Below, one piece after another: positions 1 to 64,000 of a DNA stretch of 64,000 nt. A program made the position numbers and the translations under genes. The DNA lies in the NCBI RefSeq assembly GCF_900009265.2, contig NZ_LR735016.1, positions 131,782 to 195,781 of the forward strand, given 5' to 3'. Source of the stretch: Planktothrix paucivesiculata PCC 9631 (GTDB lineage: Bacteria; Cyanobacteriota; Cyanobacteriia; Cyanobacteriales; Microcoleaceae). A model generated the notes under the pieces. The model worked only from the letters and a program-made list of their open reading frames with translations, did no database searches and was not told where the DNA came from. Within the stretch, counting starts at the first letter, position 1; each line of letters opens with the position of its first letter.

Positions 1-620
1 CCTTTTTGAACGGCTAAAGGATAATCTTCCGACATCCCCATGGATAATTCTTGCATCCTAATATTAGTCCAATTTTGTTGTCGAATTGTTTCTGCTAATT
101 CCCGGGTGCGGTCAAAAACATCTAGGGTTTCGGACTCGGTTAACCCCAAGGGGGGAATGGTCATTAAACCTTGAATTTTGAGATGCTGACAGTCATTTAA
201 CTGGGGTAATTCTGCCAAAAGTTCGGGGATAGTCCAGCCAAACTTATTAGGATCGGGGATAATTTTAACCTGAAGACAAACTTGGGGCTGACATTCTAAA
301 TCTCCAGCCAGATGATCCAAACGTAGGGCTAACTTTAGACTATCTACGGATTCAATCCATTCAAACAGTTGTAATGCTTTTGCAGCTTTATTGGTTTGCA
401 AATGGCCAATTAAATGCCAAGTAATATCGCTAAGATCTTGGAGTTGAGGAGATTTTTCCGCCGCTTCTTGGACTCGATTTTCTGCGAAATCTCGAATTCC
501 AGCCTGATAAGCGATTCGCATTGCTTCCACAGAAACCGTTTTGGTGACCGCAATTAATCGTACCGACCCAGGAATCGAGTCTCGAATTTTAGCAATTTGG
601 TCGATAATCAAATCAGTCAT
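1..620 (-). CDS. pipY: PipY / YggS-family PLP-binding protein (partial)
   Basis: This is the N-terminal part, about 206 residues, of a YggS/PROSC (COG0325) pyridoxal-phosphate homeostasis protein; the C-terminus runs off the left window edge. The reading frame starts at the ATG whose complement ends at 620 (MTDLIIDQIAKIRDSI). Family marks are the PLP-lysine region LIAVTKTVS, the HLIGHLQTNK stretch, and SMGMSEDYPLA near the cut end. Family members bind PLP without known catalysis and help to balance PLP and amino or keto acid pools. The gene lies 35 bases downstream of pipX on the same strand, the conserved cyanobacterial pipX-pipY pair, so co-transcription is likely. Confidence 0.93.
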   Translation of the reverse strand, partial: MTDLIIDQIAKIRDSIPGSVRLIAVTKTVSVEAMRIAYQAGIRDFAENRVQEAAEKSPQLQDLSDITWHLIGHLQTNKAAKALQLFEWIESVDSLKLALRLDHLAGDLECQPQVCLQVKIIPDPNKFGWTIPELLAELPQLNDCQHLKIQGLMTIPPLGLTESETLDVFDRTRELAETIRQQNWTNIRMQELSMGMSEDYPLAVQK

Positions 621-655
621 GTTAATTGGGTTAGCGGTTGGCGGTTTCAGCTAAA

Positions 656-925
656 CTATTGAAACGTATTACGATGGACTTCTTGGAGTTTTTTATATTC
701 TTCGGCCTGTCCAGTGCGGCGGAGCATTCTCAGGCGAATTTCCAGCAAGAGTTTGGCATCGGAACGACTAATCGGCTCAAATTTCAGTCCCGGTGGCCCC
801 TGAGTCACTAAAAAAAATAGACGCTGGGCGTAAAGCGTTGTAAATAGTTCTTGATGATCCTCAACGGGGCATATTTTGAACAATAGCCCGAAGTTGGGAT
901 GATTCATGTAAGTTTCTGTGGTCAT
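656..925 (-). CDS. pipX: PII-interacting protein X, NtcA co-activator
   Basis: An 89-residue protein that matches the cyanobacterial PipX family in length and in motifs: NHPNFGLLFKIC near the start, LYAQRLFFLVT in the Tudor-like beta domain (about residues 31-41) and RSDAKLLLEIRLRMLRR in the first C-terminal helix. PipX shuttles between PII (GlnB), which holds it when 2-oxoglutarate is low, and NtcA, whose active form it stabilises. It therefore sets nitrogen-control transcription in the cytoplasm. It sits between an EcfT-type gene and pipY in a leftward series that begins with der. I see no truncation or odd codon use. Confidence 0.95.
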   Translation of the reverse strand: MTTETYMNHPNFGLLFKICPVEDHQELFTTLYAQRLFFLVTQGPPGLKFEPISRSDAKLLLEIRLRMLRRTGQAEEYKKLQEVHRNTFQ

Positions 926-1002
926 TCAGTTTCAAAACGAAGGAATTAAGGGCTTGATTTAGGAGACAGAACTATTTTAGGCGATCGGGTCAACTCAGAC
1001 TC

Positions 1003-1908
1003 TCAAATTTCTCCTCCCCAAACCCACCGGACACTCCAGAATACCATCAGACAAATCAGAGCTACTCCATCCCAAGGTTTAAAGCGAAGTTGATGCCATT
1101 CTACCCGATGTTGATCGGGACTGGTGAACCCTCGAACCTGCATGGCGCTGGCAATTTGTTCGGCGCGTAATAATAAATTTTGTAAAAGCCGTTCCGCCAA
1201 GGTTAGCCAAACCTGAATGGTGCGTCGTAGTCCTAATTTTTTCCAATTAATGGCACGGGTTCTGATAGAACGGATTAAATTTTGAATTTCCTCTAAAACT
1301 AAGGGAAAAAATCGCAGGGATAGGGTCAGGGTTAAGGCAATTTCTGTAACGGGTAATTTTAACTTTCGTAGGGGTTCCATGAGGCTTTCTAAAGCCATGG
1401 CAATTTCTTCGGAAGCGGTGGTTAATAAATACAAATTTGTACTATAAACCAGGGTAAACAAGAGGGTACTCGTCCTAATTGCTAAATCAACGGAATAGCG
1501 GGTAATTTCTAGGGGCCCTTGGGAAAATAATACATATCGATAGGAGGTGGGTTGCGGTAGGGGTTCTGTTGATCCAGATGCAGAAAAGGTTAATTCCTGT
1601 TCAGGAAGTCGAGGTTGATGGTTAACTGCCAAACCATCGGGCATAATACAACTTAATAGAAACAACAACCCACAAAACATCAGTAACCACCCCATTTGTC
1701 GCTTCCAAACCCGGAAAGGAATGCGTGCCAATAGGGTGATTAAAATTAACAATCCAACTAAGACTAATCGCCACCCCGGATTAGCTAATAAAGGAGCCAC
1801 TAAAAAGCTCATTAACCAAATTAACTTAACCCGGGCGTCGAGACGATGTAACCCGGTAATCGGTTGTTCTAAATATAATCCAATGGGAAGCGATCGGAGT
1901 AAGTCCAT
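1003..1908 (-). CDS. EcfT/CbiQ-type energy-coupling factor transmembrane protein
   Basis: A 301-residue membrane protein of the CbiQ/EcfT family. It opens with the family-typical LHRLDARVKLIWLM, followed by several hydrophobic segments (about residues 28-80, 140-165, 190-205 and 280-297). Near the C-terminus, LLLRAEQIASAMQVRGF holds the conserved Ala-Arg-Gly-type coupling helix that contacts the ATPases. EcfT proteins join a substrate-binding S component to ATPase subunits for vitamin or metal uptake. No ATPase or S component is nearby, so the substrate is unknown; orphan EcfT genes downstream of der are common in cyanobacteria. Its start codon lies one base beyond the der stop, which suggests translational coupling. 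Confidence 0.85.
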   Translation of the reverse strand: MDLLRSLPIGLYLEQPITGLHRLDARVKLIWLMSFLVAPLLANPGWRLVLVGLLILITLLARIPFRVWKRQMGWLLMFCGLLFLLSCIMPDGLAVNHQPRLPEQELTFSASGSTEPLPQPTSYRYVLFSQGPLEITRYSVDLAIRTSTLLFTLVYSTNLYLLTTASEEIAMALESLMEPLRKLKLPVTEIALTLTLSLRFFPLVLEEIQNLIRSIRTRAINWKKLGLRRTIQVWLTLAERLLQNLLLRAEQIASAMQVRGFTSPDQHRVEWHQLRFKPWDGVALICLMVFWSVRWVWGGEI

Positions 1909-1909
1909 T

Positions 1910-3274
1910 TTACTTAACGCGGGTGGCTCGGTTAGCGGGATTTCGTTCGATTTCTCGGGCAGATTTGCCTCGCCAAATTAACTTAATCGGTGTGCCTTTA
2001 AAGCCTAATTGTTTGCGGAATTGACCATCAATATAACGACGGTAATTGTCATTAAATCGTTTGGGATCATTAACAAATAAAACCAACGTTGGAGGTTTAC
2101 TACTGACTTGGGTTCCATAGTAGATTTTCCCCTGTTTCCCTTGGCGAGTGACGGGGGGAGAATGCCAACTGATGGCTTCTTCGATCACTTCATTAATTAC
2201 GGCTGTTGAAACCCGTCGTTCATGACCTTCGGCGGCGGTATCAACTAAATTGAGAATTTTTTCCACCCGTTGGCCGGTTTTAGCACTAATAAAAATTAAT
2301 TCCGCCCAATCCATAAAATAGAGTTTGGCTCGGACTTCTTTTTCATAGTCTAAAATAGTATAGGTATCCTTCTCGATCGCATCCCATTTATTCACCACAA
2401 TTACACAGGATCGACCTTCTTCAATAATCCGATCAGCTAATTTTTGATCTTGATCGGTGACTTGATCAATGGCGTCAATTACGAGTAACACCACATCCGC
2501 CCGATTAATAGCTTTAAAGGCGCGATTAATCCCAAAAAATTCCGCCCCATATTCTACATTTTTCTTGCGTCGAATTCCGGCGGTATCAATTAAGCGATAG
2601 GTTTTTCCATCCCGTTCAATTACCGTATCAATGGCATCTCGGGTTGTACCGGAAATCGGGCTAACAATGGCGCGATTTTCCCCTAAAAAGGCATTCAATA
2701 AACTCGATTTTCCGACATTAGGACGACCAATAATCGCCACTTTAATTTCTTTTTCGGTTTCGATTTCATCAATCGAGGGTAAATGCTTAATTAAATCATC
2801 TAATAATTCCCCAGTTCCCGATCCATGAATCCCAGAAACCGGATAGGGTTCTCCTAGTCCTAGTTCCCAAAAATCGGCGGCTTGAATAATTCCGGTGGTG
2901 GGAGATTCACATTTATTTACTGCTAATAAAATCGGTATTGATTGTTCCCGTAACCAGAAGGCGATCGCTTCATCTCCACCCGTCAAACCCATTTGACCAT
3001 CCACCACAAAAATGGCGGCGGTGGCTTCGGTTAAAGCGATCATTGCCTGTTCTCGAATCAGGGGCAAAAATTCCGTATCATCATCAAAGACTAAACCCCC
3101 GGTATCGACGACTTGAAATTCTCGATCCTGCCAAAAGGCGGGACGATAGGTGCGATCGCGGGTAATACCGGGCTGATCATGCACAATCGCTTCGGGATTT
3201 CCCGCCAAACGATTGGCTAGAGTTGATTTTCCGACATTAGGACGGCCAATAATAGCAACAATAGGTAGAGACAT
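1910..3274 (-). CDS. der: Ribosome biogenesis GTPase Der (EngA)
   Basis: A 454-residue double-GTPase. The first G domain has GRPNVGKST (from about residue 10), DTGG and NKCE; the second has GRPNVGKSS (about residue 183), DTAGIRRK and NKWD. A C-terminal KH-like domain ends with RVK. Length and order are those of Der, which acts in late maturation of the large ribosomal subunit. It is the first gene of a leftward series der-ecfT-pipX-pipY, and the region 3275-3436 separates it from a divergent nucleoside transporter gene, so both promoters should lie there. Nothing is missing from the GTP-binding motifs. Confidence 0.97.
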
Positions 3275-3436
3275 AAACCTGTTTGGTAAGACGTAATTAA
3301 CGGTAGGGGTATAATTGCTTTTCTCCTACAGTGTGCTGGGGCTAACAGTAATGGGCAAAGGGTTGATTTTGGATTCTGACGCTTTTTGCACAGCATTTTA
3401 ATTGTACATTGAAAATTTACATTAAATCAAACCTTT

Positions 3437-4687
3437 ATGGAACGTGGGATTTCACTTTTGGGATTATTTGTTTTTGTAGGAATTTCCTATCTTTGTTCGG
3501 TGAATCGCCAAGCGGTGCGTTGGCATCCGGTATTATGGGGGATTGGATTACAGTTTATTTTAGCCGTACTCATCCTCAAAACTAAGCCCGGTTTTGCTGT
3601 ATTTGAGTTTTTAGGAAAGGCGGTCAGTCAGTTTCTTAACTTTTCCGATCAGGGGGCTAAATTTGTTTTTGGAGAAGCTTTTCAAGACCATTTTATTGCT
3701 TTTAAAGTTTTACCGACAATTATTTTCTTTTCCTCTTTTATTTCTATTTTATATCACTATAAAATTTTACAAAAAGTTGTAGAAGCCGTGGCTTGGGTAA
3801 TGATCCGAACTTTGAAAACATCAGGTTCGGAAACTTTATCCTGTTCGGCGAATATTTTTATCGGACAAACGGAGGCTCCGTTATTAATTAAACCCTATAT
3901 TTCTACCTTGACAAACTCGGAACTTCATGCGGTGATGACTGGGGGATTTGCCACGATTGCCGGAGGGGTGATGGCTGCTTATATTTCCTTTGGGATTCCC
4001 GCCGAACATATTCTGGCGGCTTCTGTGATGTCGGCTCCTGCTGCTTTGGCAATTTCTAAACTATTCTATCCTGAAACAGAAATCTCTTTAACTAAAGGGA
4101 AAGTTAAAATAGAAGTTCAACCTACTTCTGCTAATGGAATTGATGCGGCGGCAACTGGAGCCAGTGATGGCATGAAATTAGCCTTAAATGTGGCGGCTAT
4201 GTTAATTGCTTTTTTGGGATTATTAGCCTTAATTAATGGGATTTTACAGGGTTTGGGAAGTTTTTTTGGGATGCCTTCTTTATCTTTAGAAGGGATTTTG
4301 GGTTATTTATTTGCTCCGATCGCTTGGTTAATGGGAATTCCCATGGCAGATTGTTTACAGGTGGGAAGTTTATTAGGTAAAAAAACAGTCTTAAATGAAT
4401 TTATTGCCTATTTAGACTTAAAACAATTGATCGAAAATTCTCAACAACTCGCTCAAGGTAAAGGGGTAGAAAATAGCGTTTCTACAATTTCTGAACGGGC
4501 TATAATTATTTCTACCTATGCCCTCTGTGGGTTCTCTAATATTGGTTCGGTTGCCATACAAATTGGGGGAATTTCTGCGATCGCCCCCGAACGACAAGCT
4601 GATGTTGCTCGCTTAGGAATTAGAGCCATGATCGCCGGTTCTATTGCCTGTTTTATGACCGCTTGTATTGCTGGGATACTACTATAA
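3437..4687 (+). CDS. Concentrative nucleoside transporter (NupC/CNT family)
   Basis: A 416-residue inner-membrane protein with the CNT layout: an N-terminal pair of membrane spans, the hallmark region SCSANIFIGQTEAPLLIKPY at about residues 136-155, GGFATIAGGVMAAYISFGIP, and near the C-terminus ISTYALCGFSNIGSVAIQIGG. CNT carriers bring nucleosides into the cell with protons or sodium. The length is normal for bacterial NupC-type proteins. The start ATG at 3437 gives the expected N-terminal hydrophobic segment. It is divergent from der and 146 bases upstream of a histidine kinase gene on the same strand. The exact nucleoside specificity cannot be told from the sequence. Confidence 0.93.
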   Translation: MERGISLLGLFVFVGISYLCSVNRQAVRWHPVLWGIGLQFILAVLILKTKPGFAVFEFLGKAVSQFLNFSDQGAKFVFGEAFQDHFIAFKVLPTIIFFSSFISILYHYKILQKVVEAVAWVMIRTLKTSGSETLSCSANIFIGQTEAPLLIKPYISTLTNSELHAVMTGGFATIAGGVMAAYISFGIPAEHILAASVMSAPAALAISKLFYPETEISLTKGKVKIEVQPTSANGIDAAATGASDGMKLALNVAAMLIAFLGLLALINGILQGLGSFFGMPSLSLEGILGYLFAPIAWLMGIPMADCLQVGSLLGKKTVLNEFIAYLDLKQLIENSQQLAQGKGVENSVSTISERAIIISTYALCGFSNIGSVAIQIGGISAIAPERQADVARLGIRAMIAGSIACFMTACIAGILL

Positions 4688-4833
4688 TAAAAAATACCTG
4701 CCATCCTCTGAAAAAACGATTACTTTTTGTAAAGCAAAACCAAAAACTTGCAACACTATTTTACATTAAGTGAGTCGATTCAAAACTACAATATGAATAA
4801 AACATAGAGAGATTATTTGCTGTTGCTAGACCT

Positions 4834-6597
4834 ATGAATTATTTATCTATTTTTGTTTCTCTTTACAAAATGATGGTTTGGGCAGGTTTGTTTTTTTTGC
4901 CTTCCCTGGGAATTTTTGCCTTATTAGTAATTGCCAACCCCACGGTAAAATTTGTTTTATTTACTTTTCATGAAATTTCTATTATTCTAGCTTGTTTAAT
5001 ATCTGCTTTAGTCGGTGTTGTGGCTTATCGTTCTTATCAAAAACAGGGAGTGCAAACCCTCCGCTATTGGTCATTTGCATTTTTAGGATTTGCAATTATT
5101 TATTCTTGGCATGGGATTCTTACCCGAACTGCTCTGTTTAACCCCGTTATCTTTCTAATTTTTGGCCCGACTTCTCGGACGATTTTAGCAGCTTATTTAT
5201 TCTGGGGCATCGCCAAAATCAATGCTCATCCTGATCCAATTCACCTGCGATTTAAGGCATCTAAATGGCAGCCCCATATCGCTTTTTTTCTGGTTTTGAG
5301 TATGGTTTTATTGGGTTTGGTTTTTTCTGGGGCAGCTATTTCTATTTTTTATATTAAGTTATTAGAACGAATTTCCTTAGTGATTTTGATCTGCGTTTTA
5401 ATCCGAATGTTACCGTTAATTCCGATTCGCTCATTTTTGCTCCTATGCCACTTTTTTGCCCTCAGTTTCTTTATTCAAGCATCGATTGCTTTTCTTTTAA
5501 GTCTGCCTTGGAATACGATGTGGTGGTATGCCCATGCCTGTTCAGGTGCAGGGTTTTTGATTTTGGGGTATGGTATTCTTCGAGGCTATGAAACCACAGA
5601 AACCTTTGATCAAGTTTATGATCTCAAAGAATTACAAGACAAATTATTTACAAGTGAAGCAAAACGCACGGAATTAGGGTTAATTATTGAGGAAAAAGAA
5701 AAAGCGCAGCAAGAGTTAAAAAATGCCTTAGAAGATTTACAGAAAACCCAGATCCAACTGGTACAAAGTGAAAAGATGTCTGCATTAGGTGCTTTAGTCG
5801 CAGGGGTAGCCCATGAGATCAATAATCCGGTCAGCTTTATTAGTAGTAACTTAGTTCATTGTGAAATGTACCTGAATGATTTAATGAACCATATTAAACT
5901 TTATGAACAAAATCTTTTTGCAAATATTGCTGACATCGAAAAGCATAAAAAAGATATCGATTTAGACTATATTATTGAAGATTGTCCCCGATTAATTACT
6001 TCCATGAAAGAAGGCACAACCCGCTTAATTGAAATCAGTCAAAGTTTAAGAACTTTCTCTCGTTCAGACCATCAATGTAGGGTTGCCTTTAATATTCATG
6101 AAGGGATTGATAGCACCTTAATGATTCTCCGTCATCGTTTAAAAGCTAATGAAAAACACCCGGAAATTAAGATTATCAAAAAATATGGTAATATTCCTCA
6201 GATTCTCTGTTATCCTGGGCAACTCAATCAAGTGTTTATGAATTTAATTGCTAATGCCATTGATGCCTTAAGTGAACCCAGTTCAGATCCAGAAAATCCA
6301 TCCCAAAGAACAAAAAATCCTGAAATTTTAATCACTACTGAAACCAAACCTCAACAACAAAAGGTAATGATTATGATTGAAGATAATGGGGACGGAATGA
6401 CACCGGAAATCAAAAATCAAATTTTTGATCATCTATTTACGACAAAACCTGTCGGTCAAGGCACAGGTTTAGGATTATCCATTTCTCGTCAAATTATTGA
6501 AGAAAAACATGAAGGTAAAATTTATTGTTACTCGGTCTTAGGAGAAGGAACTTGTTTCACCATTGAACTGGGAATTACCACTATGTTAGACACTTGA
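4834..6597 (+). CDS. Membrane histidine kinase with 7TM-like sensor
   Basis: A 587-residue sensor kinase. Residues 1-250 carry about seven hydrophobic spans with no recognisable extracellular domain, a 7TM-type sensor. A coiled coil follows (about 257-315, rich in E, K and Q, ending KTQIQLVQSEKMSALG). The dimerisation box is GVAHEINNPVSF with the phospho-accepting His at about residue 327. The ATPase domain has NLIANAIDAL, DNGDGMT and GQGTGLGLSISRQ. This H-box with an NNP tripeptide is typical of NtrB/HPK4-like kinases, which are often tied to cyanobacterial orphan signalling. No response regulator is adjacent, so the partner is unknown. Confidence 0.9.
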   Translation: MNYLSIFVSLYKMMVWAGLFFLPSLGIFALLVIANPTVKFVLFTFHEISIILACLISALVGVVAYRSYQKQGVQTLRYWSFAFLGFAIIYSWHGILTRTALFNPVIFLIFGPTSRTILAAYLFWGIAKINAHPDPIHLRFKASKWQPHIAFFLVLSMVLLGLVFSGAAISIFYIKLLERISLVILICVLIRMLPLIPIRSFLLLCHFFALSFFIQASIAFLLSLPWNTMWWYAHACSGAGFLILGYGILRGYETTETFDQVYDLKELQDKLFTSEAKRTELGLIIEEKEKAQQELKNALEDLQKTQIQLVQSEKMSALGALVAGVAHEINNPVSFISSNLVHCEMYLNDLMNHIKLYEQNLFANIADIEKHKKDIDLDYIIEDCPRLITSMKEGTTRLIEISQSLRTFSRSDHQCRVAFNIHEGIDSTLMILRHRLKANEKHPEIKIIKKYGNIPQILCYPGQLNQVFMNLIANAIDALSEPSSDPENPSQRTKNPEILITTETKPQQQKVMIMIEDNGDGMTPEIKNQIFDHLFTTKPVGQGTGLGLSISRQIIEEKHEGKIYCYSVLGEGTCFTIELGITTMLDT

Positions 6598-6704
6598 TTC
6601 ACGGCAGATCATTAATTTGTCTAATTTCTGTAAAAAAAATTAAATTCATTTGGTTCAGTAATCAGATATGATAATTTTACTGATAAATGATTACTGAAAT
6701 TATT

Positions 6705-7526
6705 ATGAGTGAATCTCAATTGATTGTTGCCCAAAAATGGTTAGGAGAACATCTCGAAGATCCGAATATTGTGATTGTAGATTGTCGGTTTTCCTTGGCT
6801 AATCCTCAACTCGGACAACAACAGTATCAAGAAAGTCATATCCCAGGAGCTTTTTATTTAGATTTAGACCAAGATTTATCGAGTCCGATTCAAAAACATG
6901 GCGGACGTCATCCCTTACCAAATCCAGAAAAAATATCTCAAAAATTATCGGAAATTGGCATAACTTCTCAACAAACTTTAGTCGTTGCTTATGATGATTC
7001 TCGGTTGGCTTTTGCCTCTCGGTTGTGGTGGTTATTACGTTATTTTGGGCATAATCAAGTCGTTTTATTAGATGGAGGATTTAGCCAGTGGAAAAATTCA
7101 GATTATCCAATTACTTCTAATATTCCTACGGCAAAATTAGGACAATTTACACCGGAAATTCAAGCGCAAATGCTGGTTAATATTGAAACAGTAAAAGCCC
7201 GAAAAGATTTGCCTGGAGTGGTGCTCATAGACTCCCGGGAACCCGAACGCTATTTAGGAAAAAATGAACCCATTGATCCCATCGCTGGATGTATTCCGGG
7301 GGCGGTTAATTATCCTTGGCAAGAGGTGACAGAAACCACAGGTTTTGTTAGAATAAACGAACAATCCCAACGCTGGCAAAATATTAAAGACGCAGAAGAA
7401 ATAATCGTTTATTGTGGTTCGGGAGTTACCGCCTGTGTGAATTTATTTTCCTTAGAATTAGCAGGGATTAAAAATACCAAACTCTATGGAGGAAGCTGGA
7501 GTGATTGGTGTTCGTATTTAATATAA
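6705..7526 (+). CDS. Two-domain rhodanese sulfurtransferase
   Basis: A tandem-rhodanese protein of the thiosulfate/3-mercaptopyruvate sulfurtransferase family. The inactive N-terminal domain has IVDCRF, GAFYLDLDQDLS and GGRHPLP; the active C-terminal domain has VLIDSREPERYLG, GCIPGAVNYPW and the loop YCGSGVTACVN with the persulfide-carrying Cys. CGSGVTA is the loop reported for this family. It moves sulfane sulfur in the cytoplasm. The frame is open from an ATG at 6687, but that start adds MITEII only; the ATG at 6705 (MSESQLIVAQKWL) fits the usual N-terminus better. Neighbours are a kinase upstream and thiG downstream; ThiG also needs sulfur chemistry, but a link is only a guess. Confidence 0.93.
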   Translation: MSESQLIVAQKWLGEHLEDPNIVIVDCRFSLANPQLGQQQYQESHIPGAFYLDLDQDLSSPIQKHGGRHPLPNPEKISQKLSEIGITSQQTLVVAYDDSRLAFASRLWWLLRYFGHNQVVLLDGGFSQWKNSDYPITSNIPTAKLGQFTPEIQAQMLVNIETVKARKDLPGVVLIDSREPERYLGKNEPIDPIAGCIPGAVNYPWQEVTETTGFVRINEQSQRWQNIKDAEEIIVYCGSGVTACVNLFSLELAGIKNTKLYGGSWSDWCSYLI

Positions 7527-7606
7527 GCACAAAAATCATAAATCATATTCCCATAATATAATTCTAAATGATTGGTAATCATTTTAAGATATTAACCAAA
7601 AGTCTA

Positions 7607-7683
7607 TTACCCATTACCCATTACCCATTACCCATTACCCATTACCCATTACCCATTACCCATTACCCATTACCCATTACCCA
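7607..7683. repeat. 11 tandem copies of the heptamer TTACCCA
   Basis: Eleven exact head-to-tail copies of TTACCCA fill the space from 7607 to 7683, ending three bases before the thiG start codon. They replace any normal ribosome-binding site. This is a cyanobacterial short tandemly repeated repetitive (STRR) array. Other arrays of this kind occur elsewhere in the window with different heptamers. Confidence 0.97.
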
Positions 7684-7686
7684 CTT

Positions 7687-8514
7687 ATGCAAACCCTAGA
7701 AAAAACTAACTCATCTTTCCTCGATACTCCCCTAACCATTGCCGGAAAAACCTTTAAGTCTCGGTTAATGACCGGGACGGGGAAATATCGTAACCTCCAA
7801 GAAATGCGGGACAGTATTAGCGCTAGTGGCTGCGAAATTGTCACCGTCGCCGTTAGACGAGTCCAAACCCAAGCCGCAGGACATGAGGGATTAGCCGAGG
7901 CCATTGATTGGACTAAAATTTGGATGCTACCCAATACCGCCGGATGTCAAACCGCAGAAGAAGCGATTCGGGTGGCCAGACTCGGACGGGAAATGGCTAA
8001 ATTATTAGGACAGGAAGACAATAATTTTGTCAAATTAGAAGTGATTCCCGATAGTAAATACTTACTTCCTGACCCCATTGGCACGTTAGAAGCCGCAGAA
8101 CAGCTAGTTAAAGAAGGTTTTGCGGTTTTACCCTATATTAACGCCGATCCCCTGCTGGCCAAACGTTTAGAGGACGTTGGCTGTGTCACGGTGATGCCTT
8201 TGGGTTCTCCCATCGGTTCAGGACAGGGAATTAGAAACGCTGCTAATATTGCCATCATTATTGATAATGCCACGGTTCCCGTGGTTGTGGATGCCGGAAT
8301 TGGCGCGCCCAGTGAAGCGGCTTTTGCTATGGAAATGGGGGCGGATGCGTTATTAATTAATTCGGCGATCGCCTTGGCCCAAAATTCAACAGCCATGGCC
8401 CGAGCCATGGGAATGGCCGCAGAAGCCGGACGTTTGGCCTATCTAGCTGGACGCATTCCGGTCAAAACCTACGCCCAAGCCTCCTCTCCCCTAACCGGGA
8501 CTATTACCAGTTAG
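7687..8514 (+). CDS. thiG: Thiazole synthase ThiG
   Basis: A 275-residue TIM-barrel enzyme that condenses 1-deoxy-xylulose 5-phosphate, dehydroglycine and ThiS-thiocarboxylate to make the thiazole ring of thiamine. Visible signatures are [45 protein letters not shown] (holding the Schiff-base lysine region), [20 protein letters not shown] and [13 protein letters not shown]. The C-terminus LAYLAGRIP fits the family. Here it stands alone and is not fused to ThiO or ThiE. There is no recognisable Shine-Dalgarno sequence, because its leader is entirely the TTACCCA array. psb34 follows 64 bases later on the same strand. Confidence 0.96.
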
Positions 8515-8578
8515 ATTTTCCTTTTGTCTAAATTTTTGTTATCGTTGATCCCAGATATTAACCTATGGATTTTTCATC

Positions 8579-8749
8579 ATGCCTTATATCAATGAAGAAG
8601 GTGGACGTCTGAATAACTTCGCAGTCGAACCTAAAGTTTATACGGCCGAACCTCCTACCAATTCACAAAAACGCAATTATATTATTGGTGGTATTGCTGG
8701 GGTTGTTCTAGTCGGGGGTTTATTGTTCCTTGCTTTCACTGTCTCCTAA
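8579..8749 (+). CDS. psb34: Photosystem II assembly protein Psb34
   Basis: A 56-residue single-span protein: a soluble N-terminal arm with EEGGRLNNFAVEPKVY and AEPPTNSQKRNY, then a membrane helix (IIGGIAGVVLVGGLLFLAF) to the end. This matches the Psb34 family (Synechocystis Ssl1498), a thylakoid protein that binds the CP47 side of photosystem II assembly intermediates, with the N-terminal arm facing the stroma. The length is normal for the family. It lies just downstream of thiG on the same strand; I see no terminator between the two, so co-transcription is possible. Confidence 0.92.
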   Translation: MPYINEEGGRLNNFAVEPKVYTAEPPTNSQKRNYIIGGIAGVVLVGGLLFLAFTVS

Positions 8750-8938
8750 AATATCAATCATTTAGTCCGGGCGGGTTTTAGTTGTTTTGCGTTCGGTAAA
8801 AAGCCCCCCGGATTTGAACTAAACCACAAAGACACGAAGAATAGAAATAACCCTTAAAAACTTGTCTGTCTCCTGAACCTGAACCGCTAGATGGAAGAAG
8901 ATAATTAGATATTCTAGCTGATGGTTTAAGGGTTGATT

Positions 8939-10876
8939 ATGGGGATGGGCAATAATGGTTCTATTTTACTTTCGGAGACTCATCAGCGAACCTATAATCG
9001 CTTACAACAGGCACTGGCTTTAAAACTTCGCCGTCAGGTTTTTGTTGCGGTTTGTGATAACTTAAATTTGCGAAATTATCTGGCGTTGCAGTTAGAAACG
9101 GATTTATTATCTCAAAATCAGAGTGATATTGTCCCCGAATCTGTGATTTCTCCCGCTTTAATTAGTTTAAAATTAGATTTGAGTAATCCCAATCCCTTTC
9201 AGGCAATTACTCAATGGTATACTCAAAATAAATCCGATTCTAGTAATCAAGATATGATCGGATTTCAAATTTTAGGGGTGGAACATCTGACCCGTCAACC
9301 TCCGGCAAAGCAATGGTCGTTTTTAAGGTATTTGCGAACTTTAGAAAACCATGTTGATGGCTTAGAATTTAGTTTGCTGTTGTGGATTTCTTCTCCTTGG
9401 TTATATTGTATCCAACAATCTGCACCGGAGTTTTGGGAGCGACGAACCGGGGTATTTGAATGGATGAGTGATCCGACTCCGAGTGATGGGGAATCAGAGA
9501 CGATTTCCTTAGATTCTACCACGATTTCCCAACCTGTTGAAAGTGTTCAAATATCTGATCCTGTGCAGCAAGTTCTCGATAAAATTCAACAATTTGAGCA
9601 ACAGTCTGCCCTGTATCCATTATATCAATCCTATCGTCAATTAGGGAATATTTACCGCGATCGCATTATGGCTGGGGAACATTTAGAAGTTCACTATACC
9701 CTAGCTATTCAAGCCTATAAACGGGTTTTAGAAATTATTCCCGAACTTGATAAAAATTCTATTTCCTCCGATGTTCAGGATGATTATATTCATGCTTTTA
9801 ACGATTTAGGTACTTTATATTGGATGGGATTTCGCCAAAGGTTTAAAGATAATTTAAACTCTCCCGATCTCCTTGATTATTTAGAAAAAAGTATTATTTT
9901 TTATCAAAATGCTTTAATGAGAACCGATCCGGAAATTCATCCCAATTTATATATACAAGTCCAAAAAAATTTGGGGACAGCCTATGTAGATTTAGCCGCT
10001 TTTCAAGATACTATTAAAAATTTAGAACAGTCAATTATTGCCTATACAGAAGCCTTATGTTATCTGAATTTTAACCAACCTGAAATTAATATTTCCCAGA
10101 TTCAAGATTATGCTACAATTCAAAATAATCTGGGAACTATCTATTGGAAACTCGCCCAAAAAACCCAACCTATTCCCCATCTAAAAGCGGCGATCACTGC
10201 CTATACTGAGGCGATGGAGTTTTATACCCCCCAACAAGATCCCCTGAATTATGCCCTACTACAAACCAATTTAGGCACGGCCTATTGGACATTAAGCCAA
10301 CACCAACCCTCGGCTAAATTGCTCTTACAAGCCATTTATGCCTATCACCAAGCCTTGACCTATCGGACGACCGCCTCAGCCCCGATCGCCTGTGCAGCTA
10401 CTTATAATAACTTGGGTATCGTTTATTGGCATTTGGCGAATCATTATCAGAAGCCGGAAATTCGGGCTAAATTTCTGAAACGGGCGATCGCAGCCTATAA
10501 AAAGGCTCTCTCTATTGTTACCGATCTCAGTCCATCTCAACTCAATTTTGACCCCTTAGCAACCCAGAATAACCTGGGATTAACCCACTATCAACTGGCC
10601 ACCGACTCCCATTTAAACCTCGAAAAAAAGACTCGCATGGCTTGTTTAAAAGCTGCACTTAGACATCATGTTAAAGCTGTTATTAGTGAGTCAAAACAAC
10701 CACTCACAGATAATGTTATTTCTAATTCCAAAACTACCGAACATCACCAAACAACTTTAGGTTATTTACTGCGAACTATTCGGGCTTTCTATAATGAGTC
10801 AGGATTACCAGGACAAAATCAAGCGTTATCTCAAATTCCAGCCCATCTACTATCTGAAATCCTACCTAAAATTTAG
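8939..10876 (+). CDS. TPR protein with STAND-associated N-terminal module
   Basis: About 645 residues. The frame opens at a TTG at 8933, but ATG codons at 8939 and 8945 are better starts. Residues about 15-170 form a globular module (ETHQRTYNRLQQALALKLRR, then LLLWISSPWLYCI and APEFWERRTGVFEW) that resembles the N-terminus of the STAND-WD40 protein at 53624. A spacer with acidic Ser/Thr-rich sequence follows. From about residue 220 on there are repeated tetratricopeptide units, with recurring NNLGTIYWKLAQ, TNLGTAYWTLSQ and NNLGIVYWHLA. It has no signal peptide or membrane span. TPR proteins bind partners; the function is unknown. The upstream stretch 8750-8938 holds only a dispersed ACCACAAAGACACGAAG repeat near 8822. 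Confidence 0.75.
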   Translation: MGMGNNGSILLSETHQRTYNRLQQALALKLRRQVFVAVCDNLNLRNYLALQLETDLLSQNQSDIVPESVISPALISLKLDLSNPNPFQAITQWYTQNKSDSSNQDMIGFQILGVEHLTRQPPAKQWSFLRYLRTLENHVDGLEFSLLLWISSPWLYCIQQSAPEFWERRTGVFEWMSDPTPSDGESETISLDSTTISQPVESVQISDPVQQVLDKIQQFEQQSALYPLYQSYRQLGNIYRDRIMAGEHLEVHYTLAIQAYKRVLEIIPELDKNSISSDVQDDYIHAFNDLGTLYWMGFRQRFKDNLNSPDLLDYLEKSIIFYQNALMRTDPEIHPNLYIQVQKNLGTAYVDLAAFQDTIKNLEQSIIAYTEALCYLNFNQPEINISQIQDYATIQNNLGTIYWKLAQKTQPIPHLKAAITAYTEAMEFYTPQQDPLNYALLQTNLGTAYWTLSQHQPSAKLLLQAIYAYHQALTYRTTASAPIACAATYNNLGIVYWHLANHYQKPEIRAKFLKRAIAAYKKALSIVTDLSPSQLNFDPLATQNNLGLTHYQLATDSHLNLEKKTRMACLKAALRHHVKAVISESKQPLTDNVISNSKTTEHHQTTLGYLLRTIRAFYNESGLPGQNQALSQIPAHLLSEILPKI

Positions 10877-10896
10877 GTTTAAATTTGTGTCCTAAT

Positions 10897-11889
10897 TCAG
10901 CTAAGAATAGTATTAAATAAATAGCCGATCCCAATAATACCAAGGGTGACAATGCCAATAAATATAGCCAGCAGTTGGGGACGGAGTACCTTTTTCAGAA
11001 TTACCATTTCTGGAAAAGATAGGGCTGTTACTGCCATCGTAAAAGATAATACTGTTCCCAAGGGCATTCCCTTATTAACTAAGGCTTCTGTAATAGGCAT
11101 AACTCCGGCAATATTAGCATAAAGCGGTACACCTAGAATAACAGCAATGGGCACGGCAAAAGGATTATTAGCCCCAGCCCATCTTATAATAAATTCCGTC
11201 GGTACATAGCCATGAATTAGGGCTCCAATTGCAATCCCTCCCACCACATAGGGCCAGACTGATTGAACAATTTCAATTGACTGAAACCGCCCTTGTTCAA
11301 ACCTTTCTCGCCAAGTTATTTGATTTAGATATAAGTCATCATTTTGGGAAATATTCTGACGATTTTTTTGTAACTCCCAAACAAAAGGCTCAACCCATTT
11401 TTCTAGTTTGAGTAAACCGATGAGATAACCCGCAGTAATCGCCAATATTACCCCAAAACCAATATAAAATAAAGTTACTTTTAACCCAAATAATGCCCAT
11501 AATAGAATCACAGCGACCTCGTTGACCATCGGCGCTGAAATCAAATAGGAAAACGTCACTCCTAAAGGAACTCCTGCTTCTAAGAAACCAATAAATAAAG
11601 GCACAGCAGAACAAGAGCAAAAGGGGGTAATAATTCCCACCATAGCAGCAACGATATTCCCCCCTAATGTGCGTTTACCTTCTAACCAATTTCTGACTTT
11701 TTCCGGTTCCAAGAAACTTTGAAAAGTGCCTACTAGAAAGCTAATTACGATCAGCAAGGTTAAAACTTTAGGAACATCATATAGAAAAAAGTGCAGACTA
11801 GATCCCAGATGAGATTCCAGCGACAACCCAAAGATTTGAGTAACAATCTGAGTCGCTAACCAATCAAACGGATAAAAGGGATCAAACAT
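10897..11889 (-). CDS. YraQ/ArsP-like permease (DUF318)
   Basis: A 330-residue polytopic membrane protein with about eight spans. The DUF318 signature is clear: TPFCSCSAVPLFIGFLEAGVP with the CSCS cysteines, SAPMVNEVAV in the first half, and PLYANIAGVMPITEAL plus MAVTALSFPEMVIL in the second half. Relatives include ArsP, which exports trivalent organoarsenicals, and proteins implicated in Cu/Zn efflux. It is the last gene of a leftward module with a small CXXC redox protein and a DUF442 protein under a MerR-type promoter, which suggests export of a metal, metalloid or thiol-reactive compound. The substrate cannot be decided from sequence. Confidence 0.85.
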   Translation of the reverse strand: MFDPFYPFDWLATQIVTQIFGLSLESHLGSSLHFFLYDVPKVLTLLIVISFLVGTFQSFLEPEKVRNWLEGKRTLGGNIVAAMVGIITPFCSCSAVPLFIGFLEAGVPLGVTFSYLISAPMVNEVAVILLWALFGLKVTLFYIGFGVILAITAGYLIGLLKLEKWVEPFVWELQKNRQNISQNDDLYLNQITWRERFEQGRFQSIEIVQSVWPYVVGGIAIGALIHGYVPTEFIIRWAGANNPFAVPIAVILGVPLYANIAGVMPITEALVNKGMPLGTVLSFTMAVTALSFPEMVILKKVLRPQLLAIFIGIVTLGIIGIGYLFNTILS

Positions 11890-11961
11890 ATAGAAATCCT
11901 ATTTGAGTTGTGTTTAAAATTTTGGGGTAAAAGGGAATAGGGAATAGGGAGCAGAGGCAGT

Positions 11962-12028
11962 GCGAGCGTCCTCGCTCGCTGAATATCACCCAAAACCTGT
12001 TCGTAATTCGTAATTCGTAATTCGTAAT
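11962..12028. repeat. GCGAGCG hairpin plus four TCGTAAT heptamers
   Basis: Between the permease and the small redox gene lies a perfect 7-bp stem with a 4-base loop (11962-11979, GCGAGCG/CGCTCGC), followed by four exact copies of TCGTAAT (12001-12028). The last copy ends within the stop codon of the redox gene. On the transcribed (minus) strand no T-run follows the stem, so it is not a typical terminator. Confidence 0.85.
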
Positions 12029-12270
12029 TACTTTTGCAATAAAGGCTTAATTTGATCGGAAGAAATTACCTTACCTTGACTGACAACTTTGCCATTAATT
12101 GCCAGGGCGGGTGTAGACATAACATGATGTTTGGCAATTTCAATCGGATCGGTAATGTGTAATAATTCGGCTTCAAGATTGAGAGTTGCGATCGCTTCTT
12201 TGGCATTGGCTTCTAGTTGCTGACATTTTTTGCAACCGGTTCCGAGTATTTCAACTTTAATTGTGTTCAT
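12028..12270 (-). CDS. Small thioredoxin-fold CXXC protein (TM0996/MTH895 type)
   Basis: An 80-residue protein of the small glutaredoxin-like group. It has VEILGTGCKKCQQLEANAKE with the CXXC at about residues 13-16, the cis-proline strand MSTPALAINGKVVSQGK, and a short C-terminal helix. Such proteins are usually found beside DUF318 permeases and in arsenic or metal operons, probably reducing a bound oxyanion, metal site or disulfide. It is the middle gene of the leftward module, 138 bases before the permease. Confidence 0.88.
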   Translation of the reverse strand: MNTIKVEILGTGCKKCQQLEANAKEAIATLNLEAELLHITDPIEIAKHHVMSTPALAINGKVVSQGKVISSDQIKPLLQK

Positions 12271-12363
12271 GGCTGAATTTAGGGTTAAATTTTATAGGAT
12301 AATTGATCCTGACTGGGTAGGGAATGAAAATAGAAGTTTTAGATTATTTTCACCCAATTAATA

Positions 12364-12795
12364 TTAGTTTTGGCGATTAGCAAAATGTTGATGAGCAAAA
12401 GCCTCAATTGGACAGTTAGGCTTATGCTGAATACCCAAAGCATCCCGGCGTTCAAGATACTGTTTTTCTGTCCATTTTTCCTGATCAGCCAGCATTAATA
12501 ACGACATCACCGCCGCCCTGACTCCCGATGCACAACGGACATAAATCGGTTTTTGAGCCGCGTCAATGGTGTCGCAAAAGGTTTGCAGAGTGCCCTGATT
12601 CAGATTCATAGGCGAAACTGGTACACTTGCGTATTTTAACCCCTGAACTTCGATATCAACGGCATTAAGTTGATTTCCTTCTGCTGTCGGGCAAAGATCG
12701 ATCAGGCTTTGATAGCCCTGTTTGTGTATATTATTGATTTCTGTCAAATCCGTAATACTACCGATAGCCAGAGAGTCGTTAATCACTGCAAACAT
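12364..12795 (-). CDS. DUF442 (beta-lactamase hydrolase-like) protein
   Basis: A 143-residue protein of the TIGR01244/DUF442 family, with a protein-phosphatase or sulfurtransferase-like fold. The central part reads LTEINNIHKQGYQSLIDLCP, VPVSPMNLNQGTLQTF, and the active-site loop YVRCASGVRAAV (Cys and Arg of a CxxGxR loop). The frame stays open to 12867, but that extension overlaps a MerR-type promoter. The ATG at 12795 (MFAVIND), preceded by GGGAGAAAAC, is the likely start. DUF442 domains are linked to sulfide and persulfide handling when fused to ETHE1-like domains; here it is free-standing. It is the first gene after the MerR-type promoter. Confidence 0.82.
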   Translation of the reverse strand: MFAVINDSLAIGSITDLTEINNIHKQGYQSLIDLCPTAEGNQLNAVDIEVQGLKYASVPVSPMNLNQGTLQTFCDTIDAAQKPIYVRCASGVRAAVMSLLMLADQEKWTEKQYLERRDALGIQHKPNCPIEAFAHQHFANRQN

Positions 12796-12835
12796 TTGTT
12801 TTCTCCCAAAAATAGGCCCAGTCATCACACAAATC

Positions 12836-12867
12836 ATCATAGAGCCTATACTTTGGTATAAGGTCAA
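12836..12867 (-). promoter_or_regulatory. MerR-type promoter with 20-bp spacer
   Basis: On the minus strand a -35 TTGACC (12862-12867) and a -10 TATGAT (12836-12841) stand 20 bases apart, longer than the usual 17. The spacer holds an imperfect dyad, CCTTATACCAAAGTATAGG. Overlong spacers with such a dyad are the hallmark of MerR-family promoters, which the activated regulator distorts to realign. It sits between the merR gene and the DUF442 gene. Confidence 0.85.
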
Positions 12868-12906
12868 GGGGATTAAACAAATTTTTTTAGGGCTTGGGGT
12901 GTTTTC

Positions 12907-13329
12907 TCAACCTTGATCAGCAGATTGATCACTATTTTCCTCTAAGACAACACACTGTTTTTCTGGATGATTGAGATCAAGATTACGGTCACAGCGAGCA
13001 ACTAAAGGTAGAAGTTCCTCTCGCAAAGCCTGTAATTGACGGATATTTTCCTCAATTGCCTTTAGTTTATTGAGTAGGCGATTTTGAACTTCCGAGCAGG
13101 TGAGGAGTTGTCCATCTTTCAAGGCCAAAATTTCTTTGATTTCTTCCAGACTCAGGCCCAAGGATTTAGCCCGAACAATAAACGCCAGTCTTTCTAAATC
13201 CTGTTGACTGAACAGCCGATAACCCGCTTCTGTTCTTGACGGTGGAGGAATCAGGCCAATGCGTTCATAAAAATAAACAGTTTGGGGATTTAGTCCTAAA
13301 CTACGGGAAACCGCGCCGATTTGGAACAT
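12907..13329 (-). CDS. MerR-family metal-responsive regulator (ZntR-like)
   Basis: A 140-residue regulator. The N-terminal winged helix reads IGAVSRSLGLNPQTVYFYER, followed by EAGYRLFSQQDLERLAFI; the dimer helix spans about 75-110. Cysteines at 78, 113 and 126 with His121 are arranged like the metal ligands of ZntR (C79, C114, H119, C124), so Zn, Cd, Pb or a similar soft metal is the best guess. Downstream on the same strand are the MerR-type promoter and the three module genes, so it most likely activates them. Whether merR itself shares their transcript is unclear. Confidence 0.88.
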   Translation of the reverse strand: MFQIGAVSRSLGLNPQTVYFYERIGLIPPPSRTEAGYRLFSQQDLERLAFIVRAKSLGLSLEEIKEILALKDGQLLTCSEVQNRLLNKLKAIEENIRQLQALREELLPLVARCDRNLDLNHPEKQCVVLEENSDQSADQG

Positions 13330-13469
13330 TGATTTAGTGATTGTGGGTTAAACTCTGTAAAGCAATACAACTAAATTGGTATTTTATTGGGTGTAAGTTC
13401 AACTTTTCCATTAACATTGAGATGTCTATTTAATATTCTGGCTCAACCTTCTGCTGAATATGCGTGGTT

Positions 13470-14162
13470 ATGGCATCTGTAAAAATTCTCGTAGTTGATG
13501 ATGATCCGGCAATACGGAATCTAATCAGTCGCTATCTTAGCCAACAAGACTATCAAGTCGAAACGGCGAGTGACGGCCATTCCGCATTGGAAAGGTTTGA
13601 ACAGTTCAATCCTGACTTAGTGGTATTGGATCTAAATTTGCCGGATACAACAGGTTTAGCATTGTGTAAGGAAATGCAAAGTCGAACCAGCGTGTTTATT
13701 CTAATGCTAACCAGTGAAAAAGATCCCAAACTCGGGTTAAAGGAGGGAGCCGATGACTTTGTGACCAAACCCTTTGATTTAGAAGAATTAAACCTGAGAA
13801 TCAAAGCAATTTTAAAGCGTCAACGAAATCCGGTAGATACACAACCCAAAAATTTAGTTTATGGGGATTTAACTATTGATCCCAATCGTCGTGAAGTTTA
13901 TATTCAGGGTGAATTAATCGGACTAAGTGCGTTAGAATTTAACCTGCTCTATTGTTTGGCTCGTAAACCGGGGCGAGCCTGGCGACGCTCAGAATTATTG
14001 CAGGAAGTGTGGGATTATGAGTACGAGGGAGAGCAGCGCGTCGTTGATGTTCATATTGGTCAGATTCGCAAAAAAATCGAACCGGATGCGGATCAGCCTT
14101 CCTATATTAAAACAATTCGGGGTGTGGGATATATGTTTGATCGGCGCACAGGTGAACGTTAA
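13470..14162 (+). CDS. OmpR/PhoB-family response regulator (copy 1)
   Basis: A response regulator of about 230 residues. The receiver has VDDD, VVLDLNLPDTTGL with the phospho-Asp, LTSEKDP and the conserved Lys in VTKPFD. A linker leads to the winged-helix domain, with ALEFNLLYCLARKPGRAWRR and VDVHIGQIRKKIEPD. The frame opens at a GTG at 13464, but the ATG at 13470 (MASVKILVVDDD) is the more usual start. It is very similar to the next gene over its whole length, an evident tandem duplication, and lies two genes upstream of a histidine kinase. Confidence 0.93.
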   Translation: MASVKILVVDDDPAIRNLISRYLSQQDYQVETASDGHSALERFEQFNPDLVVLDLNLPDTTGLALCKEMQSRTSVFILMLTSEKDPKLGLKEGADDFVTKPFDLEELNLRIKAILKRQRNPVDTQPKNLVYGDLTIDPNRREVYIQGELIGLSALEFNLLYCLARKPGRAWRRSELLQEVWDYEYEGEQRVVDVHIGQIRKKIEPDADQPSYIKTIRGVGYMFDRRTGER

Positions 14163-14245
14163 TTGTAATGGGTAATTAATTTTCCTATATTTTTAAGCGT
14201 TCATGCCCGATTATCAATCGTTAAATTCTCACGGGCTTTGTACTC

Positions 14246-14926
14246 ATGACCTCAGCAAAGATTCTTGTCGTTGATGATGATCCAGCAATCCGAAATTTAA
14301 TTAGTCGCTATTTGAGGCAAGAGAATTATCAAATAGAAGTAGCGGCCGACGGTGAGACGGCGTTGAAAGTTTTTGAACAGTTCAACCCCGATTTAGTTAT
14401 TTTAGATCTGAATTTACCGGATACAACAGGTTTAGCATTGTGTCGAGAAATGCAAATTCAAACTCACGTTCTCATTCTGATGCTCACCAGTGAACAAGAT
14501 CCCAAACTCGGTTTAAAAGAAGGAGCCGATGATTTTGTAACTAAACCTTTTGATTTAGAGGAGTTAAGTCTGCGGATTAAGGCTATTTTAAAACGCCGCA
14601 TATCCATGTCTAATTCAGACCATCAGAATTTAATCTATCGAGATTTAATTATTGATCCGAATCGGCGAGAAGTTTATCTCAAAGGAGAATTAGTAATTTT
14701 AAGTGCGTTAGAATTTAATCTGCTTTATTGTTTGGCGAGTAAACCAGGTCGAGCCTGGAAACGTGCAGAACTTTTAGAAAAAGTTTGGGGTTTTCCAGAC
14801 GATAGTAGCGAAGGTGGGCGGGTGATTGATGTTCATATTGGTCAGATTCGCAAAAAAATTGAACCTGACCCCAAAAATCCCTCTTTTATTCAAACGGTTA
14901 GAAGTGTTGGCTATCGTTTCGATTAA
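14246..14926 (+). CDS. OmpR/PhoB-family response regulator (copy 2)
   Basis: A 226-residue regulator, paralogous to the preceding gene. It has the same receiver motifs (VDDDPAIRNLISRYL, LDLNLPDTTGLALC, VTKPFD) and the same DNA-binding domain (VIDVHIGQIRKKIEPD). Differences concentrate in the linker (KRRISMSNSDHQN) and in a small insert in the wing (FPDDSSEGGR). The recognition helices are nearly identical, so the two probably recognise related DNA sites. The kinase gene starts 90 bases downstream and may phosphorylate both. Confidence 0.93.
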   Translation: MTSAKILVVDDDPAIRNLISRYLRQENYQIEVAADGETALKVFEQFNPDLVILDLNLPDTTGLALCREMQIQTHVLILMLTSEQDPKLGLKEGADDFVTKPFDLEELSLRIKAILKRRISMSNSDHQNLIYRDLIIDPNRREVYLKGELVILSALEFNLLYCLASKPGRAWKRAELLEKVWGFPDDSSEGGRVIDVHIGQIRKKIEPDPKNPSFIQTVRSVGYRFD

Positions 14927-15016
14927 TAGACAATATTATCAGTATAATATTTGTGGTTTATTCCCTACTCCGGTCTACCTGCTATCTAAGTCCCGTCTTC
15001 CGTCCCATGTTCTACT

Positions 15017-16996
15017 ATGCCTAAGCTGGGTCAATCGTCATTCCGCCGGATTCTACTGTCGCAGATTTTACTGCTCAGTCTTCCCGTGCTGCTTGTAGGA
15101 GAATATATTACCTATAGAAAAGCACGTTCTGGTTTACTCGAAACGGCTCGGTTAAATTTAACAGAAAGTGCGAGTAAAAAGGCACAAACTATTAATCAAT
15201 GGATTGATTTTAATAGGTCAAATTTGACGATTGTAACTAACAATATTATTCTACCACCCGCCAAACCTCAACAGTATTCGACTCTACTTTCCGAACTTCA
15301 AGGCCAGTTTTCTCCCTCTGTCAGTTGTCTTCAATTGACTAATCTACAAACGGAAAAACTTGTCACCAGCACCTGTGGCAAACAACCTATCTACTCGATT
15401 CCTAAAAACTTTTGGCCAGCAAAAAAGAATAAAACCCCTGAAGTTTATATTAATTATTTAGTTCCTAGCGCCGATCAAAAAAGTTTAGAATGGCGAAACC
15501 AACTTAAATTGGTATTCAACGCTCCAATTTATGTTAAGGAAAAAAATGAAAATAAATTAAAATATGTGTTAAGTCTGCAATCCACTTTATATTTAGAAGC
15601 CAAGGAGCGTCCTAAATCCTTAACCGGATTTACGGTAATTATTGATCAAGGAGGAACCTTTATTAGTCATCCTAACTTGACTAAATTAGGCCGCAATATT
15701 CAGGAACAAGCTGATGCCAACCGACTTATGAAATTATTGTCGAATGCGCTAGAGAAAGACAAAAATTCTTTTATTCATTTATTTTCTTTTGACCCTGCCG
15801 GGAAAGAACTTTTAGCCGGATATGATGCAATTCCTAGCCCACTGACTTCGGAAAAAAATAATCAATGGGTGGTTTTAGCTGTTGTTGATTTACAGCAAGC
15901 TCTATCAGGATTAAAAGATATTAAATCCTTGTTGATTGCGGTGATTTTATCTTTAGTAATTGCTAGTATTATTGCTGCGATTTATGTATCCAGAGATTTA
16001 GCAATTCCGTTAGAAAAGTTGAGAGATTATGCAATCAAAGCGAAGAATTTAGACAGTCCGGGTAGTGTTCCTAATAATCTCAAAATTAGAGAATTTAATC
16101 AGTTAGCTGAAGCTCTGAATACTATGGTATCAAGTCTTAGAGCTAGAGCGCAAGCCTTAGAATATGCGTCCAAAGAAGCCCAAGTTGCTAATCAATTAAA
16201 AAATGAGTTTCTGCGAGTTGTTTCCCATGAATTAAGAACTCCTTTAAATGGTATTATTAATTCAATTAGTCTGATTCAAGATGGTTTATGTGATAGCAAA
16301 GCAGAGGAGGAAGAATATCTCAAAATCGCCTCGGATTCCAGCCAACATCTATTAAATTTAGTTGATGATATTTTAGATATTGCTTTAATTGAAGAAGGCA
16401 AGTTATCGGTGATGCTTGAACCAACGGATTTAATGCAAATCCTCAAAGATGCGATAAATTTACAAATGTTGGATATTCAGAAAAAAAACTTGACCATCGA
16501 CTTACCAACCCTCGATAAACCGATTATTGTTCAGGCTGATCCTGATAAGTTAAAGCAAGTTTTTATTAATATTCTCAATAATTCTGTCAAGTTTACCAAG
16601 TCGGGAGGAATCACCATTTCAACTCGGATTGAATTTGCTACAAATTCTCTGAAAGAAATGCAGAATAATACCCGCTCAAAATCCAGTTCCGTCCGATATC
16701 AAGTTGTGGTCACGATTGCCGATACTGGAATTGGTGTGGCCCTAGGACACCAGCAAAAAATCTTTGAACCCTTTGCCATGGCCGATGGTTCCACCACAAG
16801 AGAATTCGGGGGAATTGGATTGGGTTTAGCCATTTCTCGCAGTTTAATGCAAATGATGGGGGGTTGTATTACCCTGGATAGTCCAGGTTTAGATCTCGGA
16901 ACCAGTGTGATGATTAGCATTCCCCTCTCGGACACAAATGTTAAATCCCCTTCAACTCAACGCTCTGTTTCTTCCCATCCCGTGATCGCTGAATAG
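15017..16996 (+). CDS. Histidine kinase with dCache-like sensor and HAMP
   Basis: A 659-residue membrane kinase: span 1 at about 10-30, a large extracytoplasmic Cache-like sensor domain (about 35-300; FTVIIDQGGTFISHP is Cache-like), span 2 at about 304-325, HAMP (about 326-378, SRDLAIPLEKLRDYA), then the HisKA box FLRVVSHELRTPLNG with His at about 404. The ATPase domain has QVFINILNNSVKFT, ADTGIG, and GGIGLGLAISRSLM. It follows two OmpR-type regulators on the same strand, so a three-gene two-component unit is likely. The ligand of the sensor is unknown. No receiver or Hpt domain is attached. Confidence 0.92.
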   Translation: MPKLGQSSFRRILLSQILLLSLPVLLVGEYITYRKARSGLLETARLNLTESASKKAQTINQWIDFNRSNLTIVTNNIILPPAKPQQYSTLLSELQGQFSPSVSCLQLTNLQTEKLVTSTCGKQPIYSIPKNFWPAKKNKTPEVYINYLVPSADQKSLEWRNQLKLVFNAPIYVKEKNENKLKYVLSLQSTLYLEAKERPKSLTGFTVIIDQGGTFISHPNLTKLGRNIQEQADANRLMKLLSNALEKDKNSFIHLFSFDPAGKELLAGYDAIPSPLTSEKNNQWVVLAVVDLQQALSGLKDIKSLLIAVILSLVIASIIAAIYVSRDLAIPLEKLRDYAIKAKNLDSPGSVPNNLKIREFNQLAEALNTMVSSLRARAQALEYASKEAQVANQLKNEFLRVVSHELRTPLNGIINSISLIQDGLCDSKAEEEEYLKIASDSSQHLLNLVDDILDIALIEEGKLSVMLEPTDLMQILKDAINLQMLDIQKKNLTIDLPTLDKPIIVQADPDKLKQVFINILNNSVKFTKSGGITISTRIEFATNSLKEMQNNTRSKSSSVRYQVVVTIADTGIGVALGHQQKIFEPFAMADGSTTREFGGIGLGLAISRSLMQMMGGCITLDSPGLDLGTSVMISIPLSDTNVKSPSTQRSVSSHPVIAE

Positions 16997-16999
16997 GAT

Positions 17000-18013
17000 T
17001 TAAAACGGCGATAAATTTATAGGTTGTCCCCCCTGTTTTAAAGATTCACTTAACCCGCACAAAATATTAACTAATTCCGCCCCCACCCAACCCGAAGAAA
17101 TCGGGGAAGGTTGATGATTTTGGATACAATTCAGAAAATGATCACAAACTTGGGCTAGGGGTTCCCGGGGTTCAATCTCAATCACTTCTTGATTTAATCC
17201 GGTGGCTTTCCAAGTATTATCAATAACATTAAAATAACCATTTTGAATTGTTAGAGGAGATTCTGATTGTAGTTCATCAAAAATTAAGGTTCCTTGACTT
17301 CCTACCACCGCTAAACGCCGTTGTTTGTCGGGATTTAACCAACATAAATGTAGAAAGGCTTCAAACCCACTGGCATAGGTTAAATTAGCAATGACTAAAT
17401 CCGATAATCCCGATTTAGGTTGTAACCAAACCGTTCCCGTGGCTTTCACTTGAATCGGTTTTTCCCCTAACCAACTATTAAGAATAACAATATCATGAAT
17501 CGCTAAATCCCATAAGGCATCCACATCTTGCCGCACGGGTTCTAAATGGGTTCGGGTGGCGTAACCATATCTTAATTCCCCTAATTTTCCCGATTCAATT
17601 ACGGTTTTTCCCCGTTCTACCGCCGGGTGAAATAAATAGGTATGATCAACAAAAAGTTGTAGCTGTTTTTGTTGTGCAAGTTCGCATAATTCCAAGGATT
17701 CAGTCACACTCAGTGTTAACGGTTTTTCGGTAAAAACATGACAACCCTGGGCTAAGGCGGCGGAAATTAAAGGAAAATGTGTGGTTGCAGGAGTGGCGAT
17801 CGCAACTGCATCTAAATTCGGTAAATTCCAAATTGTTGAACCATCGGTTGCTAAAATAATATCGTCGGCAAGTTGAAACCTTTCTTTCACCGCTTGTAAA
17901 CGGTCAGAATTGGGATCGGCGATCGCCACAACCCTAGAATTAGGATGTTGATGGAAGTTACGAATTAAATGAACTCCCCAACGACCAGCACCAAAAATAG
18001 CAATATTAATCAT
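17000..18013 (-). CDS. Gfo/Idh/MocA-family oxidoreductase
   Basis: A 337-residue NAD(P)-dependent oxidoreductase. The Rossmann start is INIAIFGAGRWGVHLIRNF. The conserved EKP motif (FTEKPLTLS), VDHTYLFHP, and the catalytic D-x-x-x-H of LWDLAIHDIVIL are present. Members act on sugars or nucleotide sugars and related compounds; the substrate is unknown. The frame stays open for 50 more codons upstream, but those codons come from a GGAATGG-type repeat array, so I place the start at the ATG at 18013. Its 3' end is convergent with the kinase gene, with three bases between the two stop codons. Confidence 0.85.
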   Translation of the reverse strand: MINIAIFGAGRWGVHLIRNFHQHPNSRVVAIADPNSDRLQAVKERFQLADDIILATDGSTIWNLPNLDAVAIATPATTHFPLISAALAQGCHVFTEKPLTLSVTESLELCELAQQKQLQLFVDHTYLFHPAVERGKTVIESGKLGELRYGYATRTHLEPVRQDVDALWDLAIHDIVILNSWLGEKPIQVKATGTVWLQPKSGLSDLVIANLTYASGFEAFLHLCWLNPDKQRRLAVVGSQGTLIFDELQSESPLTIQNGYFNVIDNTWKATGLNQEVIEIEPREPLAQVCDHFLNCIQNHQPSPISSGWVGAELVNILCGLSESLKQGGQPINLSPF

Positions 18014-18130
18014 AGGAATAGGGAACAGGGAACAGGCAACAGGCAACAGGGAATGGGGAATGGGGAATGGGGAATGGGGAATGGGTAATACTTCGACTTC
18101 GCTCAGTAACAGGGGAATGGGGAATGGGGA
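18014..18130. repeat. Iterated GGGAACA/GGAATGG-type heptamers with STRR core
   Basis: Immediately upstream of the oxidoreductase start lies a run of 7-base units (GGGAACA, GGCAACA, then several GGGGAAT), interrupted at 18090-18110 by ACTTCGACTTCGCTCAGTAAC, a sequence with cyanobacterial dispersed-repeat character. A related CTTCGACAGGCTCAGTGGCC occurs inside the STAND gene at 56306. Confidence 0.9.
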
Positions 18131-18250
18131 TTTATTCTTCCATCGTATTAATAATACCAACAATTATTCTAGTTTCCGATGGTAATTCATTTTTAAAGGA
18201 TTCTATATCAGATCAATTGCTGATTGTTTATTTGGTGATTTTTCCTGTTT

Positions 18251-18985
18251 TTATCGCTTAATCTCGGCAGGTTTTTGAGTTTCTACTACAGAAAGAAAAG
18301 CCACTTCCGCCGCCGCCTGTTCCGCCGCTTTAATTGAACGTCCCGTACCCTCCCCCAGTTGACGACCTTGTAACCAAACCACCGCAGTAAAACGCCCCTC
18401 ATCATTATGAATTTGGCGATTTTGTTGGACTTTATATTCAGGTAAAACTTTATAGTGGCTTTGTGTCCATTCCTGTAGGGCAGCTTTATAATTATTTCGG
18501 GCTGGATCACGAATAATTTTGGCAGCGCGATCGCGAAAATGGGAATCTAACCAAGGACGAATTAAGTTTAAATTTTGACTACTGAGATATAAACAGGCCA
18601 AGACCGCTTCAAAACAGTCCGCTAGACGGGATTCTTCCCCGGCTTTGTCCCGAATCGCACTCCCGGCGGCGAGTAAAAATTTACCAAATCCGTACTGATC
18701 CGCAATTTCTGCTAAAGTGCGATCGCTCACTAAAATAGAACGAATCGCCGCAAATTCCCCCACCGGACAGTCAGGATAAACCTCATAAAGTAACTCAGAA
18801 GCGGCTAATCTCACCACCGAATCCCCGACAAACTCCAATTGTTCATAATTCGCCTCAGCCGAGAGAGTCGGATGAGTTAGGGCTAAGTCTAATAAATCCC
18901 ATCGAATCGGCAGATGGTCGGGGAGTCCCAAACGTTGAATCAGCTTTTGTAACTGGCGTTTTCGATTTGGATAACCAATAGTCAT
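18251..18985 (-). CDS. rnc: Ribonuclease III
   Basis: A 244-residue double-strand-specific endonuclease. The catalytic domain carries the signature YEQLEFVGDSVVRLAASELL (about 45-64) and, later, KAGEESRLADCFEAVLACLY with the second set of acidic metal ligands. The C-terminal dsRNA-binding domain begins near NNYKAALQEWTQSHYKVLPEY and ends GRSIKAAEQAAAEVAFLSV. It processes rRNA and other structured transcripts. The neighbouring rnpB encodes another RNA-processing enzyme component on the same strand, about 50 bases upstream. Confidence 0.95.
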   Translation of the reverse strand: MTIGYPNRKRQLQKLIQRLGLPDHLPIRWDLLDLALTHPTLSAEANYEQLEFVGDSVVRLAASELLYEVYPDCPVGEFAAIRSILVSDRTLAEIADQYGFGKFLLAAGSAIRDKAGEESRLADCFEAVLACLYLSSQNLNLIRPWLDSHFRDRAAKIIRDPARNNYKAALQEWTQSHYKVLPEYKVQQNRQIHNDEGRFTAVVWLQGRQLGEGTGRSIKAAEQAAAEVAFLSVVETQKPAEIKR

Positions 18986-19031
18986 AGATTTGGGTTTTCA
19001 CTCTTAAGATGAGCCTAGGCTCTAATAATTA

Positions 19032-19410
19032 GGGAGAGAAAGAGTCAGACATAAGCCGGGTTCTGTTATTCTGGCTAGAATTAGCACAGAACGGCGATTA
19101 TCTATCTGGGATGCCTGTTACCAGACACCTCTAGCGGTACCACTATTCAACGAAACGGGGAAAAGACCAACCCTAGTTCCTCCGACCTTGCTCCCAACCG
19201 GGGTTTACCGAGCCAACGCCTCACGACGTTGCTGGTGCGCTCTTACCACACCTTTGCACCCTTACCCGAAGGCGGTATTTTTCTGTGGCACTATCCTCAC
19301 GATCGCTCGCACTGGGCGTTACCCAGCAAGTTTGGTCTTTCGGGAGCCCGGACTTTCCTCAGACTCATCGAGTCCGTAATCGCCTACGCTCACTCTTTAC
19401 CCTCCTTTCC
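19032..19410 (-). ncRNA. rnpB: RNase P RNA
   Basis: Read on the minus strand, this region contains the class A RNase P core: GAGGAAAGTCCGGGCTCCC near the 5' end (complement at about 19346-19364) and AGAACCCGGCTTATGTCTGA near the 3' end. The two ends pair through AAAGAGT/ACTCTTT (P1). The internal order (ACTCGATGAGT, GGGTAACGCCCAGT, CAAGGTCGGAGGAACTAGGGT) fits the cyanobacterial form. Ends are estimated from P1 pairing to within about 10 bases. The RNA is the catalytic subunit for tRNA 5' maturation. Confidence 0.95.
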
Positions 19411-19583
19411 CATACTACTGCAAAATCAGTTATAGCAATCCCTAATCCTTAGACCAGATGCGACATGGGGTTTCTGGACTCAGTTAGGGGTAATCTAAAG
19501 TTATAATTAATTAGAAAAGTCCTGATTTTATTTATTTCACTGATGACTGAATGCGGATACTTGTTTACTGATCACTGATTATT

Positions 19584-21527
19584 GTGAGTATTTTTAAAAT
19601 TAATAAATTGAGTAATAAGTGGCTTGATCTATCGGAGATTTCTGCGGTAATTATCGCCACTATTCTGGTATTATCTGTACTCTTAGGAATTTATTATTTA
19701 GGTTGGTTACAACCCTTAGAATTAGTCGCTTATGATCAAATGGTCAGATTGCGTCCCGCTTTAGCAGCAGATCCTCGATTAGTAGTGATCGGAATTACAG
19801 AAGAAGATATTCAAAAACTTGAGCGTTGGCCCCTGTCTGATCAAGTGATTGCCCAATTATTAAAAAAACTATCTGAATATCAACCGAGAGTTATTGGTTT
19901 AGATCTTTATCGTGATATTAGATATGAACCTGGATATGATGAATTGCATAAAAAACTTCAAACCCATAAAAATATTATAGTCATTAATAATTTAGGATAT
20001 AGTGAAATCAAAAGAATCCCCGCACCGCCGAATATCCCGGAGGATCGAGTAGGTTTTAATGATTTATTACTTGACCCCGATAATGTGATTCGTCGAAATT
20101 TGATGTTTGCTAGTACCCCAGATGGGACTTTTTATTCATTTTCTTTAAGAATGGCATTGCGGTATTTATTAGCTTTAGGAATTGCACCCGCTAATAATCA
20201 GGTAGATCCTAATTTTATCACTTGGGGAAAGGCGGAATTTGTGCCCTTATCTCGAAATTCCGGTGGTTATCAAACCATTGATGATCAAGGTTATCAAATT
20301 CTATTAAATTATCGCTCTGCTAATCATGTGGCTAGGATGATCGGTTTAACAGAATTTTTGGAGGAAACCATTCCCCAAAGTTGGATTAAAGATAAAATTG
20401 TTTTAATTGGGACATTAGCTCCTAGTGGCAAAGATTTATTTCTAACTCCCTATAGTCCGGCGGAAAAAAATGACTTTAAAATGCCAGGGGTTATCGTCCA
20501 TGCTCAAATGGTCAGTCAAATTTTAGATGGGGTTTTAGGTGAGCGTGATTTATTTGTTTTTTGGGAACAATGGGGAGAATTTTTATGGATTTGTAGTTGG
20601 GGTTTAATCGGAGCAACCCTAGCTTGGTCAAGTCGAAATCCTTTGATTATTACCCTGGGAAATCCATGTTTAGTCGGTGTTTTATTTGGATTAAGTTTTT
20701 TCCTATTTTTACATAACCGTTGGGTTCCCACCACAACTCCGGGTTTAGCCCTACTATTTACCAGTGGTACTGTTACCGGTTATCGTGCTTTTCAAGCCCA
20801 ACGTCAGCAACAAATTGTGATGCGATTATTAGGACAAAATACCTCACCAGAAATTGCCAATGCTTTATGGAATAGTCGCGATCGTTTATTAGAAGATGGG
20901 AAGTTACCCGGTCAAAAATTAATTGCCACTATTCTATTTAGTGATATTAGAAATTTTAGTACCATTTCTGAAGAAATGCCCCCAGAAATTTTAATGGAAT
21001 GGTTAAATGAATATTTATCAGTTTTAACCCAATGTGTCCAAACCCACCACGGTATTATTAATAAGTTTACTGGGGACGGAATTATGGCGGCTTTTGGGGT
21101 TCCCCTAGCTCGCAGAAACGAGGAATCTATTGCCAACGATGCTTATAATGCGGTTGCCTGTGCTTTAGCTTTTGAAGACCATTTAAAACAGTTAAATCAA
21201 GATTGGAAACGTCGAAATTTTCCCGAAATTGCCATGCGAGTTGGGATTTTTACTGGCCCGATTGTCGCCGGAAGTTTGGGGGGAAAAGAACGGTTAGAAT
21301 ATGGTTTATTAGGAGATAGTGTTAATATTGCTTCCCGTTTAGAAAGTTGTGAAAAAGATCGACAATCGGGAATTTGTCGGATTTTAATTGCAGATCAAAC
21401 TTTACAATATATTGCGGAAAGTTTTGAAGTCGAATCTTGGGGATTAATTCCACTTAAAGGTCGGCAGGAACTGGTGGACATTTATCAGGTTATGGGCTGG
21501 AAAACCAAATCTAAAATATCAAAATAA
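19584..21527 (+). CDS. CHASE2-domain class III adenylate cyclase
   Basis: A 647-residue membrane cyclase. It has one N-terminal span (about 20-42), an extracytoplasmic CHASE2 domain (about 45-325), three spans (about 330-400) and a catalytic domain (about 440-610). All class III residues are visible: metal Asp454 (FSDIRNF) and Asp498 (FTGDG), base-selecting Lys494 and Asp578 (LLGDSVNIASRLE), and transition-state Asn581 and Arg585. The Lys/Asp pair points to ATP as substrate, hence cAMP. The frame starts at a GTG (19584); no ATG near it would keep the first span. The CHASE2 ligand is unknown. Confidence 0.93.
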   Translation: MSIFKINKLSNKWLDLSEISAVIIATILVLSVLLGIYYLGWLQPLELVAYDQMVRLRPALAADPRLVVIGITEEDIQKLERWPLSDQVIAQLLKKLSEYQPRVIGLDLYRDIRYEPGYDELHKKLQTHKNIIVINNLGYSEIKRIPAPPNIPEDRVGFNDLLLDPDNVIRRNLMFASTPDGTFYSFSLRMALRYLLALGIAPANNQVDPNFITWGKAEFVPLSRNSGGYQTIDDQGYQILLNYRSANHVARMIGLTEFLEETIPQSWIKDKIVLIGTLAPSGKDLFLTPYSPAEKNDFKMPGVIVHAQMVSQILDGVLGERDLFVFWEQWGEFLWICSWGLIGATLAWSSRNPLIITLGNPCLVGVLFGLSFFLFLHNRWVPTTTPGLALLFTSGTVTGYRAFQAQRQQQIVMRLLGQNTSPEIANALWNSRDRLLEDGKLPGQKLIATILFSDIRNFSTISEEMPPEILMEWLNEYLSVLTQCVQTHHGIINKFTGDGIMAAFGVPLARRNEESIANDAYNAVACALAFEDHLKQLNQDWKRRNFPEIAMRVGIFTGPIVAGSLGGKERLEYGLLGDSVNIASRLESCEKDRQSGICRILIADQTLQYIAESFEVESWGLIPLKGRQELVDIYQVMGWKTKSKISK

Positions 21528-21571
21528 ATGGCTCTTAGGTACGGAGTAGACTAGATGGGTTTTTGAGGAAA

Positions 21572-21634
21572 GGAACAGGAATAGTAGGGCAATCACCAGG
21601 GTTTTTTCTGGTGCTGTTCTCTATGGCCTGTTCC
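21572..21634. terminator. Nested inverted repeat between convergent genes
   Basis: GGAACAGG (21572-21579) pairs with CCTGTTCC (21627-21634), and inside it CACCAG (21594-21599) pairs with CTGGTG (21608-21613) around GTTTTTT. It lies between the converging cyclase and dedA genes. A two-way terminator role is an inference from position; there is no long terminal T-run. Confidence 0.5.
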
Positions 21635-21654
21635 GTTGTTATATGATTTTTGGA

Positions 21655-22275
21655 TTAAAGATTTTTGGCTTTACGAGTTTCCAACCACATGGGAACCACT
21701 AACCAAACTATCACTAAAATTAGAGCTACAAGGGTAAATTTGGCAACCCAAGCCACTAATTGTTCCAAAGAAATCACATTTCCCACAAAATAAGATAGAC
21801 TCACCATTACCGATGCCCAAACCGTAGCCCCAGCCGCATTGCATAGGAAGAATTGCCAGTATGGCATTTGAGCAATTCCCGCTAAAGGCCCGGCAAAAAT
21901 CCGTAATAATGCGATAAAGCGACCGAGGAAAACGGCTTTGGCCGCGTTTTGGCGGAATTGTTCCTTAACCTCATGGAGTTGTTCTTCCCGAATCCGAAAG
22001 AACCCGCCTAGACCGACTAATAGCGGCCAACCGCCCCATTTTCCCAGCCAGTAACCAAAGTTATCTCCTAAAATGGCCCCAGCAATGGCAGTGCCAAGGA
22101 CAAACCAATAATTCAATTCACCACTCCCGGCTAAAAATCCACCCACGAGGGTAATAGTTTCTCCTGGGAGGGGAATGCCAGCGTTTTCTAGGGTAATTCC
22201 CACAAATACAGACCAGTAGCCGTATTGATGAGCAATTTCTCGAATTGTTTCTAAGGATACAAACTCAAAAGACAT
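21655..22275 (-). CDS. DedA-family membrane protein
   Basis: A 206-residue inner-membrane protein of the DedA/SNARE-associated family. Typical segments are YWSVFVGITLENAGIPLPGE with the conserved acidic residue and proline, GAILGDNFGYWLGKWGG, and FLGRFIALLRIFAGPLAGIAQM with the conserved arginines. About five hydrophobic spans can be drawn. DedA proteins are thought to move lipids (such as undecaprenyl phosphate or phospholipids) across the membrane with the proton gradient. The gene is monocistronic here, convergent with the cyclase gene. Confidence 0.92.
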   Translation of the reverse strand: MSFEFVSLETIREIAHQYGYWSVFVGITLENAGIPLPGETITLVGGFLAGSGELNYWFVLGTAIAGAILGDNFGYWLGKWGGWPLLVGLGGFFRIREEQLHEVKEQFRQNAAKAVFLGRFIALLRIFAGPLAGIAQMPYWQFFLCNAAGATVWASVMVSLSYFVGNVISLEQLVAWVAKFTLVALILVIVWLVVPMWLETRKAKNL

Positions 22276-22603
22276 TCAATGCTGCCTTTATATTTTTTTG
22301 CAAAGCTTTATACTTCTCAATATATCTTGACGGGTTTTTAGCCGTTGTGTCAATCTCAGACGAGTTTAAGAACACAACAACAAATTTGGCCGAGTCTGTC
22401 TAAATCTAACAGTTGAATGTTCCTAAGTTATTAATGATGAGTTTACTCTAATGGAGAACAGCGATGATCCTTAATAGACCTTAATGGGAGTCAATATAAA
22501 TTCTCCCTCACAATTGTAGCTAAGTTAAGATGGATTAAGATTGATTTGATCCCCATGGGTCAAACTTTCTGTCCACTACATTAGTAAGCGAGGAGCGATC
22601 ACC
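22276..22603. other. Intergenic region without a gene
   Basis: The 328 bases between the divergent dedA and STAS genes hold no ORF that I can support and no clear repeat. They should contain both promoters. GAGGAGCGATCACC just before 22604 is a good ribosome-binding site for the STAS gene. Confidence 0.6.
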
Positions 22604-22948
22604 ATGGAATGGCAACAACTGAATGGGTATGTTTGGCTTCAACCCCAAACTCGTCTTGACTCCCAAGGAGGTTTGATCCTCAAAGAAAAACTGCCTCATA
22701 TTCCCCTAGAGCCTGACAAAATTTGGGTGATGAATATGGCATCTGTAGACTTTATGGATAGTTCGGGTTTAGGAGCGGTTGTCACCGCCGTGAAATTTTC
22801 TCGCAGTAAAGGATGTCGTTTGGTGATGTGTAGACCTTCTGCGACGGCCCGGCTGATTTTTGAAATTACCCAGCTTGATCGAGTATTTGAAATTATAGAA
22901 AATATTGAGGAGATTTTCTCAAGCTCGGAAACCTTACTTTCGGCTTAG
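22604..22948 (+). CDS. STAS-domain protein (anti-sigma-factor antagonist type)
   Basis: A 114-residue single STAS domain. It begins GYVWLQPQTRLDSQGG, then the core VNMASVDFMDSSGLGAVVTAV-like loop, where Ser in DSSGLG is the phosphorylation site of SpoIIAA-type proteins, followed by KGCRLVMCRPSATARLIFEI. Such proteins regulate by partner switching with a serine kinase and a PP2C phosphatase; neither is next to it. In cyanobacteria these genes often scatter singly. A strong ribosome-binding site (GAGGAG) precedes the ATG. Confidence 0.88.
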   Translation: MEWQQLNGYVWLQPQTRLDSQGGLILKEKLPHIPLEPDKIWVMNMASVDFMDSSGLGAVVTAVKFSRSKGCRLVMCRPSATARLIFEITQLDRVFEIIENIEEIFSSSETLLSA

Positions 22949-23013
22949 TTAAGGATTAAATCCTGTTTGGGTGGCTAGTTAATCAATAATTAGCTGTTGA
23001 TCTGTGATCAAGT

Positions 23014-24966
23014 TTAGACGAATTGACCGATAGAATGGGAGAGTGCAGAAACCACATATTGATTCCGTCCTTGAGCTTTGGCTTGATAGAGTCCTTGATC
23101 TGCGATCTCGATCAAGTGTTTCGCATTCATTTTTTCCGAGGGCATGACTGTACCAATTCCTAAGCTACAAGTCATGTAATGGCTGACAGATGAACCCGAG
23201 TGAATAATTTTTAATTTTTCAATCTGGTTTTGAATACTTTGGGCAATTAAAATAGCATCTGCTACGCTTGTTTTTGGTAAAATTATAGCGAATTCTTCCC
23301 CACCATAGCGGGCGAGAAGATCCGTAGGATGTTTCATAGCTTGAGAAATAGCCTGGGCTATCTCTCGCAAAGCCTGATCGCCAGCTAAATGACCATAGGT
23401 ATCGTTATAGAGTTTAAAGAAGTCTAAATCACAAAGAATTACTGATAACGGGGCTTGTTCTTGAGATAATTGCTCCCACTGATTCTTGAGGTATTCATCA
23501 AAATAACGACGGTTGGCAATTCCGGTTAAACTATCAGAAGTTGCCAAATCTCTTAATTCATGATTGACAATTTTTAATTGATGATAAAGTTCGGATTGTT
23601 GAATGGCGATCGCCAATTGTGCTGCTAAAGAAACTAATAGTTCCTGTTCCCAAACCTGCCATTTTCTGGGATTAGAACATTGATGAGCGACTAGCAACCC
23701 CCACATTTTCTGTCCATGCCAAATCGGAGTCACTAGATAGGCTCGAATTTGAAGTTTAATTAATAGTTCTTGATGACAACGACTTATATCACCTGTATAA
23801 ATATCAGCAACGGATTTAACTTTATCGGTCTTTTCCAGACTTAAAGTTTCCTGGATGCAACCATCTTTATATCGATTACCTAACAGAGAAAAACATTCCT
23901 GAGCGTGGGATTCTGTTAAGACTTCTCCCTCTTGGTCACTCTCAAAGCGGAAAATAATCACCCGTTCATTTTTTAGGGCTTGACGGACTTCGGTAACGGT
24001 CGTATTCAGAATTTGACTTAATTCTAGGGATTCATGGATGCGTTGGGTCAGTCGGGTATTGAGTCGTTCCCGTTCGGCTTGCTGTTTAAGTTGTTGTTCA
24101 ATTTCTAAACGCTCGCTAATATCCCGAGCTAAAGTATGAATTAATTGTTGTCCCCCCACCTGAATTAAACCCAGGCGAACTTCTACCGGAAAAGTTGTTT
24201 GATCTTGGCGACGGTAAATTCGTTGTATGGCTATGGGTTGACCCGGAACTAAACTTTGGAATAGGATCATAGGAATGGGCTCGGTTTCTATCTGTTGAAT
24301 CGATAACCTTAAAAGTTCCTTTCTGGTATAGCCCAAACTCTGACAAGCAAATTCATTCACATCCAAAATCTGGCCATTAAAATCATGCAACAGAAATCCG
24401 TCCGCCGCCTGTTCCACTAACGCTCGAAAACGACTTTCACTTTGCATCAGGGCGATTTCCGTTTCCTGTAACCGTTGGGAGGCTAGACGCAAATCCAACT
24501 GTTCTATCACCAATTCCCCTAGAGATTGCAGAGTTTGCACTTCTAACTCACTTAATTCATGGGGGTGATGATCCATTACACAAAGGGTTCCCAACCTTTG
24601 TCCATCGGACGTACACAGAGGAGCAGCCGCATAAAACCGTAAGCCAAACTCTCCCTTGACTAAGGGATGATCACACCATTGGGGATCAATTAGGGTGTCA
24701 TTGATGCAGTAAACGCCCTGATTATACATGGCAAAACCGCAGAAGCTGCCTTCGCGATCAACTGTAGGACAATCAAGTCCCTGGCGGGATTTAAACCAAA
24801 TTCGATCTTGATCCACTAAACTGACTAAGGAAATCGGAACCCCTAGCAACCGAGAGGCTAATAGCGTAATTCGGTCAAATGCAGCTTCAGAAGCCGTATC
24901 TAGGACGTTGTAACGATAAAGTGTTTGTAATCGTTGATTTTCCTGAAAACTCGGAGATGGAGACAT
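23014..24966 (-). CDS. GAF-PAS-GAF diguanylate cyclase with bilin-site motifs
   Basis: A 650-residue cytoplasmic protein: GAF1 (about 20-160), PAS (about 172-290), GAF2 (about 310-465) and GGDEF (about 475-640). The active site is RYGGEEFAI with GGEEF at 555-559, so it should make c-di-GMP. The inhibitory RxxD site reads HPTD (546-549), so product inhibition may be weak. GAF2 has the sequence DIYTGDISRCHQELL with Cys397-His398 where cyanobacteriochromes attach the bilin, and KDGC (Cys370) where DXCF-type proteins have a second Cys. This suggests light control, but it is an inference. Confidence 0.88.
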   Translation of the reverse strand: MSPSPSFQENQRLQTLYRYNVLDTASEAAFDRITLLASRLLGVPISLVSLVDQDRIWFKSRQGLDCPTVDREGSFCGFAMYNQGVYCINDTLIDPQWCDHPLVKGEFGLRFYAAAPLCTSDGQRLGTLCVMDHHPHELSELEVQTLQSLGELVIEQLDLRLASQRLQETEIALMQSESRFRALVEQAADGFLLHDFNGQILDVNEFACQSLGYTRKELLRLSIQQIETEPIPMILFQSLVPGQPIAIQRIYRRQDQTTFPVEVRLGLIQVGGQQLIHTLARDISERLEIEQQLKQQAERERLNTRLTQRIHESLELSQILNTTVTEVRQALKNERVIIFRFESDQEGEVLTESHAQECFSLLGNRYKDGCIQETLSLEKTDKVKSVADIYTGDISRCHQELLIKLQIRAYLVTPIWHGQKMWGLLVAHQCSNPRKWQVWEQELLVSLAAQLAIAIQQSELYHQLKIVNHELRDLATSDSLTGIANRRYFDEYLKNQWEQLSQEQAPLSVILCDLDFFKLYNDTYGHLAGDQALREIAQAISQAMKHPTDLLARYGGEEFAIILPKTSVADAILIAQSIQNQIEKLKIIHSGSSVSHYMTCSLGIGTVMPSEKMNAKHLIEIADQGLYQAKAQGRNQYVVSALSHSIGQFV

Positions 24967-25240
24967 ACCTAGAGGTAACTTAGAAAACTACTGATTATGT
25001 TGAGTTCAGATTAGCAGAAAATTAGAAAAGTTGGTGGTGAGTTAGGATTTAATTGATACAAGTAGGTTAAGAGCCTGATCATCTAGGAATTCGATGGGGA
25101 ATAAATTTTAAAGATACCCATGACCCATTTTTGTGTTAAATGTTTGCAAAATAATATAATACTATGGAAAAAGAGAAAACTTACTGCTCAGGTTTTTGCT
25201 TCCATTGTAACACCTTCTCTGGAATGTGGGGAGATTACTA

Positions 25241-25930
25241 ATGCAGCGTCATTTTATAAGTTTAATTAGGCTAATTTTAACAACATTTTTTATAGTTTTA
25301 ATCAGTCAAATCCCAACTATTGCAACCGATGATAAAATTCCATTTCAACCTCACCCCTTACCAGAAAGTTTAGAAAGTTGGCAAGATACAAATAGTCAAG
25401 GTGATTATTTTGATAAAATTGAAGCCCCTAATTTTGGTCATTTAGTATTTTCAAACTTTCCGATTAAAGTTTATATTGAAAATTCCCTTTCTGATCAAAA
25501 CTGGAAAGAAAGTGTTTCATCTGCTATTTTACAATGGGATAATTATTTGCCGTTAAATCTGGTTGAAGAACCGGAAAATGCCGATATTGAAATTATCAGA
25601 AAAAATCCTCCCCTAGACCCACAGAAAAAACGCGCCAGTTCCGCAGAAACCCGTTATAAAGTTTCAGTTAAATATACTCCTCAAGGTTTTCCCTATTTAT
25701 CCCATCGCTTTACGATTTGGTTGAGTCCCACCCAAACCGGAAAATATATTCAAGCCGCCGTCCTTCATGAATTTGGTCATGCTTTAGGAATTTGGGGTCA
25801 TAGTCCTGAACCCACAGATGTCATGTATTTTTCCCAAGTTCGAGAACCCCCGCCTATTTCTGCTAGAGATATTAATACTTTAAAACGGATTTATCAGCAA
25901 CCTACTCGTTTAGGATGGCCTGTATTATAG
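25241..25930 (+). CDS. Secreted zinc metalloprotease (matrixin/M10-like)
   Basis: About 229 residues. The frame extends to a GTG at 25226, but the ATG at 25241 (MQRHFISLIRLILTTFF) gives a clean signal peptide ending near ATD, at about residue 29. The catalytic motif is AAVLHEFGHALGIWGHS, that is HExxHxxGxxxH, followed by a Met-turn candidate in DVMYFS. These are metzincin marks, and the size fits a small matrixin-type protease without accessory domains. It is probably secreted to the periplasm or outside. No partner gene is adjacent; heptamer repeats start directly after its stop codon. Confidence 0.85.
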   Translation: MQRHFISLIRLILTTFFIVLISQIPTIATDDKIPFQPHPLPESLESWQDTNSQGDYFDKIEAPNFGHLVFSNFPIKVYIENSLSDQNWKESVSSAILQWDNYLPLNLVEEPENADIEIIRKNPPLDPQKKRASSAETRYKVSVKYTPQGFPYLSHRFTIWLSPTQTGKYIQAAVLHEFGHALGIWGHSPEPTDVMYFSQVREPPPISARDINTLKRIYQQPTRLGWPVL

Positions 25931-26000
25931 TTACGAATTACGAATTACGAATTATGAATTATGAATTATGAATTATGAATTACGAATTACGAATTACGAA
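25931..26000. repeat. TTACGAA / TTATGAA heptamer array
   Basis: About nine copies of a 7-base unit, TTACGAA with TTATGAA variants in the middle, start directly after the protease stop codon. The unit is the same class as the TCGTAAT array at 12001 read on the other strand. Confidence 0.9.
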
Positions 26001-26085
26001 CCAGTAATGGGTAATGGGAGGGGAAGAATTCTCGGTCAGATTTGCTGGATTAGTTTTGATCAAATACCACCAAAAGCGCGACTAA

Positions 26086-27250
26086 TTTGACACTCCCTGT
26101 GCCTAAAGGCGTGGGGATTCTTTGTTCATAGAGCCAACTTGCTCGAACAGGATTTCTCCAGCCTGAGCAGAGGTCAATTCTCCCAAAGCGTTGCTTGCGT
26201 ACTTCGCAAAAGTTCCCGTATGCCCTACGGTACTCAATCCTCGACTAAGGATATTTCTAGCTGCATTTTCATCTCTATCCATGACACAACCGCACCTACA
26301 AATATGGGTTCTAGTGGATAGCGTTTTCTTAACAATTTCACCACAACTAGAGCATTCTTGGCTGGTATATTACCGTGCTAATTTCACAGCATGGTCTTTA
26401 CGTTGCCTACTTATTTTGAGGTGGCGTTTCCCTAAAATCTGTCTAGCTTTGCCTCGATTTTTTGAACCTTTGACTTTTCTGGCAATCCGACGTTGTGAAC
26501 GTTTAAGAACCTTTTGACCTTGACGAAGAAATTTAGGATTCTCAACCATTACACCATTAGAGTCGGTGTAGTATTCCTTCAAACCCACGTCTAGTCCGAT
26601 AGTATTGCCAGAAGGCTTTGTATTTTCTTTCCGGTCAACATCGACACAGAATTGAACATACACGCCGTCTGCACGTTTTACTAATCTCACCCGTTCTATT
26701 TGGCTAATTTGGTAAAAGTGTAAGTCGCGCGTGCCTTTTAACTTGAGTTCACCAATATTTTTTTTATCGGTAAACTTTATTGATTTTCGATCATCTGCAA
26801 GTTTCCAACCCGTTGATTTATAATCAACAGAACGGCAGTTTTTCTGGAATTTTGGATATCCTTTTTTACCAGGAATTGACTTTTTGCAGTTCTCGTAAAA
26901 ACGGGAAATAGCAGACCAGGCTCTTTCGGCACAAGATTGTCTGGCTTGAGAATTGAGTTCATTAGCAAACGGAAAATTCTTAGCAAGCACGGCGCAATAT
27001 TTGTTTAGATCATACTTATCTATTTTTTGATTATCTATCCAATAGCGTAAACAGCTATTGCGGACAAATTGTGCTGTACGAATTGCTTCCTTTACTGCTT
27101 CAATCTGACTGGCTTTTCCGTAAGTTTTGAACTCAAATACTAACATTGCCTTACCTCTTGCCTGATTTCTTATGCTATATCTTTGGGCACAAGATTGGTT
27201 GATATTGCAACAAAGGTTTACAATAAAAAGCCGTCGTAGAACGACGGGGT
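26086..27250 (-). mobile_element. IS200/IS605-type element carrying only a decayed tnpB
   Basis: One end has the hairpin CCGTCGT-AGA-ACGACGG (27231-27247) in front of tnpB; the other has GCCTAAAGGC (26101-26110) followed outward by ACAGGGAGTGTCAA on the minus strand, an end typical of this family. No tnpA (Y1 transposase) is present, so it could only be moved in trans. The exact borders are estimated. The tnpB inside is broken. Confidence 0.8.
26103..27146 (-). pseudogene. tnpB: tnpB remnant lacking the RuvC-II segment
   Basis: The frame starts MLVFEFKTYGKASQIEAV, the usual TnpB N-terminus, and runs to KLAR and a TAA at 26370-26372. The same frame continues directly with YTSQECSSCGEIVKK, CRCGC and DRDENAARNIL, the C-terminal zinc ribbon and RuvC-III motif, to the stop at 26103-26105 (about 89 more codons). 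RuvC-I (IGLDVGLKEYY) is present. The stretch normally between KLAR and the zinc ribbon, about 50-60 residues with the RuvC-II glutamate (usually in a YEDL-like motif), is missing. Both the stop and the lost catalytic Glu make it inactive as a nuclease. Truncated protein expression is possible. Confidence 0.85.
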
Positions 27251-27782
27251 TTTAAACCCATTTTTCCGATAAGGCAAAAATTCAGTTCCAATGATTAAGG
27301 TCTGGCACAGAATAACCAGACCCTAATCGTTACAAAACAAACTAAGCTGACTCAAGCAAATCTCAGATAAGTTAACGAAAAAAGCAAAACATTAAACTAA
27401 GGCGGACAAGGAATTGCAACCTTTCCAATCAGAAGTATTGCACTAGCAAAGTCGATACAGACCTTTGTTCTGATATTGACCCCAAAGCTAATTCAGTCGT
27501 CATCGTTTTTAAGCTCCAGGCGAGTCCTTGACCCTCTACAATATCAACAGTTCGGTAGTTCACAGTGCTACTGATGGCGTTGCAATGGGATTAAAGCGGA
27601 GTGGACACAAGCATTTAATCCGGTGGGGTTGTTATCAACAGTTGCGTTTTGTTGAGTGGTGTCCTATACCTATTAAGTTAGCATGACTTTTGCGATCGCT
27701 AACCCCCAATTTACTAAATTTTACAGAGTTTAATATTTCGCAATAATTAATAATAGCAGTTGCCATCAATATAAATAATATT
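27251..27782. other. Non-coding stretch with one hairpin
   Basis: This 532-base stretch has no supported gene. A hairpin is visible near 27294-27330 (ATTAAGGTCTGG pairing with CCAGACCCTAAT). A short open frame of about 50 codons ends with KLA near 27687 but has no start or relatives I recognise. It may be the remains of a flank of the adjacent IS element. Confidence 0.5.
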
Positions 27783-27986
27783 TTAATCTATGACTTTTAA
27801 CCATCCGTTGTTTAAACGATTAATAATTTCACTGATTTGTTTACATTCGCGTAACCCTAAAACTTGGTCAGAACAAACTAAGGCCATTAACCCGTCTTGG
27901 TCAGCGCGAGTAATTTTACCTGTGGCGTAAATTTTGCTGACGATATGCTGAATATCTGTAGATGTTCCCGATAATACCTTGTTCAT
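27783..27986 (-). CDS. Small hypothetical protein (67 aa)
   Basis: A 67-residue protein, MNKVLSGTSTDIQHIVSKIY to NGWLKVID, predicted mostly helical, with charged pairs and no membrane span or metal motif. Codon use and the clean start look real, and I recall similar small proteins in cyanobacteria, but I know no function. The frame starts at the ATG ending at 27986 and has the spacing of a monocistronic gene. Confidence 0.55.
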   Translation of the reverse strand: MNKVLSGTSTDIQHIVSKIYATGKITRADQDGLMALVCSDQVLGLRECKQISEIINRLNNGWLKVID

Positions 27987-28099
27987 GCTTCCATCCGGTG
28001 AGGTCAGTGTTCAATCTATACAGACCTGTTAACTGACAATCAGGATGATTTATTGATTATGCGTATTATTCGAGATAAACAACTTAATTTAATGAGGGA

Positions 28100-28420
28100 T
28101 TAATGGGTAGAAACGTAAGTTGCTAATCCTCGGAATTTTAGTCCTAAAATAATATCATTCCATTCAGAACCCAAATAGTTTCCCGTCTGAGTAATAGCAT
28201 TAATAAAGTAGAATCCATCTAAATCCGTGGCTTTTTCTGCCCAATTATTAATATCAAAAGCGTCAACTTTGTTAAATACCGGTACGGTTTTAGTATTATT
28301 TTCATCGGGTAATACATAGATATGATCTCCATATTTCTCCACAATCGTTACCCCTTTAACTTTACGAATCTTCATCGGGGAAATGGTTTTTGATGGGTTG
28401 TATCCTTGAATGATTTTCAT
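28100..28420 (-). CDS. Hypothetical protein (106 aa)
   Basis: A 106-residue protein starting MKIIQGYNPSKTISPMKIRK and ending ATYVSTH. It looks globular with mixed strands (VTIVEKYGDHIYVLPDEN), has no signal peptide or membrane helix, and no motif I recognise. The start is preceded by GAGGTTGACATG, which includes a weak purine-rich ribosome site. It lies between an unknown gene and the sulfate operon terminator. Confidence 0.5.
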   Translation of the reverse strand: MKIIQGYNPSKTISPMKIRKVKGVTIVEKYGDHIYVLPDENNTKTVPVFNKVDAFDINNWAEKATDLDGFYFINAITQTGNYLGSEWNDIILGLKFRGLATYVSTH

Positions 28421-28679
28421 GTCAACCTCGTAGGTATGGATTAGATTGAATTATTGGGTGTGAGTCCGAGCAGAATGATGTTGATATTGCTACTATCTCT
28501 AGTAAAGTCGGTGATCACAGGGTAGATTGTTCCACTTGTTGGCGCGTCCGCAAAATCTTTGCTCCCCATGCACAAAAGACGAAATCCATTATGTAACGGA
28601 TATGACAGTTGAGCAAGTGGTTTTGCTATTCTTGTTATGTTTTGTAAAATTTCCGGTTTCTGATTATCCTTTAGCGAAT
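28421..28679. other. Intergenic stretch, no gene supported
   Basis: Upstream of the 106-residue gene. A 61-codon frame at 28527-28712 exists on the plus strand, but its sequence runs through a terminator and looks like chance. No repeats were noticed apart from those listed. Confidence 0.5.
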
Positions 28680-28709
28680 AAAAAACCCCTCTCTGAAAAA
28701 GAGAAGGGA
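28680..28709 (-). terminator. Rho-independent terminator of the sulfate operon
   Basis: On the minus strand, CCCTTCTCT pairs with AGAGAGGGG around a TTTTC loop, followed by TTTTTT. It lies about 125 bases past the cysA stop codon, with a MITE-like element in between, so it most likely ends the cys transcript. Confidence 0.8.
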
Positions 28710-28720
28710 TAGGAGGCTGT

Positions 28721-28820
28721 TAAACAGGACTTACGCAAATTGGGGGATGTAACCCTAGATGTAGGGGTAATTCATGAATTACCCCTACTATTGATAGCGG
28801 TGATGCGTAAGTCCTGTTAA
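28721..28820. repeat. MITE-like element with 28-bp palindrome
   Basis: About 100 bases. The ends are inverted: AACAGGACTTACGCA (left) and TGCGTAAGTCCTGTT (right). Inside, 28761-28788 is a perfect 28-base palindrome around ATTCATGAAT. A relative with the same ACTTACG ends is at 40930-40976. No ORF is present. It separates cysA from its terminator. Confidence 0.85.
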
Positions 28821-28834
28821 AGCGATTTGGGGTT

Positions 28835-29881
28835 TTAGTGGACTGCTACGGCGGGTTCTTCTAATACAATTTCGCAGGTATCGCCGTTATATCCCCGTTT
28901 AGGCTGAACAAAAACTTTATCACCCGATTGAAGTTCTAGTTTGGTCAACTGTTCCTTACTTAAATGGGCAACAATTTCACCCCCATCGGCGAGGGTTAAA
29001 TCCACTTGAATATCCCAGCCCAGATGAGTCACCCGTTTCACCTGTGCTATAGCACTAGGTTGTTGATAATTACTGGTATGTAATTCCAGATCATGGGGAC
29101 GAATAAAAATATTAGCAGCAGTAGAATCTAAATCAAAATCTTGAAACAGTGTGGTATGACGGGGTAACACATTAACTGTGCCGATAAATTGCATGACAAA
29201 GGGGGTCGCCGGGTGGTCATAAATTTCTGAGGGGCTTCCCACCTGTTCAATTTTGCCATGATTCATGACCACAATCTCATCCGCCACGGCCATGGCTTCT
29301 TCTTGGTCATGGGTGACAAATACACTGGTAACGTGAACTTCATCGTGTAGCTGACGTAACCAACTCCGCAACTCTAAGCGAACTTTGGCATCTAAAGCCC
29401 CAAAGGGTTCATCGAGTAATAAAACCTGCGGCTGTACGGCTAAAGCCCGGGCTAAGGCCACCCGTTGACGTTGACCACCAGAAAGTTGAGAGGGATAACG
29501 ATTTCCTAATCCGGTTAACTGAATTAAGTCTAATAATTCCTCAACTCTGGTCTTAATTTTTTGTCGAGGATGTTTGCGAATTTCTAAACCAAAGGCGATA
29601 TTTTGCCGGACAGTTAGATGTTTAAACAGGGCATAATGTTGGAAAACAAATCCAATATTGCGGCGTCGGACATCTAAATAAGTAGTATCTTGACCGTTGA
29701 TAATAATTTGTCCACCAGTGGGGGGTTCTAATCCGGCAATCGCTCTTAATAAAGTAGACTTTCCTGAACCAGAAGGCCCTAATAATGCGACTAAGGTTCC
29801 ATCTTTAATTTCCAAGTTAATATTATCTAAGGCTTGAAAATTACCGAATACTTGAGAAACGTTTTTAATGATAATACCCAT
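28835..29881 (-). CDS. cysA: Sulfate ABC transporter, ATP-binding subunit
   Basis: A 348-residue ABC ATPase with [12 protein letters not shown] (Walker A), [16 protein letters not shown] (signature), [12 protein letters not shown] (Walker B) and a TOBE-type regulatory C-terminal domain, starting [15 protein letters not shown]. It energises sulfate (and thiosulfate) uptake as a dimer on the cytoplasmic face. It is the last gene of the operon sbpA-NIL-cysT-cysW-cysA, in the same order as known cyanobacterial sulfate operons. The gap to cysW (29882-29955) holds a few AATTACG heptamers. Confidence 0.95.
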
Positions 29882-29955
29882 AGTACCTCTAAGAATTACG
29901 AATTACGAATTGAGGAATGATTAAAACAATTCGTGTTCTCTAATTTGTAATTAAT

Positions 29956-30792
29956 TTATCCGTGACTGGTTTTTCTTTCTAATATCTCCTTGAGAACTAA
30001 AGTAACTAAAGCCAGTAACGCTAAAATAGTGGCAGCACCAAAGGCGGCTTCGGTTTGATAATTTTTGTAGGCTTGTTCTACAAAGGTTGGTAAGGTTAAA
30101 GTTCTGCCTGCAATTAATCCAGAAACAACCGCCACCGCTCCAAATTCACCCATAGCTCTCGCATTAGTTAAGAGCACACCATAGAGCAAACCCCATTTAA
30201 TATTGGGGAGGGTAACACGCCAGAAAATTTGGAAATCCTGAGCCCCTAAAGTGCGGGCGGCTTCTTCCTGTTCTGAACCTAATTCTTCTAAAACTGGAAT
30301 CACTTCTCGGGCTACAAAAGGTAAAGAAACAAATAGTGTTGCTAGTACCATTCCGGGGAGGGAAAATAACACTTTAATATCCAGGTTTTCTAACGCCGGC
30401 CCAAACCAACCATTGCGACCATATAACAGCACAATCATTAACCCGGCTACCACGGGAGAAATCGCAAAGGGCAGGTCAATAATACTAATTAATAAGGTAC
30501 GACCTCTAAATTGATTTCTAGCAATTACCCAAGCGGCGCAGAGTCCAAAAACCGTATTGATTGGAACGACAATCAAAGCAATAATTAAGGTCAGTTGCAT
30601 TGCTTTTTGAAAGTCGCTACTATTAATAGCAAGGATAAACTCTTGGGTTCCTTTATGAAAGGCTTCGTAAAAAACAGCGATGGCTGGAATAAATAAAACC
30701 AGAGCTAGATAGAGTAAAGCAATGCTAATCAGGAGCCATTTAACCCAAGGGAATGACTGAGATTGAGTTGGATTTGTTGGCGAAGATGACAT
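29956..30792 (-). CDS. cysW: Sulfate ABC transporter permease CysW
   Basis: A 278-residue permease with about six spans and the EAA loop EEAARTLGAQDFQIFWRVTLP, which docks on CysA. The start MSSSPTNPTQSQSFPWVKWL is the expected N-terminus before the first span. Sulfate passes through the CysT-CysW heterodimer. A TTAGTTACTTTAGTTCTC-type end and normal length show no damage. It is one of two paralogous permeases in the operon, 30 bases downstream of cysT. Confidence 0.94.
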   Translation of the reverse strand: MSSSPTNPTQSQSFPWVKWLLISIALLYLALVLFIPAIAVFYEAFHKGTQEFILAINSSDFQKAMQLTLIIALIVVPINTVFGLCAAWVIARNQFRGRTLLISIIDLPFAISPVVAGLMIVLLYGRNGWFGPALENLDIKVLFSLPGMVLATLFVSLPFVAREVIPVLEELGSEQEEAARTLGAQDFQIFWRVTLPNIKWGLLYGVLLTNARAMGEFGAVAVVSGLIAGRTLTLPTFVEQAYKNYQTEAAFGAATILALLALVTLVLKEILERKTSHG

Positions 30793-30822
30793 AAAAGCTA
30801 ACCAATTAAAGAGTTAAAAATC

Positions 30823-31695
30823 CTAACTTTTCAGAGAATAACGCCGTCCCCACTGTTGCAGCGCATTGATTAATACTAATAAGAACAATGAGACAATTAA
30901 GAGGACTGTACCCACGACCGTCGCACCTACATAGTCATATTGTTCTAAGCGCTGAAACACTAAAATCGGAGCAATTAAATCTTTAAATGGAATACTTGAA
31001 GAAATAATTACTACTGAACCATATTCTCCTACTGCGCGGGAAAAACCCAGGGCAATTCCGGTTAAAATTGGCGGCATTAAGGGGGGAAGTAAAACCCTGA
31101 TAAAAGTTTGAAATTCAGTTGCACCCAATGACCAAGCTGCTTCCTCCGTTTCCCGTTCCATTTCTTGCATAACCGGTTGTAAAGTTCGTACCACAAAGGG
31201 TAAGGAAATAAACAACATGGCAACAAAAACCCCTAAACGGGTGAAGGCTATTTTAATGCCAAAGGGAGCAAAAAATTGTCCAATCCAACCGTTATTGCTA
31301 TAAACCGTTGCTAAGACTAAACCAGCAACGGAAGTGGGTAAGGCAAAGGGTAAATCAACGGCGGCATCGATTAATTTTTTCCCAGGAAAGCTATAACGAA
31401 CTAATACCCAAGCGATTAAGGTTCCCATCAATCCATTAACTACTGCGGCGGCTAAACCGGTTACAAAAGTAACGTTATAAGCGCTCATGGCAACAGGACT
31501 AAAGGCAATTTTCCAAAATTCCTGGGGGGATATGGTTAAGGATTTTGTAATTAATGCTGCAAAGGGCAGAATTAACATAAAAATCAGATAGGAAAAGGTA
31601 ACAACCCAGGGCAAAGAAAGCCGCCCCCAAAGTTCTTTTAATGGGTTATTAGAAGCGGGTCTATGGGTTTTAAACTGGTCTACAGAAGTCACCAT
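30823..31695 (-). CDS. cysT: Sulfate ABC transporter permease CysT (CysU)
   Basis: A 290-residue permease with about six spans and EAA loop [21 protein letters not shown]. Motifs [15 protein letters not shown] and [15 protein letters not shown] are typical of CysT. It pairs with CysW to form the sulfate channel. The 43-base gap to the NIL gene and the 30-base gap to cysW fit an operon. Confidence 0.95.
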
Positions 31696-31738
31696 TAATG
31701 TTTAATACTCTAGGGGTAATAGGAATTGAATTGATTGT

Positions 31739-32065
31739 TTACCAGCCATCTACTTCTGATTGGGAATCCCGCCAAATTTCAATATCCAAATCGGAAAGAT
31801 AAATTAGGGCACTATCGATTTGTTGGGGAGTTCCTTTCAGGAGTAAATCAAACCAACCATCTTCCCGGGCATTCTGACCTAAAATTGCTCCACTAATGTT
31901 CACTTGTAAACCATAATCGGAAGCTAGGCGAGAAATCACGGGTTCTTGGTGGTATTCCTTGGGAATTCTGACTCTAATTCGGAAATCAGATTGATATTTT
32001 TCTCTAGCATTTAATCCAGATAATTCTGTATTTTCTTGATCAATATTCGGAGAACTTAAAGACAT
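31739..32065 (-). CDS. NIL-domain protein of the sulfate operon
   Basis: A 108-residue protein with a NIL domain (FRIRVRIPKEYHQEPVISRL, ISGAILGQNAREDGWFDLLL), the domain that binds methionine in MetN-type ABC ATPases. In Synechocystis a homologous small gene (Ssr2439) lies at the same operon place. It may sense a sulfur amino acid and tune the transporter or its expression, but this is an inference. The start is preceded by GAGGAGATTAAA. Confidence 0.85.
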   Translation of the reverse strand: MSLSSPNIDQENTELSGLNAREKYQSDFRIRVRIPKEYHQEPVISRLASDYGLQVNISGAILGQNAREDGWFDLLLKGTPQQIDSALIYLSDLDIEIWRDSQSEVDGW

Positions 32066-32114
32066 TTTAATCTCCTCAAATAAATGACTAGAATTTTAGG
32101 GACTGAATCAATCT

Positions 32115-33218
32115 CTATTTAGATTGGGCAATTTTGGCTTGGATTTGATCAAAAATTGCTCCATCGGCAAAAAACTGAGTATCCACGTCTTTCCAACCGC
32201 CTAAATCCTTAATGGTGAACAGTTTTTCAACTTTAGGAAATTGGGTAGCAAATTCGGCTTCTACTGTGGGTTCAACGGGTCGGAATCCTACTTTGGCGAA
32301 CTCTTTTTGAGCCTCCGGTGTAAACAAAAACTTGGTAAAAGCTTCTGCCACTTCACGGGTTCCATGTTTGTCTACATTTTTATCGACAACAGCAACGGGA
32401 TTATCAATGGAAATGTTATAATCCGTCGGCACAATATAGGGTTGTTTATCCCCTTTTTGAGCCGCTAAAATCACCTCGTTTTCATAATTAATTAAGACAT
32501 TGCCTTGACCCTGTTTGTAGAACACATCACTGGCTTCCCGGGCATCTTTAGGCAGAACCGGAACTCGACGAAAGACATTTTCCAGAAAGGTTTGAGCTTC
32601 TTCTGGCGTGCCTCCGGCTTGGGTGACGGAACCCGACAAAACCAGGACATTCCACTTAGCTCCACCGGAGGTTTTGGGGTTGGCGGTAATTACCTGAACA
32701 TCATCGCGGGTTAAATCAGACCATCCTTTGATATCGGTATTCGCGTCCCTAAGCACCAAAGCCGCGACGGATTTATGGACAATCGACTCATTGGGAAGTT
32801 CCTGTTCCCAACCCGGTTCGATGAGTCCGGCTTTTTCGATTTTGGCGGTATCTCCGGCTAGGGCTAAGGCCACCACATCGGCATCAAGTCCATCAATAAC
32901 CGCACGGGTTTGGGAGCCTGAACCTCCATAACTTTGTTCAAACTCCACAGTTTGTCCGGTTTGGGCTTTCCACTGTTCCACAAACTTAGGAATGATGTTT
33001 TCATAAGCCGTTTTTGTGACTGCGTAGGATACGAGGGTTAATTTAATCGGTTTGTCCGTTTGGGCGGCTTGGGGTGCAGGAGCATTCGTGGCCGTAGGAG
33101 ATTGATTGTTGGGTGAGGAGCAAGCTACCACCATGCAGTTGAGTGCAAGTCCAGTCAGGACATAACCGATAGACTTGGCAGAGAAAGGTTTTGGGGGTAA
33201 CGGTGAACGGATTCGCAT
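32115..33218 (-). CDS. sbpA: Sulfate-binding lipoprotein SbpA
   Basis: About 367 residues. The ATG at 33218 (MRIRSPLPPKPFSAK), with AGGAG about 8 bases upstream, is preferred over the GTG at 33224. A signal peptide ends in the lipobox VVAC-SS, so it is a lipoprotein. The sulfate-binding family marks are EQSYGGSGSQTRAVIDGL, DVVALALAGD, KTSGGAKWNVL and GQGNVLINYENEV. It delivers sulfate to CysT/CysW. As the first gene of the operon it faces the divergent cysR gene across 33219-33541. Confidence 0.95.
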   Translation of the reverse strand: MRIRSPLPPKPFSAKSIGYVLTGLALNCMVVACSSPNNQSPTATNAPAPQAAQTDKPIKLTLVSYAVTKTAYENIIPKFVEQWKAQTGQTVEFEQSYGGSGSQTRAVIDGLDADVVALALAGDTAKIEKAGLIEPGWEQELPNESIVHKSVAALVLRDANTDIKGWSDLTRDDVQVITANPKTSGGAKWNVLVLSGSVTQAGGTPEEAQTFLENVFRRVPVLPKDAREASDVFYKQGQGNVLINYENEVILAAQKGDKQPYIVPTDYNISIDNPVAVVDKNVDKHGTREVAEAFTKFLFTPEAQKEFAKVGFRPVEPTVEAEFATQFPKVEKLFTIKDLGGWKDVDTQFFADGAIFDQIQAKIAQSK

Positions 33219-33254
33219 GATCACACTCCTGAAATTCGTCTGGAATTTATTTAC

Positions 33255-33356
33255 ACAGTCTTTTGTTTTTGACTGTCTTTGTATTCTATACTAAGTTAGT
33301 TTGAATTTCAATACATCTGCATTACAAAAATTAAAAAATTGAATTTATCATTCAAT
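33255..33356. promoter_or_regulatory. Two inverted repeats between sbpA and cysR
   Basis: ACAGTC-N10-GACTGT lies at 33255-33276 and ATTGAAT-N5-ATTCAAT at 33338-33356, both perfect dyads in the divergent control region. One of them may be the operator of the Crp/Fnr-type regulator CysR; the role is inferred from position alone. Confidence 0.5.
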
Positions 33357-33395
33357 GCGTTTGCCATGTCAAAATACATATAGGTTGATCCAGTT

Positions 33396-33530
33396 GTGCA
33401 GTCAGAAGCAATCCAATCGGTGCTATCCTCCTCTGGTGTTCAGTCCCCAAATGCTGTTCTAGGAAATGTACGTCTGGCATCGCCACCCCTGGGCCAGCCA
33501 CAACTATTCAATCCGGTGGAGTCAAACTAG
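33396..33530 (+). CDS. Possible 44-residue leader peptide before cysR
   Basis: A GTG-started frame of 45 codons (Val/Met-QSEAIQSVLSSSGVQSPN...NPVESN, stop at 33528-33530) ends 11 bases before the cysR ATG, in another frame. Codon composition is less AT-rich than the flanking non-coding DNA, and the peptide is Ser, Pro and Gln-rich. No family is known to me. Its stop-start spacing would allow translational coupling with cysR. Confidence 0.4.
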   Translation: MQSEAIQSVLSSSGVQSPNAVLGNVRLASPPLGQPQLFNPVESN

Positions 33531-33541
33531 GGAAGTAAAAT

Positions 33542-34333
33542 ATGGCAGCACAAGCGCCCTCAGCAGATGAAGCAGAGTTAGCAAAACTTTTGATTCAGAG
33601 TAACTACCTGTTTCAAGACCTGGAAATTAACTGGCTGGCTCAGTATCTTTCCCCAGACCTGACTATAGAAAAACTGTATTCTAGTCGTCCTGTCTATACG
33701 GCTTTTCGTCCCAATATCTTTTTAGATGTTCTCTATATCATTATTAGTGGCGGGCCAATTATTACTCGCAGTACGCCCCTAGACCGGATTATCGCTATCA
33801 GTTATCCGGGGGGATGTTTTGGGATGAGGAATCTTCCCTTTAGTTTTGGCCAGATGAGTCGGGCTTTTCCCAGTTTAGTGGAAGCCTACAAAACCACTGA
33901 TGTGATTAAACTTCCCCTGGATACCCTGAAAGAAATTTATCAGGATAGTCCAGTGGTGCGGGAACGCTATGATAAATTCTTTGAACTGCGGGAAAAATTT
34001 CAGTATCATCTACTTAATTGCAGTTCCTATCCTCCTCAAGCCGTGGCGGCACTATTCAGGGCATTGGTTTATCAAGAACGCAGTTTGGGGAATCAACCTC
34101 AGTCCGACGGAGTTTATACCTTTGATTTACCTATTGATGTGATCGCCCGTTCCTGTCAGTTAAACCACCGCACCGTTGAACAAGTCCTGAAGGGAATGCA
34201 GAAAGTCAAATTAATTGAAGCAGCGAAATCCAGTGATTCCTCGGAGGATACAATTCGAGTCATTGACCCGGAAGGATTAAAAGAAACCTATAGTGCCACC
34301 CGGGATAAGGTTGCGTGGTGGCCGTTGAAGTAG
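33542..34333 (+). CDS. cysR: CysR-type Crp/Fnr-family transcriptional regulator
   Basis: A 263-residue regulator. The N-terminal half is a diverged cyclic-nucleotide-like beta roll (FRPNIFLDVLYIIISGGPII, ISYPGGCFGMRNLPFSFGQM). The C-terminal helix-turn-helix has FDLPIDVIARSCQLNHRTVEQVLKGM. In Synechococcus, CysR controls sulfate-responsive genes and its gene borders the same transport genes. No clear phosphate-binding cassette for cAMP is visible, so the ligand is unknown. The start ATG follows GGAAGTAAAAT. Confidence 0.88.
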   Translation: MAAQAPSADEAELAKLLIQSNYLFQDLEINWLAQYLSPDLTIEKLYSSRPVYTAFRPNIFLDVLYIIISGGPIITRSTPLDRIIAISYPGGCFGMRNLPFSFGQMSRAFPSLVEAYKTTDVIKLPLDTLKEIYQDSPVVRERYDKFFELREKFQYHLLNCSSYPPQAVAALFRALVYQERSLGNQPQSDGVYTFDLPIDVIARSCQLNHRTVEQVLKGMQKVKLIEAAKSSDSSEDTIRVIDPEGLKETYSATRDKVAWWPLK

Positions 34334-34378
34334 GTACGGGGGAGCAGGGGAGGTAGGGTAGGGGAGGTAGGGGAGAGA
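34332..34378. repeat. G-rich GGGGAGGTA-type tract
   Basis: Imperfect tandem copies of GGGGAGGTA follow the cysR stop. With the adjacent lapA gene converging, this is the only sequence between the two. No terminator is visible. Confidence 0.8.
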
Positions 34379-34381
34379 TAA

Positions 34382-34624
34382 TTAGTTTTTGATTTTTGGG
34401 TTTTGAGGGGTGAGTCCTAATTGGGCAAGGGGTTTGAATAGGGCGCCGCCCAGAACTCCCAGGGAAACACTAAAGGCGAGGATCACACCGACGGGAAGTT
34501 GAACAGATTCTAAAAAAAGGAACCTCAGAGTTATGGGTGTGGCATTTTGGATGGCAAGAATTGCGATCGCACTCATCCAAAACGCGAGGATAAAACTGGT
34601 GACAATGGCAGGGGCATTAGGCAT
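34382..34624 (-). CDS. LapA-domain (DUF1049) membrane protein
   Basis: An 80-residue protein with two membrane helices (IVTSFILAFWMSAIAILAIQ and PVGVILAFSVSLGVLGGALF) separated by a short NATPITLRFLFLESVQ loop, the LapA/DUF1049 layout. In enterobacteria LapA takes part in lipopolysaccharide control; the cyanobacterial role is unknown. It is a separate transcription unit, convergent with cysR. Confidence 0.75.
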   Translation of the reverse strand: MPNAPAIVTSFILAFWMSAIAILAIQNATPITLRFLFLESVQLPVGVILAFSVSLGVLGGALFKPLAQLGLTPQNPKIKN

Positions 34625-34703
34625 AAATAATCACAATGTATCCAACGAAAAAACCTATTGTTTAATTCTAATCAATTTTCCCGTTGCCTGATAGATATAA
34701 AAT

Positions 34704-34740
34704 ACCCTAGCTTTTATTTTTCGGGGTAAAAAGCTAGGGT
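34704..34740 (-). terminator. Terminator after the PatX-like gene
   Basis: ACCCTAGCTTTT (34704-34715) pairs with AAAAGCTAGGGT (34729-34740). On the minus strand it is followed by ATTTTAT. It lies 35 bases past the stop of the gene at 34775. Confidence 0.75.
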
Positions 34741-34774
34741 TTGGGTTATGAAAAAATCTAAATATTTTCAATAA

Positions 34775-35002
34775 TTAGAGTTCAACGTTAACATCATTAG
34801 AGTGGGTGGTATCTTGGAAATCCCGACGTCCGCCACCTCGGTCGGGTTCGTAGGGGCCATTGAGTCCAGTGCGGGCGGAAAGCAATTGTGAGTTACCCAG
34901 AATATCTGATAATTGATTAGAAGTAGAACTCGCGGCCAAAGCGTTAGTAGTAAGACCAACCAATAAACAAACTGATAAAACTAAAGATGTATAGGTTTGC
35001 AT
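34775..35002 (-). CDS. Secreted small protein, PatX-like (RGGGR)
   Basis: A 75-residue protein with a clear signal peptide (MQTYTSLVLSVCLLVGLTTNALA, cut near ALA-AS). The mature part ends GPYEPDRGGGRRDFQDT... with the pentapeptide RGGGR. PatX, a pattern-forming peptide precursor of filamentous cyanobacteria, has the same layout with RGSGR or RGTGR. The match is one residue off and the surrounding sequence is not diagnostic, so the call is tentative; other secreted Gly/Arg-rich cyanobacterial peptides are possible. Its own terminator follows. Confidence 0.45.
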   Translation of the reverse strand: MQTYTSLVLSVCLLVGLTTNALAASSTSNQLSDILGNSQLLSARTGLNGPYEPDRGGGRRDFQDTTHSNDVNVEL

Positions 35003-35091
35003 AATAAAGTGTCCCTGTAAGTCTGTCCACTTCCTTATACAAACCGTTAATATTTAGATCAGGATGAGTGTCAAAAGTTTTTTAAATCCGG

Positions 35092-36873
35092 CTATAACCC
35101 CTCTAAAATTAACCACTGACCGGATAAGTTTAAACGTCCGTAAACTTTTAGGGGGGAAAGAGTGGGAATATTTTGTAATTGTTCGTTAATTTCTGGGTAT
35201 AGGGTGACTAATTTCCAGGTTTGACCTGTAAACTGTCCTTGAGTTAGGGTAAAACGATAGTCTTGGTGACTCTGACGCTGGAAAATACCCTCGAAGGCGT
35301 GACTATTTTTAGCAGGATGACAAGGGTTTGGGGATGCCGGACAATAGCCATCAATGGGATATAATTCGGGATGATTTAAATAATAAGATTGCCAGTATAA
35401 CCAATCGGGATGATCGGGCGGTAAATTAAATAAAGGAATTACCGCTTGAGGAGCAATATTATCGGTTAACAGGGCATTTTGTAAGGTTCTAATAGATAAT
35501 TCTTGGGGTTGTATTCCCTGTTCAATACATAAAGCGGCAGCCATTCCTGCAGCTTGTCCGATGCCTAAAACCACAGGTTGTAAACGGGTTGCACCGTTGG
35601 CAATATGGGAAACGGAAATATTTTTTTCACAGACTAATACATTCTCGGTATTAATCGGAATTAAAGCTCGATAGGGAATAGTAAAAGGAGTTCCTGTCCA
35701 GCGTCCTCCCCAACGTAAACTTTTAGGTTGCAGGGTTAATTGAAATTGGGTATAATGATGATCGTTAGCGTAATTTCCGATCGCGATCGCTTCACATTCT
35801 CCAGTTTCATTAAAAGGTAAGGTCGCAATACAACCCGTTTCAATTGGTAAAATATCCTGTTCTATAATGGTTGTTAATCCTTGAATTCGGCGACTTTCTC
35901 GATAGTAGGGATGGAGGGCAAAAGCTGATAAAATATCGGGATTACTATTAAAATTAGGTCGATTTTCTAGGGGAAAAGTTCCCATTGCTAACCCATATCT
36001 CCGTCCTAATTTTGTTTGAATAAAACGAGCAAAACTCAGGCTATGGTAAAAACTTTCCTGCCAGAATTGCAACCTCTCAGAGTTTGAAGTGATTAATCGA
36101 TCTAAATTTTGATCATAATCATTGCCCTGGATTGGCCAGTTAATCATAAACTTATTATTGGGTAATCTACCATAATTTAGGAAGGATTCTATATCATAAT
36201 TTTTCCAAGCATTAGTAAATAATTCCGGGGTATCAATGGGAGGAATAGGAATTTCTGGGGCGATGTTACCTTCTCCAAAATCTTCCATAATAAAAACCCA
36301 GGTGGGAGCTTGAACCGGAGTCGTTTTCATTAATGTTGATAGCTCAATTGGGGCGCTAGGTTCCTGCCATTTCCCTTGCAGTTCCCACCCCCAACGATAG
36401 GGAATTTCTGCGAGTTCTAAAAGGTCGCCTAATTCCGTCCCATCTATGATAATTTGAGCTTGAATAGTACAGGAATTAAATCTAACCTCTGTAATAATAT
36501 TTCCTTGTTTAATAACTTCTAAAGGTTCTTGTTCAGGTATCCATAATAAATTCGGTTCTGCTTTCACCCAATCGGCAAAAATATTTGCTCCTATTTGGGG
36601 ATGATAGGTAAAGAAACTCACCCAACCATTATCTAAACCTTCGGGTTGACGGTGGTTTAGTTCCCGTAAAAATGCCCCCCAAATTCCGGTTTGAAAAGCG
36701 ACTAATTCATTCCCATCCGGTGCAACAACGCCCCCAGAAGTTAACATTCCGCCTAACATTGACCATGGACTCACTAAAATGGTTTTTGCGCCCCGACGGG
36801 CAGCTTGCAGTGCGGCGGCTGTCCCTCCCGTCCCGCCTCCAATGACTAAAACATCAGCTTGTAAATGATTCAT
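35092..36873 (-). CDS. FAD-dependent oxidoreductase (FAD_oxidored family)
   Basis: A 593-residue flavoprotein. The N-terminus DVLVIGGGTGGTAAALQAAR is the FAD-binding GxGxxG; WSMLGGMLTSGGVV is the family signature of PF12831. The second FAD contact is the IIDGTELGDLLELAEIPY region, and NGATRLQPVVLGIGQAAGMA lies near the C-terminus. The substrate is unknown. No membrane helix or signal is evident. It is divergent from the Wza-Wzc pair. Confidence 0.88.
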   Translation of the reverse strand: MNHLQADVLVIGGGTGGTAAALQAARRGAKTILVSPWSMLGGMLTSGGVVAPDGNELVAFQTGIWGAFLRELNHRQPEGLDNGWVSFFTYHPQIGANIFADWVKAEPNLLWIPEQEPLEVIKQGNIITEVRFNSCTIQAQIIIDGTELGDLLELAEIPYRWGWELQGKWQEPSAPIELSTLMKTTPVQAPTWVFIMEDFGEGNIAPEIPIPPIDTPELFTNAWKNYDIESFLNYGRLPNNKFMINWPIQGNDYDQNLDRLITSNSERLQFWQESFYHSLSFARFIQTKLGRRYGLAMGTFPLENRPNFNSNPDILSAFALHPYYRESRRIQGLTTIIEQDILPIETGCIATLPFNETGECEAIAIGNYANDHHYTQFQLTLQPKSLRWGGRWTGTPFTIPYRALIPINTENVLVCEKNISVSHIANGATRLQPVVLGIGQAAGMAAALCIEQGIQPQELSIRTLQNALLTDNIAPQAVIPLFNLPPDHPDWLYWQSYYLNHPELYPIDGYCPASPNPCHPAKNSHAFEGIFQRQSHQDYRFTLTQGQFTGQTWKLVTLYPEINEQLQNIPTLSPLKVYGRLNLSGQWLILEGL

Positions 36874-36926
36874 AGCTATTTGTTAACAAAAAAACAATCC
36901 AAAAATTATCGGTTAAAATAGAACCC

Positions 36927-37074
36927 AGTAGTAAGCCCGACCGGGCTTAATCGAGTAAAAGTTTAGTAGTAAGCCCGACCGGGCTTAATCCACTAAAAGT
37001 AATCACCAACGGCATCTATATAACTCATGTTTTTTGCATAATCTTTGGGAAGAAGCCCTTTAGGGCTTACTACT
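36927..37074. repeat. Two direct and one inverted AAGCCC-GGGCTT repeats
   Basis: AGTAGTAAGCCCGACCGGGC followed by TTAATC occurs at 36927-36952 and 36965-36990. An inverted relative, AAGCCCTTTAGGGCTTACT, is at 37053-37071. All are hairpin-forming; they fill the divergent region of the FAD gene and wza. Confidence 0.9.
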
Positions 37075-37094
37075 TTTATATTTATTGGGATGCA

Positions 37095-38630
37095 ATGGTA
37101 AAGATTCTATCTTCAAAATCTAAAATAACTGCTCATTTCCTGGGTTTATGGGGGGTTTGGCTTCCAGTTGTGGTCATTTTGGGACATATTCCCATCGCCC
37201 AAGCCCAAGAGGTCATCACTCAACCGATGATAAATCTTCCTACGAGTGATACGGGTTATACCCTGGGCCCTGGAGATTTGCTCCAACTCGATATTTTTAA
37301 TGTTCCTGAATATAGTGGTAATAATGGTCATCATCAAGTCTCTATTGATGGTTCTGTGAATTTGCCTTTAATTGGTAATATTTCAGTTCAAGGAATGACG
37401 GTAGACCAAGTAACGGTATTGATTCAACAGCGCTATGGAGAATATTTGCAACGGCCGATTTTAGCTCTTAAATTAATCGCCGCCCGTCCTCTACAAGTGG
37501 CGGTGACGGGAGAAGTGCAACGTCCGGGGTCTTATATTGTTTCCCCGTCAGCGAGTATGACAACCAATAACCCCTTGATGGGAACCCCAGAAATCCCGGG
37601 TGCAGGGGGGCGTTTACCCACAATTACCAGGGTATTACAAATGGCGGGGGGAATTACTCCGAGCGCGGATATGCGACAGGTGAAAATTCGGCGCGCGGGT
37701 GGAACTGGGGGGGAAAGAATAATGAGTTTGGATTTGTGGGAACTCTTGCAAACCGGGGATTTACGCCAGGATATTACCCTGCGTGACGGCGATACAATTT
37801 ATATTCCCACCGCTACCGAACACAATGCGGCGGAATCTTCTCAATTAATTACCGCTAATTTTGCCAGTAATAATAATCAACCGATTAATGTGGCGGTGGT
37901 GGGTGCGGTGAATCGCCCTGGAACCCATACCCTCGTCTCCGAAGCAATTCCCCGACTTCCCGCCGAACCGGGTCAACCCACGGAGGGTTTAGGGGCGACG
38001 AGTGGGGGACTGTTTACGGTGACGAAGGCGCTGAAAATGGCGGGGGGAATTACTCCGGGCGCGGATATCCGTAATATTCAGGTGCGACGTCTGACCCGCA
38101 CGGGAACCGAACAACAGATTACAGTGGATTTATGGAAACTGCTACAAGAAGGAGATTTAAGCCAGGATGCGATGTTACAACAGGGGGATACTATTGTAGT
38201 CCCAACGGCGACGACGGCCGAAACCGAACAAAATGCCGAGGTGGTGGCGGCGAGTTTTTCTCCCGATACCCTGAAAATTAGTCTGGTGGGTGAGGTGGTG
38301 TCCCCGGGGGCGAAAAGTTTGACTCCCAATACTTCTTTGAATCAAGCATTGGTGGAAGCGGGGGGATTTAATGAATCTCGGGCTAATAAGAAACAAGTGG
38401 AATTAATCCGCATCCATCCCAATGGAACGGTTTCTCGGCGTCAGATTCCGATTAATTTATCGGCGGAGGTGAACGAAGAAACTAACCCAACCCTGAGAAA
38501 TAATGATGTGATTGTGGTTGGTCGTTCCGGGGGGGCCGCTTTCCGAGAGGGTTTAGGAACTGTGTTAAATTCGTTAAGTCCGATTAACAATTTTTTAGGA
38601 CTTTTTCGCTTTGTGAATATTTTAAACTAA
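37095..38630 (+). CDS. Wza-like polysaccharide export protein
   Basis: A 511-residue outer-membrane or periplasmic export protein with a signal peptide (to about residue 38, AQAQEV). The Poly_export domain (LGPGDLLQLDIFNVPEYSG...) is followed by three SLBB domains, each opening with V(A/S)VVG-type or LVGEV strands: LQVAVTGEVQRPGSY, NVAVVGAVNRPGTH and KISLVGEVVSPGAK. It has no clear lipobox. It is the partner of the Wzc-like kinase 8 bases downstream, so it serves in export of an extracellular polysaccharide. Confidence 0.9.
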   Translation: MVKILSSKSKITAHFLGLWGVWLPVVVILGHIPIAQAQEVITQPMINLPTSDTGYTLGPGDLLQLDIFNVPEYSGNNGHHQVSIDGSVNLPLIGNISVQGMTVDQVTVLIQQRYGEYLQRPILALKLIAARPLQVAVTGEVQRPGSYIVSPSASMTTNNPLMGTPEIPGAGGRLPTITRVLQMAGGITPSADMRQVKIRRAGGTGGERIMSLDLWELLQTGDLRQDITLRDGDTIYIPTATEHNAAESSQLITANFASNNNQPINVAVVGAVNRPGTHTLVSEAIPRLPAEPGQPTEGLGATSGGLFTVTKALKMAGGITPGADIRNIQVRRLTRTGTEQQITVDLWKLLQEGDLSQDAMLQQGDTIVVPTATTAETEQNAEVVAASFSPDTLKISLVGEVVSPGAKSLTPNTSLNQALVEAGGFNESRANKKQVELIRIHPNGTVSRRQIPINLSAEVNEETNPTLRNNDVIVVGRSGGAAFREGLGTVLNSLSPINNFLGLFRFVNILN

Positions 38631-38638
38631 AAAAAACT

Positions 38639-40903
38639 ATGAAAAACCGAAAATTATCTCAACTCTCTGTTATTAAAAATCAAAGGAAACCCTTACAGTC
38701 GCCGGGAGAAACGTTATATTATGATGCTGATTTATACCCCGGATACAATTTAGAAGAAAAAGCGGATTTTTTTAAGATTTTATGGAAACGAGCGCTCGCT
38801 GTTTTAGGGGTGACAACCGCCGTCACCGCCGGGGTATATCTCTGGACAATTAATCAAACTCCTGAATATAAAGGGTCATTTCAAATTTTAGTCGAAACTA
38901 CTCCCGCAAACGATAGTTTACCCTCGGAGTTAGACGCAAATTCAGAAAAAAAATCAGACCTTGATTATTATTCCCAACTGGAAATTTTACAAAGTCCCAA
39001 ATTAATGTCGGGAATTCTCAAAGGGATTCAAACTCGCTATCCTGAAGTGACTTATGATTCTTTATTTAATAAAAAAACTGGACAAACTTTTTGGGAAAAG
39101 GATACCCTTTCTATTAAACCTTTAAAACAGACTCGGATTTTTGAAGTGAGTTATCAAGACTATGAACCGCAAAAAGTTCAATTTGTTTTAGAAAAAATAG
39201 CTGAAGGTTACTTGAAATATAGTCTTCCTGAAGATGTACAGTCTCAAGCGCGAGAAGAACAATTAAAATTAATACAGGAACAAGTTGCAACTTTAGAAAA
39301 AAGAATCCCGCCGATTAAACAAGGAATTGAGAAACTTCAACAACAATATAATTTTATTGATCCTAAACTGCAAACCGAGTATTTATTTAAACAAAAAAGT
39401 GAATTACAATCTCAAAAATTAGAAACCCAATCTCAACTTCTACAACAGCAATCTCAATATCAAGCCTTACAAAAACAGTTGGGACTAAAACCCGAACAGG
39501 CTTTATTAGCATCTGCTTTAACTCAATCACCGAACTATCAAGGGTTACTGCAAGAGTTATTAAAATTAGAAACAGAGATAGCAATTGAATCCGCCCGTTT
39601 TAAAGGGACAGCACCGCAAATTCAGGCCTTATTAGATCAGCGATCGCAAATAATTCCCTTATTAGAAAAAGAAGCTAAAAATGTATTAGGATCAAATAGC
39701 AATCAAGTTGATCCTAATATTATCCGGTTTCAAGATTCGATCCGAATGGGAATGATTCAGCAGTTAGTTTTAGTGGCGAATAATATTGAAATGCTGAAGG
39801 TGAGAACTGAAGTTTTAGAAAAAGCTACTCAAGAATTTAATCGATATTCCCAAGTGTTTCCAGGGGTTTTGGGTCGCTATAACGATTTACAACAACAGTT
39901 AAAAACAACAACAACTCAACTAACAGAATCAACGAATAAATTTCAAGAAATGAAACTGCAAGTTGTTCCTAAAGTCAAGTCAGAACCTTGGGAATTAATT
40001 GCCCCTCCTCGGATTCCAAGTAATATTAATGGAGAATTAGTTACCGTTTCTCCTAATGTTCCTTTAAATCTCGCCCTGGGGGGATTAGCGGGATTATTCT
40101 TAGGGGTAATTACGGCTCAAATCCTAGAACGATTGAACAATGTTTATCGCACCACCCACGAAGTTACTGACAGTATTTCCTTACCTTTATTGGGAGTAAT
40201 TCCCGCCAGTAATGAAGCCTTAATTCTTCCGGGTTCGGTTGCACCCCCAATTGATATTTCCGATCTCACCTACCCCGCTTGTAGTCCATTCCAAGAGGCA
40301 TTCCGAGCCTTAAATACTAATTTACGTCTATTAAACCCGGAAGGTTCTGTGCGGTCTTGTGTGATTACTTCCGCCACTCCATCCGATGGCAAATCAACTA
40401 TTGCCATGAATTTAGCCCAAGGAGCCGCGGCCATGGGTCAACGGGTTTTATTAGTGGATGCTGACCTGCGTTGTCCCCGGATTCATACTTTATTAGAAAT
40501 CACGAATCAATTGGGATTAACTAATATTTTAACTCAAAAATTAGAGTTTAAAACTGTGATTAAACAGGTCGCTTCTGAGGCGAATTTATCGGTGTTAACC
40601 GCCGGAGAATTTTATCCCGACCCGACTCGGTTATTATCCTCAAAACCGATGCAGGAGTTAATGAAACAATTGCAGGAATCCTTTGATTTAATTATCTATG
40701 ATACCGCCCCAATTTTAGGGTTAGCTGATGCGAATTTATTAGCACCCCATACCGATGGGTTAATGATGGTTGTGGGGTTAGGAAAAACTGACCGAGAAGC
40801 CTTTAGTTTAGCCCTGCGGGAAATTAGCACCGCCGGGGTTCCCGTCTTAGGAATGGTGGCAAATGGGGATAAACAGGAAACCCATTATTATCGGGATTAT
40901 TAA
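38639..40903 (+). CDS. Wzc-like polysaccharide co-polymerase / BY-kinase
   Basis: A 754-residue protein: first span (about 50-73), a long coiled-coil periplasmic part (about 190-440), second span (about 475-498), then a BY-kinase-like domain with SATPSDGKSTIAMN (Walker A), VLLVDADLRCPRIH (Walker A') and LIIYDTAPILGLADA (Walker B). The C-terminus is short and has only THYYRDY as a Tyr cluster, fewer than in enteric Wzc. It controls chain length and export of exopolysaccharide with the Wza-like protein. No glycosyltransferases are in the window. Confidence 0.92.
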   Translation: MKNRKLSQLSVIKNQRKPLQSPGETLYYDADLYPGYNLEEKADFFKILWKRALAVLGVTTAVTAGVYLWTINQTPEYKGSFQILVETTPANDSLPSELDANSEKKSDLDYYSQLEILQSPKLMSGILKGIQTRYPEVTYDSLFNKKTGQTFWEKDTLSIKPLKQTRIFEVSYQDYEPQKVQFVLEKIAEGYLKYSLPEDVQSQAREEQLKLIQEQVATLEKRIPPIKQGIEKLQQQYNFIDPKLQTEYLFKQKSELQSQKLETQSQLLQQQSQYQALQKQLGLKPEQALLASALTQSPNYQGLLQELLKLETEIAIESARFKGTAPQIQALLDQRSQIIPLLEKEAKNVLGSNSNQVDPNIIRFQDSIRMGMIQQLVLVANNIEMLKVRTEVLEKATQEFNRYSQVFPGVLGRYNDLQQQLKTTTTQLTESTNKFQEMKLQVVPKVKSEPWELIAPPRIPSNINGELVTVSPNVPLNLALGGLAGLFLGVITAQILERLNNVYRTTHEVTDSISLPLLGVIPASNEALILPGSVAPPIDISDLTYPACSPFQEAFRALNTNLRLLNPEGSVRSCVITSATPSDGKSTIAMNLAQGAAAMGQRVLLVDADLRCPRIHTLLEITNQLGLTNILTQKLEFKTVIKQVASEANLSVLTAGEFYPDPTRLLSSKPMQELMKQLQESFDLIIYDTAPILGLADANLLAPHTDGLMMVVGLGKTDREAFSLALREISTAGVPVLGMVANGDKQETHYYRDY

Positions 40904-40929
40904 CAGGGGGTTTGGGTTAGGCTGAATTG

Positions 40930-40976
40930 GGACTTACGGAAAGAAACCGGGTTTGTGACCTCCCGTGCGTAAGTCC
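40930..40976. repeat. MITE-like GGACTTACG inverted repeat
   Basis: GGACTTACG (40930-40938) and CGTAAGTCC (40968-40976) flank about 30 bases that include GAAACCGGGTTTG. The ends match the element at 28721-28820. Confidence 0.75.
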
Positions 40977-41022
40977 TGAACAGGTTATGGGCTTTAAAGT
41001 TGATTAAAAAATCAAGAGTAGT

Positions 41023-41078
41023 GGTGTGTTACCCCCTACAAGTATTGTCTCCTAGGTGGAGGGTTTTGTCAACCCCCT
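41023..41078. repeat. Left copy of the dnd inverted repeat, with outward promoter-like sequence
   Basis: This 56-bp sequence aligns without gaps to the reverse complement of 47923-47978, by my count at about 47 positions. It contains GGGTT-TTGTC-AACCC, a short hairpin. On the minus strand it reads TTGACA-N17-GACAAT (-35 at 41067-41072, -10 at 41044-41049), pointing away from the dnd genes. The similarity continues inward more weakly to ACCACAAAGACAC near 41123. Confidence 0.85.
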
Positions 41079-41142
41079 TTCCAGAAAAGTCGAAATTTTT
41101 GGGGCTGGGAAATATTATTATCACCACAAAGACACAGAGGGG

Positions 41143-42702
41143 TTATAAGATTTCGGGTAAACCGACCTCTTTGGGTTTAACGAATTTACCGTCAAAGCTG
41201 ACGGCTTTATTTTCAAATGTCCTAGCATCGGCTAGGGCTTTGCGTAACTCGGCGCATTCCATGGGTTGCTGCATTCCTCCTAATAAATAGATGAGTAACT
41301 TGGCGGCTAGGTCTTTTCCGGCGACTCTGACCCGGCGTTTATTCGGGTCATATAATATTCCATACCAGAGGGAGTCGGGATATTCCATGCCGCTAAACCC
41401 CCCAGACCCATCAAAAGTTTGTAATTTCTCGAAAATCTCTGCTAGGGGTTGTTGTTGATAAAAGACTAATACCCCCAGGGCGGCGGCTACGGCTACTTGT
41501 CCCACGGGGCGAAATAATATATTTCCTTCCCCTGGGGGTTTCTCAAAACTAAACCTTCGCAGGTCGGGGGTTTCCCAACGGTCTTCTAAGCGTTGATAGC
41601 TGGGTAAGGTTGCCAGGGCATCAAAAAGTTGTTGTAATTCCTGAATACCTGTTTCTAACTCTTGGGTTGTGGGGCGTCGGGGGACTAACCCGGGTTTGGC
41701 GGCTTTCCAGTGGGGAAATTTGGGGGTTAAGTAGCGTTGACCCATATCTGTTAGGGCTTGCAGGGTGGTTAATACGGTTGACTTGGAGGCGACGGTGGCA
41801 CTATCCCAATTAATTCTAGGGTTGCGTCCGGGTTTATCGGCAAATAGAGGATGGGAAACAACAACCTGGCGAGTAACGATAGAAAACCCATCATCTTCGT
41901 CTAATAGGGCTAACTGTCCTTTACTGAGTTTAACGGCCATTAAGTTAACGTGGACAAAAATAGACCTAACCCTTTGTCTAGCTTGGGCGCGGGTTTCTCC
42001 TTTCACAACGGCGGGAATAAATTCTACGCCGATGGTTTCTTGGGATAGTTGTTGTAACTGTTGGGGGGTGATACCGATTTTTTGGGTTAACTCCTTAACG
42101 GTAATAGCATCGCCGATGGGTTTTTTCTGTTTGCTGTAGGGTTGCAAGTGTCCTGTCCGTAGGAGTTGCATTAACCCTTGTATCCCCATCAGGCGATGTT
42201 GTCCATCGAGGGCAAAGATGGAGACATCCTCGGACATTTGCAGGAGTCCGAGTTTTCCCTGAGTATCGAGGGGTAAAAAGTCAATGGCGGACTGGGTGGC
42301 TTGGCCCTGTTTATCCCATTGGGGGGCTTGGGGGTTATCGACCCAGGAGGGACTGAGGACGACTAACACCGCCGGGAATTTATGGTCTTTGTGGTTGGTC
42401 AGGTATTGGGTAAGGGTGGCCTGTCGTGACCAGTCCAGGGGACGTTGCAGGATGTCGTCCACGGTTTCGGTGTCTCTTTCGACGTTGCCTGTGGGGTCTA
42501 AATGGGGTTGAAATAGGGGCAGTTGGGAGGCGAAACCGACTTTGGCGGCTATCCATTCTAGGGTGACGGAGGTGATAAAGGTTTCGGTTTGGGCCATATA
42601 GGTTTTTTGAACCAGTAAGCTATCTGCTTTTTGTAGATAGGGTTTCAGCAGTTGTGCAATTGCTTTTTGGGATTCGGAATTGAGTTGGGTTTCAGTATCC
42701 AT
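41143..42702 (-). CDS. DGQHR-domain protein (DndB-like)
   Basis: A 519-residue protein with the signature ALDGQHRLMG (DGQHR at 166-170), the mark of the DndB/DGQHR superfamily. Further parts (VKGETRAQARQRVRSIFVHV, LSKGQLALLDEDDG) also fit this group; the middle part is unlike the neighbouring dndB. It is transcribed away from dndBCD across a 157-base control region. DndB proteins bind DNA at Dnd sites and have been reported as regulators of dnd transcription. This copy may be a regulator or an accessory. Codon use is more GC-rich than in dndB-dndC. Confidence 0.75.
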   Translation of the reverse strand: MDTETQLNSESQKAIAQLLKPYLQKADSLLVQKTYMAQTETFITSVTLEWIAAKVGFASQLPLFQPHLDPTGNVERDTETVDDILQRPLDWSRQATLTQYLTNHKDHKFPAVLVVLSPSWVDNPQAPQWDKQGQATQSAIDFLPLDTQGKLGLLQMSEDVSIFALDGQHRLMGIQGLMQLLRTGHLQPYSKQKKPIGDAITVKELTQKIGITPQQLQQLSQETIGVEFIPAVVKGETRAQARQRVRSIFVHVNLMAVKLSKGQLALLDEDDGFSIVTRQVVVSHPLFADKPGRNPRINWDSATVASKSTVLTTLQALTDMGQRYLTPKFPHWKAAKPGLVPRRPTTQELETGIQELQQLFDALATLPSYQRLEDRWETPDLRRFSFEKPPGEGNILFRPVGQVAVAAALGVLVFYQQQPLAEIFEKLQTFDGSGGFSGMEYPDSLWYGILYDPNKRRVRVAGKDLAAKLLIYLLGGMQQPMECAELRKALADARTFENKAVSFDGKFVKPKEVGLPEIL

Positions 42703-42751
42703 TAGAGGTATGTTGCCAAATGAGTCAATAAATGCTATATTACCTAGAAAT

Positions 42752-42784
42752 GGTTTTTAAAAATTTAAGTAAGGTTTTTAAAAA
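42752..42784. promoter_or_regulatory. Twin GGTTTTTAAAAA direct repeats in the divergent dnd promoter
   Basis: Two exact 12-base copies at 42752-42763 and 42773-42784 have starts 21 bases apart, two helical turns, and each has a TTTTTAAAAA palindrome. They lie between the two DGQHR genes and are good operator candidates, possibly for a DndB-type repressor. Confidence 0.55.
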
Positions 42785-42859
42785 CTTATTCCTAGTCCTA
42801 CTTTACCGGAATAGAGGGGTTTAGGGAATATCTGTAATTTCTGAAAAGAGGAAATAGTC

Positions 42860-44086
42860 ATGACTGAAGAACAGCCACAGAAGCGTTCAAGTGCCGAAAT
42901 TGTTATGCTTCCAACTCAACAGGATGCTCTAACTCAATCATCAGCTGATTCTGCCACTTGTGGTGCAAGAGTATTTCAATGTCATGTTTATGAACAAGGA
43001 CAGAGAGTTCATTTAGCTTTTTGTCTCTCTTTTAAGCAACTTCTTGAAATGGCAAAATTTCAAACAGCAGACAAGAAAAAAAATAGATCTAATGCTGAAG
43101 ATATCACAAATCGCCCTTTAGTTCCAAACCATGTTAATGAAATTGCTAAATACTTACTAGAAACTGATAATTATATTTTACCTTCATTTATTTTTAATTG
43201 TAAAACGCCGATCAAAGTTTTTGCGTTTGGTTCAGGGGTAATGCAGTTTGGTTATGCTGTTTTACCAAGCAATGTTGAACTTTATGTTACAGATGGTCAA
43301 CATCGGATTAAAGCAATTGAAAAAGCAGTTCAAGAAAGACCTGAATTATTGAACGATAGTGCAACGGTATTAGTTGTTCAAGAAGATGATATTGATCAAA
43401 TTCATCAAGATTTTGCTGATTGTGCTAAAAACAAGCCAATTTCACCTGCATTGCTCACCACATTTGATGTTAGTGATGCTTTATCAAAACTTACCCGTGA
43501 CATTTCCAAAGATTTAGTCATTTTTGCAGGACGTATCGATAAAATATCTCGAACTGTGAATGAAAAAGATTCAGATTATCTGTTCACGATGAATCAGTTA
43601 CGACTGGGAATAGCAGAATTTTTGTTTGGTTCATCTCAGAAAAAGACAATTGAATCTTGTAAAAATCAAAACCGACATCAGCTAAAATTATTGTTAGAAA
43701 AAGCTCGATATTTCTATACTGAATTTGCTACACATAATGATGGATGGACTTTACTTCTTAAACCTAAATCTGAAGGATTAAACCTTGATTTATCTAAATT
43801 ACGAAAAGAAAGAATAGATTTTTATAGCGTGGGATTACAATTAATTAGTCGAGTTGGTCATTTGATTTTATTTGAAAACGATTTTACTGAGGAGCAGCGT
43901 AATTTGTTAATTAAAACATTAGCTAATTTAGATTATAAAAGGACTACATCTATGTGGATAAATAATTTGCTTATGGATGATGGTAATGGAAAAATGACAA
44001 TCATCAATAACCAAGCAGCAGTCAATAAAGCATTTAGAATTGCTGTGTCTGAGGTTGAAAATCAAACAGGTCTATTGTTAAAGTAA
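42860..44086 (+). CDS. dndB: DNA sulfur modification protein DndB
   Basis: A 408-residue protein with LYVTDGQHRIKAIEKA (DGQHR at 145-149) and the order expected of DndB. DndB is not essential for modification in model systems but affects the level and site preference, and is reported as a transcriptional repressor of the dnd operon. GAGGAAATAGTC precedes the ATG, a good ribosome site. The gene is strikingly AT-rich, with AGA/AAA codons, compared with flanking host genes, and lacks HIP1 octamers, which suggests transfer. dndC follows 30 bases later. Confidence 0.9.
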   Translation: MTEEQPQKRSSAEIVMLPTQQDALTQSSADSATCGARVFQCHVYEQGQRVHLAFCLSFKQLLEMAKFQTADKKKNRSNAEDITNRPLVPNHVNEIAKYLLETDNYILPSFIFNCKTPIKVFAFGSGVMQFGYAVLPSNVELYVTDGQHRIKAIEKAVQERPELLNDSATVLVVQEDDIDQIHQDFADCAKNKPISPALLTTFDVSDALSKLTRDISKDLVIFAGRIDKISRTVNEKDSDYLFTMNQLRLGIAEFLFGSSQKKTIESCKNQNRHQLKLLLEKARYFYTEFATHNDGWTLLLKPKSEGLNLDLSKLRKERIDFYSVGLQLISRVGHLILFENDFTEEQRNLLIKTLANLDYKRTTSMWINNLLMDDGNGKMTIINNQAAVNKAFRIAVSEVENQTGLLLK

Positions 44087-44116
44087 GCCTAAAATTTTAT
44101 TTATGGGATGTAAAAA

Positions 44117-45694
44117 ATGACTACAATTCAGGAAATTCTTTTATTAAAACGTACTGTCAATGAGTTTATAGAAGATTTACAAAAATCTACTCAAGAAATC
44201 CAAGATTTATACTGCTTGGATCAAATACCTTGGATTATTGGTGTATCTTGGGGAAAAGATAGTACAGCAACATTACAACTAATTTGGAATGCTATCTCAA
44301 AACTGCCTATAGAAAAGCGTCAAAAAACAATTTATGTAATTACAACAGATACTTTAGTTGAGAATCCTATTGTTTCTACTTGGGTGCGTAAATGTATTAC
44401 TCAACTAAAAAAAGCTATTCAAGAGCAAAATATGCCAATGGAAGCTCATTTATTACATCCAGAAGTTTCACATACTTATTGGGTTGGTTTAATTGGTAAA
44501 GGTTATCCCGCACCTCGTCTTAAATTTCGATGGTGTACTTCTCGATTAAAAATTGATCCATCTAATCGCTTTATTCGTGATGTTGTAAGAACTAATGGGG
44601 AAAGTATTATAGTTCTAGGAACTCGCAAAAGTGAAAGCGTTAGTCGTGGCAAGAGGATGAGAGAACTTGAAGGTCAGCGAGTCCGTGAACGCCTCAGTCC
44701 TAATGTTAGTTTGCTCAATTCTTTAGTTTATACGCCGATTGAAGATTGGCGTACTGATGAAGTTTGGATGTATTTAATGCAGTGGGAAAACCCTTGGGGG
44801 GGTAATAATCAAGAATTATTCGTTTTATATCGAGGTGCAACCGCAGATAATGAATGTCCCTTAGTTGTGGATACCTCAACCCCTAGCTGTGGTGATTCTA
44901 GGTTTGGATGTTGGGTTTGTACTTTGGTTGATAGTGATAAATCATTAACCGCAATGATACAAAATGATCAAGAAAAAGAATGGTTACAACCTCTGATTGA
45001 TATTCGTTTAGAATTAGATATCCAAAATGATCGAGAGAAACGAGATTTTAGACGACTTGTTGGAAAAGTTCAACTATTTGAACGTAATATTGATGGAGAA
45101 ATATCCGTCGAACCCATTCCGGGGCCCTATACCAAAAAATGGCGAGAACATTGGTTAAGACGGGTATTAGAAGCGCAACAACAAATTAGACAAACAGCGC
45201 CCGAAGAATATCGAGATACAACCTTAATTACCATAGGAGAACTGAGCGAAATCAGGAGAATATGGTTAGAAGAAAAACACGAATTTGATGATAGTGTACC
45301 TAAAATCTATCAGGAAGTTATGGGAGAAACCTTTGAAGACCCCCGTTTGGGTGCAGGAAATACCGTCCTCGGTGTAGATGAATGGGAATTATTAGAAGAA
45401 CTCAGTCAAGGAGATACAATGTATATGGAATTAATGGCAAAACTGATTGATACAGAACGTCAATATAAAACCATGGCAAGACGAAATGGCATTTATGATG
45501 ATTTAGAAAAGTGTTTAGAAACCAGTTCTCGACCTCAAGAACAAGCTATTAATAACGCTCATTATGAACGCAATTTAAAAGAAGCCGCCAAAACCGGAAA
45601 TGTTGAACAAGTCAAGCACGCCATAGAAGACAAAAACCCCGAACCTCCACAACAGTTAAGTTGGGGAAGTTTGAAATTTCAAAACCCTACCTAA
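44117..45694 (+). CDS. dndC: DNA phosphorothioation protein DndC
   Basis: A 525-residue PAPS-reductase/ATP-pyrophosphatase-like protein. The PP-loop is GVSWGKDSTATLQL (about 42-55). The cysteines C140 (RWCTSRLK) and C258, C265, C268 (CGDSRFGCWVC) are the expected 4Fe-4S ligands. DndC activates the sugar-phosphate backbone with ATP before sulfur is inserted by the DndA/IscS-derived persulfide; no dndA is in the window, so a host IscS or SufS probably supplies it. The length matches the family. A hairpin-rich insertion separates it from dndD. Confidence 0.95.
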   Translation: MTTIQEILLLKRTVNEFIEDLQKSTQEIQDLYCLDQIPWIIGVSWGKDSTATLQLIWNAISKLPIEKRQKTIYVITTDTLVENPIVSTWVRKCITQLKKAIQEQNMPMEAHLLHPEVSHTYWVGLIGKGYPAPRLKFRWCTSRLKIDPSNRFIRDVVRTNGESIIVLGTRKSESVSRGKRMRELEGQRVRERLSPNVSLLNSLVYTPIEDWRTDEVWMYLMQWENPWGGNNQELFVLYRGATADNECPLVVDTSTPSCGDSRFGCWVCTLVDSDKSLTAMIQNDQEKEWLQPLIDIRLELDIQNDREKRDFRRLVGKVQLFERNIDGEISVEPIPGPYTKKWREHWLRRVLEAQQQIRQTAPEEYRDTTLITIGELSEIRRIWLEEKHEFDDSVPKIYQEVMGETFEDPRLGAGNTVLGVDEWELLEELSQGDTMYMELMAKLIDTERQYKTMARRNGIYDDLEKCLETSSRPQEQAINNAHYERNLKEAAKTGNVEQVKHAIEDKNPEPPQQLSWGSLKFQNPT

Positions 45695-45696
45695 CC

Positions 45697-45802
45697 CTCG
45701 TTCCCAGGCTCCCGCCTGGGAATGACTGATGCAGGCTCCCGCCTGCTATTATTGGAGGCGGAGCCTCCTTAAGAGCATTTCTAGGTAGAACCTAGAAACG
45801 AG
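45697..45802. repeat. Hairpin-rich MITE-like insertion between dndC and dndD
   Basis: About 106 bases contain CCCAGGCTCCCGCCTGGG, GCAGGCTCCCGCCTGC and GGAGGCGGAGCCTCC, three hairpins in a row. The ends are CTCGTTCCCAGG and the inverted CCTAGAAACGAG. It interrupts the dndC-dndD intergenic space and may weaken read-through. Confidence 0.85.
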
Positions 45803-45841
45803 ATAAACGGGATAAAAATTAACCTTTAAACTTTTAATTTT

Positions 45842-47827
45842 ATGATTTTCTTAGAATTAACTTTAGAAAACTTTGGCCCCTATCGAGGCAAACAAGTAAT
45901 TGATTTACGCCCTAAAATTAATGATAATGTGATTAGTCCCATTGTCTTATTTGGAGGTATGAATGGGGGCGGAAAAACTACCTTAATGGATGCAATGCGG
46001 CTCGCCCTTTATGGACAACGCGCCCAATGTTCTACCCGGGGAAGTTTAAGTTATCCTGAATTTCTCAAACAAGCGGTTAATAAACAAACCCTAGCCCATG
46101 AAGAAACCAGTGTAGAATTATTATTTGAACATATTGTTAAAAATATGCAAGTCGAGTTTCGGGTTAAACGTCGCTGGACAAAAAACCCGAAAAATGGTAA
46201 GGATATTTTAGGCATATTAATTGATGACTGGCCGGACTCCGCTTGGGTAGAAACCTGGGATGAGCGCATCGAAGATTTTTTCCCTATTGGAATTTCTAAC
46301 TTGTTTTTATTTGATGGGGAACAGGTCAAGGAATTAGCCGATTTAGACAGTCCTCCTAATGTTGTGGTACAAGCTATTCAATCTTTATTAGGATTAGAAT
46401 TATCTGAACGTTTAGCCGTAGATTTAGATATTTTAGCTAACCGTAAACGCCGACAGTTAGCTGACTCAAAAGATTTAGCTTATTTAGAAGAAATTGAAAC
46501 TAAATTAAATCAGTACAAATCGGAAAAAGAGGCGGCGGAAATAGCGGTAGAAGAATTAAAAATTAAGGCCGGAATTGCCAAGAAAAAGTTAAATCAAGCT
46601 AAGGAAAAGTTTAAACTCGAAGGGGGTAAAATAGCCGGAGAACGGAGTCAACTAGAGAAAAAGTTAGAGGAGGAGAAAGAAAAAGCCCAACAACAACGGC
46701 AACGTCTTGGTGAGTTAGCCGGGGAAGGTTTACCCTTAAGTTTAATTCAACCTTTATTAATTCAAGCGCGAAAGCAAGGAAAACAGGAGTTAAACTGGGA
46801 AAAAGCCAAGGTAGCCCAGGATTTTATTAAAGATCGAGATCAGCGATTATTCGAATATTTAGAAGAACTTAATATTGCTAAAAAGCAGTTAGAAAGTGTT
46901 AAAATCTATCTGGAAACCGATTATCAAAATTTGACCGAAAATCATCATAATCAAGAAAAGATATTTTTAGAAATTGATGAAAAAGTTTTCAGTCAATTAG
47001 GAACGTTTTTAGACCATCAACTTCCCAGTCAAATCCAACAATCTCAGGACGTTTTAGAGGCGTTAAGAGTAATTGAAGATACCCTATCTAGTCTGGATAA
47101 ACAATTGGCTATTGCAGCCCCTCCAGAGGTCTATGAACAACTGTTAGAAACGGTATCCCAAGCCCAAACCGAATACACTAAAATTGAAACTGCGATCGAA
47201 GTAGCAGAACAGCACGCTAAAAAATGTTTAACTGAATATGAAAAGGTTAAAAAAGAGCTAGAAAAATATAGTCAAAATACCATTGATCGAAAAAATGCCA
47301 ATCATATTATTGAGACTATTAGTAAAGTTCAGAACTCTTTAAAAATATTTAAAGAGAAATTAACCCTGAAAAAATTGAATAAACTAGAAGTAGAAGTGAC
47401 TGAATGTTTCCGCTATTTATTGCACAAATCAGACTTAGTACATCGAGTGGTAATTGCTACGGAAGACTTTAGTTTATCCCTGTACGATCCCCAGGGACAA
47501 CCTGTAGAGAAACATCGCCTATCTGCGGGAGAAAAACAACTATTAGCGATCGCCTTTTTATGGGGTTTAGCTCGGGTTTCAGGACTCAATTTACCCATCG
47601 CCATTGACACCCCCCTGGGTCGTTTAGACTCCTCCCACCGTCAAAACCTAATTGAACGGTATTTTCCCGCAGCTAGTCATCAAGTTATTTTACTCTCAAC
47701 GGATACAGAAATTGCCCAAAAGGAAGTTAATAGTTTACGAGAACAAGATGCGATCGCCCGTGAATACCTACTCAAATATGATCCCAAACAACGCCAAACC
47801 AGGATAGAACTAGGTTATTTCTTTTAA
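45842..47827 (+). CDS. dndD: DNA phosphorothioation ATPase DndD
   Basis: A 661-residue SMC/Rad50-like ATPase. Walker A is FGGMNGGGKTTLMDA (about 37-51), and long coiled coils (about 210-500) are rich in E, K and Q. The C-terminal half has LSAGEKQLLAIAFLWGLA (signature) and LPIAIDTPLGRLDSSHRQNL (Walker B and D-loop). DndD couples ATP hydrolysis to DNA nicking or distortion for sulfur insertion. The two GCGATCGC sites in its 3' part and its codon use are closer to the host than dndBC. The stop is followed by the right inverted repeat. Confidence 0.94.
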   Translation: MIFLELTLENFGPYRGKQVIDLRPKINDNVISPIVLFGGMNGGGKTTLMDAMRLALYGQRAQCSTRGSLSYPEFLKQAVNKQTLAHEETSVELLFEHIVKNMQVEFRVKRRWTKNPKNGKDILGILIDDWPDSAWVETWDERIEDFFPIGISNLFLFDGEQVKELADLDSPPNVVVQAIQSLLGLELSERLAVDLDILANRKRRQLADSKDLAYLEEIETKLNQYKSEKEAAEIAVEELKIKAGIAKKKLNQAKEKFKLEGGKIAGERSQLEKKLEEEKEKAQQQRQRLGELAGEGLPLSLIQPLLIQARKQGKQELNWEKAKVAQDFIKDRDQRLFEYLEELNIAKKQLESVKIYLETDYQNLTENHHNQEKIFLEIDEKVFSQLGTFLDHQLPSQIQQSQDVLEALRVIEDTLSSLDKQLAIAAPPEVYEQLLETVSQAQTEYTKIETAIEVAEQHAKKCLTEYEKVKKELEKYSQNTIDRKNANHIIETISKVQNSLKIFKEKLTLKKLNKLEVEVTECFRYLLHKSDLVHRVVIATEDFSLSLYDPQGQPVEKHRLSAGEKQLLAIAFLWGLARVSGLNLPIAIDTPLGRLDSSHRQNLIERYFPAASHQVILLSTDTEIAQKEVNSLREQDAIAREYLLKYDPKQRQTRIELGYFF

Positions 47828-47922
47828 CAACAACTTCCATATTTCTTTGTGTCTTCGTGTCTTTGTGGTTAAACTCCAGCGCCAAAAAATATTAATCTTG
47901 AAAAAAAATTCATTTTTTGCCT

Positions 47923-47978
47923 AGGGGGTTGACAAAACCCGCCGTCTGGGGGACAATGCTTGTAGGGGTTTACACGCC
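47923..47978. repeat. Right copy of the dnd inverted repeat, with promoter-like sequence towards dndE
   Basis: The inverted partner of 41023-41078. On the plus strand TTGACA (47929-47934) and GACAAT (47952-47957) are 17 bases apart and point to dndE, whose start is 300 bases downstream. The inward flank has GTGTCTTTGTGGTT, matching the left flank. Confidence 0.85.
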
Positions 47979-48257
47979 CATACGCTTGAATAATTAATCA
48001 ACACGCTACAAAAGTTGAGTCACTCCCCTAACTCGGTGTGTGGTGAAAACAAGAATATTTGTTAACCCAAACTTAACAAAAGTCTATTTTTCATCAAGAT
48101 TTTGTAAAGAAGTCTCAACACCAGGGAACACTTTCTCATGTTCCAGGTATAAAATGCTTAGTATATAAATCTAAAATCCGTAGATTCCCATATAAAACCC
48201 ATATAAAAACGGAATAGGCAATGACAACTCCCACACTGATCACTGATCACTGAACCA
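47979..48257. other. Leader region of dndE, no gene seen
   Basis: This 279-base stretch between the right inverted repeat and dndE contains ACTGATC heptamers at about 48235-48252 (CACTGATCACTGATCACTGA) just before the dndE start. No other feature is supported. Confidence 0.5.
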
Positions 48258-48659
48258 ATGGAACCCCCCGTAGAACGAATCCGCCTATCCCAAACGGCGA
48301 AGGAGCAACTAACCAAACTCAAACGAATTACCAAAATAGAAAACTGGAATATTCTGTGCCGTTGGGCTTTGTGTCGTTCCCTAGCCGAGTCAACCATTCC
48401 TTCCCCGGTGCCCATCCCCGCCGATAGCAACGTGGAAATGACATGGCAAGTCTTTGGGGGAGAGATGGGTGATTTATTCACCCTTGCCCTAAAGCAACGT
48501 TGCCATAATGACCATTTAGGAATCGACCCAGAAACCCTTGCCACCCAGTTTCGCCTGCACCTGCACCGAGGAATTAGTTACCTAGCAGGTGATCAGAATC
48601 TCAAACAGATTGAAGATTTCATCGCCCTCACCCCCGCCCAAAACCCTGTTAACCCATAA
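48258..48659 (+). CDS. dndE: DNA sulfur modification protein DndE
   Basis: A 133-residue protein starting MEPPVERIRLSQTAKEQLTK, with WNILCRWALCRSLAE and MTWQVFGGEMGDLFTLALKQ. These are the recognisable DndE helices. DndE forms a tetramer and binds nicked double-stranded DNA in the Dnd complex. Unlike usual dndCDE clusters, it is 430 bases from dndD and lies beyond the inverted repeat. There is no good ribosome-binding site; CACTGATC repeats precede the ATG. Confidence 0.88.
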   Translation: MEPPVERIRLSQTAKEQLTKLKRITKIENWNILCRWALCRSLAESTIPSPVPIPADSNVEMTWQVFGGEMGDLFTLALKQRCHNDHLGIDPETLATQFRLHLHRGISYLAGDQNLKQIEDFIALTPAQNPVNP

Positions 48660-48802
48660 ACGAAACGGCAGAGCACAGCACGATCATGCTCTCTCCTCAA
48701 CTTTCTAGGGGAACTCGCCGCGCCGAACAAAATTGTTAAACTAGAAACGAGAGGATAATCTCCGTGATCATACTGAATAAAGAATCTGGAACGGTGAATG
48801 CC

Positions 48803-49288
48803 ATGACTATAGATTCTAACCGCAGATATCATAATGTGATGGAAGACTTAGTTGCTGAGGAAGTCAAGCGTCAATTAGCAACCCTGTCTCCTCGACTCTG
48901 CCAATACATCAAACGAGTTGAAGTCGAAACCTATGCCCTCAACCGTTTACCGCCGCTTTATGCTTCCTGTCAAGAAGGTTGGATGCAGCAACTCAAAAGG
49001 GGAAGGGAAGAATTCCATGCCCCAATTAAAACCGCAGTTCGACAGGCGATCGCAGCCGTTCAACGGGACTTGCTACGACATTCCACCCCATTGTCCCCAG
49101 AAGAATCAACCCCAGTGAAGGAGGAGAGTCCCAAACCAGAGGCTGCCCAAATCTTACCCCGTCATGCCGCTGAATCCCCCGTACCACCTCCCCCTGGGCT
49201 CGATCGGAAAGTTGTCCACCGTAATCGGGCTTTTGCCGATAATTACTCGCGCAAAGAAGCCTCAATTCGAGATGGCTGGCACGGTTAA
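48803..49288 (+). CDS. ComFB-family c-di-GMP receptor (CdgR type)
   Basis: About 161 residues with the ATG at 48803 ([16 protein letters not shown]); a GTG at 48764 would add 13 residues. The ComFB domain covers [40 protein letters not shown] and [16 protein letters not shown], followed by a Pro-rich disordered tail with [18 protein letters not shown]. Cyanobacterial ComFB proteins (Slr1970/CdgR) bind c-di-GMP and affect cell size or motility. Its stop codon shares bases with the convergent ftsZ stop codon. Confidence 0.8.
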
Positions 49289-50562
49289 CGCTTGGGAGGA
49301 TTGCGACGTCGCAGGAAGTCAGGAATATCTAACCCAGGTTGCCCCGGGCTGGCAGGGGTTGGGGGTTGGTTTGGGCTTGAAGGTGCCGGAATCACGGGAA
49401 TATTCCCCTGGGGTACGCTGGTCGTCCGGGTAACGGGGATAGCACTTTTGTTTTCTCCTGAGAACCCGGTGGCAATTACCGTGATTTTCACTTCTCCCTG
49501 CATCCGTTCATCAATTACCGCCCCAAAAATAATATTGGCATTGGGATCAACCACTTCATAGATGGTTTCGGCTGCTGCATTCACCTCATGTAAGGTTAAA
49601 TCCGTGCCTCCGGTAATATTAAATACAACCCCCTTGGCTCCATCAATAGAAGATTCCAATAAAGGAGAGGCGATCGCAGCCACAGCAGCCTCCCGAGCCC
49701 GGGATTTCCCGGATGCAATCCCAATCCCTAATAGGGCAGACCCGGCATCGGCCATCACTGCCCGAACGTCGGCAAAATCCACGTTTACTAACCCCGGAAT
49801 CGTAATAATATCCGAAATCCCCTGCACCCCTTGGCGCAAGACATCATCGGCATAACGAAAGGCTTCCTGCACGGGGGTTTGTTCGGCAATCACCTCTAAT
49901 AATTTATTATTCGGAATCACAATTAAGGTGTCAACCCTCGATTGTAATGCCGCGATTCCCTCATCGGCTTGGGAAATTCGCCGTCTGCCTTCAAAGTGAA
50001 AGGGACGAGTCACCACCCCAATAGTTAAAGCTCCCAGTTCCTTCGCCACCTCCGCCACCACAGGAGCCCCACCGGTTCCAGTTCCGCCTCCGAGTCCGGC
50101 GGTAATAAAGACTAAATCAGCCCCTTCCAAGGCTTTTTGAATTTCTTCTCGGGATTCTTCAGCCGCTTTTTGACCGATGGCGGGATTTCCACCCGCCCCT
50201 AGTCCCTTGGTTAGTTTCTGACCAACTTGTAGACGTTTTTGGGCTTTGGAAAGGGTTAAGGCTTGGGCATCGGTATTCATTGACCAAAACTCGATCCCGG
50301 CGACCTGGCTGTCAATCATGCGGTTAACAGCGTTACCGCCACTACCACCCACACCAATCACTTTGATCTTTGCAGCATTGCTCGGAATAATATCACCACT
50401 CCAAGAATCTTCACGGGGCATATCTTTAGAATCGTTATTAGGGTTAACTATTAGTTCTTTTCTACGGAATGGATTCGCCGAATCTTCTGTCAACCAGGGA
50501 TTCGCTTTTTCGACCGCATCAGAATTGCCTTGGGTAGACCCCAGATTATTCTTAACTGTCAT
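49285..50562 (-). CDS. ftsZ: Cell division protein FtsZ
   Basis: A 425-residue tubulin-like GTPase. [15 protein letters not shown] starts the Rossmann fold at about residue 69; the tubulin signature [13 protein letters not shown] is present, and the T7 loop reads [13 protein letters not shown]-terminal extension (about 60 residues) and the C-terminal tail [14 protein letters not shown] are typical of cyanobacteria. It polymerises into the Z ring at midcell. It follows ftsQ on the same strand with a 162-base gap containing ATTACTG heptamers. No ftsA is present, as expected in cyanobacteria. Confidence 0.97.
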
Positions 50563-50724
50563 TTTAATTTTAAATTAGGGTTAATAGGGTAGCACATGGT
50601 TACTGATTACTGATTACTGCAATAGTCAACGTCCCCAACACTTTTAAACACAAACACTATAGGGTAAGTTGGACTAGAAACCAAGTCCTTGAGGAGAGTT
50701 ATTCCTTCCCAGGTAAACGATCGA

Positions 50725-51588
50725 TTAGTTAGACGGAGATTCCTCCGGGGATAATCGGCTTTTATCGGTGCTTTCCGGTGGAATTTGGAGCAGGGGTTGC
50801 TGGGGATTTTTCAGATCAAAATACATCATTTGAGTCCGATCCAATTGGGGGGGAATATTTCTCATCCGATCAATCACCTGTAACTGTTCCGGGAATTTGG
50901 ACGTATAGGGCCCCAGATGCACCGTGCCAATTTCCGTCTCCAGAATCAGATTATTCGGATCTTCCCAATTAATTTGGGAGATTTTCACCGGACTGCGACC
51001 AATGGCTTGATACACTTGGGGCCAGTAGGAACGATACTGATTAAAGTTCCCGATCACCTTCAGGGTAGGAAGTTGTTGGGATTGTTCTAATTCCCGATAG
51101 TTTTCCAATGGCATCCAGTCCCCGGTGGCATCTAACCATCCGATGGCATCATTTTCTCCTCTAAGCGCCGGGGCCCCGGCGGGATGGGCGATCGCCACGG
51201 GTTTTCGCTCTTGAATATTAACCGTTAAACTGGGGGGGAATAACTGACGGGTGACATGGGCGGAGGCAATTTGACCCCGGGATTCCAGACCCGATGCTAA
51301 AACCTGGGGTTGAATTTTCCACAGAGATTGAGGATAGGACAAGGGCAGTAGGGAACGAACCATTTGATCGGACAATAGCTGATTGCCTTCGACTTTGACT
51401 TGTTCGGGTTGGCGAATCAACCAGAGGGGTTGGTTAATCAGCCAAAACATCCCCCCAGTCAAGCTACCCAGCGCCAGGGTTTGCCATAACATTTGAACTA
51501 ACTTTAGGCGACGTTGACGTCGTAACTGCTGGCGTTGACGTCGTAATTGATGGGTTGAAAGAGATTTAATCTGGGTCAGATTGCCCAT
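50725..51588 (-). CDS. ftsQ: Cell division protein FtsQ/DivIB
   Basis: A 287-residue single-span protein: a basic cytoplasmic N-terminus (RRQRQQLRRQRRLKLVQML), a membrane helix (about 35-55) and a POTRA domain (VKVEGNQLLSDQMVRSLLPL) followed by a beta domain with GTVHLGPYTSKFPEQLQVID. It links the divisome with septal wall synthesis. It precedes ftsZ, the usual cyanobacterial order. Confidence 0.9.
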   Translation of the reverse strand: MGNLTQIKSLSTHQLRRQRQQLRRQRRLKLVQMLWQTLALGSLTGGMFWLINQPLWLIRQPEQVKVEGNQLLSDQMVRSLLPLSYPQSLWKIQPQVLASGLESRGQIASAHVTRQLFPPSLTVNIQERKPVAIAHPAGAPALRGENDAIGWLDATGDWMPLENYRELEQSQQLPTLKVIGNFNQYRSYWPQVYQAIGRSPVKISQINWEDPNNLILETEIGTVHLGPYTSKFPEQLQVIDRMRNIPPQLDRTQMMYFDLKNPQQPLLQIPPESTDKSRLSPEESPSN

Positions 51589-51685
51589 GGGTAGCTTTGT
51601 TTCACCTCACCACTGGTCACCGCCAACAATTTAGCATATTCTGTATCGACCTATTTCTAATTGCTTGGGTGATTTTGCCCTACCT

Positions 51686-51738
51686 ATCCGGTGATTCCCC
51701 CCCATCCGGTGATTCCCCCCCATCCGGTGATTCCCCCC
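51686..51738. repeat. Three tandem copies of an 18-bp unit
   Basis: ATCCGGTGATTCCCCCCC is repeated three times head to tail (copy 3 one C shorter). It lies in the divergent region between ftsQ and the P-loop ATPase gene. Confidence 0.95.
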
Positions 51739-51819
51739 ATCCTGAAACATGACTCCGGTAGCTAAACTAATATTTTCAGAGTCACCCGTTAAATTGATAC
51801 AGAGGTTAAGAGTTTAATT

Positions 51820-53154
51820 GTGATCGAGCTTGACTTAAGCAGATTTTATAAAGCCTGTAACCCCAGTAAGACCATTGATATGGCTAACCCCGAAGATCGA
51901 AAGTATTACATCGATTTTTCCTCCGTCCGGGGTAATGATATCATTCGAGAATTGAGTCGCACCATTACTTTGCTATCCCATGATGAACCCACCTGTCAAT
52001 TATTTAGTGGTCATATAGGTTGTGGGAAATCAACGGAATTATTTCGTCTCAAGGATTTATTAGAACGTCAGGGATATCACGTTGTTTACTTTGAATCCTC
52101 CCAAAACCTGGATATGGCGGATGTGGATATTAGTGATGTTTTATTAATGATTGCTCGTCAGGTGAGTGAAAGTTTAGAAGCGGATCAAATTCGTCTCAAA
52201 CCCGGATATTTTTCTAACTTATTTACCGAAATTTCCGAGTTGATGCAAACGCCCATTCAACTCTCTGCCGAAGCCGAATTATCCGTCGGTATCGCTAGAA
52301 TCACAGCCAAAACCAAGGATTCTCCCAAACTCCGTTCCCAATTAAGACAATATTTAGAACCTCGTACCAGCAGTATTTTAGATGCCATTAATGATGAAAT
52401 ATTAGCTCGGGCAAATACGGCGTTACAGGCCAAGGGGAAAAAAGGAATTGTCGTGATTGTCGATAACTTAGATCGAATTGATAACTCTCCTAAACCCTGG
52501 GGAAGAACTCAACCGGAATATCTATTTGTCGATCGCGGTGAACAACTCAAACGCCTCAATTGTCATGTAGTTTTTACTATTCCCTTAACCCTAATGTTTT
52601 CTAATGACTATGATCGGCTCTCCAGTCGATTTGGAGTCAAACCCAAAGTTTTACCTATGGTTCCAGTTTGCCTGCGGGATGGTACAGAAAACCCCTCGGG
52701 GATGATGAAATTACAACAAATGGTATTAGCCCGAGCCTTTCCTGATATCCCCCCGGAAGATCGTTTTGAGTTAATATCCACTTTATTTGATAGTCCCGAA
52801 ACCTTGGAGCGTTTATGTTTAATTAGTGGGGGTCATATTCGACGTTTATTAATGTTGATGTACAGTTGTTTACAACAGGAAGATCCCCCATTTACCCGGG
52901 CTTGTTTGGAGCAGGTGATTCAAGAATATCGAGATGATCTTTTAGGTGCAATTACTCAAGAAGAATGGGAATTATTATTACGAGTGGTAAAAACTCAAAA
53001 AGTCACCGGGGAAGATGAATGTCAAACCCTACTTCGTAGTATGTTTGTTTTTGAATATCGGGATCAAGAGGGTCGTTGGTTTGGAATTAATCCCGCTTTG
53101 ACCCAAAGCAGTCAATACAAATTATTGGTCAATTCTATGACAAAAATAGCTTAA
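51820..53154 (+). CDS. P-loop ATPase paired with the STAND gene
   Basis: A 444-residue NTPase: Walker A SGHIGCGKSTELFRL (about 63-77) and Walker B GIVVIVDNLDRID (about 210-222) with the hhhhDxxDR pattern of KAP/STAND-type ATPases. VFTIPLTLMFSNDYDRLSS is a sensor-like stretch, followed by a helical lid and a C-terminal winged-helix-like part. No membrane span. A GTG start (51820). I do not know a specific function; cyanobacteria often carry it near STAND/WD40 genes. The following gene starts 470 bases downstream with a MITE between. Confidence 0.8.
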   Translation: MIELDLSRFYKACNPSKTIDMANPEDRKYYIDFSSVRGNDIIRELSRTITLLSHDEPTCQLFSGHIGCGKSTELFRLKDLLERQGYHVVYFESSQNLDMADVDISDVLLMIARQVSESLEADQIRLKPGYFSNLFTEISELMQTPIQLSAEAELSVGIARITAKTKDSPKLRSQLRQYLEPRTSSILDAINDEILARANTALQAKGKKGIVVIVDNLDRIDNSPKPWGRTQPEYLFVDRGEQLKRLNCHVVFTIPLTLMFSNDYDRLSSRFGVKPKVLPMVPVCLRDGTENPSGMMKLQQMVLARAFPDIPPEDRFELISTLFDSPETLERLCLISGGHIRRLLMLMYSCLQQEDPPFTRACLEQVIQEYRDDLLGAITQEEWELLLRVVKTQKVTGEDECQTLLRSMFVFEYRDQEGRWFGINPALTQSSQYKLLVNSMTKIA

Positions 53155-53183
53155 CTTATGTTCACGGTTTACGACATAATTCA

Positions 53184-53290
53184 GCTATAACAATCCTGAA
53201 TAAGTTCTGATAAATTATAGGACTAAAACCCTTACGGTAGGAGCAATTTGTCAATTGACCCTACCGTAAATCAAATTGGATTGCTATAGG
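53184..53290. repeat. MITE-like element in front of the STAND gene
   Basis: Ends are GCTATAACAATCC (53184-53196) and GGATTGCTATAGG (53278-53290), an inverted pair with one mismatch. Inside, TTACGGTAGG and CCTACCGTAA (53232-53241 and 53260-53269) make a second stem. No ORF. Confidence 0.8.
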
Positions 53291-53623
53291 TTGATGACTA
53301 CTTGAGGTTTTTTGTGATCTTAGGTTAATTTATCATCAGAAACAAGCTACATTTGAGGTTGATTTTGGTAAACAAATATACAATATAGTTTTTTTGTTTA
53401 TATTCTTTTAATTTTTCACTGAATCAGTTATCTTTATATAAAAGATAAGGAAGTTTACAGGACTTAAAAACCCTCCACTCTTTTTAATAGCACTCAAATT
53501 TGTTCTAGGATTACACACCCCATGTCCCCAATTTGAAAGCGGGACTTTCAAAGCACAAATATTAATAACAGTGTTTCTGATTTTCCTAATTCAATCCAAT
53601 TATCATCAGCGTGAGATTTTACC
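53291..53623. other. Leader region of the STAND gene
   Basis: This 333-base AT-rich stretch has no supported gene. A T-rich run follows the MITE (near 53390-53420). It should hold the promoter of the STAND gene; I cannot place it with confidence. Confidence 0.5.
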
Positions 53624-56600
53624 ATGGATAAACTTATTGATCCCCAAATTGTAGCCTCGGTCAATGAACGCAGTTTGAACCGATTATTGCGGGCTGTTTC
53701 CCTATCCCAAGGCCAATTTTCTCTCGTTTTAGTTAGATGCAATTCCAGTCAACTCAGACAAAAAGTTCTACAGGCCGTACAGCTTGATTCGGAAATTAAA
53801 ATTGAGCCTCTGGTTTTGTCTCCCTCTACCCAAACCCTCTATACCGATGTATCAGAAAAATTTGATAAAAACTCTCCTGATGCCCTCATGATTTTAGGGT
53901 TAGAAACCGTGGAAAATTTGGATATTCTCCTGAGTTCGACCAATCAAGTCCGAGATGAATTTAGAAAACAATTTAATTTTCCGATTATTTTATGGATTAC
54001 CGATGATATTGCCACCGCCTTAATTCGTTTAGCCCCGGACTTTAAAAGTTGGGCCGCCGCCACGATTAAATTTGAATTAACCACAACCGAATTATTAGAT
54101 TACTTAAAATTACAGGCTAATACCCTATTTACCCTAGCAGAATTAAAGATCAAAGCCTGGGAACCCAAAACCCAAAAGGTGTTTAAATCGACCGTATCCC
54201 GTCGTTTTCCCTCGGATTTTGGCATCGGTTCTAACCGCAGGCGAGAATTAGAACTCCATTGGCAAGATTTACAAAATCGAGGCTATGAATTAGATCCCGC
54301 CTTAGAAGCCTGTCGTCAGTTTATTCTGGGTCAAGATGACGATGCCAATGACTGCATCGAAATTGCCCGCCAACACTATCAACAAAGTTTAGCCCTGCTC
54401 CAAGACGAGGCGGGTTTACGAGGTTATGGCACCGCCGGGGAAATCCCCGGTCAAATCTCCGATATCGAACCATCCTTGGCGGTGATAGTTGCCCCCACTT
54501 CCCGCCCCCTGGTGTTTTGTTTAAGAGAACGTCAGGGAATTGTGTTATTTCATATTGCTTTAACCTATTATATTCAAGCCACTCGAAATCCCAACTTAGT
54601 TCAGGTTTTATTAGCAGAAGCTAAACGCTATTTTGAGCAAAGTCAGCAAATTTTTAAACAAGCTGGACGTCCTGATTTACTCGCTGGAGTAATTTCCCAT
54701 TTTGGTGAAGTATTGCAACGTTTACAATTATGGGAAATGTTACAAGAATTAGCCCTGGGGGGCATAAAAATGCACTTGGTTTATGGAACCTCCAGTCAAT
54801 TAGCTCAAGATTATGTGTTTATGGCGGAGGTAGCTTTAAAAAGATCGGAATGGCATCGGGCATTAGTATTAGCAAAATTGGCTTTAGCGATTTTACCTTC
54901 GGTGAAACCCACGGTGAGTCAAGGACAGTGTTTATTATTATTAGCCCGTTGTTATCAACATCAGGGAGAATGGCAACCCGCCAAACAGAAATTAGAATTA
55001 GCCCTAGGTCAAATTGAACCCCAATATAATCCTCAGTTGTATTTAGATATTTTGGGGGAATTACGCAATATTGACTATCAGCAAGGTCAGTATCGTCAAG
55101 CCTTTAGAATTAAGAAAAAACAACGGGAAATTGAACATCAATATGGGTTCCGAGCCTTTATTGGAGCAGCCCAACTTCAACCCCCAAAACAAGCGATTAA
55201 TCCCTCTAGTACCCAAGGAGAAAATATCGTGGCAATTGCCGAAGAAATGATGGCATCCTGTCGCCAACACGACATTCAGAATTTGCTCCATCGCTTGAGT
55301 CGGGATGATCACAAATTAATTATTATTCATGGTCGTTCGGGAGTGGGAAAAAGTTCTTTAGTGAATGCGGGTTTAGTTCCAGCTTTAAGAAATACGGCAA
55401 TTAGTGCCCGGGATTGTTTGCCCGTGGTGATTCAAGGATATATGGATTGGACTCGGGAATTAGAAAGGAGTTTAGCCAGTGCCTTATTAAATTGTGATTC
55501 CTTTAAATATCCCGATGAGTCGATTAAAAAACTCTGGTATACAGTAATTGCCCAATCCTCTATTCAAAATTGGAATAATCGAAATCCCAATCAAAGCGAG
55601 CCGGATGTCCCCGCGGCTTTTATTCTGAATCCGGCTTCTTTTGTGTTGAAACAACTCACCGAAAATGCAGAAAGAAATTTACTCACGGTTTTGATTTTTG
55701 ACCAATTTGAAGAATTCTTTTTTGTTTCTAATTGTCATCAAGAAAAGCGCAAAATATTTTATAATTTTCTCAAAATTTGCTTAGATTTACCCTTTGTAAA
55801 AATAGTTTTTTCTCTGAGGGAAGATTATCTGCATCATCTTTTAGAATGTGATCAATTACTCAATTTAGATGCCATTAATAATAATATTCTCGATAAAAAA
55901 AATCGCTATCATTTGCGTGATTTTACTTTGGCAGAATCTAAAATAGTAATTGAACGGTTAACCCAGGGGGCTAAATTACAATTAGAACCAAGTTTAATTG
56001 ATACTTTAGTTACGGATTTAGCCGATGAACGTGACCGAATCCGCCCGATTGAATTACAAGTTGTTGGTGATCAAATTCAAGAACAGGGAATTACCACATT
56101 AAGGGCTTATAAAAAATTAGGAACTAATCCTAAAAACGAATTAATTAAACATTCCATTGAACAGGTTGTCAAAGATTGTGGCAACCAAAATGAAGATGCC
56201 ACTTGGGAAGTTTTATTTGCCCTAACGGATGAAAAATTTACCCGTCCGATTAAGACTAAAGCAGAATTAATTGCTGTGGCGATTAAAGCGGGGGGAGTTG
56301 GGGGCACTTCGACAGGCTCAGTGGCCGCAGGGGGAGGAAATAGAGGGGAACGGGAGGAGGAGGTGGCGTTTATTGATGTGATTTTGGAATCAGGGTTGCT
56401 GTTACGAAGACGGGAAGAACCCGAAGATCGATATCAACTCCTCCATGATTATTTAGTGTTACCAATTCGACAACGTTATGGACTGCAAGAACAACAGCGT
56501 CAGCAGGATATTCAGCAACGGTTACACAAAGCCCAATCTGAACAATCGAAGGCGGAAGCAGCCTTAAAAAAAATGAGTCGGGAGCAACTGTTACAGCGCA

Positions 56601-58888
56601 ATCAACAGTTACAACAATTGTTAGGAGTATCGATCCTGGTTGTCATGTTATTGGGTTTTACAACAAAACTTGCCACCTATCAACAAAGACGGGCTGACGG
56701 GCAAAAGCAAATCGCCGATTTAGCCACCTTAACGGCATCTTCCGATGCCCTATTTTTCTCCCAATATAAATTCGATGCCCTCCTCGAAGGTTTAAGGGCG
56801 GCTCGACAATTTCAACGGTTAAAAGCCATGACCCAAGATCCGTCGGAATTCAAAACCATGGAAACTCGAATTGCGGCTACCTTGCAACAGGCGGTATATG
56901 GGACAACTGAACGCAACCGTTTAGAAGGACATCAAGATGTAGTTTGGGATGCTGCCTTTAGTCCCGACGGCAATTATATAGCTTCCGGGAGTGTGGACAA
57001 AACCGTGAAATTGTGGAAACCCGACGGCCAAATTCTGCAAACCTTCGTCGGTCATCGGGGAAATGTCACCAGTGTGAGTTTTAGTCCCGATAGTCAGATG
57101 ATTGCTTCATCTTCTCAAGATGGGACGATTAAACTTTGGCCTGTAAATTCCAGTCTAGCCTGGAAAGAGTCAGTCACCCCCGTCACACTCCAAGGACATC
57201 GCCGGGGTGTTTCCTCGGTGACTTTTTCACCCGATGGCCGTTTGATCGCTTCGGTATCTGAGGATCGTCAATTAAAATTATGGAGCCGAGAGGGGACTTT
57301 GTTGCAAACAGTCTATCGGGCCTCCGCCCCTTTAACCTGGGTAGCCTTTAGTCCCAATGGTCGGGTTTTGGCGATCGCATCGGCTGATGGGACGGTCAAA
57401 CTACTAAAATTAGATGGAACCGTTCTCCAAACTTTAGATCACACCGCTAATCATCATCAAACGGTATATAAGGTAATTTTTTCTCCTAACGGTGAACGAA
57501 TTGCGACGGTGGGACAGGATCAAACCTTGAAATTGTGGACATATCGAGGCAAATTATTAAAAACCTTAAAAGGCGATCAGTCTAAAATCTATGGGGTAAA
57601 TTTTTCTCCCGATAGTCAACTATTGGCAACTTCTACGGACAACAAAAATATCTATTTATGGACGGTGGAGGGAACTCTATTAAAGCACTGGCAAGGACAC
57701 GGGGATAAGGTAAGCAGTGTGCAATTTTCCCCCGATGGCAAGACTTTAGTATCCTCAAGCTATGACAAAACAGTAAAACTCTGGAGTTGCGATCTGATTC
57801 CCCTCAAAACCTTGACGGGGCATCGGCATCAGGTCTTAGGCGTGAATTTTAGCCCGAATGGTGAGATGTTTGCTTCAGCGAGTCGGGACACAATGGTGAA
57901 ACTTTGGAGCCGTACAGGAGCACTATTGACGACCTTAACGGGGCATCAAGATCGGGTGACATCCGTGAGTTTTAGTCCCGATGGGGAACTTTTGGCGACT
58001 ACTGGTTATGACCGAACCGTGAAATTGTGGAAACTGAGTCCTCACCAGGAAAGCTCAGAAAAAATCCAGGGGGGTTTGTTTAAATTGCCCTATGGGATGA
58101 TTCCTTGGAATCTGCCGAATCCCAAACAGTCTTTACCTTTGATCAAAAAACGGATTTTGGTGGAATCGATTCCACTGGTTCACAGTTGGATCGGTCATGA
58201 TGATAAGATTCTCAATTTCACCTTTAGTCCAAATGGAGAAAAAATTGCTACGGCGAGTAAGGATAAAACGGTAAAATTATGGAGTCGAAACGGCCAATTA
58301 TTGCATACTTTAATCGGCCATAGTTTACGGGTTAATAGTGTTACCTTTAGCCCGAATGGGGAAGTGATTGCCACTGCCAGTGATGATGGGACAATTAAAC
58401 TTTGGGATGCTCAAGGACAGTTGTTCAAGACAATTATGGCGGATCAGGGTTATGTTTTGAGTATTAATTTTAGTCCCGATGGTCAATTGATTGCTTCTGC
58501 TGGCTATGATAATACGGTTAAACTTTGGGATAGTCAGGGAAACTATCTGAAAACGCTGTTAAAGGGATCAAGTGATAGTGTCACCAGTGTGGTGTTTAGT
58601 CCTGACAGTAAGTTAATTGCTTCGGCGAGTTACGATGGTAAGGTGAAGTTGTGGAGTCCTGATGATGGTACCTTACTGAAAACTTTGGCGGGACATCGGG
58701 ATAGTGTGATGGCTATTAGTTTTAGTCCTGATGGTCGGGTTTTAGTTTCAGCCAGCCAGGATGATACGTTAATTATGTGGAATCTTGATTTAGATAATTT
58801 GACCGATCGTGCTTGTGATTGGGTTCATGATTATCTACGAACTAATCCCAAAGTCCAAACCAGCGATCGCGATCTTTGTAATCAGTAA
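53624..58888 (+). CDS. Giant STAND NTPase with 14 WD40 repeats
   Basis: A 1754-residue protein. Residues about 8-170 are an N-terminal module shared with the TPR protein at 8939. A TPR-like region (about 210-520) follows; then Walker A IIHGRSGVGKSSLVNAGLVP (about 568) and the nSTAND1-type Walker B LIFDQFEEFFFV (about 690). A coiled stretch and a single span (LLGVSILVVMLLGF, about 1000-1020) follow. Fourteen WD40 units begin at about 1100 with repeated AFSPDG...KLW, enough for two seven-bladed propellers, with a 45-residue insert after unit 9. A linker at about 890-910 contains a dispersed repeat sequence read in frame (GGTSTGSVAAGGG). It may be a sensor or scaffold in signalling or conflict; the function is unknown. 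Confidence 0.85.
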   Translation: MDKLIDPQIVASVNERSLNRLLRAVSLSQGQFSLVLVRCNSSQLRQKVLQAVQLDSEIKIEPLVLSPSTQTLYTDVSEKFDKNSPDALMILGLETVENLDILLSSTNQVRDEFRKQFNFPIILWITDDIATALIRLAPDFKSWAAATIKFELTTTELLDYLKLQANTLFTLAELKIKAWEPKTQKVFKSTVSRRFPSDFGIGSNRRRELELHWQDLQNRGYELDPALEACRQFILGQDDDANDCIEIARQHYQQSLALLQDEAGLRGYGTAGEIPGQISDIEPSLAVIVAPTSRPLVFCLRERQGIVLFHIALTYYIQATRNPNLVQVLLAEAKRYFEQSQQIFKQAGRPDLLAGVISHFGEVLQRLQLWEMLQELALGGIKMHLVYGTSSQLAQDYVFMAEVALKRSEWHRALVLAKLALAILPSVKPTVSQGQCLLLLARCYQHQGEWQPAKQKLELALGQIEPQYNPQLYLDILGELRNIDYQQGQYRQAFRIKKKQREIEHQYGFRAFIGAAQLQPPKQAINPSSTQGENIVAIAEEMMASCRQHDIQNLLHRLSRDDHKLIIIHGRSGVGKSSLVNAGLVPALRNTAISARDCLPVVIQGYMDWTRELERSLASALLNCDSFKYPDESIKKLWYTVIAQSSIQNWNNRNPNQSEPDVPAAFILNPASFVLKQLTENAERNLLTVLIFDQFEEFFFVSNCHQEKRKIFYNFLKICLDLPFVKIVFSLREDYLHHLLECDQLLNLDAINNNILDKKNRYHLRDFTLAESKIVIERLTQGAKLQLEPSLIDTLVTDLADERDRIRPIELQVVGDQIQEQGITTLRAYKKLGTNPKNELIKHSIEQVVKDCGNQNEDATWEVLFALTDEKFTRPIKTKAELIAVAIKAGGVGGTSTGSVAAGGGNRGEREEEVAFIDVILESGLLLRRREEPEDRYQLLHDYLVLPIRQRYGLQEQQRQQDIQQRLHKAQSEQSKAEAALKKMSREQLLQRNQQLQQLLGVSILVVMLLGFTTKLATYQQRRADGQKQIADLATLTASSDALFFSQYKFDALLEGLRAARQFQRLKAMTQDPSEFKTMETRIAATLQQAVYGTTERNRLEGHQDVVWDAAFSPDGNYIASGSVDKTVKLWKPDGQILQTFVGHRGNVTSVSFSPDSQMIASSSQDGTIKLWPVNSSLAWKESVTPVTLQGHRRGVSSVTFSPDGRLIASVSEDRQLKLWSREGTLLQTVYRASAPLTWVAFSPNGRVLAIASADGTVKLLKLDGTVLQTLDHTANHHQTVYKVIFSPNGERIATVGQDQTLKLWTYRGKLLKTLKGDQSKIYGVNFSPDSQLLATSTDNKNIYLWTVEGTLLKHWQGHGDKVSSVQFSPDGKTLVSSSYDKTVKLWSCDLIPLKTLTGHRHQVLGVNFSPNGEMFASASRDTMVKLWSRTGALLTTLTGHQDRVTSVSFSPDGELLATTGYDRTVKLWKLSPHQESSEKIQGGLFKLPYGMIPWNLPNPKQSLPLIKKRILVESIPLVHSWIGHDDKILNFTFSPNGEKIATASKDKTVKLWSRNGQLLHTLIGHSLRVNSVTFSPNGEVIATASDDGTIKLWDAQGQLFKTIMADQGYVLSINFSPDGQLIASAGYDNTVKLWDSQGNYLKTLLKGSSDSVTSVVFSPDSKLIASASYDGKVKLWSPDDGTLLKTLAGHRDSVMAISFSPDGRVLVSASQDDTLIMWNLDLDNLTDRACDWVHDYLRTNPKVQTSDRDLCNQ
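56306..56328. repeat. Dispersed repeat read in frame inside the STAND gene
   Basis: ACTTCGACAGGCTCAGTGGC at 56306 and the flanking GGGGG tracts look like the ACTTCGACTTCGCTCAGTAAC element at 18090. It has kept the frame and adds a Gly/Ser/Ala stretch to the linker between the NTPase domain and the coiled region. Confidence 0.7.
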
Positions 58889-58908
58889 TCAGTGATCAGT
58901 GATCAGTT
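58881..58908. repeat. Four ATCAGTN heptamers overlapping the STAND stop codon
   Basis: ATCAGTA-ATCAGTG-ATCAGTG-ATCAGTT starts inside the last codons of the gene, so the stop TAA (58886-58888) comes from the array. The same unit appears inverted further on, near 58933-58946. Confidence 0.9.
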
Positions 58909-58939
58909 ATTAATTCCTACAGTGATAATTTATAACTGA

Positions 58940-59644
58940 TTACTGATAAGTGTTTACCGATTCCCAGTGGAGGATATCATGTAAAAGGGCTTGATATCCT
59001 CGCACATTGGGATGAAGACCATCTTGGCTCAGGTGTAGCCGTAACCAACTCTCCCCTCGTTTTAACCAAAGATCAAAGATATCCAGATAGGGAATTTGAC
59101 GTTGTTCACAGGCTAACTTTGTAGCTTCTTTGTAACGATATTGGTCAGTGTGATTATAATAAAAACAGTTGAGAAATGGCATTTTGCTTTCATCGACGGG
59201 CACCATTCCGATAAATACGACGGGACAGACATTCACCGCTTGATCTAATAAGTGTGTCACCTGGGTTTTCCACCGTTCAAATTCCGTAAAACTCCGTCCG
59301 TTAGGGCGTCCTAAACGGGGAGAATCATTTAGACCGACGGAAAGAATGATTAATTCCGGTCGGCGATTGAGTGAGTGTCCGCGATGACTCCATTCTTTTT
59401 CCAGTCGTTGGGAAACCTGAGCCACACCGTTTCCTCGCATTCCTAAATTATAAAGGGCATGACCTCTATTTCCCGGGGACATCCACTGACGACGTAAACG
59501 TTCTACCCACCCACCACCAACCGGATCGCCGAAACCAAAAATTAGACTATCTCCGAGGGCGACAATTCTCATGGGAGAAGCGCAAGCAAAATTAGGCTGC
59601 CAACCATGGGATAAATATTGCTGAGAATCGCTAAGGATTTGCAT
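58940..59644 (-). CDS. SGNH/GDSL-family hydrolase
   Basis: About 234 residues with start at the ATG ending at 59644 (MQILSDSQQYLSHG); the frame continues to 59695 and an inner ATG (MRIVALGDSL) is at about 59572. Block I is VALGDSLIFGFGDP with the nucleophile Ser, the Asn-Asp block is LSVGLNDSP, and block V DGLHPNVRGYQ has the Asp-His pair. It is a cytoplasmic esterase or lipase-like enzyme; I see no signal peptide. Its 3' end is convergent with the STAND gene. Confidence 0.85.
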   Translation of the reverse strand: MQILSDSQQYLSHGWQPNFACASPMRIVALGDSLIFGFGDPVGGGWVERLRRQWMSPGNRGHALYNLGMRGNGVAQVSQRLEKEWSHRGHSLNRRPELIILSVGLNDSPRLGRPNGRSFTEFERWKTQVTHLLDQAVNVCPVVFIGMVPVDESKMPFLNCFYYNHTDQYRYKEATKLACEQRQIPYLDIFDLWLKRGESWLRLHLSQDGLHPNVRGYQALLHDILHWESVNTYQ

Positions 59645-59883
59645 AGGATAGTTATTGATCAGGTCACATTTAAGCCGAGGTCTTAAAATCCACAACTATA
59701 AAATTCCAGGTTTTTGATCAGACTTGGCTGAATATCCCGTCTCTACAGTTATTGATTTTATCTTGACTTTAGTGTAGCCTTGGTTGATTTTTTTAAACCG
59801 TTACCTATGAACTTTTAATCTATACCATCCTTAGCTAAGTACCTAAACAATAAGAATGGGGGTAGATTAATCGGCTATTCTAC

Positions 59884-59912
59884 TTGAAATTATCTAAAAA
59901 TTGGTGTACAAT
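59884..59912 (+). promoter_or_regulatory. Sigma-70-type promoter of a short transcript
   Basis: TTGAAA (59884-59889) and TACAAT (59907-59912) are separated by exactly 17 bases. It lies about 200 bases upstream of the terminator at 60080-60116, defining a small transcription unit. Confidence 0.75.
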
Positions 59913-59918
59913 TTTGAA

Positions 59919-60116
59919 ATAGTGTGAAAAAAAGAACACAAAATGGCACAACACCTAAAAAGTTGGGAATCCCCCCGCTCCCCAGGGAGAAATAGGAAGG
60001 GTAAAGGCGGTTCCGCCAGGGCGCGACAACTGAAAAAACAACGGCAAACCCTGAGAAATAAACTCAATCAGCAAAGCAACGGGAAGGATCAATCGGATTC
60101 CTTCCCGATTTTTTTT
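59919..60116 (+). ncRNA. Candidate 200-nt transcript (small RNA or tiny mRNA)
   Basis: The promoter at 59884-59912 and the strong terminator at 60080-60116 bound a transcript of about 198 nt. An ORF begins inside at 59943 (MAQHLKSWESPRSPGRNRKG), but its stop lies past the terminator at 60162-60164. A non-coding RNA, or a nonstop leader ORF, is therefore as likely as a coding gene. The 3' end is a perfect stem with eight T. The role is unknown. Confidence 0.55.
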
Positions 60117-60164
60117 GACTCAATTGTGTCCGCGCCTGACCGCAGGTATGGCCAGCAGACCTGA
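59943..60164 (+). CDS. Possible 73-residue basic protein (uncertain)
   Basis: A frame with a strongly basic, Arg/Lys/Gln-rich N-terminal half (RKGKGGSARARQLKKQRQTL), but the terminator at 60080-60116 is inside its 3' part, and the last 20 or so residues overlap CAGACCTGAGCCTGTC-type repeat DNA. The ATG has a weak ribosome site (AAGAACACAAA). It may not be translated as written; the first 50 codons could still be real. Confidence 0.3.
   Translation: MAQHLKSWESPRSPGRNRKGKGGSARARQLKKQRQTLRNKLNQQSNGKDQSDSFPIFFDSIVSAPDRRYGQQT
60080..60116 (+). terminator. Rho-independent terminator
   Basis: CGGGAAGGA (60080-60088) pairs perfectly with TCCTTCCCG (60099-60107) with a 10-base loop, followed by A and eight T. 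It is the strongest terminator in the window and ends the short transcript upstream of hom. Confidence 0.92.
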
Positions 60165-60241
60165 GCCTGTCAAATTCATGGAGATTGTCAACCTCTGATG
60201 TAAAAATAGGTGTAGCCTTGCGTTAGGGATGGTTTGAAATC

Positions 60242-61558
60242 GTGGTGTTTAAAATTGGTTTATTAGGACTGGGAACAGTTGGAACCGGAGTTGTGGAAAT
60301 TCTATCCAACCCGGAGGGTCGTCATCCGTTGTTATCGGAGTTAAGTTTGCATCGGGTGGGGGTGCGATCGCTATCTAAACCCCGGAGTGTCAACATTCCA
60401 GAACATATGCTGACAACGGATTTAGAAGCCATTGTGATTGATCCAGCCATTGATATTGTGGTGGAATTAATCGGGGGTTTGGAGCCCGCGCGATCGCTGA
60501 TTCTCCAAGCAATTGAAAATGGTAAACATATTGTCACCGCCAATAAAGCGGTGATTTCCCGTTATGGGACGGAAATTTTTGATGCGGCGAACAAAAAAGG
60601 CGTTTATGTAATGTTAGAAGCCGCCGTCGGGGGCGGAATTCCGGTGATTCAAGCCTTAAAACAATCCTTGGGTGCGAATCGAATTCAGACAGTCACCGGA
60701 ATTATTAATGGGACGACCAACTATATTTTGACCCGGATGAAAAATGAAGGGGCAGACTTTGCGGAAGTCCTAACCGATGCTCAACAGTTAGGCTATGCAG
60801 AAGCTGACCCCACGGCCGATATTGATGGCTTAGATGCGGGGGATAAAATTGCGATTCTGGCATCCTTAGCTTTTGGGGGCAAAATTAAGTTAGAACAGGT
60901 TTACTGTGAAGGAATTAGAAAGGTAACGGCGACGGATATCACCTATGCAGAAAAATTGGGATTTGTGATTAAGTTATTAGCGATCGCCGCCCGTAGTCCC
61001 CTGGCAACTCCTGAACAGGATTTATTATCAGTTCGAGTTCATCCCACCTTAGTGCCGTTATCCCATCCTTTAGCCAGTATTAATGATGTTTATAATGCGA
61101 TTTTAGTTGAAGGAGAACCAATTGGACAGGTGATGTTTTTTGGTCGGGGGGCCGGGTCAGGGCCTACGGCAAGTGCTGTAGTTTCTGATAGTTTAAATAT
61201 TGTGGCGGTGCTGCAAATGCAAGAAGCAGAAGTTATTAATCCAATTATTACCCATGAAATGATGAGTTGTACCCATCAACATTACTGCAAAATTGCGCCA
61301 ATGACGGATTTAGTCACCCGTTTTTATGTGCGGTTTCTCACAAAAGATTCTCCTGGGGTAATTGGTAAATTAGGAACTTGTTTTGGTCAGCATCATGTCA
61401 GTATAGAGTCGATTGTCCAAACGGGATTTCATGAAAATTTAGCGGAAATTGTTGTAGTTACCCATGATGTGATTGAAGGGAATTTTAATCAAGCTTTAAG
61501 TGAAATTAAAAGTTTAGATGAAATTGACAGTATTCCCAGCATTTTAAGGGTACTGTAA
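60242..61558 (+). CDS. hom: Homoserine dehydrogenase
   Basis: A 438-residue enzyme reducing aspartate semialdehyde to homoserine for Thr, Met and Ile synthesis. The Rossmann motif is KIGLLGLGTVGTGVVEIL; further KHIVTANKAVISRYG, the active-site region GGGIPVIQALKQSLGANRI, NGTTNYILTRM and EADPTADIDGLDAGDKIAIL. A C-terminal ACT domain (about 350-438, FYVRFLTKDSPGVIGKLG) gives allosteric control. The start is the GTG at 60242. Upstream, CAGACCTGAGCCTGTCAAAT is repeat-like. Confidence 0.97.
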   Translation: MVFKIGLLGLGTVGTGVVEILSNPEGRHPLLSELSLHRVGVRSLSKPRSVNIPEHMLTTDLEAIVIDPAIDIVVELIGGLEPARSLILQAIENGKHIVTANKAVISRYGTEIFDAANKKGVYVMLEAAVGGGIPVIQALKQSLGANRIQTVTGIINGTTNYILTRMKNEGADFAEVLTDAQQLGYAEADPTADIDGLDAGDKIAILASLAFGGKIKLEQVYCEGIRKVTATDITYAEKLGFVIKLLAIAARSPLATPEQDLLSVRVHPTLVPLSHPLASINDVYNAILVEGEPIGQVMFFGRGAGSGPTASAVVSDSLNIVAVLQMQEAEVINPIITHEMMSCTHQHYCKIAPMTDLVTRFYVRFLTKDSPGVIGKLGTCFGQHHVSIESIVQTGFHENLAEIVVVTHDVIEGNFNQALSEIKSLDEIDSIPSILRVL

Positions 61559-61740
61559 ATTAGTCATCAGTAAACAGTTATCAGTTATCAGTGTAAGAAT
61601 TATCAGTTATCACTGTAAAATTTATCGGTTATCAGTTGACAGTAAAGAGTTCATGGTTAATATTCCTGGGCTAAAAACAGTTAACGGTTAACTGTTAACT
61701 GATGACTGATGACTGATGACTGATTAGGAGTGTAGATCCG
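61559..61740. repeat. CAGTTAT / CTGATGA heptamer-type array
   Basis: The gap after hom holds several 7-base motifs: CAGTTAT and relatives near 61573-61640, and CTGATGA repeated about three times at 61698-61724. They resemble the ATCAGTN and ACTGATC units found at 48235 and 58881. Confidence 0.8.
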
Positions 61741-61792
61741 TAGGTTATGATAGATATATTCATATTTCTTAATCTTTGTTTACAAAATCCTG

Positions 61793-63154
61793 ATGACTGC
61801 AACAAGCATCGCCAAAACCAAGCAATTCTTTAAGAAAACCATATTTTTCGATAACGAGCCAACCCCAGAACTGATCGCCATCTTGCTGGTGTACTTTGTC
61901 CAGGGAATTTTAGGACTGGCCCGTTTGGGGGTGAGTTTTTTCCTCAAGGATGAACTCGGAATGAGTCCGGCGGAAGTGTCGGTATTACTAGGAATTGTAG
62001 CGATTCCCTGGATTATAAAACCCCTATTTGGCTTTATTTCCGACGGTCTGCCGATTTTCGGTTATCGCCGTCGTCCCTATTTAATCCTATCGGGACTGTT
62101 AGGAACATTATCCTGGATTGCCCTAGCCACAATGGTTCACACCCCTTTAGCGGCTACGGGTGCGATCGCTTTGAGTTCCCTTTCCGTGGCCATTGCCGAT
62201 GTGATTGTCGATTCCTTAGTGGTTGAAAGAGCCCGTCACGAATCGATTCATAATATTGGTTCTCTGCAATCCGCTTCCTGGGGAGCTTCGGCCATAGGGG
62301 GATTAATTACCGCCTATTTAGGGGGGTTTTTATTAGAGAAATTTCCCCCGCAAACCATATTTTTAATTACAGCAACTTTTCCCTTAATTACAACAGTTGT
62401 AGCGGGATTAATTACAGAAGAATTTCAGGGTCAAGCTTCTAATTGGCAAACGGTTAAATCTCAAATTAAAAATCTGCGTCAAGCCATCACCCAAAAATCA
62501 ATCTGGTTACCTACGGCTTTTATTTTTGTTTGGCAAGCCACACCCACGGCTGATTCTGCATTTTTCTTTTTTACCACCAATGAATTAGGATTTCAACCGG
62601 AATTTCTAGGGCGAGTTCGTTTAGTTACCAGTATTGCTTCCCTACTAGGAATTTGGCTGTTTCAAAGATTTTTTAAGTCTGTACCCTTTCGGACAATCTT
62701 TTTTTGGTCAACCATTATTTCCACCCTCTTAGGGATGACAATGTTACTATTAGTCACCCATACGAACCGTACCCTAGGAATTGATGATCATTGGTTTAGT
62801 TTAGGGGATAGTTTAATCCTAACCGTGATGGGACAAATTGCCTATATGCCCGTTTTAATATTAGCTGCTCGCCTCTGTCCTCCCGGGGTAGAAGCCACAT
62901 TATTTGCCCTATTAATGTCAATTTCTAATTTAGCAGGTTTAATTTCCTATCAATTAGGCGGTGTCCTCACCTATTATTTAGGAATTACGGAAACCAATTT
63001 TGACCAATTATGGTTACTGGTAATGATTACTAACCTAAGTACCCTATTACCTATTCCCCTAATTCATTGGTTGCCTAATAGTAATGCAGAAATCGAACCG
63101 CCAATGGTCAGCATAGAACCCTCAGAACTTGATCAATTAACCGTCAATCCTTAG
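61793..63154 (+). CDS. Folate/biopterin transporter (BT1/FBT family)
   Basis: A 453-residue MFS-type carrier with about 12 spans. FBT marks: ELIAILLVYFVQGILGLARL, FLKDELGMSPAEVSVLLGI, IPWIIKPLFGFISDGLPIFG, GYRRRPYLILSGLLG and ADVIVDSLVVERAR. Cyanobacterial members such as Slr0642 take up folate. The ATG follows AATCCTG with no strong ribosome site. It ends 10 bases before the carotenoid oxygenase ATG, so the two may be co-transcribed. Confidence 0.93.
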   Translation: MTATSIAKTKQFFKKTIFFDNEPTPELIAILLVYFVQGILGLARLGVSFFLKDELGMSPAEVSVLLGIVAIPWIIKPLFGFISDGLPIFGYRRRPYLILSGLLGTLSWIALATMVHTPLAATGAIALSSLSVAIADVIVDSLVVERARHESIHNIGSLQSASWGASAIGGLITAYLGGFLLEKFPPQTIFLITATFPLITTVVAGLITEEFQGQASNWQTVKSQIKNLRQAITQKSIWLPTAFIFVWQATPTADSAFFFFTTNELGFQPEFLGRVRLVTSIASLLGIWLFQRFFKSVPFRTIFFWSTIISTLLGMTMLLLVTHTNRTLGIDDHWFSLGDSLILTVMGQIAYMPVLILAARLCPPGVEATLFALLMSISNLAGLISYQLGGVLTYYLGITETNFDQLWLLVMITNLSTLLPIPLIHWLPNSNAEIEPPMVSIEPSELDQLTVNP

Positions 63155-63164
63155 TTAAGAGACA

Positions 63165-64000
63165 ATGAAAAATACAATTTCTCATCCAGCAAATTCCAAA
63201 AAAAATCTATCCTATAGTCCTAAAGATTGGGCAAAAGGATATCTTTCTCAACCGAATGAATACGACTATTGGATTGAAGATATTGAAGGAGAAATTCCGA
63301 CGGAACTAGAAGGAACTCTCTATCGAAATGGCCCCGGTTTATTAGATATTAATGGGCAACCCTTTCGTCATCCCTTTGATGGTGATGGCATGATTTCTGC
63401 AATTCGATTTACTAAAGGTAAAGCTCATTATTGCAATCGATTTGTCAGAACTCCAGAATATTTAGAAGAACAAAAAGCCGGGAAAATTCTCTATCGGGGG
63501 GTGTTTGGAACCCAAAAACCCGGGGGATGGTTAGCAAATTTTCTGGATTTAAAAATCAAAAATATTGCTAATACCAGCGTCATTTATTGGGCGGGAAAAC
63601 TATTAGCATTATGGGAAGCCGCCCGACCCTATCATCTGGATGCGAATACCTTAGAAACTATTGGAATTGATGACTTAGATGGGATTTTAGAACCCAGTGA
63701 TGCTTTTTCAGCCCATCCTCGAATTGATCCGAATTGTGAGTGGAATGGCGGCGAACCCTGTTTAGTCAATTTTTCGATTAAACCCATGTTGTCAACTACT
63801 ATTACAATTTATGAAATTTCTCATCAAGGAAAATTACTGAGAAAACAGGTTCATTCTGTTCCGGGATTTGCTTTTATTCACGATTTTGCTATTACTCCTA
63901 ATTATTGTATTTTCTTTCAAAATCCCGTCCAGTTTAATCCCATTCCCTATTTATTAGGATTGTCAGGGGCGGGAGAATGTATTAACTTTCAACCCGAAAA
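63165..64000 (+). CDS. Carotenoid cleavage oxygenase (partial)
   Basis: The first 278 codons of an RPE65-family apocarotenoid oxygenase, cut by the window end. Visible: PTELEGTLYRNGPGLLDING, HPFDGDGMISAIRF, FSAHPRIDP with the first iron His, and FIHDFAITPNYCIFFQNPV with the second. These match cyanobacterial apocarotenal oxygenases (Sll1541 type), which cleave apocarotenals to retinal or shorter products with a non-heme iron held by four His. The remaining two His are beyond the window. Confidence 0.92.
   Translation, partial: MKNTISHPANSKKNLSYSPKDWAKGYLSQPNEYDYWIEDIEGEIPTELEGTLYRNGPGLLDINGQPFRHPFDGDGMISAIRFTKGKAHYCNRFVRTPEYLEEQKAGKILYRGVFGTQKPGGWLANFLDLKIKNIANTSVIYWAGKLLALWEAARPYHLDANTLETIGIDDLDGILEPSDAFSAHPRIDPNCEWNGGEPCLVNFSIKPMLSTTITIYEISHQGKLLRKQVHSVPGFAFIHDFAITPNYCIFFQNPVQFNPIPYLLGLSGAGECINFQPE

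Follow-up and report, generated by a model that had tools for sequence, protein, structure and literature searches.

Inverted arms at the dnd locus of Planktothrix paucivesiculata PCC 9631 are probably two copies of a promoter-like element rather than borders of a mobile unit

Genes of the dnd locus

The window analysed here is a stretch of 64,000 nucleotides from the genome of Planktothrix paucivesiculata PCC 9631. The features of its dnd locus are listed in Table 1. DndC, DndD and DndE all score well above the cut-offs of their equivalog models. An earlier note on this DNA had also named a DGQHR gene and a dndB. The calls of DGQHR, DndC, DndD and DndE hold, but neither candidate for DndB reaches the cut-off of the NCBIfam equivalog TIGR03233 (88.6 and 24.8 bits, cut-off 328). 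Since both proteins pass PF14072, we refer to them as DndB-family proteins. Published systems are cited here from the available parts of the articles, in which DndB is described as not essential for Dnd modification (PMC8569181).

Table 1 Features of the dnd locus in the window
Feature	Position	Strand	Remarks
9-bp perfect inverted repeat (GGACTTACG / CGTAAGTCC)	40930..40976		junction of CpsD-like gene and IR_L, found by eye
Left inverted arm IR_L	40999..41088	-	read leftward, ~55 bp behind DGQHR stop; TTGACA 41072-41067, 17-nt spacer, GACAAT 41049-41044, palindrome TTGA-N8-TCAA 41015-41000
DGQHR / DndB-family protein, 519 aa	41143..42702	-	TIGR03187 162.4 bits, PF14072 60.8 bits; divergent from main unit
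Second DndB-family protein, 408 aa	42860..44086	+	PF14072 232.5 bits; TIGR03233 88.6 bits
DndC, 525 aa	44117..45694	+	TIGR03183 679.8 bits (cut-off 290.4)
DndD, 661 aa	45842..47827	+	TIGR03185 653.8 bits (cut-off 245.85)
Segment with IR_R, ~223 bp	47831..48053		replaced by ~17 bp in G002 and G003
Right inverted arm IR_R	47913..48002	+	read rightward, ~85 bp behind dndD stop; TTGACA 47929-47934, 17-nt spacer, GACAAT 47952-47957, palindrome 47986-48001
dndE upstream region	48054..48257	+	recognisable in genomes with unlinked dndE or without IR_R
DndE, 133 aa	48258..48659	+	TIGR03184 134.2 bits (cut-off 71.85), PF08870 154.1 bits
ComFB-family gene	48764..49288	+	PF10719; adjoins dndE in 9/9 genus genomes with dndE
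FtsZ-type gene (presumed)	49285..50562	-	neighbour of dndE-comFB in 9/9 genus genomes with dndE

As had been proposed, no dndA was found: the best cysteine desulfurase of the genome reaches 437.8 bits, below the TIGR03235 cut-off of 480. Three matches above 320 bits could substitute for DndA, and a host IscS-type enzyme in this role is plausible; IscS stands in for DndA in other systems (PMC8569181, available text). The proposal of a modification-only system is doubtful, because another contig of this genome encodes a protein that matches dnd_restrict_1 at 671 bits (cut-off 600). The sole DndFGH model used, dnd_assoc_3 (TIGR03238), gave no match in the genome and was equally silent in the control genomes.

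Position and layout of the inverted arms

DGQHR, the second DndB-family gene, dndC and dndD lie between two inverted arms. The 56-bp pair at 41023-41078 and 47923-47978 matches without gaps at 47 of 56 positions, exactly as counted before; in 300 mononucleotide shuffles of both flanks the best match had a mean of 28.2 and a maximum of 36. The homology reaches 90 nt, with 71/90 matches. Read outward, each arm contains TTGACA, 17 nt and GACAAT, followed by a 16-bp palindrome, so that both display a sigma-70-type layout (10/12), defined as two hexamers spaced 16–18 nt. The window has two instances of this layout pattern, against none in 100 shuffles; a general promoter scan of the region showed no excess (23 found, 18.6 expected). 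At the junction that carries the 9-bp repeat in the window, four sister genomes have a third DndB-family gene, which is absent from this genome.

Copies in the genome and the genus

A BLAST search of the genome for further copies, as suggested in the earlier note, revealed no third copy of the arm sequence: the 14 further matches (E up to 10) are only 14–22 bp long, the best with an E value of 0.57. With another query, again two copies were found among the 14 of 23 first-look candidates that were scored.

The BLAST search of the genus, including Planktothrix rubescens, scored 14 candidates per genome, so that its copy numbers are lower bounds. Together with the dnd arms, at least 22 full copies are found in the genus; they fall into seven kinds of site, two of which are the dnd arms themselves. 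All 22 are oriented in the sense of a same-strand gene, whose stop lies 31–416 bp before TTGACA, at all seven kinds of site. At least eight copies are located away from the dnd locus in sister species, and the full layout was present in 8/8 off-dnd matches with E values up to 0.01. TTGACA and the exact 17-nt spacing are kept in 22/22 copies, while the letters of the spacer diverge. As their second hexamer, 19 copies have GAYAAT, and TACAAT, TATGAT and TATAAT occur once each. The 14 dnd arms of the profile were gathered with a word containing TTGACA; BLAST without that word reached the same places. Where there is a next gene, it is convergent in 10 of 21 copies. Corresponding copies precede pgsA in three species.

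When the profile of the arms was run over 160 loci, strong matches were confined to this genus. Weak matches outside it were obtained at L064 (E 0.008), L050 (0.37; 0.0033 with a second profile) and L173 (0.54), and were excluded from the copy count. The match at L050 is situated between dndD and dndE.

Arms and dndE in sister genomes

DGQHR was seen in nine genomes of the genus, and IR_L is present in all of them. IR_R was found in G000, G001, G004, G007 and G009, and also in G005, where it is cut by a contig end; its status is not readable in G006. G002, G003 and G008 lack IR_R and carry IR_L only. IR_L lies 178 nt from the third DndB-family gene that it faces in G004, G006, G007 and G009, and IR_R 233–257 nt from the dndE that it faces in G000, G001, G007 and G009. 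Wherever both ends were seen, DGQHR adjoins IR_L and dndD adjoins IR_R; an inversion between the arms was thus not seen.

As described in the earlier note, dndE is located outside the right arm, 280 bases beyond the 56-bp sequence. The minus-strand gene two positions further is one we take, from its sequence, to be of the FtsZ type. The upstream region of dndE shows 88% identity in G004, ~69% in G002 and G003 and, over its first 58 bp, 72% in G008; dndE is unlinked in G004 and G008, while IR_R is absent from G002 and G003. dndE is likely a unit of its own, kept beside comFB-ftsZ in this genus, and its place outside the arms is likely explained by its staying with these genes and by its own recognisable upstream region. 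Of 27 genomes of this order whose dndC and dndE share a contig, five have the two genes more than 20 kb apart. dndD remains with dndC in the three genomes checked for this, G018, G004 and G008, the last two having dndE on a different contig. DndD and DndE have been called an always linked pair (PMC10853773, available text). Contrary to that statement, genomes of this order often have dndE at a distance from the other dnd genes.

Split and reordered loci have been reported for cyanobacterial Dnd phosphorothioation systems (PMC8569181; PMC8546630). The present locus resembles them, as far as the available text goes, with dndC, dndD and dndE above their equivalog cut-offs, but differs from them in the position of dndE beside comFB-ftsZ and in the promoter-like elements behind both divergent units.

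Promoter-like elements and alternative explanations

Based on these results, we consider the arms to be two copies of a promoter-like element of ~100 bp, sense-oriented behind the divergent dnd units, and likely outward promoters instead of ends of a mobile unit (probability roughly 0.7). The reading direction is leftward for DGQHR and rightward for dndB-C-D, and each is followed by an element that points the same way. Two elements placed in this way must face each other as an inverted pair; the inversion is a matter of geometry. The elements are predicted to fire outward and would contribute to the expression of the gene that follows on the outside, which is dndE on the right and the third DndB-family gene, absent here, on the left. 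Such a role cannot be general, since the next gene is so often convergent, and dndE, having its own recognisable upstream region, may not need IR_R.

A less probable, though possible, explanation is a passive miniature repeat that lands behind genes and has inherited its promoter look without function. The copies are indeed extragenic, dispersed and often between convergent genes, and one other genus has four tandem partial copies ~180 bp apart. A passive repeat is harder to reconcile with the invariable TTGACA and spacing despite the divergence of the spacer, with the corresponding copies before pgsA, and with searches of 72,556 plasmid and 50,697 phage records for the element and of viral contigs for the layout pattern, none of which gave a match. 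REP-like repeats are mentioned for Planktothrix (PMC9366434; PMC3733652, available text). The element resembles these and similar repeats as a short extragenic palindromic repeat, but unlike REP repeats it is ~100 bp long, has a full promoter layout, was found in few copies and is in sense to the preceding gene.

A small RNA gene at each element, made up of a promoter and a short transcript around the palindrome, is improbable. A conserved block directly after the promoter and the independence from the direction of the next gene would fit such a gene. However, RNAalifold gave no consensus structure for 26 of the 27 collected sequences, Rfam had no match at the window arms or at the three of eight off-dnd copies searched, and no T-run was seen by eye after the palindrome. 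A structured RNA was rejected on the lack of a consensus fold and the silence of Rfam at the arms. Because of the tandem copies at L260, NsiR1-like tandem arrays were weighed as a comparison. A below-threshold Cyano-1 match in L255 is located elsewhere than the element.

The earlier note had offered the repeats as ends of a mobile unit carrying DGQHR-dndB-C-D without dndE, which we regard as very unlikely and rejected on the one-armed loci, the dispersed copies and the G004 breakpoint. It had itself named single-copy strains and copies unlinked to dnd as arguing against such borders; one-armed loci occur in three of the nine genomes with a readable left end, and the off-dnd copies are described above. 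The mobile unit agrees with the only two copies found by BLAST in the genome lying exactly at the block edges, with the separation of the block from dndE in G004 and G008, and with the break of the window's left flank no more than 12 bp from the outer edge of IR_L, as expected of an element end. In contrast, the right arm is missing in three genomes, so that the two ends do not occur together throughout. G004, the only clean separation from dndE whose position could be placed, broke 58 bp outside IR_R (window position 48060/48062), with the left neighbours beyond IR_L, including the third DndB-family gene, kept. The four genes between the arms include no transposase or integrase, and no target-site duplication abuts them; the longest direct word shared near the outer ends has 8 bp, overlaps the edge of the left arm and begins 9 bp outside the right one. 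Furthermore, dndC is present in 54/59 genomes (one match weak), against strong arm matches in this genus only.

An empty site was sought by comparing the neighbours of mdh (7 of 9 other genomes), of a GTPase-like gene of G004 (5) and of the CpsD-like gene (5); only at mdh was a neighbourhood common to all compared genomes. The G008 block adjoins mdh, whose neighbours agree in the seven other genomes compared (all but G004 and G005), which would suit an insertion. Since the differences of G008 extend past the block, this site probably reflects a rearrangement and not a clean insertion. The second suggestion of the earlier note, a repeat pair that later split the operon, comes closer, given the IR_R segment of ~223 bp against ~17 bp in G002 and G003, a difference that may be a gain or a loss.

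Identifying the arms as promoter-like elements removes a likely false lead, that of a dnd transposon, and yields a rule of geometry, by which elements lying in sense behind divergent genes mimic element borders. The palindrome also invites comparison with the DndB-bound operators of Salmonella, TACGN10CGTA twice in a promoter (PMC4507180, available text). In both cases a palindrome is found at a promoter or promoter-like dnd site adjoining DndB-family genes. Unlike those operators, the present palindrome is TTGAN8TCAA, lies behind genes and occurs also off dnd; as a binding site it is putative.

Exchange within the arms

The unit that is swapped between species lies inside the arms and comprises the dndC front half plus the preceding gene; the results point to the DndC front half as the real exchange unit. 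The exchanged half spans DndC residues 1 to ~285, with the specificity-loop triplet R134-L135-K136 in this genome. Five front-half classes with five different loop triplets were distinguished. The loop rule R-x-K/R fits all ten DndC alleles of the genus, which gives no indication that the swap alters the core motif.

The link between the preceding gene and the front half is loose within the genus. G000, G002 and G006 have the DndB-family type of gene before dndC, combined with two front-half classes; between G000 and G006 the front half is 99% the same, but the DndB-family protein only 84%. Linked inheritance was not apparent in 62 wider loci either, with 23 changes of the preceding gene on the front-half tree compared to 22 each on the back-half and DndD trees.

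We tentatively, and with more doubt than confidence, picture the Dnd locus of the genus as a chassis that stays fixed and a cassette that is exchanged, in which the DndC front half with its specificity loop is swapped together with the preceding SBD-HNH or DndB-family gene. Given the five classes with their five triplets, the swap would retune the sites that are tagged and the tagged DNA that is cut, like hsdS exchange in Type I systems, while the outward promoter-palindrome elements would determine how the outlying dndE and the third DndB gene are expressed.

The slot before dndC holds an SBD-HNH-like gene in 6/9 genus genomes and the second DndB-family gene here. HNH_2 was found in all three sister-genome representatives of the SBD-HNH-like gene, and one of them matched solved SBD and HNH structures, in likeness to phosphorothioate-dependent SBD-HNH nucleases. 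According to the available text of PMC7461809, such nucleases occur beside dnd in <3.6% of cases, and the combination, which would be harmful to the host, is for that reason expected to be rare. In six of nine genomes of this genus, by contrast, these phosphorothioate-reading nuclease-like genes are located directly before dndC.

Inverted arms and their element

The window corresponds to C136:131782-195781 of the 6.15 Mb assembly. The 56-bp inverted pair proposed in the earlier note was confirmed, with 47 of 56 positions identical compared to at most 36 of 56 in 300 shuffles of the flanks, and the homology of both arms (IR_L and IR_R) extends over 90 nt with 71 matches. The claimed gene content also held: DGQHR is oriented leftward, a DndB-family gene, dndC and dndD rightward, all inside the arms, and dndE is the next gene beyond the right arm. 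A third copy was not found in the own genome by BLAST with two queries, for which all 15 and 14 of 23 candidates were scored, respectively.

Read outward, both arms show TTGACA, 17 nt, GACAAT, 28 nt and the palindrome TTGA-N8-TCAA. This full pattern occurs twice in the 64-kb window vs never in 100 shuffles. Across the region, a simple scan for promoters recorded 23 promoter-like sites where 18.6 were expected, which is no overall excess, so that the promoter look on its own is weak and the comparison bears the weight.

Coordinates of features (window positions unless a locus is named)
Feature	Location	Remark
Left arm IR_L	40999-41088	
Right arm IR_R	47913-48002	
Segment of about 223 bp including IR_R	47831-48053	about 17 bp at this place in G002 and G003
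Place without the third DndB-family gene	40904-40998	at IR_L; exopolysaccharide-type gene adjoins
DndC front half and preceding gene	42860-45000; L018, L020, L027, L127-L134	swapped between species
SBD-HNH-like genes	L018:3413-4381; L020:8954-9937; L027:8922-9941	directly upstream of dndC
dnd_restrict_1/PbeA-like helicase	L257:5881-7248 (own genome, C137)	unlinked to window locus
DndD-like ATPase, PADLOC label PbeC	L257:2496-4559 (own genome, C137)	about 1.3 kb from dnd_restrict_1 protein
Tandem array of four units, each about 180 bp	L260:3102-3691	another genus of the family
Weak element match	L050:15832-15875	Aphanothece hegewaldii, between dndD and dndE
P-loop ATPase gene and STAND-type gene	51820-58888	adjoining

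Distribution and orientation of the element

The genus sample comprised ten Planktothrix genomes (G000-G009), the own genome among them. IR_L was found in all nine in which DGQHR was visible. IR_R was present in G000, G001, G004, G007, G009 and, cut, in G005, and was missing from G002, G003 and G008; G006 stands outside this count, being unreadable with both contigs terminating in a short tandem repeat. A profile was built from 14 dnd arms that had been retrieved with a word itself containing TTGACA; it matched strongly only at dnd block ends of the genus when compared with 160 loci and the window; three weak matches fell outside the genus (E 0.008 to 0.54). BLAST of 61 family genomes located at least 23 sites in the genus, of which 15 belong to dnd loci and 8 lie elsewhere; these numbers are lower bounds, as scoring was limited to 14 candidates per genome. 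The full layout was present in all eight fetched off-dnd sequences, and 22 full copies remain, the G005 copy at dnd being interrupted by a contig end. Five of 11 weaker matches in other genera were fetched; three contain the block surrounding the palindrome and none the full layout. In L260, one of these three, the palindrome block recurs in each of the four tandem units, and the A. hegewaldii match had an E value of 0.0033 with a second profile. The element precedes pgsA in three species (L249-L251), where the clearest promoter-like site off dnd was observed.

The 22 copies represent seven kinds of site, two of these being dnd arms. The preceding gene is always on the same strand (22/22), with its stop 31-416 bp upstream of TTGACA, while of the 21 copies with a following gene, 11 have it co-oriented and 10 have it on the opposite strand. 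The constant relation is thus to the preceding gene. As DGQHR and dndB-C-D are divergent, their rear elements face one another. One element behind each divergent unit explains the inverted order and the position just past the stops with mobility unneeded. The mobile-unit ends considered in the earlier note are not supported. With moderate confidence, sequence comparison favours the geometric and regulatory reading, in which the arms would be outward promoter-like elements, over a mobile unit.

Block borders

In G004 (Planktothrix sp. PCC 11201), the dnd block is separate from dndE. Compared to the window, its dnd-side homology stops at 48060 and the dndE-side homology starts at 48062, 58 bp outside IR_R. 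Beyond IR_L, the G004 block carries a third DndB-family gene, also found in G006, G007 and G009, and a neighbour common to G001 and G009. The window is without this third DndB-family gene, and the only two PF14072 proteins of the own genome lie inside it. The left homology break of the window is at most 12 bp from IR_L and adjoins a small inverted repeat. An exopolysaccharide-type, CpsD-like gene adjoins IR_L where the third DndB-family gene is missing; in G001 (P. rubescens PCC 7821), this place is occupied by a TnpB-like gene. The length difference around IR_R between the window and G002 and G003 may be either a gain or a loss.

Placement of dndE

All nine dndE-bearing genomes of the genus keep dndE, comFB and ftsZ together, including G004 and G008, whose dnd blocks lie at another place. 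Among seven dndE loci of other genera, comFB is adjacent in three (G014, G018, G021) and ftsZ nearby in two (G014, G021); in four (G043, G046, G047, G053), neither of the two was found near dndE. The anchoring of dndE is therefore a trait of the genus and part of the family. About 200 bp upstream of dndE are partly or wholly recognisable at 69-88%, with or without IR_R. Of 59 genomes, 54 gave a dndC hit (weak in G056), 51 a DndE hit and 50 both; of these 50, 22 have them less than 5 kb apart, 5 on the same contig more than 20 kb apart and 23 on different contigs.

Reports of varied configurations and an absent dndFGH cluster in cyanobacterial dnd systems (PMC8569181) and of separation of dndBC from dndDE in Microcoleus (PMC8546630) indicate that a displaced dndE is already known. 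This contrasts with DndD and DndE being an always linked pair, as described in PMC10853773.

Gene preceding dndC and exchange of the DndC front half

The gene preceding dndC belongs to the DndB family in three and is SBD-HNH-like in six of nine genomes (not visible in G005). HNH_2 is present in three SBD-HNH-like representatives. One such protein matched the solved structures of SBDHga1 (8h0l, E 5.3e-20) and TagI (E 1.2e-6) and scored 129.9 bits for NCBIfam PT-DNA_restrict, under the cut-off of 180. In the 80-locus set, an ORF of this cluster precedes dndC in 19 loci, 7 of them with short or split ORFs only. The 6/9 genomes with the gene directly before dndC differ from the <3.6% of cases adjoining dnd stated in PMC7461809. 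A predicted phosphorothioate-reading nuclease beside dndC is apparently a self-harming pairing.

DndC residues 1-285 form five classes ({G000, G006}, {G001, G009}, {G002}, {G003, G007, G008}, {G004, G005}) with identities of 95-100% inside and 63-72% across classes, in conflict with the species groups given by FtsZ, DndD and DndE. DNA of G000 and G006 is 99-100% identical in five 150-base front-half bins vs 76-97% elsewhere, the dndC-dndD spacer excepted. DGQHR, the DndC back half and DndD mostly track species. A wider test of linked inheritance of the front half with the preceding gene was negative. The specificity loop reads R-x-K/R in all ten genus alleles, with five triplets, one per class; by the loop rule in PMC12193691, the R-L-K of the window DndC predicts GpsGCC.

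Possible restriction partner and other genes

A protein on C137 of the own genome scored 671 bits, above the 600-bit cut-off, with the model 'DNA phosphorothioation system restriction enzyme'. It spans only positions 247-681 of 682 of PbeA, and PbeC models likewise gave the best PADLOC score for the window DndD. Given this partial coverage and non-specificity, we do not claim a functional Pbe system. The genes for this protein and the PbeC-labelled ATPase lie close to one for plasmid replication (CyRepA1); a RelB-like antitoxin match nearby is weak (20.7 bits, cut-off 50).

In the mainly open literature, descriptions of the element and of the DndC half exchange were not found among the matches listed for cyanobacterial phosphorothioation, DGQHR/dnd, SBD-HNH, DndC specificity, Planktothrix extragenic repeats and PbeABCD. 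The P-loop ATPase gene of the window, together with its neighbour encoding a STAND-type protein of 1754 aa in which WD-like repeats were seen by eye, is possibly another defence gene.
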